Assembly: GCA_019308995.1 (NCBI GenBank)
Contig: JAFDHD010000010.1
Location: forward strand, 1-58,832
Direction of reading: 5' to 3'
DNA: 58,832 nt
Origin: Deltaproteobacteria bacterium
GTDB lineage: Bacteria; Desulfobacterota; Desulfarculia; Adiutricales; JAFDHD01
Part shown: piece after piece, positions 1 through 58,832 of the stretch
Layout of the letters: every line of letters starts with the position of its first letter
How positions within the stretch are numbered: the stretch's first letter is position 1
Notes under the pieces: generated by a model
Database searches by the model: none
Seen by the model: only the letters and a program-made list of their open reading frames with translations
What the model was told of the DNA's origin: nothing
Program-made: the position numbers and the translations under genes

Positions 1-320
1 GCCGCCTTTTTCTGGTTCGATTCGCACAGGGTGACGGTCCAGCTCGGGCGGACAGTCTTGAGCACCAGCCCGGGCAGGCCCGCGCCTGAACCCAGGTCGA
101 GGACTCTCAAGGGGCCTTGAGGCAGAAAAGGCAGCGGGGCCAGGCTGTCGGCCAGGTGCCGCACCACCGTATCGGCCGGGGTGGAGGGGCCGATGAGGTT
201 GATCTTTTTGTTCCAGAGAATGAGTTCAGAGAGATAGGTCAGGAGCATGGAGACCTGGGCGTGGTCTAACTTAAGGCCCAGTTTTTGAGCGGCTTTGATG
301 AGAAGCCTGTCCAGAGGCAT
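1..320 (-). CDS. rsmG: 16S rRNA (guanine-527-N7)-methyltransferase RsmG, 3' part outside window
   Basis: RsmG (GidB) methylates G527 of 16S rRNA using S-adenosylmethionine. Only the first 106 codons are in the window; the gene runs off the left edge. The visible part has the family's N-terminal helical segment and a SAM-binding motif near residues 71-80 (LDLGSGAGLPG), followed by the acidic strand (TLCESN). The start at 318-320 (MPLDRLL) matches the usual family N-terminus. An in-frame ATG at 366-368 exists, but it would place the parS palindrome inside the coding sequence and has no ribosome-binding site. The gene is last in the rpmH-to-rsmG series, and parA/parB commonly follow it. Confidence 0.93.
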   Translation of the reverse strand, partial: MPLDRLLIKAAQKLGLKLDHAQVSMLLTYLSELILWNKKINLIGPSTPADTVVRHLADSLAPLPFLPQGPLRVLDLGSGAGLPGLVLKTVRPSWTVTLCESNQKKA

Positions 321-338
321 GGCCTGCCAGTTTTTTTC

Positions 339-354
339 TGTTTCACGTGAAACA
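339..354. promoter_or_regulatory. parS centromere site (ParB binding)
   Basis: The 16-bp perfect palindrome TGTTTCACGTGAAACA equals the bacterial parS consensus bound by ParB (Spo0J). It lies about 20 bp upstream of the rsmG start. parS sites typically cluster near the replication origin and the parAB operon, which fits an origin-proximal window. No second copy was seen by eye. Confidence 0.93.
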
Positions 355-384
355 TTTCGGTGTGTCATAGTTTTATTTCATTTA

Positions 385-422
385 TTCAGGGGGGAGCTTT
401 TTAATAAAAAGTTCCCCCCTGA
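385..422. repeat. Palindromic repeat, copy 1 of dispersed family
   Basis: Perfect 11-bp arms, TTCAGGGGGGA and TCCCCCCTGAA, enclose an A/T-rich centre that can also pair (agctttttaa / aaaaagtt). The same arms occur at 26096-26133. It lies between mnmE and rsmG and could end or attenuate transcription on either strand. Confidence 0.8.
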
Positions 423-445
423 AACCCCCCTCAAAAATTTTCAAC

Positions 446-479
446 AGGGGCTGCGGCGGCGTGTGTCGCCGCAGCCCTG
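446..479. repeat. GC-rich hairpin between mnmE and rsmG
   Basis: Complementary arms around ggggctgcggcg and cgccgcagccc enclose a short gtgtgt-type loop, giving a strong stem. It sits between two other palindromes in the 233-bp mnmE-rsmG gap. It may be an RNA hairpin separating the two genes or part of a composite repeat. Confidence 0.6.
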
Positions 480-502
480 ACAGTTTTTTGGGAGGGGGCT
501 TG

Positions 503-537
503 GGGGAACCGTTTTTTTTCAAAAAAAGGGTTCCTCC
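503..537. repeat. Palindromic repeat, copy 2 of dispersed family (diverged)
   Basis: Arms of the type ggggaacc and ggttcctcc enclose T8 and A7 runs that pair with each other. The plan matches the 385-422 repeat. It lies about 16 bp beyond the mnmE stop, so it could act as the mnmE terminator. Confidence 0.65.
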
Positions 538-553
538 AATGATTTCCCCCAAC

Positions 554-1951
554 TCACTTACCCAGGCAAAATTTTTCAAAAATCCGGTCCAGGATCTCAT
601 CCGTAGTGGTCTGGCCGGTGATAAGGCCGATTGCGTCCAGGGTTGACCTGATCTCCAGGGCAATCAGTTCAGGCGCCAGGTCCTGTTTAAGGCCCTGGAT
701 GGCGCGCCTCAGAGGCGACCTGGCCTGCTGAAGCGCCTGTTTATGCCTGAGGTTTGGCGCCAGGTGAGGCACATGGTTCGGGCTGGTCCGGCCGCCGGTT
801 ACATTTTCAAAGATCTGGGCCTTCAGTTCGGCCAGGCCCTCGCCGGTCTTGGCGGAAACGGACAGGGCCGGAATCGAACCCAGGAGCTCCTGAGCCTCCG
901 GCATGGAAAAGGCCGGGGCCAGGTCGGCCTTGTTCAGGACAGCAATGGTGTGATCGTTCCGGGTCAGGGAAAGGATGCGCCGATCCTCGTGGCTCAAGGG
1001 CTGGCTCCGGTCCAGGACGAACAGCACCAGGTCGGCCGCGGCCAGCCGGGCCGCGGCTCGCCGCTGTCCTTCGGCCTCAGCCTCGTCTCTGGCCGTTGCT
1101 TCCAGACCGGCCGTGTCTACCAGGGTCATGGGCACGCCTTCGATGAGGGCCTCGACCTCGATGACGTCCCGCGTCGTGCCCGGGGTGGGGGTAACGATGG
1201 CGCGTTCATCCCTGGCGAGCCGGTTCAGCAGGCTGGACTTGCCCACGTTCGGCCGCCCGATGATGGCGGCCTGAAGGCCCTCGCGATAGATGCGGCCGGA
1301 TTCATAGGCCATAAGGAGCCTGTCCAGGGGCCCCAGAACCTCATCTGTCAATCTGCTCGCCGCCTCCGCGCCCTGGATGATCTCGGCGTCTTCGTCCGGG
1401 AAATCCAGGGCGACCTCAAGATGAGCCAGGACGTCAATTAGAGGTTCTTTGAGCGCTTCCACTTCCTGTTGGAGTTCGCCGCTGAGCTGGGCCAGGGCCA
1501 GGTCGGCCTCAGCCTGGCTGCGCGCCGCCACCAGTTCGGCCACGGCCTCGGCCTGGGAGAGGTCAATGCGGCCGGCCAGAAAGGCGCGTCTGGTAAACTC
1601 CCCAGGCTCGGCCATGCGGGCCCCGGCGGCCAGGACCAGGTCCAGGATGCGACGGGTTACGACCGGCCCGCCGTGCGCATTGATCTCAACCACATCCTCA
1701 CGGGTGTAGGTGTGGGGGCTGCGCATACAGGAGCAGAGGACCTGATCCACGGCGCGGTTCGTTTCAGGGTCAACGATCTCTCCGAGGTAGAGCTTATGGA
1801 ACGCAAGCGGATGGCGGGACCCGGTCGGCCGAAAAATTTTTGCAATAATGCTCAAGCTGTCCGGGCCGGAGAGGCGGACGATGGCGATGCCACCCGGGCC
1901 GACGGCCGTGGAGATGGCCGCGATGGTGGCGGAATGAGGGAGCCGTTCCAT
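554..1951 (-). CDS. mnmE: tRNA modification GTPase MnmE
   Basis: MnmE (TrmE) works with MnmG to place the carboxymethylaminomethyl group on U34 of certain tRNAs, in the cytoplasm, using GTP hydrolysis and 5,10-methylene-THF. The 465-residue protein has the N-terminal folate-binding domain (start MERLPHSATIAAIST). A G domain is inserted in the helical domain, with a P-loop at residues 232-240 (GRPNVGKSS), DTAGLE near 279 and NKAD as the G4 motif. The C-terminus is the diagnostic CLGK, whose Cys is required for modification. Length is normal. It belongs to the rnpA-yidC-jag-mnmE-rsmG series conserved near many bacterial origins. Confidence 0.97.
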   Translation of the reverse strand: MERLPHSATIAAISTAVGPGGIAIVRLSGPDSLSIIAKIFRPTGSRHPLAFHKLYLGEIVDPETNRAVDQVLCSCMRSPHTYTREDVVEINAHGGPVVTRRILDLVLAAGARMAEPGEFTRRAFLAGRIDLSQAEAVAELVAARSQAEADLALAQLSGELQQEVEALKEPLIDVLAHLEVALDFPDEDAEIIQGAEAASRLTDEVLGPLDRLLMAYESGRIYREGLQAAIIGRPNVGKSSLLNRLARDERAIVTPTPGTTRDVIEVEALIEGVPMTLVDTAGLEATARDEAEAEGQRRAAARLAAADLVLFVLDRSQPLSHEDRRILSLTRNDHTIAVLNKADLAPAFSMPEAQELLGSIPALSVSAKTGEGLAELKAQIFENVTGGRTSPNHVPHLAPNLRHKQALQQARSPLRRAIQGLKQDLAPELIALEIRSTLDAIGLITGQTTTDEILDRIFEKFCLGK

Positions 1952-2024
1952 ATCGTTGCCCGGGAGTCTTTTGCAGGGTTTTAGACCTTCCTGATGGACG
2001 GTCTAACCAGTCAGCCGTTCTTTT

Positions 2025-3044
2025 CTATTCTTTCGGGGCCTGTGACTCCAGTTCCTCAGAACCGTGATTCGTTTCAAGGTCGGTCAGCTCTTCCTGTGCC
2101 AGGGCGGATTCAGTATCTGGCATGGACGGGGCTTGAGCTTCAAAATCTCCGACCGGCTGTCGGTCTTGAGGGGCGCGGTCTGGGAAGATCATAATTTTCT
2201 TATAATTGCCTTCGCCCTTGCTGCGTGTCGTCAATCCCGATTCGTTTTTAAGGGTCAGGTGGACGATGCGCCGTTCCTGGGCAGAAAGGGCGCTGATGCT
2301 AACCGGCCGCCGGGTGCTGCGGGCCTTGTCGGCCATGCGGTGGGCCAGGTTGATCAAGGCGTCGTGCCGGCGGGTGCGATAATCGCCGGTGTCAACGATG
2401 ACATGGCAGCGCTCTGCCTGGGAGCGGTTCACGATTTTGTTGACCAGGAACTGAAAGGCGTCAAGGGTTACGCCTTTCTTGCCAATGAGCAGGCCGCTGT
2501 TGTCTCCTTGAATATTAAGGATGATGCGGTCATTGATTCTGGAGACGGCCACCGAGGCCTCCAGAGGCATCCTTTCAAGGATACCTTCCAGAACCTCCCG
2601 GGCGTGGGTCATGGCTTCCTCTTCAGGGCCTTGATACACCTCCTCGCCGGGCCCGGGCACGGTAGGCGAAGTCAGCGCTGAAATATCTGGCTGAGGCCTG
2701 GGGCCTGGAATTGGTTCGGTCCGGTGCTCCGGCGCTCTCTTCTCCTTTTTAGGTCCCGGCCGGGGCGTCCGGGCGGTCGTGTCTGTGGCCGGAGCGGATG
2801 AAAAGGGCGGGGCTTCAGGTTTTTCAGGGGCCGCTTTGGGGGTCCTGGTTCCGGGCGGAGCGGAGAGCTTCTCTTCTATGGTGACCTTGATGCGGGCTTT
2901 TTTCCCGGATAGAAGTCCAAAGATTCCGGAAGTGCCGGTGGAAAGGATTTCAAAATTCAGTTCGTCCTTGGCCAGGTGTAATTGACTGCAAGCTTTTTCT
3001 ATGGCCTCTTCAGTGGTTTTTCCTTCAAATTCGATTGTGGGCAT
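2025..3044 (-). CDS. jag: Jag/KhpB RNA-binding protein
   Basis: Jag (KhpB, EloR) is a cytoplasmic RNA-binding protein linked to cell elongation and to the YidC pathway. The order is a Jag-N domain at residues 1-57 (IEFEGKTTEEAIEKA), a Pro/Ala/Glu-rich linker at about 58-135, a KH domain with the loop LIGKKGVTLDA, and an R3H domain (RRHDALINLAHRMADKA). After the R3H domain there is an acidic tail of about 55 residues with no recognisable fold. The gene is 15 bp downstream of yidC and is probably co-transcribed with it. The long linker makes it larger than the usual Gram-positive Jag. Confidence 0.94.
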   Translation of the reverse strand: MPTIEFEGKTTEEAIEKACSQLHLAKDELNFEILSTGTSGIFGLLSGKKARIKVTIEEKLSAPPGTRTPKAAPEKPEAPPFSSAPATDTTARTPRPGPKKEKRAPEHRTEPIPGPRPQPDISALTSPTVPGPGEEVYQGPEEEAMTHAREVLEGILERMPLEASVAVSRINDRIILNIQGDNSGLLIGKKGVTLDAFQFLVNKIVNRSQAERCHVIVDTGDYRTRRHDALINLAHRMADKARSTRRPVSISALSAQERRIVHLTLKNESGLTTRSKGEGNYKKIMIFPDRAPQDRQPVGDFEAQAPSMPDTESALAQEELTDLETNHGSEELESQAPKE

Positions 3045-3059
3045 ATGAGCCTCCGTGTT

Positions 3060-4736
3060 CTAGGACGCGAATTTATTGGTGTAGAATTGTTGGCCGATGG
3101 TAAGCAGGTTATTGACCAGCCAGTAGAGAACCAATCCCGCGGGAAAGTTGAGAAAAATAACGGTGAAAAAGAGGGGCATGAACATCATGATCTTCGCCTG
3201 GGTGGGGTCCCCGGGCATGGGCTGCATTTTTTGCTGAAGAAACATGGTCGCGCCCATGAGCAGGGTCAGGACCGGGATGCCTGACGGTTCCTGCATAAAA
3301 GGGATCTGGAAGGCAAAGTTAAAAAGCCGGTCCGGAGCGGAAAGGTCCTGAATCCAGAGCCAGAAAGGCGCATGCCTCAGTTCGAGCGAGTAATCCAGGA
3401 GGCGATAGAGGGCGATGAAAACCGGTATCTGGATGGCAATGGGCAGGCAGCCCCCCACGGGGTTGACTTTATAACTCCGATATAACTGCATCATCTCCTG
3501 GTTCATGGCCTGCCGGTCATTTTTATATTTTTCCCGCAGTTTCACGACTTTTGGCTGGAGCTTTTGCATCTCCCTCATGGACTTTTGGCTTTTATGCGTC
3601 AGCGGAAAGAAAAGTATCTTAATGAGGATGGTCAGGACGATGATGGTGACCCCGTAGTTCTTCACATACTGGTGCAGCCAAAGCATGAAGACAAGAATAG
3701 GCTTGGCCAGGATATCGAACCAGCCGAAGTAGATCGAACGCACCAGCCCGTTGTTGAGCGACTTGAGCAGCTTGTAGTCCTTGGGGCCGTAATACAGGGC
3801 ATAGCGGTAAGATTTCTCGGTGTGAGGCGCCAGCATGACCGCGGAGTTGATCAGGCTGAGGCGCAGTCCGCGTTCTCCGAGGGGAACGGCCTTGACCTTG
3901 GTCTTGTCCTGTCTTTCCGGCAGAGCCACGGCCAGGAAATACTGATCCTCATATCCGGCCCAGATCAGGGAGTAGTTGCCTTGCTTGATCTTGGCCAGCC
4001 CCTTCTCGATCTTGTCAATCTTTATTTCATGAAGGTCGTCGCCCACCAGGAGACCAAGTCCGGCGAAAGAGTAGCGTTTTTTTCGCTTAAACGCGCTGCT
4101 GGTCAGTTCGAGCACCAGGTTGTCGTCAATGGTCTCTGCGGACAGGTTGCGAAGCATCACCTCCAGGTCTATCAAATACGAGTCATGGTGAAAGGTGAAA
4201 ACCTTGATTACTTCCAGGCCGTCCTTTGTTTCATGGGTGAAGGTCAGCCGCTGCCGCTGACGGGCGGAGTTGACGGTGATGGTTTCCCTGTCCGCAGAAA
4301 AATGGGCCCTGCCAAGTCCGGGCACCGAGTCAGCCAGGAAGTATGTTCGTAAAGGAAAATCCTGCGGCGACTCCACCGTGACCAGCTCCTTGGGCGGAGA
4401 ACCCGGGCTGGTGTCTAGGCGGTATTTATCAAGGGTTAAACTGGTGAGACGGCCGCCGGTCTCGGTAAACCGGGCGGTGTAAAGGTCGGTTTTAACGATA
4501 ACTTCCTTGGCGGAACGATAAACGGTCTCCTGGGGAAGGGGTTTGGTCGTTCGGGTCGGAAACTCCGTTTCCGCTGTTCGGGTGACCGGCGCAGCTCTTT
4601 CACCAGCGCGTTTAGCTATCTCTTCTGAAGGGACTGTAGTAGGCTCTGGGGCCTTAGGCTCAGGCCCGAAGAAATATGACCAGATGACAAAAACAGCAAT
4701 GGAAAGGGCAAACGCCAGTAAAACTCTTTTTTCCAT
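3060..4736 (-). CDS. yidC: Membrane protein insertase YidC
   Basis: YidC inserts and folds inner-membrane proteins, with or without the Sec translocon. The 558-residue form is the long Gram-negative type: one N-terminal transmembrane helix (LLAFALSIAVFVIWSYFF), a large periplasmic beta domain to about residue 340, then the conserved insertase core. The core contains a cytoplasmic helical hairpin rich in Lys/Arg/Gln (MREMQKLQPKVVKLREKYK) and the VNPVGGCLPIAIQIPVFIALY segment. The last helices end at VLYWLVNNLLTIGQQF. It lies between yidD and jag, as in many proteobacteria. Confidence 0.97.
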   Translation of the reverse strand: MEKRVLLAFALSIAVFVIWSYFFGPEPKAPEPTTVPSEEIAKRAGERAAPVTRTAETEFPTRTTKPLPQETVYRSAKEVIVKTDLYTARFTETGGRLTSLTLDKYRLDTSPGSPPKELVTVESPQDFPLRTYFLADSVPGLGRAHFSADRETITVNSARQRQRLTFTHETKDGLEVIKVFTFHHDSYLIDLEVMLRNLSAETIDDNLVLELTSSAFKRKKRYSFAGLGLLVGDDLHEIKIDKIEKGLAKIKQGNYSLIWAGYEDQYFLAVALPERQDKTKVKAVPLGERGLRLSLINSAVMLAPHTEKSYRYALYYGPKDYKLLKSLNNGLVRSIYFGWFDILAKPILVFMLWLHQYVKNYGVTIIVLTILIKILFFPLTHKSQKSMREMQKLQPKVVKLREKYKNDRQAMNQEMMQLYRSYKVNPVGGCLPIAIQIPVFIALYRLLDYSLELRHAPFWLWIQDLSAPDRLFNFAFQIPFMQEPSGIPVLTLLMGATMFLQQKMQPMPGDPTQAKIMMFMPLFFTVIFLNFPAGLVLYWLVNNLLTIGQQFYTNKFAS

Positions 4737-4789
4737 AAGTCGCTCCGTGTATGAACTCTCGAAACCAGCAAGACAGACAGCCCCTTGAT

Positions 4790-5014
4790 TTACGGGACAG
4801 GGTCATAACCGCCAGGATGCCAGGGATGACACTTCAATAGCCTGATCGCAGTTAGCCGAAGCCCTTTCAATGGCCCGTACTTTTCCAGTGCCTGGCAGGC
4901 ATAGCAGGAGCAGGTTGGATGAAAACGACAGCTCGGTGGGAACAAGGGAGAGATAAAATACTGATACGCCTTGATGAAATAAAGAAAGGCCTTTTTAAAG
5001 ACCGTACTGACCAT
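4790..5014 (-). CDS. yidD: Membrane protein insertion efficiency factor YidD
   Basis: YidD is a small membrane-associated protein that helps YidC-dependent insertion. The 74-residue sequence has the family hallmarks: an amphipathic N-terminus ([18 protein letters not shown]), a conserved Cys-containing core ([15 protein letters not shown]), and the C-terminal [14 protein letters not shown]. The gene lies between rnpA (3 bp upstream) and yidC, which is its normal position. Confidence 0.97.
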
Positions 5015-5017
5015 GAT

Positions 5018-5365
5018 TCAATGAATCGCTTGCCTGATCAATTCTCTCTGTTCTCTTTCAAACGAGTCGGCGTCCATATCAGCAGCACCTCGGGAAACAA
5101 TGATCAGCAGGTCAAGCCCTGCTGGCAGGAAGTGCTTGTGGGTGCGGAAAAATTCGCGCACGCGCCGTTTGACTCGGTTTCGCTTCACCGCTGAGCCAAC
5201 CTTCTTACTTGCCGTGATTCCAAGACGGGCTTGAGGCAGCTGATTCGGTTTAACCAGTAAAAGAAAGTGGTCGGTCTTAATGCGCCGGCTTGGATTTTTC
5301 GAGACCGCCAGAAAATCTCCCCGTTTTAGCAGACGCTCTTTTTTCGTGAATCGGAACTGTCCCAT
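5018..5365 (-). CDS. rnpA: Ribonuclease P protein component RnpA
   Basis: RnpA is the protein subunit of RNase P, which removes 5' leaders from tRNA precursors. The 115-residue protein is basic and has the RNR signature KRNRVKRRVREFFR near residues 60-73, plus the N-terminal phenylalanines that bind the leader (GDFLAVSKN). Length is typical. It follows rpmH by about 70 bp and almost abuts yidD, the standard rpmH-rnpA-yidD arrangement. Confidence 0.96.
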   Translation of the reverse strand: MGQFRFTKKERLLKRGDFLAVSKNPSRRIKTDHFLLLVKPNQLPQARLGITASKKVGSAVKRNRVKRRVREFFRTHKHFLPAGLDLLIIVSRGAADMDADSFEREQRELIRQAIH

Positions 5366-5435
5366 CTTTTTTAAGGGCAGGCAGCCCCTCTTGGGAAAGC
5401 AATCCTAATTTACTACGTTCCAAAAAGATCTCTGG

Positions 5436-5570
5436 TTACGCTGAAAGCCGTTTTCTGCCTTTGGCCCGTCTATGCTTTATTATCTGCTGGCCTCCTTTGG
5501 TTCTCATTCGGGATAGAAAGCCGTGGGTTCGTTTTCGTTTGATATTGCTCGGCTGAAATGTTCGCTTCAT
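5436..5570 (-). CDS. rpmH: 50S ribosomal protein L34
   Basis: L34 is a 44-residue basic protein of the large ribosomal subunit. The translation starts [18 protein letters not shown], continues with SRMRTKGG and ends KGRKRLSA, a clear match to the universal L34 pattern. The start codon lies at 5568-5570. It heads the minus-strand operon rpmH-rnpA-yidD-yidC-jag-mnmE-rsmG. In many bacteria rpmH diverges directly from dnaA, but here dnaA is about 40 kb away. Confidence 0.97.
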
Positions 5571-5950
5571 TTATATCTACGCATCTTTCTTAAAGATTTA
5601 TATGGATTATATACCTAACAGGAAAAAAAATCCATGTCAACGACTTCTTAGGCTTTCGTTTTAAAGTAAAGATAACACCCGTCGCTTCTTAAGGCCCGAG
5701 TCGGCTTCCCTGCCTCTGCCACAGGACAGATTTGCCTTCCTTAGCTTTTCATGGAGGCGACCCGTTTTCTCAGGCAATGCTTATTCATCCGAGCCAGGGC
5801 GGAAAAAACCGTGCTGTCTTGCCTTGCGATAAATAATTTACAATGGCAGGCTCCTGTTTCCGGGCTCGGGTCAAAGATGATAAGCATAGCCGTACGATGG
5901 ACCTTGTGTTAAAATATAATTTATCTTAAGATCAGGTCAGGAGAGGCTTC
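5571..5950. other. Intergenic region between rpmH and the CoA-transferase gene
   Basis: This 380-bp gap holds no gene. Reading toward rpmH, a TTGACA (5635-5640) and a TATAAT (5606-5611) occur, but 23 bp apart, which is too far for a normal sigma-70 pair. One of them probably works with a weaker partner. Reading toward the CoA-transferase gene, a TATAAT occurs at 5915-5920 and an AGGAGAGG ribosome-binding site just before the ATG at 5951. No DnaA-box cluster was recognised. Confidence 0.5.
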
Positions 5951-7855
5951 ATGTCCAATTCCTGGAAGAAGAAGGTGGTTTCCCCGGATCGGGTGCTCGA
6001 AAGGATTAAGCCCGGCATGAGCATTTTTATCGGGACGGGCGTGTCTGAACCTCGGACCATGGTCCAGCACCTCCTGACTTCAGACGCCTCAAACCTCAGG
6101 GACCTGGAACTGATCCAGCTCATGAGCTTTGGGGACGCCATCACCATGGAAGAACGCTACCCTAAAAAATATCGGCTAAAAACCTTTTTTTCAGGGTGGG
6201 TGGCCAGCGAGGCCGTTACCGCGGGCCGGGTGGACCTGATTCCCTGCAATTTTTCGCGCATCCCTCTTCTAATCGAGTCTGGCGCGATCAAGATTGATAT
6301 CGCCTTTGTTCAGATTACACCTCCGGATGACAAGGGCTACGCCAGCATCGGCGTAGCGGTTGATACGGCCAGAAAGGCCATGGACCAAGCGTCTCTGGTG
6401 GTGGGAGAGATCAATGAGCACGTTCCCCACACCATGGGCGACACCTATGTCCACGTTGATGACTTCGATTTGTTAGTGCAGGCGCAAGAGCCGCCCATCA
6501 CCTTTGAACGCTGGCCCCTGGATCCGATTATTAACAAGGTTGCCGCCAACCTAGCCGCCTTGATTGATGATGGCAGCTGCCTGGCCTTTGCCACCGGCCA
6601 TCTGTTTGAAGCCCTGGGAAGGCACCTGACTCACAAAAGGCACCTTGGCATCCATTCTCCATTTTTTACCGACCCGCTTATGGACCTGGTCAACTCCGGC
6701 GCCGTTTCCAACCGGCGCAAGAGCTTCTTCCCGGGCAAGTCTCTTGTGTCTTACGCCCTGGGCACTCCGGAGCTAATGCGCTGGCTTCATCAGAACCCGC
6801 TGGTTGAATTTCAGGGAATAGACGTTGTCGGGGACCCCAGGAACATCGGACTCAATGATAACTTCGTGGCCATCCTGCCCACCCGCAAGGTGGACCTGAC
6901 CGGAAGAATCGCCATGCACATCGGCCGGAGTAACGTGGCTTATGCCATGGGCGAGACCCTGGAAGTTTTTTCCGGGGTGCAGCTTTCCCGCGGCGGGCGT
7001 ATCATCTGCGCCCTGACCAGCCGAAACCTTAAAGGCGAACCAAACGTCCGGGTTTCAATCGAGGACTTCCCCAACCAGATCACCTCGCGCGAGGCCTTGA
7101 ACATGATCGTCACCGAGTACGGGGTCGTCTCTCTCGCCGGCCGGACCGTGCGGGAGCGCGCCCTGGCCTTGATAGATATTTCCCATCCTGACGACAGGGC
7201 CGAACTGGTGCGGCAGGCCAAGGAGGCCAACCTCCTCTACCCGGACCAGATCTACCTCTCAGAGGCCGGACATCGTTATCCTCAGGAAATCACAACCTCA
7301 TACACCTTTAAAGACGACCTCAGCCTTCGCTTTAGAGCCATCAAGCCATCAGATGAAAATGGCATGAGAAAACTGTTCTACCGGTTTTCCGACGAATCGG
7401 TCTATTATCGCTACTTCAGTCCGATCAAGGCCATGCCGCACGCGGAGATGCAGGAATACGTGAATATTGACTACAGCAACACCATGTCCATCGTTGGATT
7501 GCTCGGGCCTGAAGGCGATGGCAATATCGTAGCCGAGGCAAGGTATGTGCGCAACAGGAAGCGTCCCTATGCTGACGTGGCCTTCATCGTAGATGAAGAT
7601 TATCAAGGCAAAGGCATCGCGAGCTTCATGTATGAAACGCTGATCAGGATCGCCCGACAGCGCGGTATCGAAGGGTTTACCGCGGACGTGCTGGGCACGA
7701 ACCGAAGGATGCTGCACGTCTTTGAAAAGGCCGGGTTCCCCATTAAGTCCGTACTGGTCAACGGCGTCTATGAATTGACCATCCCGTTCAGTCATCCCAC
7801 CCAGAAAGACGATAAAGGCAAAACACGGGTTCTCCGGTCCAGGGCCGTCGGTTAA
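5951..7855 (+). CDS. Acetyl-CoA hydrolase/CoA-transferase fused to a GNAT acetyltransferase
   Basis: This is a 634-residue two-domain protein. Residues 1 to about 440 match the acetyl-CoA hydrolase / 4-hydroxybutyrate CoA-transferase family, which moves CoA between carboxylic acids. It has GTGVSEPRTMVQHL near the start, a glycine-rich HIGRSNVAYAMGE region and the late VTEYGVVSLAGRTVRERA segment. Residues about 460-615 form a GNAT N-acetyltransferase domain with the acetyl-CoA motif VDEDYQGKGIASFMYE followed by GTNRRMLHVFEKAGF. Such fusions are known and may couple acyl-CoA level to protein acetylation, but the substrate cannot be read from sequence. AGGAGAGG supports the start. It is transcribed alone and converges on etfA. 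Confidence 0.9.
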   Translation: MSNSWKKKVVSPDRVLERIKPGMSIFIGTGVSEPRTMVQHLLTSDASNLRDLELIQLMSFGDAITMEERYPKKYRLKTFFSGWVASEAVTAGRVDLIPCNFSRIPLLIESGAIKIDIAFVQITPPDDKGYASIGVAVDTARKAMDQASLVVGEINEHVPHTMGDTYVHVDDFDLLVQAQEPPITFERWPLDPIINKVAANLAALIDDGSCLAFATGHLFEALGRHLTHKRHLGIHSPFFTDPLMDLVNSGAVSNRRKSFFPGKSLVSYALGTPELMRWLHQNPLVEFQGIDVVGDPRNIGLNDNFVAILPTRKVDLTGRIAMHIGRSNVAYAMGETLEVFSGVQLSRGGRIICALTSRNLKGEPNVRVSIEDFPNQITSREALNMIVTEYGVVSLAGRTVRERALALIDISHPDDRAELVRQAKEANLLYPDQIYLSEAGHRYPQEITTSYTFKDDLSLRFRAIKPSDENGMRKLFYRFSDESVYYRYFSPIKAMPHAEMQEYVNIDYSNTMSIVGLLGPEGDGNIVAEARYVRNRKRPYADVAFIVDEDYQGKGIASFMYETLIRIARQRGIEGFTADVLGTNRRMLHVFEKAGFPIKSVLVNGVYELTIPFSHPTQKDDKGKTRVLRSRAVG

Positions 7856-7861
7856 AGAAAA

Positions 7862-7897
7862 CAGGCCCTCCTCAAAAACGAATTTGAGGAGGGCCTG
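7862..7897. terminator. Bidirectional terminator between CoA-transferase gene and etfA
   Basis: A perfect 15-bp inverted repeat, caggccctcctcaaa and tttgaggagggcctg, encloses a 6-base loop between two converging genes. A/T-rich flanks on both sides make it a likely shared terminator. Confidence 0.85.
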
Positions 7898-7933
7898 AAT
7901 TACCTGTGGGCTGACGCCCTGTGTTCAGAGGAA

Positions 7934-8920
7934 TCAGGAGAGGACCTTTTTAAATTCTTCCGTCATGACCGGAACGGCGTCAAAGAGATCGGCCACGATA
8001 CCATAATCGGCCTTCTGAAAGATAGGGGCTTCTTCGTCCTTATTCACGGCCACGATGAACTTAGAGGAGCTCATGCCTGCCAGGTGCTGAATTGCGCCTG
8101 AGATGCCGCATGCGATATACAGGTTCGGGCTGACGACTTTGCCAGTCTGGCCGACCTGGTCGGAATGGGGCCGCCAACCGGCGTCCACGGCTGAACGGGA
8201 GGCGCCGACGGCCGCACCCAGCACAGCGGCCATCTCTTCAATGATGACGTAATTTTCCGGTCCCTTCATGCCTCGGCCGCCGGAAACAATAATATTAGCC
8301 TCGGTCAGTTCGATCTTGCCGCTTTCTTCCTTGAGGACCTCCGTGACCTTGGTCTTGAGTTCAGAGGCGTCAACACTGAAAGGCACATTGACTACTTCGG
8401 GTTTCTTGCTTTCATCCGGCTCAACCAGGTCCATGACGTTGGGCCGGGACGTAGCTATCTGGGGATCGCCAGCCGGTATGATTTCAGCCATGGCCTTGCC
8501 CGCATAGATAGGGCGCCTGGCTACTAATTTTTTATCGGCATTAAGTTCGAGTTCAATACAGTCCATGGCCAAACCGACCCCGAGCCTTGCGGCCAGTCGT
8601 GCCGAGAGGTCCTTACCCTGAACCGAGGCGGGTATGAGCAAGATAGCCGGGTCGTTCTCCTTGACCAGGTTGGCGATCGCGGCGGTATAGGCGTCGGTGG
8701 TGTATTGCTGGAGCGCGTCATCCTCAACGACAAAGACCTTGTCAGCACCGTAGGCGCCCAATTTATCGGCCTCGCCCGCCACTCCGGCGCCCAGCAGGAC
8801 CCCGGTCACGTTCGTGCCTATCTCATCGGCCAGGCGACGGGCCGCACTGGCGACCTCGAAGCTCACCTTTCTCAACTCACTATCCCTCTGCTCGGCGACA
8901 AACCAAATTCCTTCTGCCAT
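7934..8920 (-). CDS. etfA: Electron transfer flavoprotein alpha subunit
   Basis: EtfA, with EtfB, takes electrons from acyl-CoA dehydrogenases and passes them to membrane quinone carriers or to bifurcating partners. The 328-residue protein has the N-terminal alpha/beta domain and the C-terminal FAD domain, with [26 protein letters not shown] and the FAD-binding stretch [20 protein letters not shown]. It ends with [16 protein letters not shown]. It is 25 bp downstream of etfB and has the ribosome-binding site AAGGAGAT. No extra ferredoxin domain is present, so this looks like the standard rather than the extended bifurcating form. Confidence 0.96.
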
Positions 8921-8945
8921 TTCTCTATCTCCTTTTTATATCTGC

Positions 8946-9719
8946 CTAAACGATTTTGGCCTCTTCGTGGAGTAAACGAACCAGTTCAATCGCCTTCTCC
9001 TCCGCGGTCTCACCATCAATAACCTTTCCAGGAGGCCGTTCCGGCGGCGGTGTAAGCTGAACCACTTCCAGCTTGCCTTCAGGTGTGACGCCCAGGGAGG
9101 CGGGATCTTTTTTATCCATCGGCTTTCTTTTGGCCTTCATGATCCCGGGCAGGGAAGCGTAGCGGGGTTCATTAAGACCTTTCTGGGCCGTAATAAGGGC
9201 CGGTAACCCGGACTCGATTACCAGCGTCTGGCCTTCGATGGGCCGCTGCACGGTTACCTTGGACTGGTCATCAGCCACATCCACTTTGACGATCAGGGAG
9301 AGCTGAGGAATCCCTAAGAACTCGGCTAGGGCGGCCCCGGTCTGGGCCTGATCGTTGTCTACGGCCCGCTGTCCGCAGAAGACCAAATCATAAGGCACCT
9401 CTTTGATGGCCGCTGCCAGAAGCTCGGCCGTGGTATAAGGGTCCAATTCACCCCCCTCAGTCTCGACATGAATCGCCTTGTCCACGCCCATGGCCAGGGC
9501 TGTACGGATGGCCTCGACTATTCGGGCCGGGCCGACGCTCGCCACGGTTACAGTTCCTTTGAATTTTTCTTTCAGTTTTAACGCTTCCTCCACACCATAC
9601 TCATCATAGGGGTTCATGACCCACTTGATGTCGCTGGCGTCAATGGACTTGCTGTCCCCGGAGATCTTAATTTGAGCCTCGGTATCGGGAACCTGTTTCA
9701 GGCAAACGACAATTTCCAC
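8946..9719 (-). CDS. etfB: Electron transfer flavoprotein beta subunit
   Basis: EtfB is the AMP-binding partner of EtfA. At 257 residues it has the normal length and starts with the family's MEIVVCLKQVPDTEA. It also has the FCGQRAVDNDQAQTG loop and the GLPALITAQKGLNEPRYASL segment. The gene is first of a two-gene etfBA operon with an AGGAGG site before its ATG. Co-location with the acyl-CoA transferase and liv genes suggests service in acid or amino-acid beta-oxidation. Confidence 0.96.
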   Translation of the reverse strand: MEIVVCLKQVPDTEAQIKISGDSKSIDASDIKWVMNPYDEYGVEEALKLKEKFKGTVTVASVGPARIVEAIRTALAMGVDKAIHVETEGGELDPYTTAELLAAAIKEVPYDLVFCGQRAVDNDQAQTGAALAEFLGIPQLSLIVKVDVADDQSKVTVQRPIEGQTLVIESGLPALITAQKGLNEPRYASLPGIMKAKRKPMDKKDPASLGVTPEGKLEVVQLTPPPERPPGKVIDGETAEEKAIELVRLLHEEAKIV

Positions 9720-10239
9720 AACATCCTCCTTTTCTTAAGCCACAATCGGCCGCCCTTAAAGGCATGCCATCTTTTTTCACTAAGGCTTATACAGGTTTCT
9801 ATCTATAGCGCTGCTGCCTCTTCGTAAAACGACTTGTCCTCGATCAGGTTACAAGGGCGGTCTTTTGTGTATCTCCCTTTTTAAATTGCGCCTTGAACCT
9901 AACCCCCTGTTTTTGATCATGGAACTCGATATTGAAATGAGTTCCTTCCGCTTAGCCGAATACTACAACCCCGCCACGGTGTCAAGGCTTTTTAAGGATT
10001 AAGTTTTATTTTTCCCTTAGATAGTTAAAAGCGGAACAGCGCTTTAGAGGAGTTTCATAAACTAGGCTCCCCTTAAAGACAGGCCAAGAAATCTCTTGTG
10101 TTTTTAAATGGATTGCTATATAAGGACATATTCAAAAACGAGAGGGGGTGGGGCAGGATTCAGTAAGATATTTAGCCAAAAGACATTTGTAGGACTTTTC
10201 AATCATCCCAAATTAAAACAACTTAATGAGGATAAGCTA
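9720..10239. other. Intergenic region between etfB and the liv operon
   Basis: This 520-bp gap separates the divergent etfB and livJ-type genes and must carry both promoters. A small inverted repeat, ggaactc (9921-9927) and gagttcc (9939-9945), could be an operator or RNA stem. GAGGATAA lies just before the ATG at 10240. No RNA gene or conserved riboswitch was recognised. Confidence 0.45.
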
Positions 10240-11394
10240 ATGAAGAAAAGTATTCTTTTCATATGGTCTTTTGTATTAACAATCGTATTGATTTCCCCGG
10301 CCGCTATATGTCAGGCAGCGGAGCCTTACAAAATTGGTTGTGTCTTTGCGATAACCGGCCCCGCGTCATTTTTAGGGGAGCCCGAGCGGAACTCAGCCAA
10401 AATGTTTGAAGAGGAAGTTAACGCGGCTGGAGGCATCAATGGTCATGCCGTTAAAGTAATCATTTACGACACCGAGGGTGACGCCACCAAGGCGAAAACC
10501 AGGGTCGAGCGGCTGATTCGAAAAGACAATGTCCTGGCCATCGTTGGACCATCCCGGAGCGGCACCACTATGGCTGTTATTCCAGTCGTAGAAAAGGCCG
10601 AAATACCTTTCATCTCGTGTGCGGCCAGCATCAAAATTGTTGAGCCGGTCAAAAAGTGGGTCTTCAAGACTCCCCAGACCGACACCTCGGCTGTTGAAGC
10701 CATTTACACACACATGAAAAAGGACGGCCTGACTCGGGCGGCTCTTCTGACCGGCACCACCGGCTTCGGGGCCGGCGGCCGGGTCCAGCTCAAGGCGGTG
10801 GCTCCGAAAATGGGGATCACCATTGTGGCTGACGAGGTCTTTGGCCCCAAGGATACCAGTCTGACGGCACAGCTTACCAAGATCCGCGGGACCGACGCCC
10901 AGGCCATCATTGGCTGGACCATTGCCCCGCCACAGGTCATCATGCTTAAAAACTGGAAACAGCTGGGCATGGATAAAAAATTTCGATTTTATGAGAGCCA
11001 TGGATTTGGCAGCAAACGTTACATTGAGCTGGCCGGCGGCGCGGCAGAGGGTGTCTACGCCCCGCTTGGCCGGGTGGTTTTTGCGGATATCCTTCCCAAA
11101 TGGAATGCCCAGCGAGAATTCGCCTTAAATTACAAGACCAATTACGAGAAGAAATTCAAATCTGAAATCAGCACCTTTGGCGGGCATGCCTGGGACGCTT
11201 TGCACATGCTCAGGATAGCCCTGGAAGCCGTCGGTCCAAACAAGGCCAAGATTCGTGACTACCTCGAAAACGTCAAAGGGTTTGCCGGTACGGGCGGTAT
11301 CTTCAATATGTCGGCCCTGGATCATTGCGGCCTGGATGCCAGTGCTTTCGAGATGGTTGTAGTCAAGGATGGAAAGTGGGCCTTGATTGATTAG
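10240..11394 (+). CDS. Branched-chain amino-acid ABC transporter substrate-binding protein
   Basis: This is a periplasmic binding protein of the Leu/Ile/Val (Peripla_BP_6) family. I chose the ATG at 10240 because it follows GAGGATAA and gives a clean signal peptide: MKKS, a hydrophobic run, then cleavage near CQAAEP. An upstream in-frame start at 10108 would add an uncharged, unlikely leader. The mature part begins YKIGCVFAITGPASFLGEP, with the ligand-binding segment EKAEIPFISCAASIKIVE further on. About 384 residues is normal for LivJ/LivK. It precedes the two permeases and two ATPases of a full liv transporter. The ligand could be branched-chain amino acids or an aromatic or other acid. Confidence 0.92.
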   Translation: MKKSILFIWSFVLTIVLISPAAICQAAEPYKIGCVFAITGPASFLGEPERNSAKMFEEEVNAAGGINGHAVKVIIYDTEGDATKAKTRVERLIRKDNVLAIVGPSRSGTTMAVIPVVEKAEIPFISCAASIKIVEPVKKWVFKTPQTDTSAVEAIYTHMKKDGLTRAALLTGTTGFGAGGRVQLKAVAPKMGITIVADEVFGPKDTSLTAQLTKIRGTDAQAIIGWTIAPPQVIMLKNWKQLGMDKKFRFYESHGFGSKRYIELAGGAAEGVYAPLGRVVFADILPKWNAQREFALNYKTNYEKKFKSEISTFGGHAWDALHMLRIALEAVGPNKAKIRDYLENVKGFAGTGGIFNMSALDHCGLDASAFEMVVVKDGKWALID

Positions 11395-11672
11395 TCTTCC
11401 TTATTATTGACTTCCCATCAGTGCATTAACTATTGTTGATTGGGATCAATCTAGCGCTAAGTTGCTTTCAGAAAGGCAATACTTTCAGCGGTGTCTCTGC
11501 CAGTTGCAAAGGGGGGAGGCAGTCTTGTGCCAGAAATTTTAGAAATTGCTTCGCCTCGGTCGCAATGACAGCACAGATACGGACCTTTTTCTGATTGCAG
11601 CTTAGCTGACAGCCCTTCAGACGCAGGGGCCGGACTCATGTCCGGCCCTGATAACTTTTGGTACTTTTGGTT
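11395..11672. other. Gap between liv binding protein and permease, with REP-like palindrome
   Basis: This 278-bp gap interrupts the liv operon. At 11545-11566 the sequence attgcttcgcctcggtcgcaat forms a hairpin (ATTGC / GCAAT) of a kind often dispersed in related genomes. The stretch gccggac at about 11628-11634 can pair with a nearby copy just before livH. The gap probably allows more binding protein than permease to be made. Confidence 0.45.
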
Positions 11673-12575
11673 ATGGAAGACTACGGATTTTTAAGCCAGC
11701 TTGTGCAGTACATCCTGACTGGCATTACTTTGGGCAGCATCTATGCCATTGTCGGTGTGGGGTTCAACATTATTTATAACGCCACGGAGATCATTAACTT
11801 TGCCCAGGGTGAGTTTGTCATGCTGGGCGGGCTGGTCATGATCACCCTGGTTAACTTCGCCCATCTGCCCATGCCTCTCGCGTTTCTCCTGACGGTGATC
11901 ATCGTCAGCCTGGTGGGCTTGCTCATTGAACGGCTAGCCATCTTCCCTCTCAAGGAAAGTTCTGTTTTACGGCTGGTCATCATCACCATTGCCCTTTCTA
12001 TTCTGATCAAGGGTCTGGCCATGTTCACCTGGGGTAAACAGTCATTCGCTTTAAGGTCTTTTTCCGGCGACACCCCCATACCTTTTCTGGGGGCCTCGGT
12101 TATCCCCCAGACACTCTGGATTATTGGAATCACAGTGGTGCTGGTGATTCTCTTGAGCATCTTTTTTTCCAGGACGATCATTGGCAAGGCTATGAGTGCG
12201 TGCGCGGACAACCCTGAAGCAGCCTCTCTGGTAGGCATTAACACCCAGCGCATGGTCATGCTGGCCTTCATGCTTTCGGCTGCCTTGGGGGCTGTGGCCG
12301 GGATGATCATCACGCCTGTTGCCTTGATGGAATACGACCGGGGAGCCTTGCTGGCGCTCAAGGGCTTCGGGGCGTGTATTTTAGGGGGGCTGGGGAATTT
12401 CTACGGCGCCGTCGTGGCGGGCATCATCCTGGGTCTGATCGAATCTCTGGGAGCGGGGTTGATATCATCCGGTTACAAGGACGCCATGGCCCTGGCGGTG
12501 TTGCTTCTGGTCCTGTTCATTAAACCCAGCGGTCTTTTTGGCAGCGCTGAAGTAAGTAAGCTGAAGAAGTTCTAG
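11673..12575 (+). CDS. livH: Branched-chain amino-acid ABC transporter permease LivH
   Basis: LivH is one of two inner-membrane permeases of the liv transporter. It has about 300 residues and roughly eight hydrophobic segments. The family opening is present (QYILTGITLGSIYAIVGVGF, then NIIYNATEIINFAQGEF), and the late loop GALLALKGFGACILGGLGNF matches the ATPase-contact region of LivH. The ATG at 11673 is chosen over an upstream TTG at 11658; neither has a strong ribosome-binding site. It abuts livM with one base between stop and start. Confidence 0.93.
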   Translation: MEDYGFLSQLVQYILTGITLGSIYAIVGVGFNIIYNATEIINFAQGEFVMLGGLVMITLVNFAHLPMPLAFLLTVIIVSLVGLLIERLAIFPLKESSVLRLVIITIALSILIKGLAMFTWGKQSFALRSFSGDTPIPFLGASVIPQTLWIIGITVVLVILLSIFFSRTIIGKAMSACADNPEAASLVGINTQRMVMLAFMLSAALGAVAGMIITPVALMEYDRGALLALKGFGACILGGLGNFYGAVVAGIILGLIESLGAGLISSGYKDAMALAVLLLVLFIKPSGLFGSAEVSKLKKF

Positions 12576-12576
12576 A

Positions 12577-13542
12577 ATGGGGCGCAAGAATACAATCGGT
12601 GTGCTGGGCCTGGCGCTTTTCATCTTGTTTTTTCCGCTCACAGGGCGTATTCCGGCCATCTCCCACTATGTGGACATCATGACTTTTATCGGGCTGACGG
12701 CCATGATCACCATGGGCCTCTCGCTGCTCATGGGTTATGCCGGTCAGATATCCCTGGGTCATGCCGCTTTTTACGGCCTGGGCGCCTATACATCTGGTGT
12801 CCTAACTGCCAAGTTCGGGATCAATCCCTGGCCAGCAATTCTGGTGGGAGTTCTTCTTTCAGCCGCCGTGGCCGTGATTGTCGGTTCCCCGTCTCTCAAG
12901 CTCCGCGGGCATTACCTGGCCATGGCCACCCTGGCCTTCGGAGAAATCATCTACATCATTTTCAACGAATCAATAGCATTGACCGAAGGGCCGGACGGAT
13001 TTGGCAACATCCCTCACCTGTCCCTCTTCGGCTTTACCTTCGATACAATCCTGGCTAATTACTACCTTATCTGGGCCGTAGCGATCCTTATGCTTATTTT
13101 CAGTCTCAACATTATACACTCACGGGTCGGGCGGGCCTTGATGTCCATCCATGGCAGCGAGGTTGCGGCCATGACCATGGGGGTTAACGCGGCCAAATTC
13201 AAGATCCAGGTCTTTGTCATCAGCGCGGTCATGGCCTCGATCGCAGGCAGCCTTTATGCCCACTATGTTCAGTTTATCAACCCTCCGGTCTTCGACCTGT
13301 TTTTCTCTATTAAATTAGTCATGATGGTGGTTGTTGGCGGTATGGCCAGTGTCTGGGGCGCCATTCTTGGGGCGGCCTTAATCACCTTTCTGCCAGAATG
13401 GCTTATATTTTTAGAAGACTTCGACATCCTGGCCTATGGTCTGGTTCTGCTGTTGATCATCATGTTTCTGCCTAAAGGACTGTCCAGCCTCACGGGCGTA
13501 CTTTACCGGCTGGTCGCTCCGCGCTTGAAATCCGGAAGTTGA
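12577..13542 (+). CDS. livM: Branched-chain amino-acid ABC transporter permease LivM
   Basis: LivM is the second permease, with 321 residues and many transmembrane helices. Family marks are GLSLLMGYAGQISLGHAAFY near residue 45, SLKLRGHYLAMATLAFGEI, and the C-terminal loop MMVVVGGMASVWGAILGAAL that contacts the ATPases. It starts 1 bp after livH and is followed 7 bp later by livG, so it is part of a single transcript. Confidence 0.95.
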   Translation: MGRKNTIGVLGLALFILFFPLTGRIPAISHYVDIMTFIGLTAMITMGLSLLMGYAGQISLGHAAFYGLGAYTSGVLTAKFGINPWPAILVGVLLSAAVAVIVGSPSLKLRGHYLAMATLAFGEIIYIIFNESIALTEGPDGFGNIPHLSLFGFTFDTILANYYLIWAVAILMLIFSLNIIHSRVGRALMSIHGSEVAAMTMGVNAAKFKIQVFVISAVMASIAGSLYAHYVQFINPPVFDLFFSIKLVMMVVVGGMASVWGAILGAALITFLPEWLIFLEDFDILAYGLVLLLIIMFLPKGLSSLTGVLYRLVAPRLKSGS

Positions 13543-13549
13543 AACGTCT

Positions 13550-14332
13550 ATGGTTCGTTCTGAAAACATCCTGGAGATTTCATCACTCAGTAAAACCTTC
13601 GGGGGACTGGTAGCAATCTTTGATCTGGACTTCACCGTCTCCAGAGGCATGATCAAGGCTATCATCGGCCCCAACGGCGCCGGGAAGACCACCCTTTTTA
13701 ACCTCATTTCCGGTGTCCTCCCGTCCGACACCGGGGAGATCATCTTCAACAGCCAGCCCGTTACAGGGCTCAAGACCTACCAGATCGCCGACCGCGGCAT
13801 CTCCCGCACCTTCCAGACGATCGAGCTTTTCAGCGAGATGTCCGTCTTGCAAAACGTTATGATCGGACGGCATGTCCGGACGAAAAAAGGGGTCCTGAGC
13901 GTTGGGCTGAAACTGCCAGGCTCGCGGCGGGAAGAGAAAACCATTTTAGAAAAGGCCAGATACTACCTCGAGTTTGTGGGCCTGAGCCATAAGGCCGATC
14001 AGGAGGCGAGCAGCCTCCCCCTGGGGCAGCAAAAGCTCCTGGAGATCGCCCGGGCCCTGGCCACGGAGCCTAAGCTCCTCCTCCTGGATGAACCCGCGGC
14101 CGGCCTGAATGAAACCGAAACAGAAACAGCGGCCCGGCTCTTTCAAACCATTCAGGATGCAGGGATTACCGTCATCCTGGTAGAGCATGACATGAGCCTG
14201 GTGATGAATGTGGCCGAAGAAGTCATGGTGCTCAACTACGGCCGCAAGATTGCGGACGACAGGCCGGAGGTGATTCGCTCCGACCCTGAAGTCATCAACG
14301 CCTACCTGGGCGTAGATATCGGATATGCTTGA
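13550..14332 (+). CDS. livG: Branched-chain amino-acid ABC transporter ATPase LivG
   Basis: LivG is a 260-residue ABC ATPase. It shows Walker A GPNGAGKTTLF (residues about 43-53), the Q-loop region GISRTFQTIELF, the signature SSLPLGQQKLLEIARAL, Walker B KLLLLDEPAAGLNETET and the switch His in VILVEHDMSLVM. The signature is LPLGQQ rather than LSYGQQ, a mild variant. The end overlaps livF by 8 bp, suggesting translational coupling. Confidence 0.95.
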   Translation: MVRSENILEISSLSKTFGGLVAIFDLDFTVSRGMIKAIIGPNGAGKTTLFNLISGVLPSDTGEIIFNSQPVTGLKTYQIADRGISRTFQTIELFSEMSVLQNVMIGRHVRTKKGVLSVGLKLPGSRREEKTILEKARYYLEFVGLSHKADQEASSLPLGQQKLLEIARALATEPKLLLLDEPAAGLNETETETAARLFQTIQDAGITVILVEHDMSLVMNVAEEVMVLNYGRKIADDRPEVIRSDPEVINAYLGVDIGYA

Positions 14333-15038
14333 GGTTACAGATTTAAAAGCTTCTTACGGCGGAATCCAGGCCCTCAAAGGCGTCAACCTGAAGGTTGAGG
14401 AGGGAGGCCTTGTGGCCATTATCGGGGCCAACGGCTCAGGTAAGACAACGCTGCTCAAGTCCATCTCCGGCCTCATCCGGTCCAAAGAAGGCCGAATCAT
14501 CTTCCAGGGCCGTGAGATCACCCGGTCTCTGCCTCGACAAATCGTCAGTCTCGGCATTGCCCTGGCCCCGGAAGGGCGCCAGATTTTCGCCAGCCTCAGT
14601 GTGGAGGACAACCTTAACCTTGGGGCCTTCCTGTACTACCGCCGCAAGAATCGAGCAACAATTAAGGCTCTGAAAAAAGAGATTTATGAGTTATTCCCGG
14701 TCCTCGAAGAACGCCACTCCCAGCTCTCCGGGACATTGTCTGGCGGGGAGCAACAGATGCTGGCCATCGCTCGGGCCATGATGGTCAGGCCCAAGCTGCT
14801 CATTCTGGATGAGCCATCCATGGGCCTGGCGCCTCTCTTTGTGCAGGAAATATTCAAGGTTCTGGAACGACTGAATCAACAAGGGGCCACCATCCTTCTG
14901 GTGGAACAGAACGCTCGCGCCGCCCTCAAGGTAGCCCGGTATGCCTATGTCCTGGAAACCGGGGTCGTATCCCTGGAGGGCCAGACTGACAACCTTCTGG
15001 CCGACGAAAAGATAAAGAAGGCCTATCTCGGGGGTTGA
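14325..15038 (+). CDS. livF: Branched-chain amino-acid ABC transporter ATPase LivF
   Basis: LivF is the second ATPase, with 237 residues. Visible motifs are Walker A GANGSGKTTLLKSISG, Q-loop region LAPEGRQIFASLSVEDNL, signature LSGGEQQMLAIARAMM, Walker B LLILDEPSMGLAP and the switch region ILLVEQNARAAL. The start overlaps the end of livG, so the two ATPases are likely made in equal amounts. It closes the five-gene liv transporter. Confidence 0.95.
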   Translation: MLEVTDLKASYGGIQALKGVNLKVEEGGLVAIIGANGSGKTTLLKSISGLIRSKEGRIIFQGREITRSLPRQIVSLGIALAPEGRQIFASLSVEDNLNLGAFLYYRRKNRATIKALKKEIYELFPVLEERHSQLSGTLSGGEQQMLAIARAMMVRPKLLILDEPSMGLAPLFVQEIFKVLERLNQQGATILLVEQNARAALKVARYAYVLETGVVSLEGQTDNLLADEKIKKAYLGG

Positions 15039-15133
15039 ACGTCTTTTGATTATTTCGCCGGAAATAAGGATTGGTTATCAAACCTTAACTGGTTCAATAA
15101 AGGGATGGACCAGGAAGAGAGGAGGATAGACCA

Positions 15134-15772
15134 ATGAAAATCAAACATTGGATGACAAAGGACCCGATAAGCGTTAGCCCGGATACGTTGATCATTGATG
15201 CCAAGAAAGTCATGAAGGAAAATAAAATCCGGCGCCTGCCCGTGGTGGAGAAAGGCAAGGTCGTCGGGATCGTGACCTACCGCAATATCATCGAAGCCTC
15301 GCCCTCAGCCGTAACCACCTTGAGCATCCACGAACTGAACTACCTGTATATGAAACTAAAAGTTAAGGACATCATGCACAAAAACCCGCTGCTTGTCTCA
15401 CCGGAAGACTCCAACTTTGACATCATTCTCAAAGGACACAAATTAGGCATTGGCTCGTTTCCGGTTGTGGAAAAAGGCAAGCTGGTCGGGATTGTCACAG
15501 AGACTGAGATATTCAATGCGCTGGTGCACCTCTTGGGTCCGGGGGATGAATCAGAGATCATTACTCTGGATAACATTGAACTTGAAAAGAAACCGGGCGA
15601 GTTCAGCAAGATTGCCACACTGATAGAAAAACAAGGGATTCCGGTCCTGGCCATTTTTTCTCTTCCGCATCGAAACAAGGAGGGACACAGGGTCTTCATC
15701 CGGGTCAAAACCAAGAAGACCGAATCCCTGACCAAGGAGATCAAGAAAGCCGGTTACACCTTACAGGAATAG
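15134..15772 (+). CDS. CBS-domain protein (AcuB-like)
   Basis: This 212-residue protein has two CBS motifs, at about residues 1-60 (MTKDPISVSPDTLIIDAKK, then RRLPVVEKGKVVGIVTYRN) and 78-135 (VKDIMHKNPLLVSP, then SFPVVEKGKLVGIVTETEI). A C-terminal part may be an ACT-like fold (KPGEFSKIATLIEKQGIPV). CBS pairs bind adenine nucleotides, and AcuB-like proteins are often found beside acyl-CoA or amino-acid genes. It lies 95 bp after livF, with AGGAGG before its ATG, and may sense energy status for transporter-linked metabolism. The exact role is unknown. Confidence 0.88.
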   Translation: MKIKHWMTKDPISVSPDTLIIDAKKVMKENKIRRLPVVEKGKVVGIVTYRNIIEASPSAVTTLSIHELNYLYMKLKVKDIMHKNPLLVSPEDSNFDIILKGHKLGIGSFPVVEKGKLVGIVTETEIFNALVHLLGPGDESEIITLDNIELEKKPGEFSKIATLIEKQGIPVLAIFSLPHRNKEGHRVFIRVKTKKTESLTKEIKKAGYTLQE

Positions 15773-16088
15773 CTAGGCGGACGATCTGTTTTGATCAAAG
15801 CAGGACAGGGTCTGTTCTAATGTTTCCTCCTCTCTCTGTCGGCCTCCCTCTGTGTGATTAATTGCGCTCCTAGACTTGAGTCCAGGTCCGAGAACAAAAA
15901 GCCTGGTCAAACTTTCAAACAAATCATTTGCCTTCATGGGCAGGGTGCGCCACCTCGTGTCCCGGGTACAGTAACCTTGATTTCAAGGAGCCTGGTGCTT
16001 GACAAATGTCCTTGACATGCTATTTTAATTTTAAAAATTTATATTTTAAAAATAATGGCTTTAAGAACGCTCCAAAAAGGAGATCGCC
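15773..16088. promoter_or_regulatory. Gap with promoter of the toxin-antitoxin pair
   Basis: This 316-bp gap has no gene. Its end carries two TTGACA boxes (15999-16004 and 16012-16017) followed by a very A/T-rich stretch. A pairing of the first box with TATTTT at 16021-16026 gives a 16-bp spacer, a good sigma-70-like promoter. The A/T-rich bases just downstream are a plausible site for autoregulation by the AbrB-type antitoxin. AAAAAGGAGAT precedes the ATG at 16089. Confidence 0.55.
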
Positions 16089-16373
16089 ATGGAACTCGTC
16101 AAGGTAAAGCAGAATTACCAAATCACAATCCCGCAAAGCCTTCGCAAAAAAATTAAGATTGATGTAGGGGACTATATCGAGATAGACACTCAAGATGAGT
16201 TTATTATCTTAAGGCCTGTTAAGGTGGTCCATCCGGATCAGGAGTATTTCTATACCAAGAAATGGCAGATAATGGAAAGAGAGGCGGATAAAGACATTAG
16301 TCAGGGTGATGTAGTCGGCCCTTTTAAAGACGTTAAGGCCAGTCTCAAAGCCCTCAAAAAATCTAAAACGTGA
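16089..16373 (+). CDS. AbrB/MazE-type antitoxin
   Basis: This 94-residue protein has an N-terminal SpoVT-AbrB swapped-hairpin DNA-binding domain at residues 1-45 (VKQNYQITIPQSLRKKIKI, then DVGDYIEIDTQDEFIILRP). The C-terminal half is charged and would wrap the toxin. It overlaps the next gene by 4 bp (GTGA), the usual toxin-antitoxin coupling. It likely represses its own promoter. Confidence 0.85.
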   Translation: MELVKVKQNYQITIPQSLRKKIKIDVGDYIEIDTQDEFIILRPVKVVHPDQEYFYTKKWQIMEREADKDISQGDVVGPFKDVKASLKALKKSKT

Positions 16374-16627
16374 AAGTCTCTTTTACTAAAAGCTTTACTC
16401 AAGATTACCGCTCACTCCCCCCACGCCTTCAAAAAACAACCGACAAGCAGCTGGGGCTTCTGCTTACCGACCCCCACCATCCTTGTTTGAACATTAAAAA
16501 AATGCATGACCCCAGGGAGATTTGGGAAGGAAGAATCACCAGGACCTACCGCTTTACCTTTCAAATCCAAGGTGACACCTATATCTTGAGAAGGCTGGGC
16601 ACGCATGACGTTCTGAAGCAGCCTTAA
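16370..16627 (+). CDS. RelE/ParE-family toxin
   Basis: This 85-residue basic protein starts with GTG (MKVSFTKSFTQDYRSLP) and ends with TYRFTFQIQGDTYILRRLGT plus HDVLKQP. The pattern of a basic core (REIWEGRITRTYRFTF) and the C-terminal RRLGTHDVL belongs to the RelE/ParE superfamily; such toxins cut mRNA at ribosomes or poison gyrase. Which activity applies cannot be told. It is paired with an AbrB-type antitoxin, although AbrB/MazE proteins more often pair with MazF or PIN toxins. Confidence 0.82.
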   Translation: MKVSFTKSFTQDYRSLPPRLQKTTDKQLGLLLTDPHHPCLNIKKMHDPREIWEGRITRTYRFTFQIQGDTYILRRLGTHDVLKQP

Positions 16628-16725
16628 AAAAGAGGAGCCGGGCCCCGGGTCGGGGCTAACCGGTTCATCCAGAATTCCTTTAACTTCATAAAGGACCAGA
16701 TCTTCCGGGTGAGGAGTGAGAGAGG

Positions 16726-17370
16726 TCATGTACGCATGTCCGGGACAACAGCCAGCAGGTTGTCCAGGTTCAAAGGCCCGTCTCTAAGGAGGCGCGGCGG
16801 TGTGGTGCTGGTGTCAATCAGGGTCGAAGGCTTACCACCGGGACACGGACCGCCGTCCAGAATCAGGTCAACGCCGTCCCCAAAATAGTCCGCCACCTCG
16901 TCCGCGGTCAGGGCCGGGGGAGCGCCGGCTGGATTAGCGCTGGGACCGGTTACGGCTCGATCCAGGGCGCGCACCAGAGTTCGGATAACCGGCAGGCCTT
17001 CGACCCGGAGCCCCACCGTGTCCCGGGGTCCTATCAGGGCTGGATGCTGGCCGGGATGGGCTTCAAGGAGGATGGTCAGAGGACCGGGCCAAAAATGCCG
17101 GGCCAGTAGTTTAAAGGAGTAGGGCTGGTAGCGGGCGTAACACCCAACGCGCACGGTACGATCCAGAAGAAGGAGTAAAGACTTATTGACCGGGCGCTTC
17201 TTGAGCGCAACAACTCGTTCAATGGCCTCAGGCTGATCGGCTGCGGCCATGAGGCCGTAGAAGGTCTGCGTCGGCCCGGCCACGACCTCACCTTGCAGCA
17301 GGCTTGACACCACCGGCCGTAAAGCCAGGTAGTCGCAATGGTGAGGGTCAACCTTTAAAATCCGTGGCAT
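16726..17370 (-). CDS. tsaC: L-threonylcarbamoyladenylate synthase (TsaC/Sua5/YrdC family)
   Basis: This enzyme makes threonylcarbamoyl-AMP from threonine, bicarbonate and ATP, the first step in t6A modification of tRNAs reading ANN codons. The 214-residue protein has the YrdC fold: GEVVAGPTQTFYGLMAAAD, KKRPVNKSLLLLL, FWPGPLTILLEA, VGLRVEG and TGPSANPAGAPP. It lacks the extra Sua5 domain. It is unusual only in the looser RPVNKSL in place of KXRPXXXPL. It stands upstream of a truncated reading frame and is separated from purE by a palindromic repeat. Confidence 0.92.
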   Translation of the reverse strand: MPRILKVDPHHCDYLALRPVVSSLLQGEVVAGPTQTFYGLMAAADQPEAIERVVALKKRPVNKSLLLLLDRTVRVGCYARYQPYSFKLLARHFWPGPLTILLEAHPGQHPALIGPRDTVGLRVEGLPVIRTLVRALDRAVTGPSANPAGAPPALTADEVADYFGDGVDLILDGGPCPGGKPSTLIDTSTTPPRLLRDGPLNLDNLLAVVPDMRT

Positions 17371-17386
17371 GGCTTCCTTCTTTTTA

Positions 17387-17420
17387 GGGGAAACCGTTTT
17401 CCCTAAAAAAAGGTTCCCCC
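17387..17420. repeat. Palindromic repeat, copy 3 of dispersed family (diverged)
   Basis: The arms ggggaaacc and ggttccccc enclose an A/T-rich centre with complementary tttt and aaaa runs, the same plan as at 385-422 and 503-537. It lies in the 74-bp gap between purE and tsaC and may end the purine transcript. Confidence 0.65.
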
Positions 17421-17444
17421 AGATTTACCTTAAAAAGCTCTTGT

Positions 17445-17951
17445 TTAACCCGCTTTGCGGCCATAGAGCCGGGCGGCCTTCTTTTCCACATCTTGAGCCA
17501 GTTCAGCCTTGTACTCCTCAAGTTTACCGCTCAGGGTCTGATCGGAAAGCGCCAGGATTTGCACGGCCAGGATGCCGGCGTTACGCGCTCCGGCCTTACC
17601 CACAGCCATAGTGGCCACCGGCACACCGGCAGGCATTTGAACCGTGGCCAGAAGAGCGTCAAGACCGTTAAGGGACGTGGAGCTTAACGGGACCCCGATA
17701 ACCGGCAGGCTAGTTTCAGCGGCCAGGGTCCCGGCCAGGTGAGCCGCGCCGCCGGCCCCGGCAATAAGAACTTTCAGGCCCCGCGCCTTGGACGACCGGG
17801 TGTAGTCTTTTACCCGGGCCGGAGAACGATGCGCCGAGGCAATCGTGATCTCAAAAGGAACCTTGAATCTTTCAAGGATTTCCGAAGCGCCGGACATGGC
17901 CTTCAGGTCGGAGTCACTGCCCATCACAATTCCAACTAAAGGTGCGGTCAT
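17445..17951 (-). CDS. purE: 5-(carboxyamino)imidazole ribonucleotide mutase PurE
   Basis: PurE converts N5-CAIR to CAIR in purine synthesis (class I) or carboxylates AIR directly (class II). The 168-residue protein shows VGIVMGSDSDLKAM, ITIASAHRSPARVKDYTRSS, VLIAGAGGAAHLAG and a late MAVGKAGARNAGILAVQIL. These motifs, including the H of SAHRSP, mark the class I mutase. It is 9 bp downstream of purD, so the two steps are co-expressed. Confidence 0.95.
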   Translation of the reverse strand: MTAPLVGIVMGSDSDLKAMSGASEILERFKVPFEITIASAHRSPARVKDYTRSSKARGLKVLIAGAGGAAHLAGTLAAETSLPVIGVPLSSTSLNGLDALLATVQMPAGVPVATMAVGKAGARNAGILAVQILALSDQTLSGKLEEYKAELAQDVEKKAARLYGRKAG

Positions 17952-17960
17952 TGGTAATCC

Positions 17961-19238
17961 TCACTTAAGCCGCTTCAGGGCCTTCATGCCAATATCACTT
18001 CGACAGTATTTTCCCGGCCAGGAAATCAGCTCCGCGGCAGAGTAGGCTCGCTCCCTGGCCTGGGCGACATCAGCTCCCAAGGCAGTCACTCCTAGAACCC
18101 GGCCGCCGCTGGTCATAATTTTGCCATCCTTTTCTGCGGTGCCTGCATGGTAAACCACTACATCGGGCAGGGCCTTTACCGCTTCCAATCCCTCGATAAT
18201 GTGGCCTTTTTCATAACGACCGGGGTAGCCTTCCGAAGCCAGGACCAGACAGAGGCTGGCCTGATCGTCCCATTCGATACGTATATCGGCCAGCCGATCC
18301 TGGATGATGGCCTCAAAGATGTCAACCAGGTCGGTCTTGAGGCGAGGCATGAGGGGCTGGCACTCAGGGTCACCGAAACGGGCGTTGAATTCCAAAACCC
18401 TGGGGCCGTCCTCCCTGATCATCAAGCCGGCGTAAAGCACACCCTTATAAGGACAGCCTTCGGCAGCCATGGCCTCGATGGTGGGCTTCATGATCCTGGT
18501 CATGATTTCGGCCGCAAGCTCCGGGGTTACCACGGGCGCCGGGGAGTAAGCCCCCATCCCGCCGGTATTGGGCCCCTTATCTCCGTCGTAGATAGGCTTA
18601 TGGTCCTGAGAAGTGGGCATGGCTTGAATATTCTTCCCGTCAGTAAAAATCAGGAAGGTGGCCTCCTCCCCTTCGAGGAACTCTTCGATGACGACCCGAT
18701 CTCCAGCCGAGCCAAAGGCCCTTTCCTTCATGATGCGGCTCAGGGCGTCCAGGGCCTCATCCGTGGTCTGACAAACCAGAACCCCCTTGCCAGCCGCCAG
18801 TCCGTCCGCCTTGACCACCAGGGGACCGGCTTTTTGTTTGATATAATCAACCGCGGCCTCATAGGTGTCAAAAGTTCGGGAATCCGCGGTTGGGATGCCG
18901 TATTTTTTCATCAAGTCTTTGGCAAAGGCTTTACTGCCTTCAATCCGGGCGGCCGCAGCCGTGGCGCCGCAGATCCGAAGCCCGGCTTCGGTCATGCGGT
19001 CCGCCAGGCCCATGGTCAGAGGAGCCTCCGGACCGGCCACTGTCAGGTCAATTTCTTTCTCCAGGGCCAGGGCCACCAGCCCGTCCAGGTCTTCTGCTTC
19101 AACCGGCACACATTCAGCCTGAACTGCTATCCCCGCGTTCCCCGGTGCAGCGTAAATGTGCTCCACCCGGGGGCTCTGAGCCAGTTTCCATACCAGGGCG
19201 TGCTCTCGACCGCCGCCACCAACGACTAGCAACTTCAT
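17961..19238 (-). CDS. purD: Phosphoribosylamine-glycine ligase PurD
   Basis: PurD (GAR synthetase) joins phosphoribosylamine and glycine using ATP, the second step of de novo purine synthesis. The 425-residue protein starts MKLLVVGGGGREHALVWKL, chosen over a longer form because GGAGAA sits upstream. It contains the ATP-grasp region (PLVVKADGLAAGKGVLVCQT), HKPIYDGDKGPNTGGMGAYS, and RFGDPECQPLMPRL near the metal site. Length and order of motifs are normal. Confidence 0.96.
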   Translation of the reverse strand: MKLLVVGGGGREHALVWKLAQSPRVEHIYAAPGNAGIAVQAECVPVEAEDLDGLVALALEKEIDLTVAGPEAPLTMGLADRMTEAGLRICGATAAAARIEGSKAFAKDLMKKYGIPTADSRTFDTYEAAVDYIKQKAGPLVVKADGLAAGKGVLVCQTTDEALDALSRIMKERAFGSAGDRVVIEEFLEGEEATFLIFTDGKNIQAMPTSQDHKPIYDGDKGPNTGGMGAYSPAPVVTPELAAEIMTRIMKPTIEAMAAEGCPYKGVLYAGLMIREDGPRVLEFNARFGDPECQPLMPRLKTDLVDIFEAIIQDRLADIRIEWDDQASLCLVLASEGYPGRYEKGHIIEGLEAVKALPDVVVYHAGTAEKDGKIMTSGGRVLGVTALGADVAQARERAYSAAELISWPGKYCRSDIGMKALKRLK

Positions 19239-19305
19239 CGTTTCTCCATGATTCAACAACCTTGACTTATGGGCTGATTAGGTGAAATCCCCCCTTACCC
19301 TTTTA

Positions 19306-21984
19306 TCATCCTGCCAGGACTTCCTTTGCCTTGGCCAGGACCTGGTTAATGTTTTCCGGGTTCGCGCCGCCGGCCTGGGCCATATCCGGGCGGCCGCCGC
19401 CGCTGCCGCCGACAATCTGAGCCAGCTCTTTAATGATCTGACCGGCGTGGAAACGGTCTTTCAGGTCTGGAGTAACTATGACCAGGAGCAAGGCCTTGCC
19501 TTTATTTTCCGCAGCCAGCACTATCACGCCGGATTTGATTTTATCCCTGAAGTGGTCGCCCAGTTCCCGCAGGCCCTTTGGGTTGTCAATATTGACCCGG
19601 GCCGCCAGGAGGCGAACCCCGGCCACTTCCTGAATCTGATCCAGGACTTCATCGGTCCGCCCCACTGACGTCTTCTGTTTCAGGGTCGTCAGTTCCTGCT
19701 CCAGTTCCTTTTGACGCGCCTGAACCCTGTTCAAGCGCTCGGGGGCCTGATCTGGTGACGTCTTAAGGGCCGCGGAGACCGTGCGCAAGGTCTGGCGCTG
19801 GGCCTGAATCGCTTCCAGGGCCGCCCGCCCGGTCAAGGCCTCCAGACGCCGCACCCCGGCCGCGGCCGATGATTCGGCCATGACGATAAAGAGGCCAATA
19901 TCCCCGGTTCTTTCGGTGTGGGTCCCGCCGCACAGCTCCATGGAAAAATCAGGCACGTTCACGACGCGAACCATGTCCCCGTATCGCTCCTCGAACAAGG
20001 CCACCGCCCCGGTCTGTATGGCCTCCTCCATGGGCATGACCGTCGTTATAACCGGCAGGTTTTCGCGAATCTTTTCATTGACCTTTTTCTCGATGCAATC
20101 AAGTTCTTCCCGTGAGACCTGGGCGAAGTGGGTAAAGTCAAAACGGAGCCGGTCCGGAGAGACCAGGGAGCCGGCCTGCTTGACATGATCCCCCAGCTCC
20201 CGCCGCAACACGGCGTGAAGGAGGTGTGTGGCGGTGTGATTTCGAGCCGTATCCCGGCGGGGGGATTCAGCCACCTCAAGGCTGAATTTCTCGCCGGTCT
20301 CAATCTGCCCGGTTTCGACCCGGGCCTGATGAACGATGATTTCGCCGGGATAAATAATGGTATTGGTTACCCGGACCGCGGCCTCCTGGCCCTTGATCCA
20401 TCCCGTGTCACCGACCTGCCCCCCGGCTTCGCCATAGAAAGGCGTGGTTTTAAAAACCAGTTCCACCTCCTCACCGGCCTCAGCCCGATCAACCTTGAGC
20501 CCTTCTTTCATAATCAGGACGAGTTCAGACTCAGCTGCAAGCCTCTCATGGGCCAGGGCCTCAACCTTGAACCCGGCGGCTGTCAAACCAGAAATGGGTT
20601 CGGGAACCGCGACCTCCCCGCTACCTTTCCACGAAGCCCGGCTCTTGGCCCGCTGGCCCTCCATAGCGGCCTCAAACCCGGAAATATCAACCTTGATTCC
20701 TTCCTCCCGGCAGACGTCCTCAACCAGGTCCAGCGGAAATCCATAAGTATCATAGAGTTTAAAGGCTATTTCTCCCGGAAGGCTCTTTTGACCGGACTCC
20801 TTGAGGCCAAGGGTCTCATCGGACAGGAGCTTCAAACCGTTGTCTAATGTCTCGGAAAAACGCTCCTCCTCGCTGAAGATAATCTTCTGAATGTAACTGG
20901 CGCTATCCTGAAGCTCAGGAAAGGCCCGGCCCATCTGTTCGATGACCTGGCCAGCCACCTGGTGGAGAAAAGGCTTCTTCAATCCCAGATTCCGGCCGTG
21001 ACGCACCGCCCGGCGGAGGATGCGCCTCAAGACATAACCGCGGCCCACATTTTCAGGTAAAACCCCGTCCCCGATAAGAAAGGCCAGGGCTCTGGCATGA
21101 TCGGCAATGACGCGGGTCGAGACATTCGTCTTGATGGGAACGTCGCTCCCGTGGCCTCCTCTATCCTTCCGACGCTCAGATTGGTAAATATAACGCACGC
21201 CGGACAGGTCCTGGATGAAATCAATCAAAGGCCGGAAAAGATCGGACTCATAGTTGGAATAGTACCCCTGAATAACGGCCGCGATGCGTTCAAGGCCCAG
21301 GCCCGTATCAATGGAAGGCTTGGGCAGGGGGATCATGTTTCCGGCTGCATTGCGGTTGAACTGCATGAAAACCAGGTTCCACAGCTCCAGGAAACGGTCG
21401 CATTCGCAGGCCGGGGAGCAATCCGGCTTGCCGCAGCCTACATCCGGGCCCTGGTCATAGTGGATTTCAGAACAAGGCCCGCACGGGCCTGTGTCGCCCA
21501 TGGCCCAGAAGTTATCTTTCTCTCCGAACCGCTGAATCCTGCTGCCAGGCAGGCCGACTATCTTTTTCCAGAGGTCTTCGGCCTCGTCGTCATCCTGATA
21601 AATCGTGGCGCTAAGTTTTTCCGGCGAAAGAGCGAACTCGTCAACCAGGAGTTTCCAGCCCAGCTCGATGGCCAGGGCCTTGAAGTAATCGCCAAAGGAG
21701 AAGTTGCCCAGCATCTCAAAAAAGGTATGGTGCCGGTTGGTGTAGCCCACGTTTTCCAGGTCATTGTGTTTGCCTCCGGCCCGGACGCATTTCTGGGAGG
21801 TAACGGCCCGGATGTAAGGTCGCTTTTCCTCGTTCAGGAAGGTTCGTTTGAACTGAACCATTCCGGCGTTCGTAAAGAGCAAGGTTGGGTCGTCCTTGGG
21901 AACCAGGGACGAACTCTTGACCACGGTATGGTCATATTTTTTAAAGAATTCTAAAAACCTGGTCCTGATTTCTTCAGCTTTCAT
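19306..21984 (-). CDS. alaS: Alanyl-tRNA synthetase AlaS
   Basis: AlaS charges tRNA-Ala and hydrolyses mischarged Ser- or Gly-tRNA. The 892-residue protein has the class II catalytic domain (RTRFLEFFKKYDHTVVKSSS, then NDLENVGYTNRHHTFFEMLG, and GLGLERIAAVIQG). The editing domain has the metal-binding HTATHLLHAVL and MELCGGTHTERTG. The C-Ala domain has a glycine-rich VGGSGGGRPDMAQAGG. An insertion near residue 183 is Cys-rich (GCGKPDCSPACECDRF), as in other AlaS proteins. It lies downstream of recA, a common order in Desulfobacterota. Confidence 0.97.
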   Translation of the reverse strand: MKAEEIRTRFLEFFKKYDHTVVKSSSLVPKDDPTLLFTNAGMVQFKRTFLNEEKRPYIRAVTSQKCVRAGGKHNDLENVGYTNRHHTFFEMLGNFSFGDYFKALAIELGWKLLVDEFALSPEKLSATIYQDDDEAEDLWKKIVGLPGSRIQRFGEKDNFWAMGDTGPCGPCSEIHYDQGPDVGCGKPDCSPACECDRFLELWNLVFMQFNRNAAGNMIPLPKPSIDTGLGLERIAAVIQGYYSNYESDLFRPLIDFIQDLSGVRYIYQSERRKDRGGHGSDVPIKTNVSTRVIADHARALAFLIGDGVLPENVGRGYVLRRILRRAVRHGRNLGLKKPFLHQVAGQVIEQMGRAFPELQDSASYIQKIIFSEEERFSETLDNGLKLLSDETLGLKESGQKSLPGEIAFKLYDTYGFPLDLVEDVCREEGIKVDISGFEAAMEGQRAKSRASWKGSGEVAVPEPISGLTAAGFKVEALAHERLAAESELVLIMKEGLKVDRAEAGEEVELVFKTTPFYGEAGGQVGDTGWIKGQEAAVRVTNTIIYPGEIIVHQARVETGQIETGEKFSLEVAESPRRDTARNHTATHLLHAVLRRELGDHVKQAGSLVSPDRLRFDFTHFAQVSREELDCIEKKVNEKIRENLPVITTVMPMEEAIQTGAVALFEERYGDMVRVVNVPDFSMELCGGTHTERTGDIGLFIVMAESSAAAGVRRLEALTGRAALEAIQAQRQTLRTVSAALKTSPDQAPERLNRVQARQKELEQELTTLKQKTSVGRTDEVLDQIQEVAGVRLLAARVNIDNPKGLRELGDHFRDKIKSGVIVLAAENKGKALLLVIVTPDLKDRFHAGQIIKELAQIVGGSGGGRPDMAQAGGANPENINQVLAKAKEVLAG

Positions 21985-22119
21985 CGTTTTTGTTTCTCGC
22001 TTATTGTAATTTCCACTGATCCCCAGGTGCTTTTGATGACCGTCTGCTAATCATACAGTCCAAAATAGTATCTTGCCAGGGAAGAGAGATCGCCATCCCG
22101 CCTGTATAAAATTATCACC

Positions 22120-23166
22120 CTAAGCGGCGGGCGTTTTCTCTTCAGTCTTTTCAGCGTCCTCCTCCAGTTCTATAAGCCCGTAGGCCCCGCGAATCTTGGT
22201 GGCGATATCGTTCGCGATCTCAGGATTTTCAATCAAGAACCGCCGCGCGTTCTCCCGGCCCTGCCCGATGCGGTCCTGACTATAGGCGTACCAGGAGCCA
22301 CTTTTCTCGACAATCCCGACCTCGACTCCCAGATCAATCAGCTCTCCTTCTTTTGATATTCCGCGGCCGTAAACTATATCAAATTCAGCCTCACGGAAGG
22401 GCGGCGCCAGCTTGTTCTTGACGACCTTGACCCTGGTCCGGTTGCCAATGACATCCTGACCTTCCTTGAGAGCCGCGATGCGGCGAATATCCAGGCGCAT
22501 AGTGGCGTAAAACTTCAGGGCGGTGCCACCGGTTGTTGTTTCCGGGTTGCCATACATGATCCCGATCCGCATGCGTGTCTGATTGATGAAAATAACCGAG
22601 GCCGCGGATTTCGAGATGTTTGAAGATAGCTTGCGCATGGCCTGAGACATGAGCCGAGCCTGGAGTCCGACATGGGTGTCGCCCATCTCGCCTTCAATCT
22701 CAGCCCGGGGAACCAGGGCGGCCACGGAGTCAATGACCAGGATGGACACCGCCCCGCTGCGCACCAGGATATCGGTGATTTCCAAAGCCTGCTCCCCGGT
22801 GTCGGGTTGGGAGATGAGTAAATCGTCGGTCTGGACGCCCAGGGCGCGGGCATAGTTTATGTCCAAGGCATGCTCAGCGTCTATAAAGGCGGCCACTCCA
22901 TCCTTTTTTTGCATCTCAGCAATAAAATGCAGGGCCAGGGTCGTCTTGCCCGAGGCTTCAGGGCCGTAGATCTCCACCACCCGCCCGGCTGGGATACCGC
23001 CTACGCCCAGGGCCACGTCCAGCGCCAGGGAGCCGGTTGGAGTGACAGCAATATCCTGAAGCTTGGTCATGTCCCCTAATTTCATGATAGATCCCTTACC
23101 GAACTCCTTTTCGATTTGGGAAATGGCCATTGATATGGCCCGGTCCTTGTCCGGCATATTAGTCAT
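22120..23166 (-). CDS. recA: Recombinase RecA
   Basis: RecA forms filaments on single-stranded DNA, drives homologous recombination and triggers LexA self-cleavage. The 348-residue protein has Walker [13 protein letters not shown] near residue 70, the MAW-type partner loop, L1/L2 DNA loops ([20 protein letters not shown] and [20 protein letters not shown]), and an acidic C-terminus ([10 protein letters not shown]) that tunes DNA access. The start overlaps the thpR stop by 4 bp. No LexA box was recognised nearby, as expected if it is transcribed with the upstream genes. Confidence 0.97.
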
Positions 23167-23744
23167 GACTCCTCCTCCATGGGTTTCTCCTCTAAAGGCA
23201 ACCGCCTTAAAGGCGTATAAATCGCTCCAGAAGGTTTGAGATCGCTTCTAAACAGGACCACCTCCCTGGCAGTAAAGGCCAAAGGTCTTGGCTCAAGGCG
23301 GTCCAGCGCGTAAAGAAGTTCTTCCCTGTTTTGGTTTGAACGTATGCGCCCCAGGGTCAAGTGCGGATTAAAAGGTCGTTTTTCTTTGGCAAACCCAAAC
23401 TCAGCCGCCTGTGCCTCAATCTCCTTCTGTAAAGAGGCCAGGGCGTCCAGGTCGCCGTCCAAACCCACCCAGGCTACACGCGGACGACGCCGACTCGGGA
23501 AAACCCCTGTCCTGGCAAGCGTTAAATGCAGGGCGGGGTATGTCCCCACCACCCGAGACACAGCCTCGGCCAGGGGGTCTATGATCTCCTCGGCCAGCTG
23601 GCCTAAAAACTTCAGCGTCAGGTGCACCGCCTGGGGGCGAACCCATTTGACATCAGCCCTGACCTTTTTCAGGTCATCCTGCAGACACCCGATCTCCTCC
23701 TTGAAATCCTCGGGCAAGGCAATGGCAACAAAAGAACGTATCAT
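23163..23744 (-). CDS. thpR: RNA 2',3'-cyclic phosphodiesterase ThpR
   Basis: ThpR (LigT-like, 2H phosphoesterase) opens 2',3'-cyclic phosphates to 2'-phosphomonoesters and can ligate tRNA halves in vitro. The 193-residue protein has the two catalytic HxT motifs, [10 protein letters not shown] near residue 46 and HLTLGRI near residue 128, and starts [13 protein letters not shown]. It overlaps both recA and cinA by 4 bp. The window also has the RNA ligase RtcB, so two RNA-end enzymes are encoded here. Confidence 0.92.
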
Positions 23745-24976
23745 CTCTGAAGATAAAGGAGCACCCGATTCAGGGCCGCTTGAGCGGTTAGGATTTTAAT
23801 CTGTTCCCTAGTCCCGGAAAACCGGAAACTATCCACCTCAACGCCTTTCGCATCAGCCAGGGCGATGAAAACGGTGCCCACGGGTTTATCTTCCGTGCCG
23901 CCCGCAGGACCGGCGATACCGGTTGTAGCCAGGCCCAGGTCGGTCCGGCTGACGGACCGGATGCCCTGAGCCATGCTAGCTGCCGTTTCGGGGCTCACCG
24001 CACCATGGGCCTTAATCATATCAGCCGGAACATTAAGCAACTCGATCTTGGAGTCATTACTGTAAACCACGACCGCGCGCTCGAAGTAATCCGAACTGCC
24101 TGAAACCGACGTGATGCGGTGACTGATCAAACCGCCGCTGCATGACTCCGCCACGGCCAGACGCAAGCCCTTTTCCCGGAGCAACCGTCCAAGGGAATCC
24201 TCGATCGAGGCCGAATCCCTGGCCACGATATAGGGTTCGAGCCTGGCCTCGGCCTCTTTTTCCACTTCAAGGAGAGCCTTTTCTGCCTCTCCGACCGTAT
24301 TTCTCCGCACCGTAATGGTGACGTGATTTTCTGGAAAGTTGGGGTAGAATCCGATCAGCACCCCTTTATCCTGCCCGGCCAGACCTTCCAGCAGTTCCCC
24401 GATACGGGCCTCCTGAAGGCCAAAGACCTTCAGGGTTCGCTGCCGAACCACGGCGCGGTTTTTATCATAGCTGACCAGCAGAGGCAGGACCTTGGCGTCG
24501 GCCAGGTAACGAACTTCCTCGGGAACGCCGGGCAGAAAAAAAATAGGAATCTCGTTTAAGTGGCTGTAAAAACCGCAGGCCTGAGCCTGAGGGTCAATCA
24601 GCCGCGCCCCCTCGGGAACATAAGCCAGCTTCTCATAGGCATCCACCCAAGGCAGGCCATGCTGGTTCAGCGAACGCTTGAGGTATTTAAGCGAATCTTC
24701 ATCCAGGACCAGCGGGCAATCGAGGAATCGCGCCGCAACTTCAGCCGTGATGTCGTCCTCCGTGGGGCCGAGGCCGCCGCAGACGAGCACGAATTCCGAA
24801 CGCTTGACAGCCCGGTCCAGGACTTCGATGATGCCTTCCTGGTTGTCTCCGACCGTGGAGATAGCAGTAACAACAATACCCAGGGAAGAAAGCCGTGAGG
24901 ACAAGTAGTGGGCGTTGAAATCGCGAACCCGCCCGGAAACAAGCTCATCCCCGATGGTGATAATCTCTCCCCGCAT
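23741..24976 (-). CDS. cinA: CinA family nicotinamide-nucleotide amidohydrolase
   Basis: CinA combines a MoaB-like N-terminal domain (COG1058) with a C-terminal nicotinamide mononucleotide deamidase (PncC) domain. The 411-residue protein starts MRGEIITIGDELVSGRVRDF, chosen because GGAG precedes it and it falls 5 bp after the pgpA stop. A longer frame to 25096 would overlap pgpA. The C-terminal domain has LAVAESCSGGLISHRIT (catalytic Ser in ESCSGG), AVVVYSNDSKIELLNVP and TTGIAGPAGGTEDKPVG. It recycles NMN and is often next to recA. Confidence 0.95.
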   Translation of the reverse strand: MRGEIITIGDELVSGRVRDFNAHYLSSRLSSLGIVVTAISTVGDNQEGIIEVLDRAVKRSEFVLVCGGLGPTEDDITAEVAARFLDCPLVLDEDSLKYLKRSLNQHGLPWVDAYEKLAYVPEGARLIDPQAQACGFYSHLNEIPIFFLPGVPEEVRYLADAKVLPLLVSYDKNRAVVRQRTLKVFGLQEARIGELLEGLAGQDKGVLIGFYPNFPENHVTITVRRNTVGEAEKALLEVEKEAEARLEPYIVARDSASIEDSLGRLLREKGLRLAVAESCSGGLISHRITSVSGSSDYFERAVVVYSNDSKIELLNVPADMIKAHGAVSPETAASMAQGIRSVSRTDLGLATTGIAGPAGGTEDKPVGTVFIALADAKGVEVDSFRFSGTREQIKILTAQAALNRVLLYLQR

Positions 24977-24981
24977 ACTCC

Positions 24982-25401
24982 TTACCAGCTCGACCCGCCC
25001 AAGGCAGGCCAAAAAAAGATCAAAACGTGCAGAACCGCACAAGCATATACCCCGGCGGCCACATCGTCCAGCACAAGCCCCAGCCCGCCGCGCCATTTCC
25101 GATCAATGAGCCTTGCGGGCCAGGGTTTTAAGATGTCAAAGGCCCGAAACAGGATGAATCCGAGAATTATACCGCCCAAACTCGGTCCGACCCCGACCAT
25201 GGTTACCAGATAACCGGCCACCTCGTCTATGACGATCCGGCCGTCATCCCTCTGGCCATAAATCCCTTCGGCTCGGGCAGCCAGATAAACGGCTAAAATA
25301 ATTACAGCTGCCAGGGCCGCCAGGTAGGCCCAAAAAGGAAGCTGGCTCAGGCCCAGAAACAGGGGTATCCCGGCCAGGGTGCCAAATGTCCCCGACGCCA
25401 C
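24982..25401 (-). CDS. pgpA: Phosphatidylglycerophosphatase A PgpA (start uncertain)
   Basis: PgpA dephosphorylates phosphatidylglycerol phosphate in membrane lipid synthesis. The GTG at 25399-25401 gives 139 residues with the family's GTFGTLAGIPLFLGL, DGRIVIDEVAGYLVTM (acidic active site) and FDILKPWPARLIDRK. Homology clearly continues upstream: the codons before this GTG read FLASAAYLGYAPVA, which is the usual PgpA N-terminus. The open frame goes back to a stop at 25495-25497 without ATG, GTG or TTG. ATC at 25480-25482 after AAGGA, or CTG at 25444-25446, are possible starts. The real protein may have about 154-166 residues. Confidence 0.85.
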   Translation of the reverse strand: MASGTFGTLAGIPLFLGLSQLPFWAYLAALAAVIILAVYLAARAEGIYGQRDDGRIVIDEVAGYLVTMVGVGPSLGGIILGFILFRAFDILKPWPARLIDRKWRGGLGLVLDDVAAGVYACAVLHVLIFFWPALGGSSW

Positions 25402-25708
25402 CGGGGCATATCCTAAATAGGCTGCCGAAGCCAGGAAAGTTACCAGCTTATTACTTGAAAAACTGTTTAAACCGGAAGCGATGCCTGGATCCTTTTACCT
25501 GCCCCAAAATGAAGTTGTCACCCGGCCACAGCGACACTCTCCGCATGGTTCTGGACGATTTTTAACCTATATTTATTCCTTGACCTTGTCAAGGCCGACC
25601 GATAGAATCTGCCATGATAAAGCTGTATTAACCGCTCATATCTGTTTTCAAAAAATAAAAGCCTGAATCAGCCATGGGCGGATGAAATATAAGGAGAGAA
25701 GTCTGGAC

Positions 25709-26068
25709 ATGCAATGTGAAAGATGTAAGTGTGAAATCGAGGAAGGCGAAGAAAGAGAACTCTACGGCCAGACCCTGTGCGAAGACTGTTACATGGACGC
25801 CCTCTCCCCGTCCAGAGCCTGCGATCCCTGGGCGGTCCACCGCGCCAGGACCTTTAAATCCGAAGAAGGCTCAGGCCCGGAACTGAATGAAACTCAGACC
25901 AAAGTCCTCGAAATCCTGAAACAAACCGGCGGGGCTGAACCAGGATACATCATCCAAAAGCTCAAGATAAAACCAGCCGACCTGCAAAGAGAAATCGCCC
26001 CGCTCCGGCATCTGGAACTAATCAGAGGCGAAATGCGGGACGGAAAAAGAATCATCCGGCTCTGGTGA
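25709..26068 (+). CDS. Small Cys-rich zinc-binding / winged-helix protein
   Basis: This is a protein of about 119 residues. The N-terminus is a likely zinc knuckle (MQCERCKCEIEEGEER, then CEDCYMDAL), with four Cys in two CxxC pairs as in LIM- or DksA-like ribbons. The C-terminal 60 residues (NETQTKVLEILKQTGGAEPG, then LKIKPADLQREIAPLRHLEL) read as a winged helix. I place the start at 25709, after GGAGAG, rather than at the in-frame ATG at 25682. No specific function is recognised; a transcription-related or redox-sensing role is possible. Confidence 0.75.
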   Translation: MQCERCKCEIEEGEERELYGQTLCEDCYMDALSPSRACDPWAVHRARTFKSEEGSGPELNETQTKVLEILKQTGGAEPGYIIQKLKIKPADLQREIAPLRHLELIRGEMRDGKRIIRLW

Positions 26069-26095
26069 TGATTTATAAGGATTAGTCTTTTTATT

Positions 26096-26133
26096 TTCAG
26101 GGGGGAACTTTTTGAAAAAAGCTCCCCCCTGAA
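26096..26133. repeat. Palindromic repeat, copy 4 of dispersed family
   Basis: The arms TTCAGGGGGGA and TCCCCCCTGAA are identical to those at 385-422, with a similar A/T-rich centre (actttttgaaaaaagc). It lies 27 bp after the stop of the Cys-rich/winged-helix gene, again at a gene end. Confidence 0.8.
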
Positions 26134-26371
26134 CTTCCCCAAAACTTAACAAAAAAGTAAATTTTGCTCATCCTTTTCGTCCTAGAAAAAATATCTGCCT
26201 TTACTATTAACAAGCCAGCAACATTTTAATTGACTTTCTATTTTAATGCTGTTTTACTTTTCATTGTGTTGAAACTGGGATTTTAAGGGCTCGAATCGGC
26301 CATAAAGAGATGATGAGCATCCTGTTGTCCGGTAAGGTTTTTTAAATTATGGATAGCAGAAAAGAGGTGAA
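26134..26371. other. A/T-rich gap
   Basis: This gap between the palindrome and the NTF2-like gene is A/T-rich. No gene, RNA or clear promoter pair is recognised apart from GAGGTGA just before the next ATG. Confidence 0.4.
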
Positions 26372-26734
26372 ATGATGTCAGTTGAAGAGCAAAATAAAGC
26401 GGTCTTAACACGCTGGTATGATGAGATGTGGCAGAAAAGGAAGTTCAAGGAGCTCATGCCCGAGTTAGCCGGCCCTGAGTATACCAGACACGAGCCAGAT
26501 GGGACCCGGGTGGTTACGAATGATCAATACGCTGAAGAGCTGACCAAGCTGAGTGAAAGATTCCCGCCATATGAAGCTAAATATGATCTGATTGCAGACC
26601 AGGACAAGGTTGCGGTAGTGGGCACCATGAAAATGGAAAAGAACCTTATGCATTGGGTCCAGATTTTTCGCCTCGAAAAGGGCAAGCTTGTAGAGACCTG
26701 GTTCCCCGGTTGGGTCAGGGACGTGGAATGGTAG
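26372..26734 (+). CDS. SnoaL-like / NTF2-fold protein
   Basis: This 120-residue protein of the NTF2-like superfamily resembles SnoaL-type polyketide cyclases and related 'ester cyclase' proteins. Typical features are an N-terminal helix (VLTRWYDEMWQKRKFKELMP), a YTRHEPDGTRV pocket segment, VVGTMKMEKN, and the final strand FRLEKGKLVETWFPG. GAGGTGA supports the ATG at 26372 (another ATG follows at once). No operon partner is present. Whether it is a lyase, hydrolase or binding protein cannot be told. Confidence 0.75.
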   Translation: MMSVEEQNKAVLTRWYDEMWQKRKFKELMPELAGPEYTRHEPDGTRVVTNDQYAEELTKLSERFPPYEAKYDLIADQDKVAVVGTMKMEKNLMHWVQIFRLEKGKLVETWFPGWVRDVEW

Positions 26735-26794
26735 GCTCAGACATCTTATCCTGAATTATGCGGCAACTGCCGCGTTTCATTTATAATCAGTCTT

Positions 26795-26831
26795 GTAGGT
26801 CAGGGTGGCTCGCGGCGCGAGGCTCCCTGAC
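26795..26831. repeat. Left end of an inverted-repeat pair
   Basis: The sequence gtaggtcagggtg, followed by ctccctgac, forms a hairpin (GTCAGGG / CCCTGAC). An inverted counterpart lies at 27192-27218, where gtcagggagc leads into caccctgacctac with one changed base near the edge. Together they bound about 424 bp, like the ends of a small non-autonomous element. Confidence 0.6.
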
Positions 26832-26997
26832 ATTTTTTATAGCTATTCTAGAACGAACGGAATATATTTTTGACAATTGCTCTATTATAAATGACCCGTT
26901 GTTTAAAAGCATGTTTATATTAGTCCTGGCCTTTATTGACATATGAAAGACCAGAAATATACGGGCGGGGATAAACCCCGCCCCTACAATACCGATT

Positions 26998-27138
26998 TAT
27001 AGCGATTGTCATAATTATGTTCCTTTTGGCTTCCTGGTTTCAGAACCTGGTTTCCTGCTTGCGCAGGAATGACAACAACATCCACTGTCATTCCCGCGAA
27101 AGCGGGAATCCAGAAAGGAATATATTTTTGAGAACTAC
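26998..27138. repeat. Partial copy of the 57-kb GIY-YIG-associated element
   Basis: 26998-27029 matches 56930-56961 and 27052-27138 matches 56986-57072 with about five differences over 87 bp. The match includes the palindrome at 27087-27113, which has arms attcccgc / gcgggaat. It stops 15 bp before the place where the GIY-YIG reading frame begins in the other copy, so this locus has the leader without the gene. Confidence 0.75.
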
Positions 27139-27191
27139 CTTAGACATGATATTGAAGGATGGTGTCCGTAACTTGCTTATTCTCAAATTTT

Positions 27192-27218
27192 GTCAGGGAG
27201 CTTCGCACCCTGACCTAC
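27192..27218. repeat. Right end of an inverted-repeat pair
   Basis: The sequence gtcagggagcttcgcaccct, followed by gacctac, forms a hairpin and is the inverted partner of 26795-26831. Confidence 0.6.
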
Positions 27219-27259
27219 AAATGGCCTGACAGCTCGGTGCGGGATTATGAAGGTGGGTC

Positions 27260-28765
27260 TCAGGGGACACTGGTTACAAACGGCTTTTTGTCTCGATGGC
27301 AGAGGATCTGGATGACGTGCCGTCCTGAAATAATGCACGGCGGGACGCCGCCGCCGGGCATGACCCACTGCCCGGCCATGTAGAAATCGGCCAGCCCGGG
27401 CAGTGTCCGCGGCACGGTGGTATTGATCGCCTCCACCGTTGGCAGCCAGCCCTCATAAGCGCCTTTGTAGTTCAAGGTATAGCGCCAGGTGGTGTAGGGC
27501 GTAGCCACATCGGTCACCTCCACCAGGCTCGAAATCCCGGGATATCGCCTCTCCAGGCGCTCAAGGGTCTCGGTCGTCAGGCGCTGCTTTTCCGCATCAT
27601 ATCGCGGGCGATCCTTGACCAACTCATTCCAATACTCCCACTGGGCTTCAAATGAAACCTGGACCACGGTCTTGCCCGGAGGAGCGAAGCTCGGGCTGTA
27701 GTTGAAGATACGGATGATGATTTCATTAACGGCTTGAGACCCTAGCTTGATCGGCTGTTTCAGCTTGATGAGGCTCAACCACGGTTCATCTGAAAATTCA
27801 CGGGCTATCCCGAAACTGACCATCACCATGGGACGCATGAGTTTCCAGTTTGAAAACCTGGCCCTGATGGTATCATCCTGATAGCGGCCGCCAAGCATCT
27901 TGAAGATGGTTCCATAGCCATCAGCGGCAGAGACCACCACATCAGCCCGGTGCTCGCGGCCGTCGGCCAGCCGCACCCCGACAGCTCGATCGTTTTGGAC
28001 AAGGATTTCTTCAACTTTGGCCTTGTAGGTCACCTGCCCGCCCAGGTCCTGGTAGCGCTTTTCAATGGCCTGCACAAAGCCGAGAGAGCCGTTTTCCAAC
28101 AAGCCAAGCTGCCTGTCAGCCAACAGCCCCCAGATCATAAGCACGAACCAGACCGGCACCTCGGGCAGGAACATGTTCACCAGAACCCAGCGCAGCCAGG
28201 GGTCTTTGACCTCCTGAACGTATTCAGCCATGGATCGCACATACTTTCCCCGGTAGTACTTAAGCAGGCCGCGCAACCCCCACATAAACCTGACCCGGTC
28301 CCAGAGGCCTGTCAGTTCAGGCGGCTTATTAAGGGCCGCCATGGTCATGTCCCGGCCCTGCATGGCACGGACCCCGGAGATCAGATCGGAAATGAAGGCA
28401 GCGTCGGGTTCGGAAAAATCTCTTAATTCGGCGGCCAGGCGGTCAAGGTCCGGTGTGATGTCCAGGCTCTGCTCACCGGCCTCATCAATGAAGCGGATAT
28501 AAGTAGTGAGGTCAAGGAAGTTGTTGGTCTGGATAGTTCCCAGCTCGCGGTAAAGTTCGTAAGTTGGCTGTCCCGACCTGTGACCCATCAGGAAGTGGAT
28601 GCCGCCGTCAATGAGAAAGCCCTTGCGTTTCCAGGCTGCGGCCACGCCTCCGGGCTTGGAGTGATGTTCGAAGATATGAGAACGATACCCGTTCATGCGG
28701 GCATAGCAGCCCGCGGACAGACCGGCCAGCCCGGCGCCGATGATGATCAGTGATTCAACAGGCAT
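27260..28765 (-). CDS. Phytoene-desaturase/CrtI-like FAD-dependent oxidoreductase
   Basis: This 501-residue flavoprotein is of the NAD(P)/FAD-dependent amine-oxidase/CrtI type. The N-terminus has the dinucleotide motif IIIGAGLAGLSAGCYARMNG and FEHHSKPGGVAAAWKRKGF, where CrtI and retinol-saturase proteins contact FAD. The C-terminus has ADFYMAGQWVMPGGGVPPC, the second FAD region. The substrate is unknown: carotenoid-like or other hydrophobic molecules are possible, but no phytoene synthase lies nearby. I chose the ATG at 28763-28765 (MPVESLIII), preceded by CAGGAA, instead of 24 bp further up, because a partial duplicate at 31305-31394 keeps this ATG and loses the other. It diverges from the phosphatase-fold gene. 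Confidence 0.83.
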   Translation of the reverse strand: MPVESLIIIGAGLAGLSAGCYARMNGYRSHIFEHHSKPGGVAAAWKRKGFLIDGGIHFLMGHRSGQPTYELYRELGTIQTNNFLDLTTYIRFIDEAGEQSLDITPDLDRLAAELRDFSEPDAAFISDLISGVRAMQGRDMTMAALNKPPELTGLWDRVRFMWGLRGLLKYYRGKYVRSMAEYVQEVKDPWLRWVLVNMFLPEVPVWFVLMIWGLLADRQLGLLENGSLGFVQAIEKRYQDLGGQVTYKAKVEEILVQNDRAVGVRLADGREHRADVVVSAADGYGTIFKMLGGRYQDDTIRARFSNWKLMRPMVMVSFGIAREFSDEPWLSLIKLKQPIKLGSQAVNEIIIRIFNYSPSFAPPGKTVVQVSFEAQWEYWNELVKDRPRYDAEKQRLTTETLERLERRYPGISSLVEVTDVATPYTTWRYTLNYKGAYEGWLPTVEAINTTVPRTLPGLADFYMAGQWVMPGGGVPPCIISGRHVIQILCHRDKKPFVTSVP

Positions 28766-28828
28766 TTCCTGGCTTTTTCCTTTTCGCATGAGATGCGCTC
28801 GTCAAGCTGAATGCTGTTAGCTTAAGAT
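28739..28828. repeat. 90-bp repeat, parent copy (5' end of FAD oxidoreductase gene)
   Basis: This segment covers the first nine codons and about 63 bp upstream of the FAD oxidoreductase gene. It recurs in the same orientation at 31305-31394 without gaps, differing at 11 of 90 positions, none within the nine codons. Confidence 0.85.
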
Positions 28829-29211
28829 TTAGGGTCTTCTCCAAATTAGTTGATGGTAATTAGGTTTAGTAGATAGATTTTTTACATCATTTAGCTCGTC
28901 GGAGGTGCACCGCCGGAGACGGACGGGGCGCTGGCAAAAATACCCTTCAAATGGATTTAGTCAGATAAATAATTTGTATTATAATAAATTATATTTTAAC
29001 ACGATGCTTTTTTTCTAACAAACTTACCAACTCTTTTGGAGAAGAACCTAAAATAACTTTTTTGTATAGACAAGCCAGACCATCTTAATAAACCCGGGCT
29101 AGCCCATTATTTATTTGACATTAAATTGATTTTTCTCCATGCTTTTGGAAGAATGAACCAGCGACACGGACGGACTTTAAAACGGAAACATTTAATTAGA
29201 AGGAGAGTTTA
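28766..29211. other. Divergent intergenic region
   Basis: This 446-bp region lies between the FAD oxidoreductase and the phosphatase-fold gene and must carry both promoters. The first 63 bp are duplicated at 31332-31394. The middle has a GC-rich patch (about 28903-28933) inside A/T-rich DNA. AGAAGGAGAG precedes the ATG at 29212. No RNA gene is recognised. Confidence 0.45.
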
Positions 29212-31140
29212 ATGAATCTACCGAAAAAAATAGCGGTTATTGGTCTGGATTGTGCTTTGCCACATCTAATTGAAAAGCATATTTCTGAAGGTTACCTGCC
29301 AACTTTTAAAAAGCTCATTGATGGAGGCGTACTAGCCGACAATTGCCTTGTTCCCTTTCCAACCATTACCCCGCCCAACTGGGCGACTATTGCCACTGGC
29401 GCCTGGGCCGGGACTCACGGCGTCACGGATTTCCACTATCAAAACCCGGATGAACCGCTGAACCAGGTTCCGCTGGAATCTTTCAGCAGTGAGCGTGTTA
29501 AAGCGGAAACGATCTGGAACGCCCTGGATAAAATTGGAAAGAAATGTGTCGTCTATAACTATCCCGGCGCTTGGCCGTCCAAGCTAAAAAACGGGATCAT
29601 GGTGGGCGGCTCAGGATTATCCATAGGAGAAACCCGTATTGGGTTGCCACGGCTGAATTCGCACTGCACCCTGTGCGGCAGCCAGCTAATTACCACCGGG
29701 CTGTATCCGTTCAGCATCCGCGGACAGTTCCAGAATGCGGAGGGTTGGGAAAACATGCCTGATGTGGGCGAAGACCCGCTGGACATGGAGGCCCCGCTTA
29801 CTTTCCCCGCGGCCATTAAAAAACCAGCCGCTACAACCTGGTATGTTCTGGCGCAGCAGAATGAGGACGATGAATATGATCGGATCACCCTGTCCCCGAC
29901 CAAGGATTATAACGACGCCTTTTGCACTCTGAAGGTCGGGGAGTGGAGCCCCAAAATCATGACTCGGTTTAAAATGCCGGATGGATCGGAGAAGGAGGCC
30001 TTCTTCCGGTGCAAGCTCATGGAGTTTTCCGATGATGCGGAGGATTTCCGGCTTCTTTTAAGTGACTTCTGCGCTACAGAAGGGTGGACCGCGCCGGCTG
30101 AGATCGCCAAGGAACTTGTGTTCGGAGAAGGCGTCTTCGGGCATTCCGGCGGCCTGCCGCAGCTTCTTCTCGGCTGGATTGACCTGGAAACCTATACTGA
30201 AATAAACGAGTTTCATGATCAATTCAACGGCGATGCCGTGACCACCTTACTAAAAGACCACGAATGGGACCTTTTTTACATGCACTCCCATCCGCCGGAC
30301 TGGCTATACCATGTCACCATAACGCAATTGGATGCCGAATTAACCAAGGATAAAGCGCTGTACGATCAGGCCTGGAAAGCGCATCTTAGAATCTACCAGA
30401 GCCAGGATAGGTTGATTGCCAGAATCATAGAAGCCGCGGGCCCGGACACTCTGGTCGTTTTGGTGTCCGACCATGGCGCCACACCGGATGGCCCAACGCT
30501 GAACCCCCAACAGGCGCTTGTTTCCGCAGGGTTAGCCAAAGTGAATATCGAGGCCGGTCAGGATACCGAGGTCGCGGCGGAACTGCCGGCGTTCGGGCGT
30601 CAATTCGGCATGAAGTTAGCCAAGGCCGGGCGCCAGACTATTGTGGTCGAGGAGTCCAAAGCTATTGCTCAACGGTCCTGCTATGTTTATGTCAACCTCA
30701 AGGGGCGCAATCCCGGTGGCATTGTCGAACCTGAGGATTACGAGGAAGTGCAGCAGCAGATTATTGACGCCCTGCTCACATACGTGGACCCTGAAACCGG
30801 CAAGCGCCCGGTGGCTCTCGCTCTCACCAAAAAGGACGCGCGCATTATCGGTCTTTACGGTGACAACATCGGGGACGTTGTCTATGCGATTAATCCCTGG
30901 TTCGGGGGCCAGCACGGCCCGATTCTGCCTACGGGTGAATGGGGGGTTGGCTCGTTAAAAGGACTGCTTTGTCTGCACGGCCCGGGAATTAAAAAGGGAG
31001 ACCGCCTCCAGCGCACCGCCTGGATCACGGACCTGGTCCCGACCCTTTGTTACATCATGAACTGGCCGCTGCCCGAGCAGGCCGAAGGCGCAGTTCTTTA
31101 CCAGACCTTTGAAAACCCGAATTTCCGGTATAAAGCGTAA
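29212..31140 (+). CDS. Alkaline-phosphatase-superfamily phosphodiesterase/nucleotide pyrophosphatase-like protein
   Basis: This is a 642-residue cytoplasmic-looking protein without a signal peptide. The start IAVIGLDCALPHLIEKH and the segment FPTITPPNWATIATGAWAG match type I phosphodiesterase/nucleotide pyrophosphatase enzymes; the Thr of PTITPP sits where the nucleophile normally is. Metal-ligand motifs include DLFYMHSHPPDWLYH and VVLVSDHGATPDG. Late metal sites are FGGQHGPILPTGEWG and LCLHGPG. Proteins of this AKP type cleave nucleotide, lipid or sugar phosphodiesters; the substrate here is unknown. AAGGAGAG precedes the ATG and a strong terminator follows, so it is a single-gene unit. Confidence 0.85.
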   Translation: MNLPKKIAVIGLDCALPHLIEKHISEGYLPTFKKLIDGGVLADNCLVPFPTITPPNWATIATGAWAGTHGVTDFHYQNPDEPLNQVPLESFSSERVKAETIWNALDKIGKKCVVYNYPGAWPSKLKNGIMVGGSGLSIGETRIGLPRLNSHCTLCGSQLITTGLYPFSIRGQFQNAEGWENMPDVGEDPLDMEAPLTFPAAIKKPAATTWYVLAQQNEDDEYDRITLSPTKDYNDAFCTLKVGEWSPKIMTRFKMPDGSEKEAFFRCKLMEFSDDAEDFRLLLSDFCATEGWTAPAEIAKELVFGEGVFGHSGGLPQLLLGWIDLETYTEINEFHDQFNGDAVTTLLKDHEWDLFYMHSHPPDWLYHVTITQLDAELTKDKALYDQAWKAHLRIYQSQDRLIARIIEAAGPDTLVVLVSDHGATPDGPTLNPQQALVSAGLAKVNIEAGQDTEVAAELPAFGRQFGMKLAKAGRQTIVVEESKAIAQRSCYVYVNLKGRNPGGIVEPEDYEEVQQQIIDALLTYVDPETGKRPVALALTKKDARIIGLYGDNIGDVVYAINPWFGGQHGPILPTGEWGVGSLKGLLCLHGPGIKKGDRLQRTAWITDLVPTLCYIMNWPLPEQAEGAVLYQTFENPNFRYKA

Positions 31141-31170
31141 CTAGTTAAAGTATATTGATTGCAGTGAAGC

Positions 31171-31200
31171 GCCCCGCCCCTCCAGGCGGGGCTTTTTTTT
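31171..31200 (+). terminator. Rho-independent terminator after the phosphatase-fold gene
   Basis: The stem gccccgcc / ggcggggc with a 6-base loop (cctcca) is followed directly by eight T residues, 31 bp after the stop codon. This is a canonical intrinsic terminator. Confidence 0.93.
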
Positions 31201-31675
31201 ATGCAGCGTTCTCTCTCTAATGGGACTAGGTTGAGCTTAGAGCGATTACTATATATATTTTCCTTTTAAGATAGATCGTTGTTTGAATGAGCGATAAAAA
31301 TGAAGATGATGATCAGTGATTCAACAGGCATTTCCCGGCTTTCTCCTTTTCGCAAGAGATGCGTCCGCCAAGCCGAGTGTTATTAACTTAAGATGTGTCA
31401 GGAAAAATCAAGGACAGGGTCTAAGACCAATACTCAGTCCCCTTTCGTAGCTATCACCTTAGCATCAGGCTGTTATTTGAGGCAAGTGTTTTAACTGCTT
31501 TGAAGCCTGATAACCGGAAAAGCGACTGATAAAAGGGAAGGGTTTGAGGCAGATAAACGTTCATTATTATCTTGACAGATGAAACACGGCGCGTTAAGAG
31601 TAACAATGTTATTGCAATTGTTTAAAATCCGATCGTCCTTAATTATTAATAAAAAATTAATTACGATAATTATAT
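31201..31675. other. Gap before the TetR gene
   Basis: Besides the FAD-oxidoreductase remnant (31305-31394), this gap holds no gene. The last 100 bp are very A/T-rich and probably contain the promoter and operator of the TetR-led cluster. No ribosome-binding site is strong near the ATG at 31676. Confidence 0.4.
31305..31394 (-). pseudogene. Remnant of a second FAD-oxidoreductase 5' end
   Basis: This 90-bp segment is 79/90 identical, ungapped, to 28739-28828. It keeps the nine starting codons (MPVESLIII) exactly, with the ribosome-binding region, then continues into unrelated DNA and stops after 21 codons. It is the leftover of a duplicated gene or of a duplication that spanned the phosphatase-fold gene, which lies between the two copies. 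Confidence 0.8.
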
Positions 31676-32317
31676 ATGGAGACGACCTTGAATAAAGTTC
31701 TAGATGCGTTCGGCCAGCCCAGCCCGGAGATTCAAAAAAAACTGGAAAAGGCCGTGCTTGAAACCTTCTCCACCGGCGACTTCCACCAGGCTAATATGCG
31801 CGCCATCGCTAAAAAGGCCGGGGTCAGCTTTGGAACAATCTATAAGTACTACCAGAGCAAGGAAAACCTTCTCTTCTCCTTTATTGATGAATGGCTGAGC
31901 GAATTGATCGAGCGCATGATAGACCACCTCCAGGGCCTCGAGGATATCAAGGAAAAACTAAGAAAGATCTTCTGGGTTCAGCTCGAATTCTATGAAAAAA
32001 ATCCGGATGTTGGCAAGATTATCATGATGACCGTCCCGCTAAAAACATGGATGACGGATGAAACCTACAAGCAAGAAAGAATGACAGAAATACTGCTCCG
32101 GGTTCTGAGAGAAGGCCAGCAAAAAGGCGTGCTGGACCCAGGAGTACCCACCCTCGTTTTGCTTGATGTCATGCATGCCATGGTAGCCCGCACCTTTACC
32201 ATGTGGATGTACCGCGGGCAAAAAGAAAGTCTGGCCGCCCAGGCCAGCCTGCTTTTCGAAATGGTCTGGAGGGCGATTTCCAATCCTGACCATGCTTCAG
32301 GAAGGAGTGAAACATGA
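31676..32317 (+). CDS. TetR/AcrR-family transcriptional regulator
   Basis: This 213-residue regulator has an N-terminal TetR helix-turn-helix at about residues 20-65 (LETFSTGDFHQANMRAIAKK, then AGVSFGTIYKYYQSKENLLF). A helical ligand domain follows (about residues 70-200) with a hydrophobic, Met-rich pocket region (KIIMMTVPLKTWM). It overlaps the next gene by 4 bp (ATGA) and heads the run of esterase, binding protein, hydrolase, SDR and CoA-ligase genes, so it is the obvious candidate regulator of them. The ligand may be an acyl-CoA or aromatic-CoA, as for many TetR proteins, but that is inference. Confidence 0.9.
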   Translation: METTLNKVLDAFGQPSPEIQKKLEKAVLETFSTGDFHQANMRAIAKKAGVSFGTIYKYYQSKENLLFSFIDEWLSELIERMIDHLQGLEDIKEKLRKIFWVQLEFYEKNPDVGKIIMMTVPLKTWMTDETYKQERMTEILLRVLREGQQKGVLDPGVPTLVLLDVMHAMVARTFTMWMYRGQKESLAAQASLLFEMVWRAISNPDHASGRSET

Positions 32318-33222
32318 CCGCTAGCCGTCTGATCGAATCTGAACTTAACAGTAACATTGTTCCAAGTCCGGTCAAGTACGCTGTCCTCCTGCCAGAGGGT
32401 TACGAGGAGTCAGAAGAAGATTTTCCGCTCCTTTTTTTCCTCCACGGCGGCAGGGGCGACCGGAGTTTTCTGACCCTGATGCAACCTCTCATCGAACGGC
32501 TCTGGAATCAAAATCGCCTGCCTAAAATGGTCGTTGTAACACCGAGCGTAACCCGCTCCATGTACATGGACTTTAGAGACGGGTCGCAGAAATGGGAACA
32601 GTTTATCATCAGCCCTTTTCTGGATCATTTGCGCCAGGATTATAAGGCCCGGTCTGATCGGCAGGGGACCTTAATTCTTGGGGTTTCCATGGGCGGCATG
32701 GGAGCGCTGCGCCTGGGACTTAAATATCCCGACCTCTTTGGGGGTCTGGCCGCACTCGAACCGGGCATCGAACCGATACTGGCCTTCAAGGACATCCAGG
32801 TTCAGGACCGGTTCTGGCGTTCGGACGAGATGTTTGAGACCATCTTTGGGAGACCCGTTGATGAGGAATACTGGGCCGCCAACAACCCGGCCAATATCGC
32901 AGCAAGCAATGCCGAAAAGATTAAATCCTCAAACCTTGCCATCTACCTGGAGTGCGGGGATGAAGACTACTTCTACCTATACAGGGGTACGGAGTTCTTG
33001 CACCGCATTTTATGGGATCATGAGATCCCGCACGAGTATCATCTGGTGCGGGGGGCCGACCACCTCGGCCGGACTCTTGGCCCGCGTTTTACCGAAGGGC
33101 TTGAGTTTTTAGCCAGGGTCGTCAATCCGCCTCCATCGTCTGACCCTGCCCTAGAAGAGCTTCACAAATTATTAGACCCTTTAAAGGAAAAGTTTTCATT
33201 GAAAACAACCATGAAAACTTAA
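32314..33222 (+). CDS. Alpha/beta-hydrolase esterase (esterase D/XynZ-like)
   Basis: This is a 302-residue esterase. The fold shows the oxyanion segment PLLFFLHGGRGDRSFL, the nucleophile elbow GVSMGGMGALRLGLKYPDLF (catalytic Ser in GVSMGG near residue 126), an acidic residue in LECGDEDYFYLY and a catalytic His in VRGADHLGRTL. It resembles esterase D / S-formylglutathione hydrolase-like enzymes that cut acyl esters. There is no signal peptide, so it acts inside the cell. It is coupled to the TetR gene (4-bp overlap) and lies 33 bp before a binding-protein gene. Confidence 0.87.
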   Translation: MTASRLIESELNSNIVPSPVKYAVLLPEGYEESEEDFPLLFFLHGGRGDRSFLTLMQPLIERLWNQNRLPKMVVVTPSVTRSMYMDFRDGSQKWEQFIISPFLDHLRQDYKARSDRQGTLILGVSMGGMGALRLGLKYPDLFGGLAALEPGIEPILAFKDIQVQDRFWRSDEMFETIFGRPVDEEYWAANNPANIAASNAEKIKSSNLAIYLECGDEDYFYLYRGTEFLHRILWDHEIPHEYHLVRGADHLGRTLGPRFTEGLEFLARVVNPPPSSDPALEELHKLLDPLKEKFSLKTTMKT

Positions 33223-33255
33223 CCATCCCCAGACCAATAAAGGAGGGAGATTCTC

Positions 33256-34863
33256 ATGATTAGCAGGATCAATAAAACGGGCGCGTTTTCAAGTATTGGG
33301 ATCATTCTTTTTTTCGCGCTGCTCCTGGGCTTCATTCCGGCGGCTTCGGCCGCGTCTGCGGCTGGCAATTCCGGTGATACCTTCAGGTGCGCCATCAGGA
33401 GCGACATCACCACCCTGGACCCCAGCCGGGCCGGCCGGGGAGCGACCGGTTTTGTGCTATTCTACCTGTCACAGGGCCTGGTGCACCCCAGCGCCATTAA
33501 CTGGCGGCCGTTGCCAAACCTGGCTGAATCCTGGGAAATGTTGAGCCCTAGGGCATGGAAATTTAATCTGCGCCAGGATGTCAAATTCCATAACGGGCAG
33601 CCTTTGACCGCAGCCGATGTACAGTTCTCCTTTTACCGGCAGATGGGCAAAATCAACCGCAAATTTCCCGGGGCGGCTAAAGCCAATTTCAGGCGAATGA
33701 TAGACAGGGTTGAAACACCTTCTGACTACACCGTAATCATTCATACCAAAAAACCAGAGGTCTCTCTTCTGTCCCTGGTCATCAGCGGCAGCGTCTATAT
33801 CGTACCCAAGCAATATGTTGAGACGGTCGGTGACAAGGCCTTTGGCAAGAAGCCCATAGGTACCGGGCCTTTTATATTTAAAGAGCGAAAGCCTGCGGAA
33901 TACATTTCTTTTGTGGCCAATGAGGACTACTGGAACGTGAAGGCCATCCCTGGCACCCTGAAGGCGGCCGAGATTAAAAAGGTCGTTTACCGCATCTTCC
34001 CTCAGTCCCAGACCGCGGTCGCGGCGCTCATAGCCGGTGAAGTTGACGGCGTCCAAAACCTATCTTACGACATCATCAGGGACCTCGAAAAAAAACCGGG
34101 CATCAATGTTTTCTATACCATACAGAATACCCCTTCCTACGTCATGATGAATTGGCTGAAACCAAAAGACGAAAAAACAGGCCGGTCCAACCCCTTTTAC
34201 GACGTCCGGGTGCGGCGGGCCTTGAACTACGCCCTTGATGTTGACACTCTTATCAAGAGCTACGGTACGGGTCGCGAATACAGGACCACCCTGGTAGGCC
34301 GAGGCTCGATCGGGTACAACCCCGACGTTCCCTTTTACAGCTACGATCCTGAAAAGGCTAAAAGGCTTTTGGCCGAGGCCGGATATCCCAAGGGCTTCAC
34401 CGCAAAGATGTACGTCCTGGCGGACCGTCCGCCCTTTCAGGACGCCATGACCCAGTACTGGCGGGACATCGGGGTGAAGGTTGATTATCAGATCACCACC
34501 CTGCCCGTGGTTATGCGCGCCTTATTCAGAAAAAAATTGGAAGGCATGGTCATCTGGATCGGGGGCCGCGGCTACGATACAACCAGCGGCTTTAACAAGG
34601 TCTACCTCAAAGGCAAAGGCACCTTCAGCCTCCATCCGCCCGACCAAAGGGTGGAGGCCTTAATTGACAGGCAGGAACAGGAGTTCGATGAGCAAAAGAG
34701 GGCTGAACTCATTCACAAGGTCACCCGAATAATCTGGGAAGACGCCTGGTTCGTTCCCCTATGGGAAGGCGTTGTCATGAAGGCCCTCCGAGCCGACTGG
34801 GAATATGAGCATCACCCGTGCGTCAATAGCTTTTCTCTTCCGTTTCTGAGGAAAAAGAAATAA
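33256..34863 (+). CDS. ABC transporter substrate-binding protein, peptide/nickel family (orphan)
   Basis: This is a 535-residue periplasmic binding protein of the SBP_bac_5 (DppA/OppA) family. A signal peptide ends in LLGFIPAASAASA. The mature part has the family's ITTLDPSRAGRGATG, LAESWEMLSPRAWKFNLRQD then VKFHNGQPLTAADVQFSF, IGTGPFIFKERKPAEYISF, and VRRALNYALDVDTLIKSYG. No permease or ATPase gene lies nearby, so it either uses a transporter encoded elsewhere or works as a sensor. AGGAGGGAG precedes the ATG. Its position between two hydrolase genes suggests capture of the same substrate that they degrade. Confidence 0.9.
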   Translation: MISRINKTGAFSSIGIILFFALLLGFIPAASAASAAGNSGDTFRCAIRSDITTLDPSRAGRGATGFVLFYLSQGLVHPSAINWRPLPNLAESWEMLSPRAWKFNLRQDVKFHNGQPLTAADVQFSFYRQMGKINRKFPGAAKANFRRMIDRVETPSDYTVIIHTKKPEVSLLSLVISGSVYIVPKQYVETVGDKAFGKKPIGTGPFIFKERKPAEYISFVANEDYWNVKAIPGTLKAAEIKKVVYRIFPQSQTAVAALIAGEVDGVQNLSYDIIRDLEKKPGINVFYTIQNTPSYVMMNWLKPKDEKTGRSNPFYDVRVRRALNYALDVDTLIKSYGTGREYRTTLVGRGSIGYNPDVPFYSYDPEKAKRLLAEAGYPKGFTAKMYVLADRPPFQDAMTQYWRDIGVKVDYQITTLPVVMRALFRKKLEGMVIWIGGRGYDTTSGFNKVYLKGKGTFSLHPPDQRVEALIDRQEQEFDEQKRAELIHKVTRIIWEDAWFVPLWEGVVMKALRADWEYEHHPCVNSFSLPFLRKKK

Positions 34864-34992
34864 CCGCATCATGGCTGAGGTCTATCACGACTCAAGGCAA
34901 ATCTACTTGACCCTTATGGATGACAGCCCTTGAATCCCCGACGGGGGCGCTGAGTTCTTGATAAAAAAAACACCTGGCAGGAGGTTCTGATC

Positions 34993-36657
34993 GTGACTAT
35001 TGCAAAGGAACAACGGACGGTTGAAAAACACAAGGTCTACATCACCGAAAGCCCTGATAAGCCGCTCATGGCGCTGATTCGAATGGCGGCAGGCGGCATG
35101 GGACTCTGGGACAAGGTCTGGCCCTTTCTGACCGAGTATTTCACCGTGGCCAGTATTGACCTGCCCGCGCCGGCCCTGGATAAATTCGATTCCACGAGCG
35201 AGCTTTTCAAGCATGTGGGCGGAAACGTGATTAAAGTCACCCAGGGGCTAGGGTATGATAAGTTTCACATCTTTGGGTGGACCGGCGGGGCCCAGGTGGC
35301 GCTGAGGTGCCTGGTTGATTTTCCGGATCATATTCTTTCCGCCATCCTCATGGGTGCGGTGGATCTCCCTGAGGAAAGAAGACCGCTCGAAAAATCGAGT
35401 GAGATACTCAAGGTCATTCTGGATCACGGCGACCTCGAGCTCTATACTTACTTCTGGCTGCTGTCCCAGCATACACCGGGTTATACCGAAGAACATTTCG
35501 ACCGCATCCAGGCCCTGGTGGACGCCCGCCTCAAGGCGGACCGAGGCCGGCTGGACACCCAGCGTGTCCTGAAGTGGATCAAGGCCATCCGGCAGCAGGT
35601 GGCCAGCGATGAAGAGCTGGCCGCCATAAACGTGCCCACGCTTCTGGTCGCGCCGGCCTTTGAAGCCTTTCCCCTGCTGGCGCACGTCAGAAGACTCCAG
35701 ACCAAGATCAAGACCTCGGAAATGGCCCTTATCCCGGGCGGCGGGTCCATGGTCCTGTCCGAAGCCCCGGATAAATTCATGGCCGCCGCCGGGAAATTCA
35801 TCCGGGCCGTGGCCAAGGGAAACCCGCCGCTGGCCAAACTCTCAGAAAAAAATACGGTCACCATCATCCAAAATAAAAAGCGGGTGGACGCCCTGGAGAA
35901 TGCCAGCCATGAGGCCCTCGTGTTCCTGCACGGCTGGCTCATGTCGCCCCAGATGTGGGCCCACGCCATGGCCGCCCTTAAAGGCAAGATGCGCTGCCTG
36001 GCCCTGTGGCAGCCGGGACATGGCAAATCCACCGCGCCGGATTATGACTTCACCATGGAGCAGTGGGTTGACTGGCTCATCGGCACGTTAGAGGCCATGA
36101 ATATTAAAAAGTTCGTGCTGGCCGGGCATTCCATGGGCGGGATGCTCACCCTGGCCTTCACCCTGAAATATCCTGAGAAAGTCAAGGGGATCGTCCTGGT
36201 TGACACCCAGGACCAGGCCTGGGAAACCGAAAAATCTGAAGAATTTCTGCAGGCGGTGGACACCGTCGCCGCAGCCTGGAGCGCTGACCTCGCCCCGCAG
36301 GTGGCAGACTTTCTCATGGGCAAGAATTTTCTGAAAAAAGAACCGGCCTGGGTCGGAACCTGGGCCAATGAGGTGGCCAAGTACGATCTGCCTGGAATCG
36401 CCAACCTTGGCCGGACCATCTGCCAGCGCGAAGACCTGTCAGGGCGAGTGGGCGAGATCAGGGTCCCGGCCCTAGTCGTGCACGGAACCATTGACGAGGC
36501 CATTGATATAGAGATAGGCCGGGCCATGGCCAAACGCATCCCTGGGGCCCGCTTTGAAGAGATGCCCGGCGCGGCTCACTGTCCGCCATGGGAGGCCCCG
36601 GAATTGTTTGCCGCAAAGCTACTCGATTTTTTAAAGACCAACAATTTCATCCAGTGA
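34993..36657 (+). CDS. Tandem alpha/beta-hydrolase fusion protein
   Basis: This 554-residue protein begins with GTG after AGGAGG. Residues 1 to about 280 form one alpha/beta-hydrolase domain whose elbow is HIFGWTGGAQVALRCLVDFP; the nucleophile place has Thr (GWTGG), not Ser, and a weak acid/His set, so it may be inactive or act as a ligand-binding half. Residues about 295-554 form a second, complete domain: ALVFLHGWLMSPQMWAHAMA, elbow LAGHSMGGMLTLAFTLKYPE, acidic VVHGTIDEAIDIEIG and His in PGAAHCPPWEAPE. It has no signal peptide. The two halves look related, as from an internal duplication. Function could be ester or C-C bond hydrolysis. Confidence 0.85.
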   Translation: MTIAKEQRTVEKHKVYITESPDKPLMALIRMAAGGMGLWDKVWPFLTEYFTVASIDLPAPALDKFDSTSELFKHVGGNVIKVTQGLGYDKFHIFGWTGGAQVALRCLVDFPDHILSAILMGAVDLPEERRPLEKSSEILKVILDHGDLELYTYFWLLSQHTPGYTEEHFDRIQALVDARLKADRGRLDTQRVLKWIKAIRQQVASDEELAAINVPTLLVAPAFEAFPLLAHVRRLQTKIKTSEMALIPGGGSMVLSEAPDKFMAAAGKFIRAVAKGNPPLAKLSEKNTVTIIQNKKRVDALENASHEALVFLHGWLMSPQMWAHAMAALKGKMRCLALWQPGHGKSTAPDYDFTMEQWVDWLIGTLEAMNIKKFVLAGHSMGGMLTLAFTLKYPEKVKGIVLVDTQDQAWETEKSEEFLQAVDTVAAAWSADLAPQVADFLMGKNFLKKEPAWVGTWANEVAKYDLPGIANLGRTICQREDLSGRVGEIRVPALVVHGTIDEAIDIEIGRAMAKRIPGARFEEMPGAAHCPPWEAPELFAAKLLDFLKTNNFIQ

Positions 36658-36668
36658 GGGAGGCTGCC

Positions 36669-36770
36669 TTGAGACGAAGTCATAAAAATTCACTGTATTT
36701 TACCCTGGCGATCCTCTTTGCCTTTGCCTTGACGATGCTTCCCTGTCAGTCCGGCCTGGTCAAGTCATAA
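36669..36770 (+). CDS. Possible 33-residue membrane microprotein
   Basis: A short frame starts with TTG at 36669 after GGGAGG and encodes RRSHKNSLYFTLAILFAFAL, then TMLPCQSGLVKS. It looks like a lipoprotein signal (basic end, hydrophobic run, Cys) that ends almost at once. It may be a real small membrane protein, a truncated lipoprotein gene, or chance. It lies between the hydrolase fusion and the SDR gene on the same strand. Confidence 0.35.
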   Translation: MRRSHKNSLYFTLAILFAFALTMLPCQSGLVKS

Positions 36771-36837
36771 GTAAGGTTTCCATAATTATCATGCACATGC
36801 GTCTTTAACCAGGCCGTAAAGAATGGAAGGTATAATC

Positions 36838-37758
36838 ATGAATATTCGTTTTGACAATAGAGTGGCCATCATCACCGGCGGGGGCCGGGGCGTCGGCAAG
36901 GCGCACGCCCTGCTGCTGGGTTCCCGGGGGGCAAAAGTCGTGGTCAACGACCTCGGCGGCTCCACCGACGGAAAGGGCGACGGGTCCGAGGCGCCTGCCC
37001 AGAAAGTCGTGGACGAGATTAAGGCCGCGGGAGGAGAAGCGGTCGTGAGTTTCAACAGCGTGGCCGACCCCCACGAGGCCGAGGCCATCGTCCAGACCGC
37101 ACTCGATCACTTTGGGACCGTGGATATCCTGATCAACTGCGCCGGAATCCTGCGAGACAAGACTTTTTTCAAGATGTCACTCGAAGATTTTGAATTTGTG
37201 CTCAAGATTCATCTCCTCGGTTCGATCTATGTCACCAAAGCCGCCTTCCCCGTCATGAGAGAAAAGGACTATGGCCGGATCATCATGACCGCATCGGCCG
37301 CGGGTTTATATGGCAACTTCGGGCAGACCAACTACAGTACCGCAAAATTGGGCCTGGTAGGCTTTATGAACACCCTGAAAGAGGAAGGGCAAAGATATAA
37401 CATCTGCATCAATACCATAGTTCCCTGGGCCTACAGCCGGCTGGGCCTCGGTATCTTCCCTGAGGAGGTTTTAAAATATTTGAGACCGGAGCTGGTGGCC
37501 GCCGCGGCCGCCTTTCTCTCGAGTGAACAATGCACCGCCTCAGGCGACATTATTATCGCCGGCCTGGGCTACTTTGCCAAGGCCCAGATGGTTGAAAGCC
37601 AAGGGGTCAGGTTTGATCCGTTCCAGGACGTAACACCCGAAATGCTCGCTGAGCGCTATCAAGATATCACCAACATGGAGAAGGCCAGACCCTTCACCAA
37701 CAGCAGCGAGGCCTTTTTAGCTGCGCTAGGCCCTTTAAACCCTGAGCTTGAAGATTAA
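36838..37758 (+). CDS. Short-chain dehydrogenase/reductase (MFE-2/hydroxyacyl-CoA type)
   Basis: This 306-residue SDR resembles the dehydrogenase part of peroxisomal multifunctional enzyme 2. It has the cofactor motif IITGGGRGVGKAHALLLGSR, NDLGG with a D-rich loop, the NCAG motif (ILINCAGILRDKTFFKMS), and catalytic Ser-Tyr-Lys (SAAGLYGNFGQTNYSTAK). Such enzymes oxidise 3-hydroxyacyl-CoA or similar secondary alcohols. The start at 36838 follows GGAAGG; an upstream in-frame ATG at 36823 is less likely. It is 60 bp upstream of the acyl-CoA ligase gene. Confidence 0.88.
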   Translation: MNIRFDNRVAIITGGGRGVGKAHALLLGSRGAKVVVNDLGGSTDGKGDGSEAPAQKVVDEIKAAGGEAVVSFNSVADPHEAEAIVQTALDHFGTVDILINCAGILRDKTFFKMSLEDFEFVLKIHLLGSIYVTKAAFPVMREKDYGRIIMTASAAGLYGNFGQTNYSTAKLGLVGFMNTLKEEGQRYNICINTIVPWAYSRLGLGIFPEEVLKYLRPELVAAAAAFLSSEQCTASGDIIIAGLGYFAKAQMVESQGVRFDPFQDVTPEMLAERYQDITNMEKARPFTNSSEAFLAALGPLNPELED

Positions 37759-37818
37759 TCAACATCGTGCAGGAGTTTATCGCCTTTTTCATGGACACTT
37801 AACCCGGGAGAGATAATC

Positions 37819-39375
37819 ATGGAAAAGTTTGACGCTCCCTTTATCGGCCTGACCGACTCTCTGGCCAGTCTGGCGAAATGGCAGCCCGACAGGATCGCGG
37901 TCGTTTGCGGAGACAAAAGGCTGACCTATCTGGAATTTAACCGGCAGGTCAGCAAGGTGGCCAACGGGCTGATCAGGCTGGGTATCAAGAAGGGAGACAA
38001 GGTTGGCGTCTACATGCTGAACAGCATCGAGGCGCTTCAAACCATTTACGGCGTGGTCAAGGCCGGCGGCACCGTGGTTCCGCTTTCATCAATGGTGCCC
38101 GGGGATGTGCTGGCCATGATGGTCAATGATTCTGATTCCCGCGCCCTGTTCGTCGAGTCAGGGCTCCTGAACGCCGTTATCAGTCCGGTCAAGGATCAAC
38201 TGAAGGGCGTTGAGGAAAACGGCTTCTTTTCCCTGGGCTTTGAGGCAGACGGGTGGAACGATTATACCCAGTGGATCAATGAGTGCTCGGACGAGGAGCC
38301 GGGCATTGAGACCAAACCTGACGATGACTTCAACATCGTTTACAGTTCCGGGACCACCGGCGTGCCCAAAGGCATCGTGCACACTAATCACTGCCGGTAT
38401 CTTTTTGCAATGGGCCTGGGTCTTGGCTTCAGGATTCATTCATATGCTAGGACTATCCTCACCACGCCGCTGTATACCAACGGCACCTGGATGACGCTGC
38501 TGCCCACCCTTTTGTTGGGCGGCACGGTGGTTATCATGCCTTCCTTTGACCCCAAGCTCTTCATGGAGCTGGTCCAAAAAGAGAGGTGCACGCACACCTT
38601 TATGGTGCCGACACAGTTTATCGTTATCATGGCCCACCCGGATTTTGAGAAGTATGATTTGAGCTCTATGGAGATGATGATCTCGGCCGCAGCTCCTTTG
38701 AGGGAGAATACCAAGCGCGAGATCATCCAGAAGTTCGGGAGCCGTCTCGCCGAACTTTACGGCTTGACCGAAGGGTTTGGCACTGTCCTGAACCCAGAGG
38801 AGATGGAAGGCAAAACAGGCTCAGTCGGCAAGCCCTTAACAGGCGGCGATATGCGCATCATTGATCAAAATGACCAGGAACTCCCCTGGGGTGAAGTCGG
38901 AGAGATCGTGGGATATCAAACCGGGCTCATGCGCGGCTATTACAAGCAGCCGGAAAAAACCGCAGAGTGCATCTGGAAAGATGAGCACGGCCGAACCTTT
39001 CTCAAGACCGGCGATGTGGGGCGCATAGATGAAAACGGCTTTCTTTACATCCTCGACCGGAAAAAGGACATGATCGTCTCTGGCGGCATAAATATCTTTG
39101 CCAGTGATATCGAGGAGATTATAGCCAAACATCCTGACGTTATGGACGTGGCTGTTATCGCCACCCCCCATGAGAAGTGGGGCGAGTCGCCTGTGGCCCT
39201 GATCATTGGCAAGCAAGGCGCGACCGCCTCAGAAGACGAGATCAAGGAATGGGCCAACAAGCAGTTAGCCAAGTATCAGAGATTAACTCTGGTTGAGTTT
39301 CGGAATGAATTTCCCAGGAACGCCTTAGGCAAGGTGCTCAAAAGGCAGCTCCGCGAGCCGTACTGGAAGGAGTGA
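37819..39375 (+). CDS. AMP-forming acyl-CoA synthetase
   Basis: This 518-residue ANL-family enzyme activates a carboxylic acid with ATP and CoA. Motifs are the P-loop YSSGTTGVPKGIVHTN (residues 175-190), LAELYGLTEGFG, the core TGDVGRIDENGFLYILDRKK, SGGINIFASDIEEI, and the C-terminal catalytic Lys in RNALGKVLKR. It is closest in pattern to long-chain or aryl-acid ligases; the acid cannot be read. GGGAGAG precedes the ATG. It is the last gene of the TetR-led cluster and would supply CoA esters to the SDR and to EtfAB-dependent oxidation. Confidence 0.92.
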   Translation: MEKFDAPFIGLTDSLASLAKWQPDRIAVVCGDKRLTYLEFNRQVSKVANGLIRLGIKKGDKVGVYMLNSIEALQTIYGVVKAGGTVVPLSSMVPGDVLAMMVNDSDSRALFVESGLLNAVISPVKDQLKGVEENGFFSLGFEADGWNDYTQWINECSDEEPGIETKPDDDFNIVYSSGTTGVPKGIVHTNHCRYLFAMGLGLGFRIHSYARTILTTPLYTNGTWMTLLPTLLLGGTVVIMPSFDPKLFMELVQKERCTHTFMVPTQFIVIMAHPDFEKYDLSSMEMMISAAAPLRENTKREIIQKFGSRLAELYGLTEGFGTVLNPEEMEGKTGSVGKPLTGGDMRIIDQNDQELPWGEVGEIVGYQTGLMRGYYKQPEKTAECIWKDEHGRTFLKTGDVGRIDENGFLYILDRKKDMIVSGGINIFASDIEEIIAKHPDVMDVAVIATPHEKWGESPVALIIGKQGATASEDEIKEWANKQLAKYQRLTLVEFRNEFPRNALGKVLKRQLREPYWKE

Positions 39376-39459
39376 AGTAATTTTCGGTCCAATACTCTCT
39401 GGTTAATGCCAGGCCCTAGTCACGGCTAGAAACCGCTGGGAAAGGGTTTTTTTAGGCCT

Positions 39460-40542
39460 TCATTCAGAAGCGGCTTCGGCTTCCAGGGCTTCTTCCCGCG
39501 GGGCTGGTGGAGTCGGTCTTTGAATGGCGTGCCGGAATATAAAGACGGCCACGGGCACGCCGAGGAAGACGCCCCAGAGGCCGAAGAGGCTGCCGCCGAT
39601 ATAAAGGATGATCAAGGTCAACACCGGGTTGATCCGCAGCACGGCGGAGACAATCCGCGGGTTGAGGATATAGGCCTCAATGAGATGAATGATGAAGATC
39701 ATTGTCAAGGCATAGAATACCAGCTTGATTCCCCCGCTGTTAAAGGCCAGGAGGAAGATGGGAACCGAGGAGATAAAGGTCCCTAGAACCGGTACCAGCC
39801 CCGCAAAAAAGACGATGACAGACAGCACGATAATCGGGTGGATATCAAGGATGTAGAGCCCCAGGGCGGTCAGACCTGTGTTTATACAGGCAATGAGGAT
39901 CTGGGCCTGAAAGACCTCACCTACCACCAAGGCAAACTGAATCACGCTCTCCACGGTTTCAATGTAAATGTCCCGCAGCCTGGTCTCCTGTAAGGACCTG
40001 GCCCGCTCCCGCAGCACGGGATAGTCAAAAAGGACCAGGAAGCTGAAAATAATACCCACCAGGAAGTAAGAGAAAAACGTGGTGGCCGAGTTGAAAAACT
40101 TGACGACAGTGGCAAGGATCGCCTCCTGATTGTACCCAACCAGGGCCTCAAAGGTCAGACTCTCCTTGATCCTGTTAAAAACGGGGGCTAAGCGCTCCTG
40201 CTGCGTGGCCAGCCGGTCCAGATAGCGCTGAAAGTTATCTATGGTTTCCGGAATCTGCTGGATAAAGAGCTTGGACTCAGAGCCCAGTTTGGGAACAATA
40301 TATACAGCCAAGGTCGTTATAATGAACAGAAACACGACATAAGTCACTACAATCAGGAGGCGGCGGTTCAGTCGGGTCTTGGATTCAAGCCAATGAGTAA
40401 TGTTGAAAAAAATAAAGCCGAGGATGAAGGTCAGAAAGAGCAGGCCGAAGAGTCTCCGGAGCAGAAAGAGCAGCACAAAGAAGGTCGTCCAGATGATGAC
40501 CCGCTTGTTGATACTGATAAATTTCTGGAGATCAATTTCCAT
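39460..40542 (-). CDS. AI-2E/PerM-family membrane transporter
   Basis: This is a membrane protein of about 360 residues with roughly eight hydrophobic segments. The N-terminus (VIIWTTFFVLLFLLRRLF, LTFILGFIFFNI) and C-terminal region (GLVPVLGTFISSVPIFLLAF; PVLTLIILYIGGSLFGLWG; FLGVPVAVFI) match the AI-2E/PerM (UPF0118) family. Members export or exchange small solutes and are often uncharacterised. I chose the ATG at 40540-40542 over an in-frame TTG at 40578; neither has a good ribosome-binding site. It is 42 bp downstream of the CapA-like gene on the same strand. Confidence 0.88.
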   Translation of the reverse strand: MEIDLQKFISINKRVIIWTTFFVLLFLLRRLFGLLFLTFILGFIFFNITHWLESKTRLNRRLLIVVTYVVFLFIITTLAVYIVPKLGSESKLFIQQIPETIDNFQRYLDRLATQQERLAPVFNRIKESLTFEALVGYNQEAILATVVKFFNSATTFFSYFLVGIIFSFLVLFDYPVLRERARSLQETRLRDIYIETVESVIQFALVVGEVFQAQILIACINTGLTALGLYILDIHPIIVLSVIVFFAGLVPVLGTFISSVPIFLLAFNSGGIKLVFYALTMIFIIHLIEAYILNPRIVSAVLRINPVLTLIILYIGGSLFGLWGVFLGVPVAVFIFRHAIQRPTPPAPREEALEAEAASE

Positions 40543-40584
40543 AGAATTAGCATAACACAAAAAATTATTCGGGCGCAATTGTAA

Positions 40585-41637
40585 TCAAGGCACGATCAAA
40601 CACCCTTCCGCGTCCACGGCGTTGGACTCGGGAAAATCCAGTCGGCCCAGTCTATGAATCAGCCTGGCGGCCTGACTTAAGGGGTCCAGCCTGGGGGGGT
40701 GTCCATAGACCTGGATAAAAGAAACAATACGACCGTCAGTCAGACGTCCGGTCAGGTCGAGTTCAGCCAGAAGCAGCGGGGCGTAACCGGCCGCTCCAGA
40801 AACATTAAACCTCATCATGGTGCAGAAATTACCCAGGGAGTAAGCGATAAGCCGCTTCTTGTAAACCTCCATCGCTCGCGGCACATGAGGGCCGTGGCCC
40901 AGAACCAGGTCCGCGCCGGCGTCAACCACGGCCCGGGCAAACTTCACCACCTCCCCCCGCTTCTCCCCGTGAAAAAACTCCATCTGCCGCGGGGTCCTGA
41001 CCGCCTCGCCCCCCTCTGCCCCGGCGTGCATCGAGACGATGACAATATCGTTTTCCCGGGCCAGATCGGCCACAATCCTTTTGGCCCTCTGGACGTCTAT
41101 GAGGTAGTGGCTGTGAAGATACGGCGCAAAAGCAACCATGACCACCCTGACTCCTCGAACCGTGATACTGGCCGTCACCCCGGGCGGACCTGAAAAGACG
41201 ATGCAATGCCGTTGCAGGGTCTTAATGGTCATTTTTTTGCCTTCCGGCCCGAAGTCATTGATATGATTATTGGCGATCGAGGCCATGTTGAATCCAGCTT
41301 GAGCCAGGAAACGGGCATAGCCCGGCGGGGTTCTAAAGGCGAAGCTTAACCCGGTCGTCGAGTCCTTTTTCGTGCGGCCTGCATCGCTTAACGTGCCTTC
41401 ATAATTAAAAAAAACTACATCGCTAGGCTTTAAAAACGCCTGACACGCCAAAAAAAGGCTGACACCTCCATCCTCCGGAAGCCGGCCCTCACTGCCCATC
41501 ATTACGTCACCCACAGCCGCAACCCTGATCACGTCATTGGCCTGGGCGGACGAAGCCAGAAGGAGGACGGCCAACACCAGGAACAACCCGCCAAACCCGG
41601 TCATCTCGCTGAGGCCGATATGTTTGAGAAATATCAT
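40585..41637 (-). CDS. CapA-family metallophosphatase-like protein
   Basis: This 350-residue protein matches the CapA/PgsA (YwtB) family, a metallophosphoesterase-like fold associated with capsule or poly-gamma-glutamate formation. A signal peptide or anchor lies at residues 12-34. Motifs are VAAVGDVMMGS, FFNYEGTLS, SIANNHINDFGPEG, VIVSMHAGAEGG, and LVLGHGPHVPRAM. No capsule synthase genes lie nearby, so a wall, envelope or other hydrolase role is equally possible. It ends 26 bp before the downstream aconitase-coding strand's gene and shares its direction. Confidence 0.9.
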   Translation of the reverse strand: MIFLKHIGLSEMTGFGGLFLVLAVLLLASSAQANDVIRVAAVGDVMMGSEGRLPEDGGVSLFLACQAFLKPSDVVFFNYEGTLSDAGRTKKDSTTGLSFAFRTPPGYARFLAQAGFNMASIANNHINDFGPEGKKMTIKTLQRHCIVFSGPPGVTASITVRGVRVVMVAFAPYLHSHYLIDVQRAKRIVADLARENDIVIVSMHAGAEGGEAVRTPRQMEFFHGEKRGEVVKFARAVVDAGADLVLGHGPHVPRAMEVYKKRLIAYSLGNFCTMMRFNVSGAAGYAPLLLAELDLTGRLTDGRIVSFIQVYGHPPRLDPLSQAARLIHRLGRLDFPESNAVDAEGCLIVP

Positions 41638-41662
41638 GTCACAAGGCCCTTTACCAAGGGCT

Positions 41663-43585
41663 TCAAGTTTCCTGGCGCATCAGGTTGAGCAACCCGCCTG
41701 CGGCCAGAATACGGCGCTGGCGTACAGAAGCGTCAAGGCTGGTCGCAATTTCTCTGCCTCTGACTTTAACCGGTATCTCCACGGCGCCGCTCAGGACCAT
41801 CTCCCGGATATCTTCGATGATCAGGACGTCACCTTCAGCGATCAGGTTATAATCGTCAGACCGCATAAAGGTCAGGGGGAGGATGCCATAATTTATCAGG
41901 TTTGCCTTGTGAATGCGCGCGAAGCTCTTGGCGAGCTTGACGGCCACGCCCAGGTAGCGAGGCGCCAGGGCCGCGTGTTCCCGTGAGGAGCCTTGACCGT
42001 AGTTTTCCCCGCCCACGACCGCAACCATCCCGTTTGCTTCGGCCCGCCGGGCAAAATCCGGTGAAAGGCCCTGGAAGACAAAACGGCTCATGGCCGGAAT
42101 GTTACTGCGCCAAGGCAGAATCTCGCTGCCAGCTGGCATGATATCATCCGTGGTGATGTTGTCTTTCACCTTGAGGATGACGCAGCCCTCAAGCCGGGCG
42201 GGCATCTCACTGAATTGAGGAAATGATTTAATGTTGGGACCCCGAAGAACCTCAACGCCTGTAGTATCTTCAAGCAACGGAAAAATGTTTCGATCATTGA
42301 TGATGAATTTTTCCGGGACAACAACCTTCGGGTAGTCGCCCAGGTCGCGCGGATCGGTGATCCGGCCGGTCAAGGCCGCGGCCGCCGCGGTTTCCGGCGA
42401 ACAAAGGTAAACCTGGTCGTCTCTGGTTCCGCTTCGACCCGGGAAGTTGCGGGTAAAGGTTCGCAGAGATATGACCCCGCTGGCCGGAGCCTGCCCAACC
42501 CCGATGCATCCCAGACAGCCGGGCTGCTGAATGCGGGCGCCAGCCTGGATGAGCTTCAGCAGGCCGCCGCTTGAAGTGATGTTTTCAAGGACCTGACGAC
42601 TCCCGGGATTGACCTCGAAGCTGACATTTTCATGGACCGTTCGGCCTTCAAGAATCATGGCGGCTGACATCAAGTCACGATACGACGAGTTGGCGCAGGA
42701 GCCGAGCAGAACCTGAGATACATCTCGACCGGCCACCGCCTTGACCGAAACCACGTTGTCCGGCGAGCTAGGGCAGGCGATCATGGGTTCGAGGCTGTCA
42801 AGATCCAGCGTAATTACCTGGTCGTAGCCCGCATCCCGGTCGGCCGACAGCGGAAGATAATCCCCCTCCCGGCCCTGAGCGCGAAGAAAAAGACGCGTCT
42901 TTTCATCGCTGGGCCAGACCGTAGTTGTCGCTCCCAGTTCGGTACCCAGGTTCGCCACGGTAGCCCGATCAGGGACTTCGAGGGACATGACCCCTGAACC
43001 AAAAAATTCGACGATGTATCCTCGCCCCCCCTTGACCGTCAGCCGGCGCAGAAGCTCAAGGATGATATCCCGGCCTGAAACCCAGTCAGACAACCTGCCT
43101 TTCAGACAGACCCCCAGGACTTGAGGGTAGGTTAGATAAAAAGGATGGCCGGCCATGGCCGCAGCCACATCCAGGCCTCCAGCCCCGATGGCCAGGGACC
43201 CCAGCCCGCCGATGGTAGGGGTGTGACTGTCTGAACCGAGCAGGGACTTGCCCGGGCGGCCAAAACGCTCCAGATGGACCTGGTGGCAGATACCGTTGCC
43301 CGGCCGGGAAAAGTAAACCCCGAATTTTCTGGCCGCAGATTGAAGAAAGATATGATCGTCAGAATTCTTAAAATCGGTCTGGAGAAGATTGTGATCCACG
43401 TAGCTGATGGAGAGTTCAGTCTTGACCCGTGCCAGGCCTATGGATTCAAAGGCCAGGTAAACCATGGTCCCGGTTGCGTCTTGGGTCAGGGTCTGGTCTA
43501 TCCTGATGCCAATTTCAGTCCCCTTCTTGGGTTGGCCTTCAACCAAGTGCATGTTCAGTAATTTTTCAGCCAAGGTCTTGCCCAT
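41663..43585 (-). CDS. Aconitate hydratase (short bacterial form)
   Basis: This is a 640-residue aconitase of the short form seen in anaerobes and thermophiles, interconverting citrate and isocitrate through a [4Fe-4S] cluster. Cluster Cys are in LLGSCANSSYRDL and QQPGCLGCIGVGQ. Other marks are YVDHNLLQTDFKNSDDHIFL, GSDSHTPTIGGLGSLAIGAG and the swivel domain's VKDNITTDDIMPAG and NYGQGSSREHAALAPRYLGV. A GAGGCGG site lies before the ATG. In a sulfate reducer or syntroph it would serve a TCA or glutamate pathway. Confidence 0.94.
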   Translation of the reverse strand: MGKTLAEKLLNMHLVEGQPKKGTEIGIRIDQTLTQDATGTMVYLAFESIGLARVKTELSISYVDHNLLQTDFKNSDDHIFLQSAARKFGVYFSRPGNGICHQVHLERFGRPGKSLLGSDSHTPTIGGLGSLAIGAGGLDVAAAMAGHPFYLTYPQVLGVCLKGRLSDWVSGRDIILELLRRLTVKGGRGYIVEFFGSGVMSLEVPDRATVANLGTELGATTTVWPSDEKTRLFLRAQGREGDYLPLSADRDAGYDQVITLDLDSLEPMIACPSSPDNVVSVKAVAGRDVSQVLLGSCANSSYRDLMSAAMILEGRTVHENVSFEVNPGSRQVLENITSSGGLLKLIQAGARIQQPGCLGCIGVGQAPASGVISLRTFTRNFPGRSGTRDDQVYLCSPETAAAAALTGRITDPRDLGDYPKVVVPEKFIINDRNIFPLLEDTTGVEVLRGPNIKSFPQFSEMPARLEGCVILKVKDNITTDDIMPAGSEILPWRSNIPAMSRFVFQGLSPDFARRAEANGMVAVVGGENYGQGSSREHAALAPRYLGVAVKLAKSFARIHKANLINYGILPLTFMRSDDYNLIAEGDVLIIEDIREMVLSGAVEIPVKVRGREIATSLDASVRQRRILAAGGLLNLMRQET

Positions 43586-43665
43586 GTCCGCCTCTGAGCC
43601 GCCGGTTAAGGAAAAACCAAGAATTAGCCCTAAACTAAACCGTTGCTCTCCTTAATAACTCAGGC

Positions 43666-43875
43666 CTATTCTTCACAGGCCTCACGCAGTCTGCGGGCTT
43701 TTTCACTTTTGCGGCAGAGTTCCCAGATAACACACCCGGTGCGATTTTTGCAGTATCCGCAGGGCTCGGTGCAGGCCTCACAGCTATCCAGACACTCTTG
43801 ACAGTAGCCAAAGTTCATCTTAAAGCAGGTGATAACCGCCTCGCGGTCCGGATGCCTGGTGCAGTAATCCGCCAT
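43666..43875 (-). CDS. Small Cys-rich protein
   Basis: This is a 69-residue protein with ten Cys and several charged residues (MADYCTRHPDREAVITCFKM; YCQECLDSCEACTEPCGYCK; RTGCVIWELC). The first CxxH-type unit resembles B-box/zinc-ribbon ends (CTRHPDREAVITC). It probably binds zinc or an iron-sulfur cluster. I prefer the ATG at 43873-43875 to a GTG 9 bp upstream. It is 80 bp upstream of the aconitase gene on the same strand. A function is not recognised. Confidence 0.75.
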   Translation of the reverse strand: MADYCTRHPDREAVITCFKMNFGYCQECLDSCEACTEPCGYCKNRTGCVIWELCRKSEKARRLREACEE

Positions 43876-43966
43876 GGTCTCCACTCATCGCTGAGTATAA
43901 AAGTTGCCTTATGATCAGGCCTCTGTTTTGTTCTAACAACTCTCCGGCCATGGGTCAAGCTTTCTA

Positions 43967-44000
43967 GGGGAACCCTCTTTGTAAAATAAAGATTCCCTGG
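43967..44000. repeat. Palindromic repeat, copy 5 of dispersed family (degenerate)
   Basis: The arms ctaggggaacc and gattccctgg with an A/T-rich centre follow the plan of the 385-422 family but with several mismatches. It lies between divergent genes and upstream of nadA. Confidence 0.45.
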
Positions 44001-44005
44001 ATAAG

Positions 44006-44045
44006 TTGACATCCTCCATGGCCTGGATTACATTTCTAATGTAAT
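44006..44045 (+). promoter_or_regulatory. Putative nadA promoter with overlapping palindromic operator
   Basis: TTGACA (44006-44011) is followed after 17 bp by TACATT (44029-44034), a good sigma-70-like pair. A perfect 7-bp inverted repeat, ATTACAT (44027-44033) and ATGTAAT (44039-44045), overlaps the -10 box. A repressor of NAD synthesis could bind here; which one is unknown. Confidence 0.6.
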
Positions 44046-44075
44046 ATTTTAATTTTAGCCTTGAAGAAAATTATT

Positions 44076-44990
44076 ATGAAGATCAAAGAGCTGCAAGCCA
44101 GGGTCCGAGAATTATTAAAAAGGCGCCAGGCCATCCTTCTGGCCCATAACTATCAGCGCGCAGAAATACAGGAAATAGCCGACCTTACGGGAGACTCCCT
44201 GGGACTCTCCATCCAGGCCGCCGAAACAGATGCAGACGTAATCGTCTTTTGCGGGGTGCACTTCATGGCCGAAACCGCCTCCATTATCTGCCCGGACAAG
44301 ACGGTTCTCCTGCCGCGATTGGACGCGGGGTGTCCCATGGCGGACATGATCACGGCTCCAGCCTTGAGGATACGCAAGGCAGAACTTCCCGGCGTGCCTG
44401 TGGTGACCTATGTCAATACGACCGCGACGGTCAAGGCTGTAAGCGACATCTGCTGCACTTCGGCTAACGCCATTGCTGTCATCAATTCACTCCCGGGGGA
44501 CCGCGTGTTGATGACGCCGGACCGAAACCTGGGCCAGTATGCACAGCGCCACGTTAAAAAGGAAATCTTACTCTGGAACGGCTGCTGCAACATCCACGAC
44601 CGGCTTGGCGCGGACCAGATTCTTCGCGCCAAAGCCCGGTGGCCCGAGGCCTTGGTGGTAGCGCACCCTGAATGTCGCCCTGAAGTCCTGGACCTGGCCG
44701 ACGCTGTTCGTTCCACGTCTGGCATGATCAGCTTTTGTGGGGAAAATCACGGCCAGAAGTTCATCGTTGCCACGGAAAACGGACTGCTGTACCAGCTTCG
44801 AAGACAAAATCCGGACAAGCAGTTCTACCAGGCCTCCCGCGCCATGCTTTGTCCTGATATGAAGCTGACCAGGCTTGAGGATATCGTCGAGGCCTTGGCT
44901 ACCATGAACCCCGTTATCAAGGTTCCGGAAGAGATTCGCCGCCGCGCCCTCAAGGCGGTCAACCGCATGCTGGCGGTGCCGCGCGATTAA
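44076..44990 (+). CDS. nadA: Quinolinate synthase NadA
   Basis: NadA condenses iminoaspartate with dihydroxyacetone phosphate to quinolinate, in NAD synthesis, with a [4Fe-4S] cluster. The roughly 304-residue protein starts [17 protein letters not shown] and has [54 protein letters not shown] and [18 protein letters not shown]. Cluster Cys are in these CGV, CCT and CPD segments. I chose the ATG at 44076; a TTG at 44061 is in frame. nadB is not in the window. Confidence 0.94.
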
Positions 44991-45278
44991 TTTTTGTTAT
45001 TGTATGTCGTTAACGGCCTGATCCCTGTCCTCGAAAAACTTAAAAAACTGACTCAAATTTAAGGCCTCAAAGGCCCTTTTCAGACCGTGTTGAAATTGAG
45101 GGTCAATGAGACAACCGACCACAGCCTCAGGCCGGAAACGGTTTCTTTTCTTTAAAAACTCCCAGTTAAATAAAAGATTATCTCAAGGCATTTTTTTGTT
45201 GATTAATTTTTTAATTTCTGGTAAAGTATTACTGGTTAACATGTTAATTTAATTAATTTTTTTCGAGGCGTTTTTCGA
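44991..45278. other. Gap upstream of dnaA, candidate origin side
   Basis: This 288-bp gap has no gene. Its last 110 bp are strongly A/T-rich (about 45165-45262). The gap carries the dnaA promoter region and GAGGCG before the GTG start. I saw no TTATCCACA-type DnaA boxes, so an origin here is not demonstrated. Confidence 0.4.
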
Positions 45279-46619
45279 GTGAAGGAAGTATTTGACCAGG
45301 CACTGACCCAACTGAAGAAGCAGCTTGAACCGTGGGAATTTCAGCGCTGGATAAAACCTGTAAAACTCCAATCCTCATCCGAAGACTCCTTGACCATTCA
45401 AGTCCCTAATATCTTTTTTAAAACGTGGATAAATGAAAACTATTTTTCTGATTTTAAGCGTATTCTTTTCGATTTAAGCGGTCGAGAAATAAAAATAAAT
45501 TATTCTCAAAGACAAGACGCCCGAGATATACCGGGTCAGCGTGTTGAGGTTATCCCTGAACCTGAACCACGGGAATCTTTGAAATTGGAATCCGGTTTAA
45601 ACAAAAAGTATACCTTTTCCAACTTTGTAGTCGGCGGTTCGAACCAGCTGGCTCATGCGGCTTCTCTGGCCATAGCCAAGGGAACCGCTTCTTATAACCC
45701 TCTCTTTATATATGGCGGCACGGGTTTGGGTAAAACCCATCTCCTTTGTGCTATTGGAAATATGCTGTTAAATCAGGATAAAAACCATCGCGTGGTCTTT
45801 TTGAGTTCTGAAAAATTCACCAATGAGTTAATCGAGGCCATGCGCATGGAGCAAATGAACCAGTTTCGACAGAAGTATCGTAATATTGATACATTACTTA
45901 TTGACGATATTCACTTTATTGGAGGAAACGAAAAGTCACAGGAGGAGTTTTTCTACACATTCAACGCCCTTTATGAAACAGACAAGCAGCTTGCGTTTAC
46001 CAGCGACAAGATCCCCAAACAAATACCTGATTTAGAAAAAAGGCTTCGTTCCCGTTTTGAAGGCGGGCTTTTTGCCGATATTTCACCGCCGGATCAGGAA
46101 ATAAAGGTGGCAATTCTGCATAAAAAAGCAGAAGAAGCTAAAATGAAACTAAGCCGAGAAGCAGCTCTTTATATTGCTTCACACAATGAGTCTAGTATCC
46201 GCATCCTGGAAGGGCAACTCGCTCGCTTAAAAGCATACCCCACTATGACCAAAGCGCCCATTACCCTTGAACTGGCCCAGAAAATTCTAGGCCAGTTCAT
46301 TGAATCCGAGAAAAAACAGATTACCTTGGATCACATCCTGCGATTAACCGCCGGCTTTTTTAATGTAAAGATCAGTGAACTCAAATCAGACAAAAAGCAC
46401 CAGGCAATAACGATTCCGCGTCAGGCCGCCATGTATCTGGCGCGCAGGCTTACCTCTCTTTCAACGGTTGAAATCGGACGGCGTGTTGGCGGGCGAGATC
46501 ATTCCACGGTTATTCATGCAGACAAGAAGATAAAAAATCGCATAAAAAAAGATAAGGACTTTGGGCAGTTACTCTATGAACTGGAACAGGCGATTCGCAG
46601 CAGCGGGACCAAGATATGA
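45279..46619 (+). CDS. dnaA: Chromosomal replication initiator DnaA
   Basis: DnaA opens the origin and loads the replisome. The 446-residue protein starts with GTG after GAGGCG. Domain I is residues 1 to about 75, domain II is a short linker, and domain III (AAA+) has Walker A FIYGGTGLGKTHLL (about residues 143-156), Walker B TLLIDDIHFIGGNEKSQEEF and sensor LAFTSDKIPKQIPDLEKRL. Domain IV binds DNA with VGGRDHSTVIHADKKIK. Compared with the usual IDDIQFLAGKE and AYKKIE patterns, HFIGGNE and ADKKIK are unusual variants. Codon use here is more A/T-rich than in gyrA. dnaN follows after 224 bp. Confidence 0.97.
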   Translation: MKEVFDQALTQLKKQLEPWEFQRWIKPVKLQSSSEDSLTIQVPNIFFKTWINENYFSDFKRILFDLSGREIKINYSQRQDARDIPGQRVEVIPEPEPRESLKLESGLNKKYTFSNFVVGGSNQLAHAASLAIAKGTASYNPLFIYGGTGLGKTHLLCAIGNMLLNQDKNHRVVFLSSEKFTNELIEAMRMEQMNQFRQKYRNIDTLLIDDIHFIGGNEKSQEEFFYTFNALYETDKQLAFTSDKIPKQIPDLEKRLRSRFEGGLFADISPPDQEIKVAILHKKAEEAKMKLSREAALYIASHNESSIRILEGQLARLKAYPTMTKAPITLELAQKILGQFIESEKKQITLDHILRLTAGFFNVKISELKSDKKHQAITIPRQAAMYLARRLTSLSTVEIGRRVGGRDHSTVIHADKKIKNRIKKDKDFGQLLYELEQAIRSSGTKI

Positions 46620-46843
46620 TGAAAACCAGTTTAAAAAAATGATGATAACTTTCATTTCTTTAATTATTTTAATTTATTATTTTGCGAACGGTTGAAGAAG
46701 TCAACAGTAAAAAGTTGTTCGTTCAATACAATCAAGCGATATTATTAATAAAACAGGAAATACTAACAATAAACAGAACTTATTAAATATATTATTAAAA
46801 TGTTAAAAATAATTAATATTTATAATAAAAGGAGGATATAAAC
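46620..46843. other. A/T-rich dnaA-dnaN gap
   Basis: This 224-bp gap is made largely of A and T, with runs such as ttaaatatattattaaaatg. It could be a DNA-unwinding element of the origin, as in bacteria with bipartite origins around dnaA. No clear DnaA boxes are visible. AAAGGAGG precedes the dnaN ATG. Confidence 0.45.
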
Positions 46844-50412
<3,569 letters not shown>

Positions 50413-50458
50413 TTAAAATCCTCAAAGCATTTTTTTGATAAATTTAAGGAATAAGAGC

Positions 50459-52903
50459 ATGACTTCTGCCGAAAAAATAGAACCGGTCAAGATAGAGCAG
50501 GAAATGAAGACCTCGTACCTGGATTACGCTATGAGCGTAATCATCGGCCGGGCTTTACCTCACGTGCGGGACGGCCTCAAGCCGGTCCACCGCCGCATCC
50601 TGTATGCCATGCGGGAGCTGCGCAGCGACTACGACCGTCCTTATAAAAAATCCGCCCGGGTCGTGGGTGACGTTATCGGTAAGTATCATCCGCACGGCGA
50701 CGCCGCGGTTTACGACGCCCTGGTGCGCATGGCCCAGAATTTTTCTCTTCGGTATCCCCTGGTGGACGGTCAAGGCAATTTCGGGTCGGTTGACGGTGAC
50801 CCTCCGGCGGCCATGCGTTACACCGAGGCGCGCATGGCCCGCATCGCTCATGAGCTGCTTCAGGACATTGACCGGGAGACCGTTGATTTCGGAGACAACT
50901 ACGACGGTTCACTTCAGGAGCCATTGGTTCTGCCTTCCAGGCTGCCCAACCTCATCGTCAACGGCGGGTCCGGTATCGCCGTGGGCATGGCCACCAATAT
51001 CCCGCCTCACAACCTTGGAGAGGTGGTGGACGGCCTGATAGCCCTTATTCACAACCCGGATGTTTCCGTAGATGAGCTGATACAGTTCATTCCCGGACCT
51101 GATTTTCCGACCTCTGGATTTGTTTACGGCCAGCAAGGCCTGCTAGACGGCTACCGCACCGGCCGGGGCGTTATCAAGATTCGAGCCAGGGTCAATATAG
51201 AAACACGGGCCAGGGATGGCAAAAAATCCCTGATCGTTACCGAACTGCCTTACCAGGTAAACAAGGCCCGTGTGGTCGAAAATATCGCCGAGCTTGTCCG
51301 GGATAAAAAGGTGGACGGGGTTACAGAGATCAGGGATGAATCCGACCGGGACGGCATGCGGATCGTCCTGGAAATCAAGCGAGACTACCCGCCGGAGATA
51401 ATCAGTAACAACCTCTACCGCATGACCCAGCTCGAGGTCTCCTTTGGGATAAACATGCTGGCCATTGTCAATCAGGTGCCCGAGGTTCTTAACCTCAAGG
51501 ACATCCTCAGACTTTTCCTGGAACACCGCCGGGAGGTTATTGCCCGCCGCACCAGGTTCGATCTGGCCAAGGCCGAAGCAAGGGCGCACATCCTCGAAGG
51601 CCTCAAGGCGGCCCTGGATCAACTGGACATGGTCATTGATCTCATCCGTTCGAGCGCCTCCCCGGATACCGCCCGGACACGGCTTATGGAACGGCTGGAC
51701 ATCACCGAGATACAGGCCCGGGCCATCCTGGATCTCCGGCTCCAGAGACTGACCGGGCTCGAACGCCAGGCCATTGACGATGAGTACCTGGAGGTGATCA
51801 AGGCCATTGCCAACTACTGGGCCATCCTGCAGAGCGCGCAAAGGGTCAACCAGATTATCGAAGAAGAACTGCTGGAGCTCAAAGAGACATACGGCGACGA
51901 ACGGCGCACGGAAATCATTGATCCGGTTGATCAAGACCTGAGACCGGAAGACCTGATCGTTGAAGAGGACATGGTCGTGACCATTTCTCACACCGGGTAC
52001 ATTAAACGGAGCCCCATCAGCCTCTACCGGGCCCAGCGGCGAGGCGGTAAAGGCGTCACCGGCACCCGGCCTGGCGAAGAGGACTTTGTGGAACGCCTGT
52101 ACGTGGCTTCGACGCACAGCTACCTCCTCTTTCTGACCTCAGCCGGATACCTGCACTGGCTCAAGGTGCATGAAATTCCCCAAGCCGGACGCATGGCCCG
52201 TGGCAAGGCCGTGGTCAACCTCTTGAATCTGTCTCCAGGCGAGAAAATGGCGACCGTGCTGCCAGTCAGAGACCTTCAGGAAGAAAATCGTTTCGTGGTC
52301 ATGGCCTCTAAAAAGGGTCTTATCAAGCGCACCCCTTTAAGCGCCTTCAGTCATCCCAGGCGCAGAAGCATCATCTGTCTGACGATCAACCCGGGAGACG
52401 AGCTGGTTTCAGCCGGCCTGACCGATGGGTCCAACTTCATCTTCCTGGCGACTCAAAGCGGTAAGGCCATCTGTTTTTCTGAAAATGAGATCCGGTCCAT
52501 GGGCCGAACCGCCGCGGGCGTTAAAGGAATACAGCTCTCGCCCGACGACAGCGTGGTCGGCATGGAGGTCCTGAGTGAGTCCCGCGACAAGGATATCCTG
52601 ACCGTAACGGCCAACGGATATGGCAAACGAACTCGGGCCGACGAATACCGAGTTCAATCCAGAAGCGGTAAAGGCCTCATCACCATAAAGACCACGGACC
52701 GCAATGGACCGGTCGTCGCCGTCTTTCAGGTAGTTGATGAGGATGAACTGATGCTGATCACTGACACCGGCCGCATCATCCGCACCAGAATCAAAGAAAT
52801 CCGGGTCATTCACCGTAATACCCAGGGTGTTAAGCTTATTAATGTTGACCCAGAAGAAAGAGTCATGGCCGTCGCCCGGCTGGACGAAAAAGACGAGGAT
52901 TAA
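50459..52903 (+). CDS. gyrA: DNA gyrase subunit A
   Basis: GyrA cuts and rejoins DNA through its active-site Tyr. The 814-residue protein has [20 protein letters not shown], the quinolone region [20 protein letters not shown], catalytic Tyr in [12 protein letters not shown], and the C-terminal beta-pinwheel with the GyrA box QRRGGKG. At the position of E. coli Ser83 there is Ala (GDAAVYD), which is natural in some bacteria; Asp87 is kept. I chose ATG at 50459, after AAGGAATAA, over an earlier in-frame start at 50435. Confidence 0.96.
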
Positions 52904-52934
52904 GCTCTGCCAAGCCGGCTCAGTGCCAGATGAT

Positions 52935-53762
52935 ATGACAGCGTTCAAGAAAGTAAAGAGCTTCCTTCTCCTCAGCCTGGCGCTTCTCTTCCTGGCTGGG
53001 GCCTGCGGCTCAAAAAACGAGGAGGCCTTTCTTCAGGAAGCGGACGCCCATTTCGCAAAAGGCAGCCCTGACAAGGCGGTCCAAACTTACCGGGATTACC
53101 TTAACGAGTTTCCTCGAGGGCGTTTCAGGGATCAGGCCCTGTTGCGCAAAGGTGAGATCCTTTACTACGTCCTGGGGAAAAAGGGGCCGGCCGTGCAAGC
53201 CTTCAGCCGCTTGGTCCTGGATTATCCCTTGAGTGAGCCCAGCTTTCAAGCCAGAGAGATCCTGGCCGCGATTTATCGGGACGAGACCGCTGATTATCTT
53301 CGCGCGGTCATTGAATATCGCTGGCTTCTTAACCACCGTCCGGCCAACAAGAAGGCGGATGAATACCATTATCAAATCGGGCATTGCTTCTTTCTGGCCA
53401 ATCGGCTCGAGCAGGCCATCATGGAATACAAACTGTTTATTGAGGGCTATCCTGAATCTCGCTTTGTCGAGCGGGCTTATAATGAGTTGGGCGGCGCCTA
53501 CATGATCCTGAAGCAGCCGGAGCAGGCCTTAAGCGTTTTCAAGACCGCTATTGACAGGTTTCCTGAAAGTTCACTCCGGCCGACTATGGATTTTAAAACC
53601 GCGGAGTGCTATGAAGCCATGGACCGTCTTGATGAAGCCCTGGCGCAGTATCAATATGTACGGGAGATGTATGACAATTGGCCGGCGGTTGATATCCGCA
53701 TTAAAGGGGTTGAGTCCCGGCAGAAGAGCAAGCAGGGACGGGCCAGGAAAGGAAATAAATGA
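52935..53762 (+). CDS. TPR-repeat lipoprotein (outer-membrane assembly-like)
   Basis: This 275-residue protein has a lipoprotein signal (KKVKSFLLLSLALLFLAGAC, with Cys at about residue 24) and then several tetratricopeptide repeats. Examples are AFLQEADAHFAKGSPDKAVQ, YHYQIGHCFFLANRLEQAIM, and NELGGAYMILKQPEQALSVF. It resembles BamD or YbgF/CpoB-type envelope proteins. The ribosome-binding site is weak. It overlaps the next gene, gpsA, by 4 bp (ATGA). Confidence 0.85.
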   Translation: MTAFKKVKSFLLLSLALLFLAGACGSKNEEAFLQEADAHFAKGSPDKAVQTYRDYLNEFPRGRFRDQALLRKGEILYYVLGKKGPAVQAFSRLVLDYPLSEPSFQAREILAAIYRDETADYLRAVIEYRWLLNHRPANKKADEYHYQIGHCFFLANRLEQAIMEYKLFIEGYPESRFVERAYNELGGAYMILKQPEQALSVFKTAIDRFPESSLRPTMDFKTAECYEAMDRLDEALAQYQYVREMYDNWPAVDIRIKGVESRQKSKQGRARKGNK

Positions 53763-54805
53763 GTTTGATCGAGCGCCTGAAGGATATTCGAACGATAAGC
53801 GTGGTCGGAGCTGGCGCCTGGGGAACGGCCTTGTCCCGCCATCTGGCCTCTAAGGGGTTTAAGGTCGCCCTCTGGGCCCATGAGGACGAGGTGGTCAAGC
53901 AGATAGAGTCAATCCGGGAGAACCAGGCCTACCTGCCCGGGGTAAAAATTCCCGAAAATGTTACGCCGTCCACGGACTTAGAAACAGTGGTTCGCGGTCA
54001 GGAGATCGTTATTTTAGCGGTGCCATCTCACCACATGCGCAGCGTGGTTACACGTTTGGCTGGATTTCTTTCGGCGGGAGTCATTCTGGTCAGCGTTGCC
54101 AAAGGCATTGAGAATGAAACCTTGATGACCATGACCCAGGTCTTTGAAGATGTTCTGCCTGAAAATCTGGCCGCATATCGTGCCGCGCTGTCCGGGCCGA
54201 GTTTTGCCCGGGAGGTGGGTCAAGGTCTGCCCACGGCTGTGACCGTGGCCTGTCATGACCGGGATGTCTCTCTGCTGCTTCAGCAGGTCTTTGCCTCGCC
54301 CACACTGAGAATATATACCAGCCAGGATGTGATTGGGGTGGAGCTGGGGGGTGCCTTGAAGAATCTGAGCGCCATTGTGGCAGGCATCTGCGATGGCATG
54401 AAAATGGGACTTAACGCCCGGGCCGCCATCATTACCCGCGGCCTGGCCGAGATCACCCGCCTTGGGGTCAGAATGGGGGCTAACCCGCTAACCTTTTCCG
54501 GGCTGGCAGGCATGGGCGATCTCGTCCTAACCTGCACCGGCGATCTTTCCCGCAACCGCGGCGTCGGTCTGAAGCTGGGCCAGGGTCAGAAGCTATGCGA
54601 TATCCTGAAAAACACAAAAACCGTGGCCGAGGGGGTTCGAACCACCCTTTCCGCTAAAGACCTGGCTGAAAAGGAAGGGGTGGATATGCCTATCACGGTG
54701 AAGCTTTACGAGATTCTCTATGAGGACAAGGAGCCGCGGCAGGCCATGGTTGAACTTATGTCCCGCACCTTAAAGCCCGAGATTGACCAGGGGATGCTGT
54801 TTTAG
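53759..54805 (+). CDS. gpsA: Glycerol-3-phosphate dehydrogenase [NAD(P)+]
   Basis: GpsA makes sn-glycerol 3-phosphate from dihydroxyacetone phosphate for phospholipid synthesis. The 348-residue protein has the nucleotide-binding GAGAWGTALSRHLASKG near residue 18, VILAVPSHHMRSVV, the catalytic Lys in VSVAKGIENETLM, SGPSFAREVGQGLPTAVTVA and GVELGGALKNLSAIVAGICD. The start overlaps the TPR gene. With PgpA the window carries two steps of glycerolipid synthesis, at distant sites. Confidence 0.96.
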   Translation: MSLIERLKDIRTISVVGAGAWGTALSRHLASKGFKVALWAHEDEVVKQIESIRENQAYLPGVKIPENVTPSTDLETVVRGQEIVILAVPSHHMRSVVTRLAGFLSAGVILVSVAKGIENETLMTMTQVFEDVLPENLAAYRAALSGPSFAREVGQGLPTAVTVACHDRDVSLLLQQVFASPTLRIYTSQDVIGVELGGALKNLSAIVAGICDGMKMGLNARAAIITRGLAEITRLGVRMGANPLTFSGLAGMGDLVLTCTGDLSRNRGVGLKLGQGQKLCDILKNTKTVAEGVRTTLSAKDLAEKEGVDMPITVKLYEILYEDKEPRQAMVELMSRTLKPEIDQGMLF

Positions 54806-54850
54806 CCAACAAAATCCAAAAAAACTTTCTAACAATGATATAATATTTCC

Positions 54851-55267
54851 ATGCCTCGCTACCGGGTTATGGATCATACGGCTGACCTGGGGGTGTATTT
54901 TTACGGGGCCACCCCGGAAGAGGTCTTGATTAATGCTGGCGCTGTATTGTTTGAGCTCATGCTCAGCGGCAAGCCTCGAAGCGGTGATATCCAAAAGACC
55001 GTCATCCTCGAAGGGTTGGACCTGGAGGACCTGCTGGTGCGCTGGCTTTCTGAACTCCTTTATTTCTTTTCCGTTCGGAAAGAGGTCATGACCGGGGCTG
55101 AAATCAAATCGCTCTCCAGTACTCGACTTGAAGCCCGGATTAAGTTGGCCCCTTTTGATCCCGCGACCCAGGCGCTCAAAATGGAAATCAAGGCCCCGAC
55201 CTACCATCAATTGGAGCTTAAGCCTAGAGAAGCGGGCTGGCGAGCCAGGGTTATTTTTGACCTTTAA
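54851..55267 (+). CDS. Archease
   Basis: Archease speeds guanylylation of the RNA ligase RtcB and widens its use of nucleotides. The 138-residue protein starts with the family's YRVMDHTADLGVYFYGATPE, continues with LLVRWLSELLYFFSVRKE and KAPTYHQLELKPREAGWRAR, and ends in RVIFDL; a metal-binding acidic residue is conserved near the C-terminus. It lies 13 bp before rtcB, the usual archease-RtcB pair. Confidence 0.94.
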   Translation: MPRYRVMDHTADLGVYFYGATPEEVLINAGAVLFELMLSGKPRSGDIQKTVILEGLDLEDLLVRWLSELLYFFSVRKEVMTGAEIKSLSSTRLEARIKLAPFDPATQALKMEIKAPTYHQLELKPREAGWRARVIFDL

Positions 55268-55280
55268 TTAGGAATCAGTC

Positions 55281-56714
55281 ATGGAGATAAAGCGGCTTGA
55301 CGACTATCGCTGGGAGATTCCGGCCACGGGCGCCATGCGCGTTCCCGGGCTGGTTTTTGCCGACGCCGAATTGATAAAGGAAATCCACCGGGATGGGAGC
55401 TTAAAGCAGGTGGCCAACGTTGCCCAACTGCCTGGCATTATTGGCCATTCTCTGGCCATGCCGGATATCCATCAGGGTTACGGCTTTCCCATTGGCGGGG
55501 TGGCGGCCTTTGATTTTGAGGAAGGGATCATCTCTCCGGGCGGGGTGGGTTACGATATCAACTGCGGCGTCCGTTTGATGACCTCCGCCCTGAGCGTGAG
55601 CGATCTCAAGCCGTACCTAACGGTCCTCATTGAAAGGCTTTACAAAGATATCCCGAGCGGCCTTGGGTCCACCGGACCGCTTAAATTAAGCAAGGCGGAA
55701 ATCAAGAAGGTCCTGACAAACGGCGCCGGGTGGGCAGTTAAGAATGGCTTCGGCGAACCAGGTGACCTGAATCACTCTGAAGAGGGCGGCGCCATGGAAG
55801 GGGCCGACCCGGAGGTCCTGAGCGAACGAGCCCTGGAGCGAGGTCTGAAGCAGCTGGGCACCCTCGGATCAGGGAACCATTTCCTCGAGCTGGATCGGGT
55901 GGACGAAATCTTCGATGAAAAGGCCGCCCAGGCCTTCGGCCTGTTCAAGGATCAGGTCACGGTCCTTATTCACTCCGGGTCCCGCGGCCTTGGCTACCAG
56001 GTCTGCGACGATTTCCTCAAGACGATGATGAAGGCAGTCAACCAGGAGGAGCTGGCCCTGCCAGATCGCCAGTTGGCCTGCGCCTTTATTCAGTCGAAGC
56101 CCGGGCGTAAGTATTTCGCGGCCATGGCCGCGGCCGCGAACTATGCCTGGGCCAACCGTCAGGTCATCATGCACTGGACCCGGGAGAGCTTTGAAAAGAC
56201 CCTCGGCCTTGGCCCGCGGGACCTCAGGATGAACCTGGTCTATGACGTGGCCCACAATATCGCCAAAAAAGAGCGGCATGAGGTTGACGGGCGGGAGCAA
56301 TGGGTCTGCGTGCACCGCAAAGGGGCAACCCGGGCCTTCCCGCCCACCCACCCCGATATCCCGGCTGATTACCGTCATGTCGGCCAGCCGGTTCTCATTC
56401 CAGGAGACATGGGCCGTTCTTCCTTTGTCCTGGCCGGAGCGGCCGGAGCCATGGAGGAATCCTTCGGGTCGTCATGTCACGGCGCCGGCCGGGTCCTGTC
56501 CCGCACAGCAGCCAGGAAGAAGGCCAAGGGCCGGTCCATATATGGTGAACTGGAGCAGCAGGGCATCGTGGTGCGCTTCTCCGGGCGGGATACCCTGGCC
56601 GAGGAGATGCCAGAGGCCTATAAGGATGTCACCCGCGTCGTTGAGGTGGTCCATCAGGCCGGGCTGGCGCGAAAGGTGGCCCGCCTCAAGCCGCTGGGAC
56701 TGATCAAGGGTTAG
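55281..56714 (+). CDS. rtcB: tRNA-splicing / RNA repair ligase RtcB
   Basis: RtcB joins RNA 2',3'-cyclic phosphate ends to 5'-OH ends with GTP and Mn2+. The 477-residue protein has metal-site motifs VGYDINCGVRLM, LGTLGSGNHFLELDRVDE, VTVLIHSGSRGLGYQV, and the GMP-linked His in SSCHGAGRVLSRTAARKKAK. All metal ligands seem present. Paired with archease, it likely repairs RNA broken by endonucleases or toxins. It is the last clear gene of the plus-strand run before the repeat-rich 56.7-57.8 kb stretch. Confidence 0.96.
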   Translation: MEIKRLDDYRWEIPATGAMRVPGLVFADAELIKEIHRDGSLKQVANVAQLPGIIGHSLAMPDIHQGYGFPIGGVAAFDFEEGIISPGGVGYDINCGVRLMTSALSVSDLKPYLTVLIERLYKDIPSGLGSTGPLKLSKAEIKKVLTNGAGWAVKNGFGEPGDLNHSEEGGAMEGADPEVLSERALERGLKQLGTLGSGNHFLELDRVDEIFDEKAAQAFGLFKDQVTVLIHSGSRGLGYQVCDDFLKTMMKAVNQEELALPDRQLACAFIQSKPGRKYFAAMAAAANYAWANRQVIMHWTRESFEKTLGLGPRDLRMNLVYDVAHNIAKKERHEVDGREQWVCVHRKGATRAFPPTHPDIPADYRHVGQPVLIPGDMGRSSFVLAGAAGAMEESFGSSCHGAGRVLSRTAARKKAKGRSIYGELEQQGIVVRFSGRDTLAEEMPEAYKDVTRVVEVVHQAGLARKVARLKPLGLIKG

Positions 56715-56760
56715 GGCTGTGAAGCGAAGGCGTGAAGATCAAATTGCCCGGCCTGATTGA

Positions 56761-56914
56761 CCCTGGATTCTCGCTTTTTCGGAAATGGCAACCCTGACTG
56801 TAGCTCCTCATGCTGAAACCGAAACCCATATATCCAGATCAGGGGGCCAAAAGGAACCTTGCTGTGAAGACCACCAGAGACTCTGAAGTTCTGTCATTCC
56901 TGCGCAAGCAGGAA
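56761..56914. repeat. 154-bp direct repeat, left copy
   Basis: This segment aligns without gaps to 57344-57497, the same length and with many matches (shared parts such as gctgaaacc, tatatccagatc, gtgaagaccacca, and the final gtcattcctgcgcaagcagg). It flanks the GIY-YIG remnant on the left. Confidence 0.75.
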
Positions 56915-57020
56915 TCTATTAACAACAATTATAGCGATTGTCAGAATTATATTCCTTTTGGGTATTATTTTTTTTTGCACATGGATTCCTGCTTACGCAG
57001 GAATAACAACAACTTCCACT

Positions 57021-57047
57021 GTCATTCCCACGAAAGCGGGAATCCAG
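57021..57047. repeat. Palindromic end, left of the GIY-YIG remnant
   Basis: This is a 27-bp palindromic unit (attcccac / gcgggaat). Its reverse complement occurs at 57346-57372 with one mismatch. A further copy in the same orientation lies at 27087-27113. Confidence 0.75.
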
Positions 57048-57086
57048 AAAGGAATATATTTTTTAGAACTACTCTAAAATTATATC

Positions 57087-57342
57087 ATGAAGAATTATTA
57101 TGTGTATATATTAGCAAGTAAAAGAAATGGCACCTTATATCTTGGCGTAACGAACGATCTTGTGAAACGGATTTACGAAAAAATATGGTGTTCATAGATT
57201 GGTATATTACGAAGAGACAAGAGATAGCCTCAGAGCAATCGAAAGAGAAAAGCAGATTAAAAGGTGGAAAAGGCGATGGAAGTTAGAACTTATTGAAAGA
57301 ATTAACCCTGAATGGAAAGACTTATACGATGACCTGCTTTGA
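57087..57342 (+). pseudogene. GIY-YIG nuclease family, frameshifted remnant
   Basis: The first frame reads MKNYYVYILASKRNGTLYLG then VTNDLVKRIYE, the GIY-YIG start with a Tyr/Leu variant, and stops soon after. A second frame continues FTKKYGVHRLVYYEETRDSL, REKQIKRWKRRWKLELIERI and NPEWKDLYDDLL, which is the normal end of this small (UvrC-like N-terminal) nuclease. The break lies near 57170-57190, where a segment including the usual EHK stretch is missing. So the gene is truncated by an internal deletion plus frameshift. Intact relatives cut DNA as a single domain. It is bordered by inverted palindromes and by direct repeats. Confidence 0.85.
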
Positions 57343-57343
57343 A

Positions 57344-57497
57344 TCCTGGATTCCCGCTTTCGCGGGAATGACAAATCTGATTGTGGTTCCTCACGCTGAA
57401 ACCGGAGCCTATATATCCAGATCGGGGAATTTAAAGGAACATTGCCGTGAAGACCACCATAAACCCTGAAGTTCTGTCATTCCTGCGCAAGCAGGAA
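57344..57497. repeat. 154-bp direct repeat, right copy
   Basis: This is the partner of 56761-56914, same orientation and length. Its left end contains the palindrome 57346-57372, which is the inverted partner of 57021-57047. It begins 1 bp after the GIY-YIG stop codon. Confidence 0.75.
57346..57372. repeat. Palindromic end, right of the GIY-YIG remnant
   Basis: The 27-bp unit is the reverse complement of 57021-57047 apart from one base, placed just after the GIY-YIG stop codon. Confidence 0.75.
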
Positions 57498-57795
57498 ACC
57501 AGAATTTATCAAGAAATTAACCAGAAGGCCATTGCTTCACAATCTGTTGCACAGTCTGGCCTTGAGTGAAATTGCACCGGCAGGCTGGAAAGCCTGCCCA
57601 ACATGACAGAGAGAACCAACATCCCGTTAATAGAAGTTCTCTCATGCCTGCACAGGCATGAATTCATATCAGAACATTTTTTTTTAACCCTCATTGATAT
57701 AAAGTGAAAGCAAGAATTCAAGACGCTGAACTTGTATAAATCCAGGCATAGACTTTATCCTGCCAACCAGATACGGACGGCCTTGATTTCGGACC

Positions 57796-58647
57796 GTGAT
57801 TTTAAAGAAACGCTGGCATATTGAAATATTCATGGCCGTGTTTGCCTTCCTGACGGCGTGCGGCCTGGCTGTTTCTTTGTGTTCGGCTGAGGCTGGCGAG
57901 TCAGCCGCCTTTTGTATCATGGATCAGGCCGGGCCGGGGCTGGCCCGGGATACAAAATACATCTTTGGGGCGGCGCTGCGGCCGGATAAGCAGGACGCCC
58001 TGACGATTGCCAGGCTGGCCGCTGCCATGGGCGCTCTGGTGATCATAGATGAAGATATCCAGGATTTTTTTCAAACGAACCGGACGGAAACGATCAATCG
58101 GATCGGCGATTACCTTCGAACCATTGGGTCCGCCGAGTCCGTATTCATCGGCAATATCGGATTGATTGGCGCTGGTCTGTGGCTTCGAAGGCATAAACGC
58201 GGGGATAAGTTCCTGCAAACCGCGTTGTTAAGCACAAAGGCGCAGTTGTTTACAGAGGTCATGACCGGACTGGTTAAATTCACCGTGGGTCGGGATCGTC
58301 CGGACGATGGACACGGGAAGGTCTCTTTCCATCCCTTCCATGATTTTGATGGCTCCTTTCCTTCAGGTCATGCGGCCCGATCTTTTGCAATGGCGGCCGT
58401 GTTTGCCGACCGCTATGGACCCCCTGTACCACTCTTAGCCTATTCGGCCGCGGTGTTGATCAGTCTTTCGGGGGTTTCCCAGGACGATCATTTCGCCTCA
58501 GACGTGCTGGCCGGAGCCGCTTTAGGTTTTGCCATGGGGAAGGTGCTGAGCCGCTGTCACCGGGAGCCTGATGCCAGGTGGGCCGTGCTTCCCTTTATTA
58601 CGAATACCAGGCGCGGAATAGGGTTAACTATCAGGTACACGTTTTAG
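57796..58647 (+). CDS. PAP2-family membrane phosphatase
   Basis: This 283-residue protein is of the phosphatidic-acid-phosphatase type 2 superfamily. The GTG start at 57796 gives a signal region (KKRWHIEIFMAVFAFLTACG, then VSLCSAEA). Catalytic motifs are KFTVGRDRP (KX6RP-like), FPSGHAARSF, and GVSQDDHFASDVLAG. In the last motif the usual Arg (S-R-x5-H-x3-D) is replaced by Gly, leaving His and Asp. It may dephosphorylate undecaprenyl-PP, PGP or lipid phosphates. No ribosome-binding site is evident. The gene stands alone after the repeat-rich region. Confidence 0.85.
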   Translation: MILKKRWHIEIFMAVFAFLTACGLAVSLCSAEAGESAAFCIMDQAGPGLARDTKYIFGAALRPDKQDALTIARLAAAMGALVIIDEDIQDFFQTNRTETINRIGDYLRTIGSAESVFIGNIGLIGAGLWLRRHKRGDKFLQTALLSTKAQLFTEVMTGLVKFTVGRDRPDDGHGKVSFHPFHDFDGSFPSGHAARSFAMAAVFADRYGPPVPLLAYSAAVLISLSGVSQDDHFASDVLAGAALGFAMGKVLSRCHREPDARWAVLPFITNTRRGIGLTIRYTF

Positions 58648-58832
58648 GCCGATACGATACATACAGTATTGCGTTTGAAATAAGAGCAGATCCCGGAATT
58701 CAGGGATCACCCTATCCTGGGCCGGAGTCGAGTCTGTCATTTCCTGGATCAAACGCAGCCTGGGATTTGATCGGTGCAATTGGAAAGGGCTCCAGGCTTT
58801 TGGCAGGTATGTGTGGTTGTCGGTCGTTAGCG
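58648..58832. other. Right edge, no gene recognised
   Basis: The last 185 bp hold no coding frame that can be supported. The stretch between 58700 and 58760 has short repeated 'tcctgg' words only. Confidence 0.4.

Follow-up and report, generated by a model that had tools for sequence, protein, structure and literature searches.

A putative TetR-controlled gene cluster for ester catabolism, with an orphan SBP_bac_5 binding protein and a tandem hydrolase in which one half is predicted to be inactive

In the window (the whole stretch of deltaproteobacterial DNA that was analysed, 58,832 nucleotides), six neighboring genes encode a regulator, an esterase, a binding protein, a double hydrolase, an SDR and an acyl-CoA ligase, which raises the question of whether they serve a single catabolic route and, if so, which one. 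To our knowledge, no operon made up of these six genes has been described. The earlier note on this DNA had claimed six genes on one strand and a binding protein without transporter partners, and both observations hold: all six open reading frames were found on the plus strand, in the claimed order and in the named families (Pfam), and no DppB/C-type permease is encoded within 5 kb of the binding protein. The cluster and its upstream boundary consist of the following features.

29212-31140: Type I phosphodiesterase-family gene, upstream unit
31171-31200, plus strand: intrinsic terminator (8 G-C pair stem and T8) that ends the upstream phosphodiesterase gene and sets the cluster apart
31676-32317, plus strand: TetR-family regulator with a FadR/YsiA-like C-terminal domain (PF00440, 2e-11; PF08359, TetR_C_4)
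32314-33222, plus strand: cytoplasmic esterase (PF00756, 2.5e-19)
33256-34863, plus strand: SBP_bac_5 (DppA/OppA type) periplasmic binding protein with a signal peptide (PF00496, 9e-77)
34993-36657, plus strand: tandem alpha/beta hydrolase, whole ORF, of which the C-terminal half alone passes the Pfam cut-offs
36669-36770, plus strand: 33-aa ORF resembling a lone signal peptide, a possible remnant of a secreted esterase
36838-37758, plus strand: SDR of the (3R)-hydroxyacyl-CoA dehydrogenase domain type of MFE-2 (36838 being the better start, with the ribosome-binding site GGAAGG)
37819-39375, plus strand: acyl-CoA ligase of the ANL superfamily (AMP-binding; PF00501, 4e-82, and PF13193)

The reading that we favor, with a probability of roughly 0.55, is that of a TetR-controlled catabolic module that takes up an ester, hydrolyzes it, activates the acid with CoA and oxidizes a 3-hydroxyacyl-CoA. 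The exported binding protein (SBP) would capture an ester-like or oligomeric solute and pass it to a shared ABC permease of the Dpp/Opp type whose genes lie elsewhere in the genome; the cytoplasmic PF00756 esterase and the C-terminal domain of the tandem hydrolase would then cut ester or lactone bonds in presumed substrates of this kind, with the dead N-terminal hydrolase domain possibly acting as a structural or substrate-holding domain. The ligase would convert the released acid to an acyl-CoA, the SDR, assigned by family and with a presumed substrate, would oxidize a (3R)-hydroxyacyl-CoA to the 3-oxoacyl-CoA, and a thiolase encoded outside the cluster would carry out thiolysis. The regulator would most likely sense an acyl-CoA, like FadR-type TetRs, and be released by it. 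The route proposed earlier, from capture through hydrolysis and CoA activation to oxidation, thus remains the reading that fits best, with the qualifications that the double hydrolase has one predicted active site and that the suggested outlet to EtfAB is unsupported. We count in favor of the module the families and motifs of its proteins, the co-directional genes behind a terminator, the TetR/esterase overlap, the gene order of a related cluster, the apparent methylmalonyl-CoA mutase genes led by related TetRs, the excess of binding proteins over permeases in the genome, the catabolic enzymes encoded beside most orphan binding proteins and the precedents of DppA1-A5 and TphC; against it, we count the absence of the cluster at the corresponding site of a genus-mate, the intergenic gaps, the low identity of the two clusters' binding proteins and the different families of their esterases. 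The genomes compared are the window's own (G000), that of the genus-mate (G001) and a distant MAG of the same phylum (G143), which holds the related cluster L016/L072.

The first two genes, TetR and esterase, share 4 bases (32314-32317), and 33 bases separate the esterase gene from the SBP gene, with wider spacings upstream of the double hydrolase (129 bases) and the SDR (about 180 bases). A single transcript is likely, less securely so for the last three genes given these two gaps, which could hold promoters. Terminator-like sites in the cluster (15, compared with 11.1 ± 3.6 in shuffles) are not above chance, and neither are promoter-like sites, so that co-transcription beyond the SBP gene is plausible. 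Five of the six genes, all except TetR, have a ribosome-binding site ahead of them; the downstream neighbor, an AI-2E transporter gene, is convergent; and no Rfam match was found within positions 26000-44000. Genes for an acyl-CoA dehydrogenase, a hydratase and a thiolase are missing from the six-gene cluster (L016 does contain a thiolase). The EtfAB genes, which the products of the cluster had been suggested to feed, lie 22 kb away on the opposite strand (7934-9719), beside a Liv-type ABC transporter, and because of this distance, the strand and the lack of an acyl-CoA dehydrogenase gene in the cluster, the link is unsupported.

The tandem hydrolase consists of two homologous halves.

34993-35841, plus strand: N-terminal half, a conserved pseudo-alpha/beta-hydrolase as judged by alignment with the C-terminal half and six single-domain homologues
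35878-36657, plus strand: C-terminal half, a PcaD/esterase-like alpha/beta hydrolase with an intact triad (PF00561, 2e-35)

When the N-terminal half was aligned with its own C-terminal partner and with the six homologues, which come from the same and related genomes, it was found to carry RM in place of the oxyanion HG present in most of the others, Thr97 instead of the nucleophilic Ser, Glu224 (Gln in L016) instead of the Asp and Ser252 (Ala in L016) instead of the His, whereas the C-terminal half retains Ser380, Asp501 and His529. The double hydrolase is thus predicted to have a single active site, in its C-terminal half. This half resembles PcaD and its esterase branch and differs from PcaD in being fused to a dead homologous domain, in the lack of protocatechuate genes in the cluster and in its TIGR02427 score of 171.8 bits, below the cut-off of 255.85 for PcaD 3-oxoadipate enol-lactonase.

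Compared with its counterpart in L016, the protein is 68% identical overall, 72% in the N-terminal half and 63% in the C-terminal half. Because of saturation, codon-position identities were used in place of YN00 dN/dS: third positions are saturated (45% identical in both halves), and second positions are 85% identical in the N-terminal half and 78% in the C-terminal half. With third positions equally saturated, the higher second-position identity indicates that the inactive half is under purifying selection at least as strong as that on its active partner. What role a domain that lacks all four catalytic features, yet is more conserved than the active half, might play is the question raised by this protein, and it makes for a clear, testable oddity. 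The protein is rare: a scan of 84,980 genomes with exact short peptides, which finds close relatives only, gave one match; the full-length form is absent from 60 relatives, from the remaining 62 genomes of the class and from the other four genomes of the order of G143; and the N-terminal domain occurs in 2 of the 395 genomes of the phylum, the window's own included. An AlphaFold2 model built from a two-row alignment reached a pLDDT of only 38 and was unusable.

Conservation of the cluster as a whole differs between the two genomes compared. In G001, the flanking aconitase-CapA-AI2E segment is kept at 73-78% identity (L083) and the cluster is missing beside it; a 77% identical esterase orthologue is located on a 4.5 kb contig without other cluster genes (L084), and orthologues of the phosphodiesterase and of a phytoene-desaturase-like gene are on other contigs (L085, L092). 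In G143, the order is TetR, SBP5, a secreted alpha/beta hydrolase, double hydrolase, thiolase, SDR, a class III CoA-transferase, a metallo-beta-lactamase-fold hydrolase and GntR, and where the window has the 33-aa ORF, this cluster has a truncated frame resembling a secreted esterase. The TetR and the SDR of the two clusters are 60% and 63% identical, respectively, whereas the SBPs share just 29% identity and the hydrolase beside the SBP of L016 belongs to another family; a 69% identical esterase orthologue is found in G143 on a contig other than L016, among other genes. The shared part thus consists of three genes, for TetR, double hydrolase and SDR. The gene order that was to be sought in other genomes is absent at the site in the genus-mate and kept in the distant MAG for TetR, SBP5, hydrolase, double hydrolase and SDR, a split outcome for the refuting condition set in the earlier note. 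These three shared genes form the stable core, around which the binding protein, the esterase next to it and the enzyme of CoA activation are exchanged; the CoA-transferase of L016 and the ligase of the window would then be two solutions to one activation step.

The same data allow for an alternative in which TetR-esterase-SBP and double hydrolase-SDR-ligase are two adjoining units for different substrates, joined by the kind of gene shuffling that is frequent near SBP5 genes of this genome. The gaps of 129 and 180 bases are compatible with such a junction, as are the esterase orthologues, of which that in the genus-mate lacks the rest of the cluster and that in G143 has other neighbors, and the lack of orthology between the SBP and esterase of the window and their L016 counterparts. 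However, the distant MAG preserves the succession of TetR, SBP5, hydrolase, double hydrolase and SDR, which speaks for one unit, and we consider two separate units unlikely.

What the proposed module acts on has to be judged from its enzymes and its regulator. The PF00756 esterase has intact triad motifs (GVSMGG, GDED, GADH) and no signal peptide, and its relatives in PDB are ferulic acid and other esterases. The SDR has as its best PDB match 2et6 (4.9e-126, over 280 of 306 residues), followed by 3oml and 1gz6; its matches to MFE-2 proteins have E values of 5e-126 to 4e-75, compared with 1e-44 for the next SDRs, and its Ser-Tyr-Lys residues are intact (TASAAG...YSTAK; YxxxK). By family, this protein is an MFE-2-type (3R)-hydroxyacyl-CoA dehydrogenase of putative activity, which differs from MFE-2 itself (2et6, 3oml, 1gz6) in being a stand-alone domain without the hydratase and SCP2 domains. 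In the ligase, which is FadD13-like among PDB proteins, SSGTTGVPKG, TGD and the lysine of the C-terminal GK are intact.

The TetR scores 76 bits (3e-21) with the FadR equivalog model NF053878, below the cut-off of 200. Close homologues were found in 11 of the 395 genomes of the phylum, counting that of the window. Four of the homologues retrieved, at L063, L064, L065 and L069, precede apparent methylmalonyl-CoA mutase genes, named by eye from the N-terminal sequence, and a 51% identical homologue in the order-mate G005 (L089) is likewise located ahead of an apparent methylmalonyl-CoA mutase gene (also by eye). Some of these loci additionally contain MeaB, carboxyltransferase and succinyl-CoA synthetase genes (names by eye, no HMM). 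From the genes that its relatives precede, we infer that the ligand is probably an acyl-CoA. A TetR operator had been expected upstream of position 31676, and the search yielded no motif above chance: of 11 upstream regions, three had a single 5-base half-site pair in common, and no longer palindrome was found. A 9-mer common to the upstream DNA of the window and L016 was rejected as an operator given that such a match arises in 243 of 500 shuffles.

A narrower version of the main reading holds that the substrates are (oligo)esters of (R)-3-hydroxy acids, hydrolyzed in a depolymerase-like manner and then subjected to CoA activation, (3R)-specific oxidation and thiolysis, with the TetR sensing the product propionyl-CoA or acetyl-CoA. 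Such a route needs neither a dehydrogenase nor a hydratase, and speculatively a cluster that encodes neither enzyme would suit a substrate that is already the ester of a 3-hydroxy acid, although the missing dehydrogenase, hydratase and thiolase could equally be supplied from elsewhere in the genome. The (3R)-type SDR, a weak likeness to PHA depolymerases (NF050058 and NF050089, both under cut-off; 8ynv), the truncated secreted esterase-like frame of L016 and the apparent methylmalonyl-CoA mutase genes adjoining the TetR relatives all point in this direction. However, every depolymerase match is far under the curated cut-offs, the C-terminal hydrolase domain is nearer to PcaD lactonases and arylesterases, and MFE-2-type SDRs take many chain lengths. 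Taken with these objections, the restriction to 3-hydroxy acids seems quite improbable.

The lone binding protein belongs to the DppA/OppA/NikA superfamily, with 5u4o and heme-binding protein A as the closest solved chains, and its nearest paralogues in the same genome are on contigs C93 (51%) and C112 (46%). The absence of transporter partners had been regarded as odd; instead, it is a genome-wide habit. A PF00496 profile search of the window's own genome (3.78 Mb) gave 49 matches that represent 45 distinct SBP_bac_5 genes: 15 with a permease, 16 undecided at contig ends and 14 clear orphans, defined as genes that have 3 kb or more of sequence to either side and lack a DppB/C-type permease gene within 5 kb. 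Dpp/Opp-type permease pairs number about 19, some of them (C50, C155) without an SBP5 match on the contig. Within 3.5 kb of 12 of the 14 orphans, the window's SBP being one of the 14, catabolic enzymes are encoded, among them amidohydrolases, class III CoA-transferases, members of the phosphotriesterase family, MmgE/PrpD, fumarate-reductase-like flavoproteins, the old-yellow-enzyme family, a molybdopterin oxidoreductase, carboxylesterases, AMP ligases, HpaB and a sulfatase. In a control of 54 genes from 16 other places in the genome, mainly housekeeping families were found, along with an AMP ligase, an HpaB and two CoA-transferases. The comparison is an informal one, since the listing covered just the 25 commonest families and such enzymes abound throughout the genome.

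That the SBP might instead be a sensor or scavenging receptor outside any uptake route, with the enzymes using an intracellular or diffusible ester, agrees with the lack of a permease nearby and with the regulatory roles known for orphan SBPs in general, but is very unlikely given that the cluster has no membrane sensor partner gene and that permease pairs are available in the genome, some of them with no SBP5 match on their contig.

The expansion of SBP_bac_5 stands out in the class. A first look gave 52 candidates in G000 and 35 in G001, and the first class survey scored up to 26 per genome; profile matches number 32 in G001 and 1-15 in every other genome of the class. G143 has 47 matches, compared with 1-2 in its order-mates G108, G071 and G200. 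Both lineages with the cluster thus share an expanded SBP5 repertoire without counterpart in their neighbors. The SBP5 contigs of G143 have a tetranucleotide signature like that of its own other contigs and of its genus-mate G108, not that of G000 or G001, and therefore contamination from the genus of the window is an unlikely source of these genes; contamination from a near relative of G143, a MAG with a contamination rating of 8%, is possible. The coupling of SBP5 and catabolic genes in G143 was seen for the L016 cluster alone.

By gene content and order, the cluster combines an exported SBP, a regulator and catabolic genes, with no permease within 5 kb and about 19 permease pairs elsewhere. 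A narrow literature search, which says little, found no precedent for this orphan/catabolic arrangement with SBP_bac_5. Among the closest parallels is the tph operon, in which the TphC gene is located among catabolic genes and the permease TpiBA is encoded elsewhere (PMC8556258): in both cases, a regulator and a lone periplasmic binding protein accompany a catabolic gene set whose membrane partners are elsewhere. TphC, however, is a TTT (TctC/Bug) protein and the tph enzyme is a dioxygenase, whereas the cluster encodes hydrolases, a CoA ligase and an SDR, and its binding protein, being ABC-type (PF00496, SBP_bac_5), falls outside the Bug/TTT family. Bordetella pertussis has 76-79 Bug homologues against two tctAB sets, and some Bug genes are near catabolic operons in other bacteria (PMC5812351). 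The Bug expansions of Bordetella and Cupriavidus resemble the genome studied here in having dozens of orphan binding-protein genes that outnumber permeases and differ from it in protein family and in lineage, that of the window being probably desulfobacterial. Several SBP_bac_5 proteins per ABC permease are also known from Pseudomonas aeruginosa, where DppA1-A5 share one DppBCDF (PMC4206461); those are five SBPs for peptides, whereas the repertoire described here is wired to catabolic enzyme genes.

The cluster is real but individually modest; its notable points are the better-conserved dead hydrolase half and the pairing of orphan SBP_bac_5 receptors with catabolic modules, which recurs in two separate lineages. 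Tentatively, and with more doubt than confidence, we propose that two unrelated lineages of one phylum independently grew SBP_bac_5 proteins into Bug-like receptors wired to catabolic modules and share this particular module with its substrate-handling dead hydrolase domain. If so, the orphan-receptor strategy of Bug/TTT proteins would also have arisen from ABC-type binding proteins, in uncultured members of what looks like a desulfobacterial phylum, and about 45 receptors in one genome would be signposts to uncharacterized catabolic routes.

In a TetR tree, the regulators of the window and L016 are near each other (support 88/92) on long branches, a placement that was not used as evidence; L016 is labelled Myxococcota in this tree, which makes the desulfobacterial name of the shared phylum uncertain. 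The composition of the cluster matches that of the host genome; recent transfer was rejected on this ground, and any transfer would have been old.

The 3.78-Mb genome from which the window derives (G000) contains 45 SBP_bac_5 genes (examples at loci L045, L047, L048, L049, L053, L059, L060 and L061), of which 14 are clear orphans, i.e. binding-protein genes with at least 3 kb of sequence on either side and without a DppB/C-type permease within 5 kb; most of these orphans have amidohydrolase, CoA-transferase, carboxylesterase or flavoprotein genes next to them. This expansion is also found in the genus-mate G001 and not in the remaining genomes of the class. G143, the distant MAG in which locus L016 carries a partly conserved related cluster, has 47 SBP_bac_5 matches compared to 1-2 in its order-mates; its contigs are native to that genome in composition, although the MAG is rated 8% contaminated.

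Two frames in matching positions may be leftovers of a single lost secreted hydrolase:
window 36669-36770, 33-aa ORF that follows the double hydrolase and resembles a signal peptide
L016 11669-12154, truncated secreted esterase/depolymerase-like frame

Upstream of the SBP cluster lies a phosphodiesterase gene of the AlkP superfamily (window 29212-31140), and a 29% homologue (L052 2974-4959) is located on contig C93 of G000, near the closest SBP paralogue (51%). The presence of phosphodiesterase homologues near both SBP genes suggests that a phosphodiesterase gene and an SBP gene form a recurring pair.

Homologues of the window TetR (51-61%) precede apparent methylmalonyl-CoA mutase/propionyl-CoA pathway genes at L063, L064, L065, L069 and L089; homologues so placed are spread over several families in the phylum and possibly represent an undescribed TetR regulator of this pathway.

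Elsewhere in the window, an acetyl-CoA hydrolase/transferase with a fused C-terminal GNAT acetyltransferase domain (5951-7855) is divergent from EtfAB, and archease adjoins the RtcB RNA ligase (the pair at 54851-56714) downstream of the dnaA-dnaN-gyrB-gyrA region.
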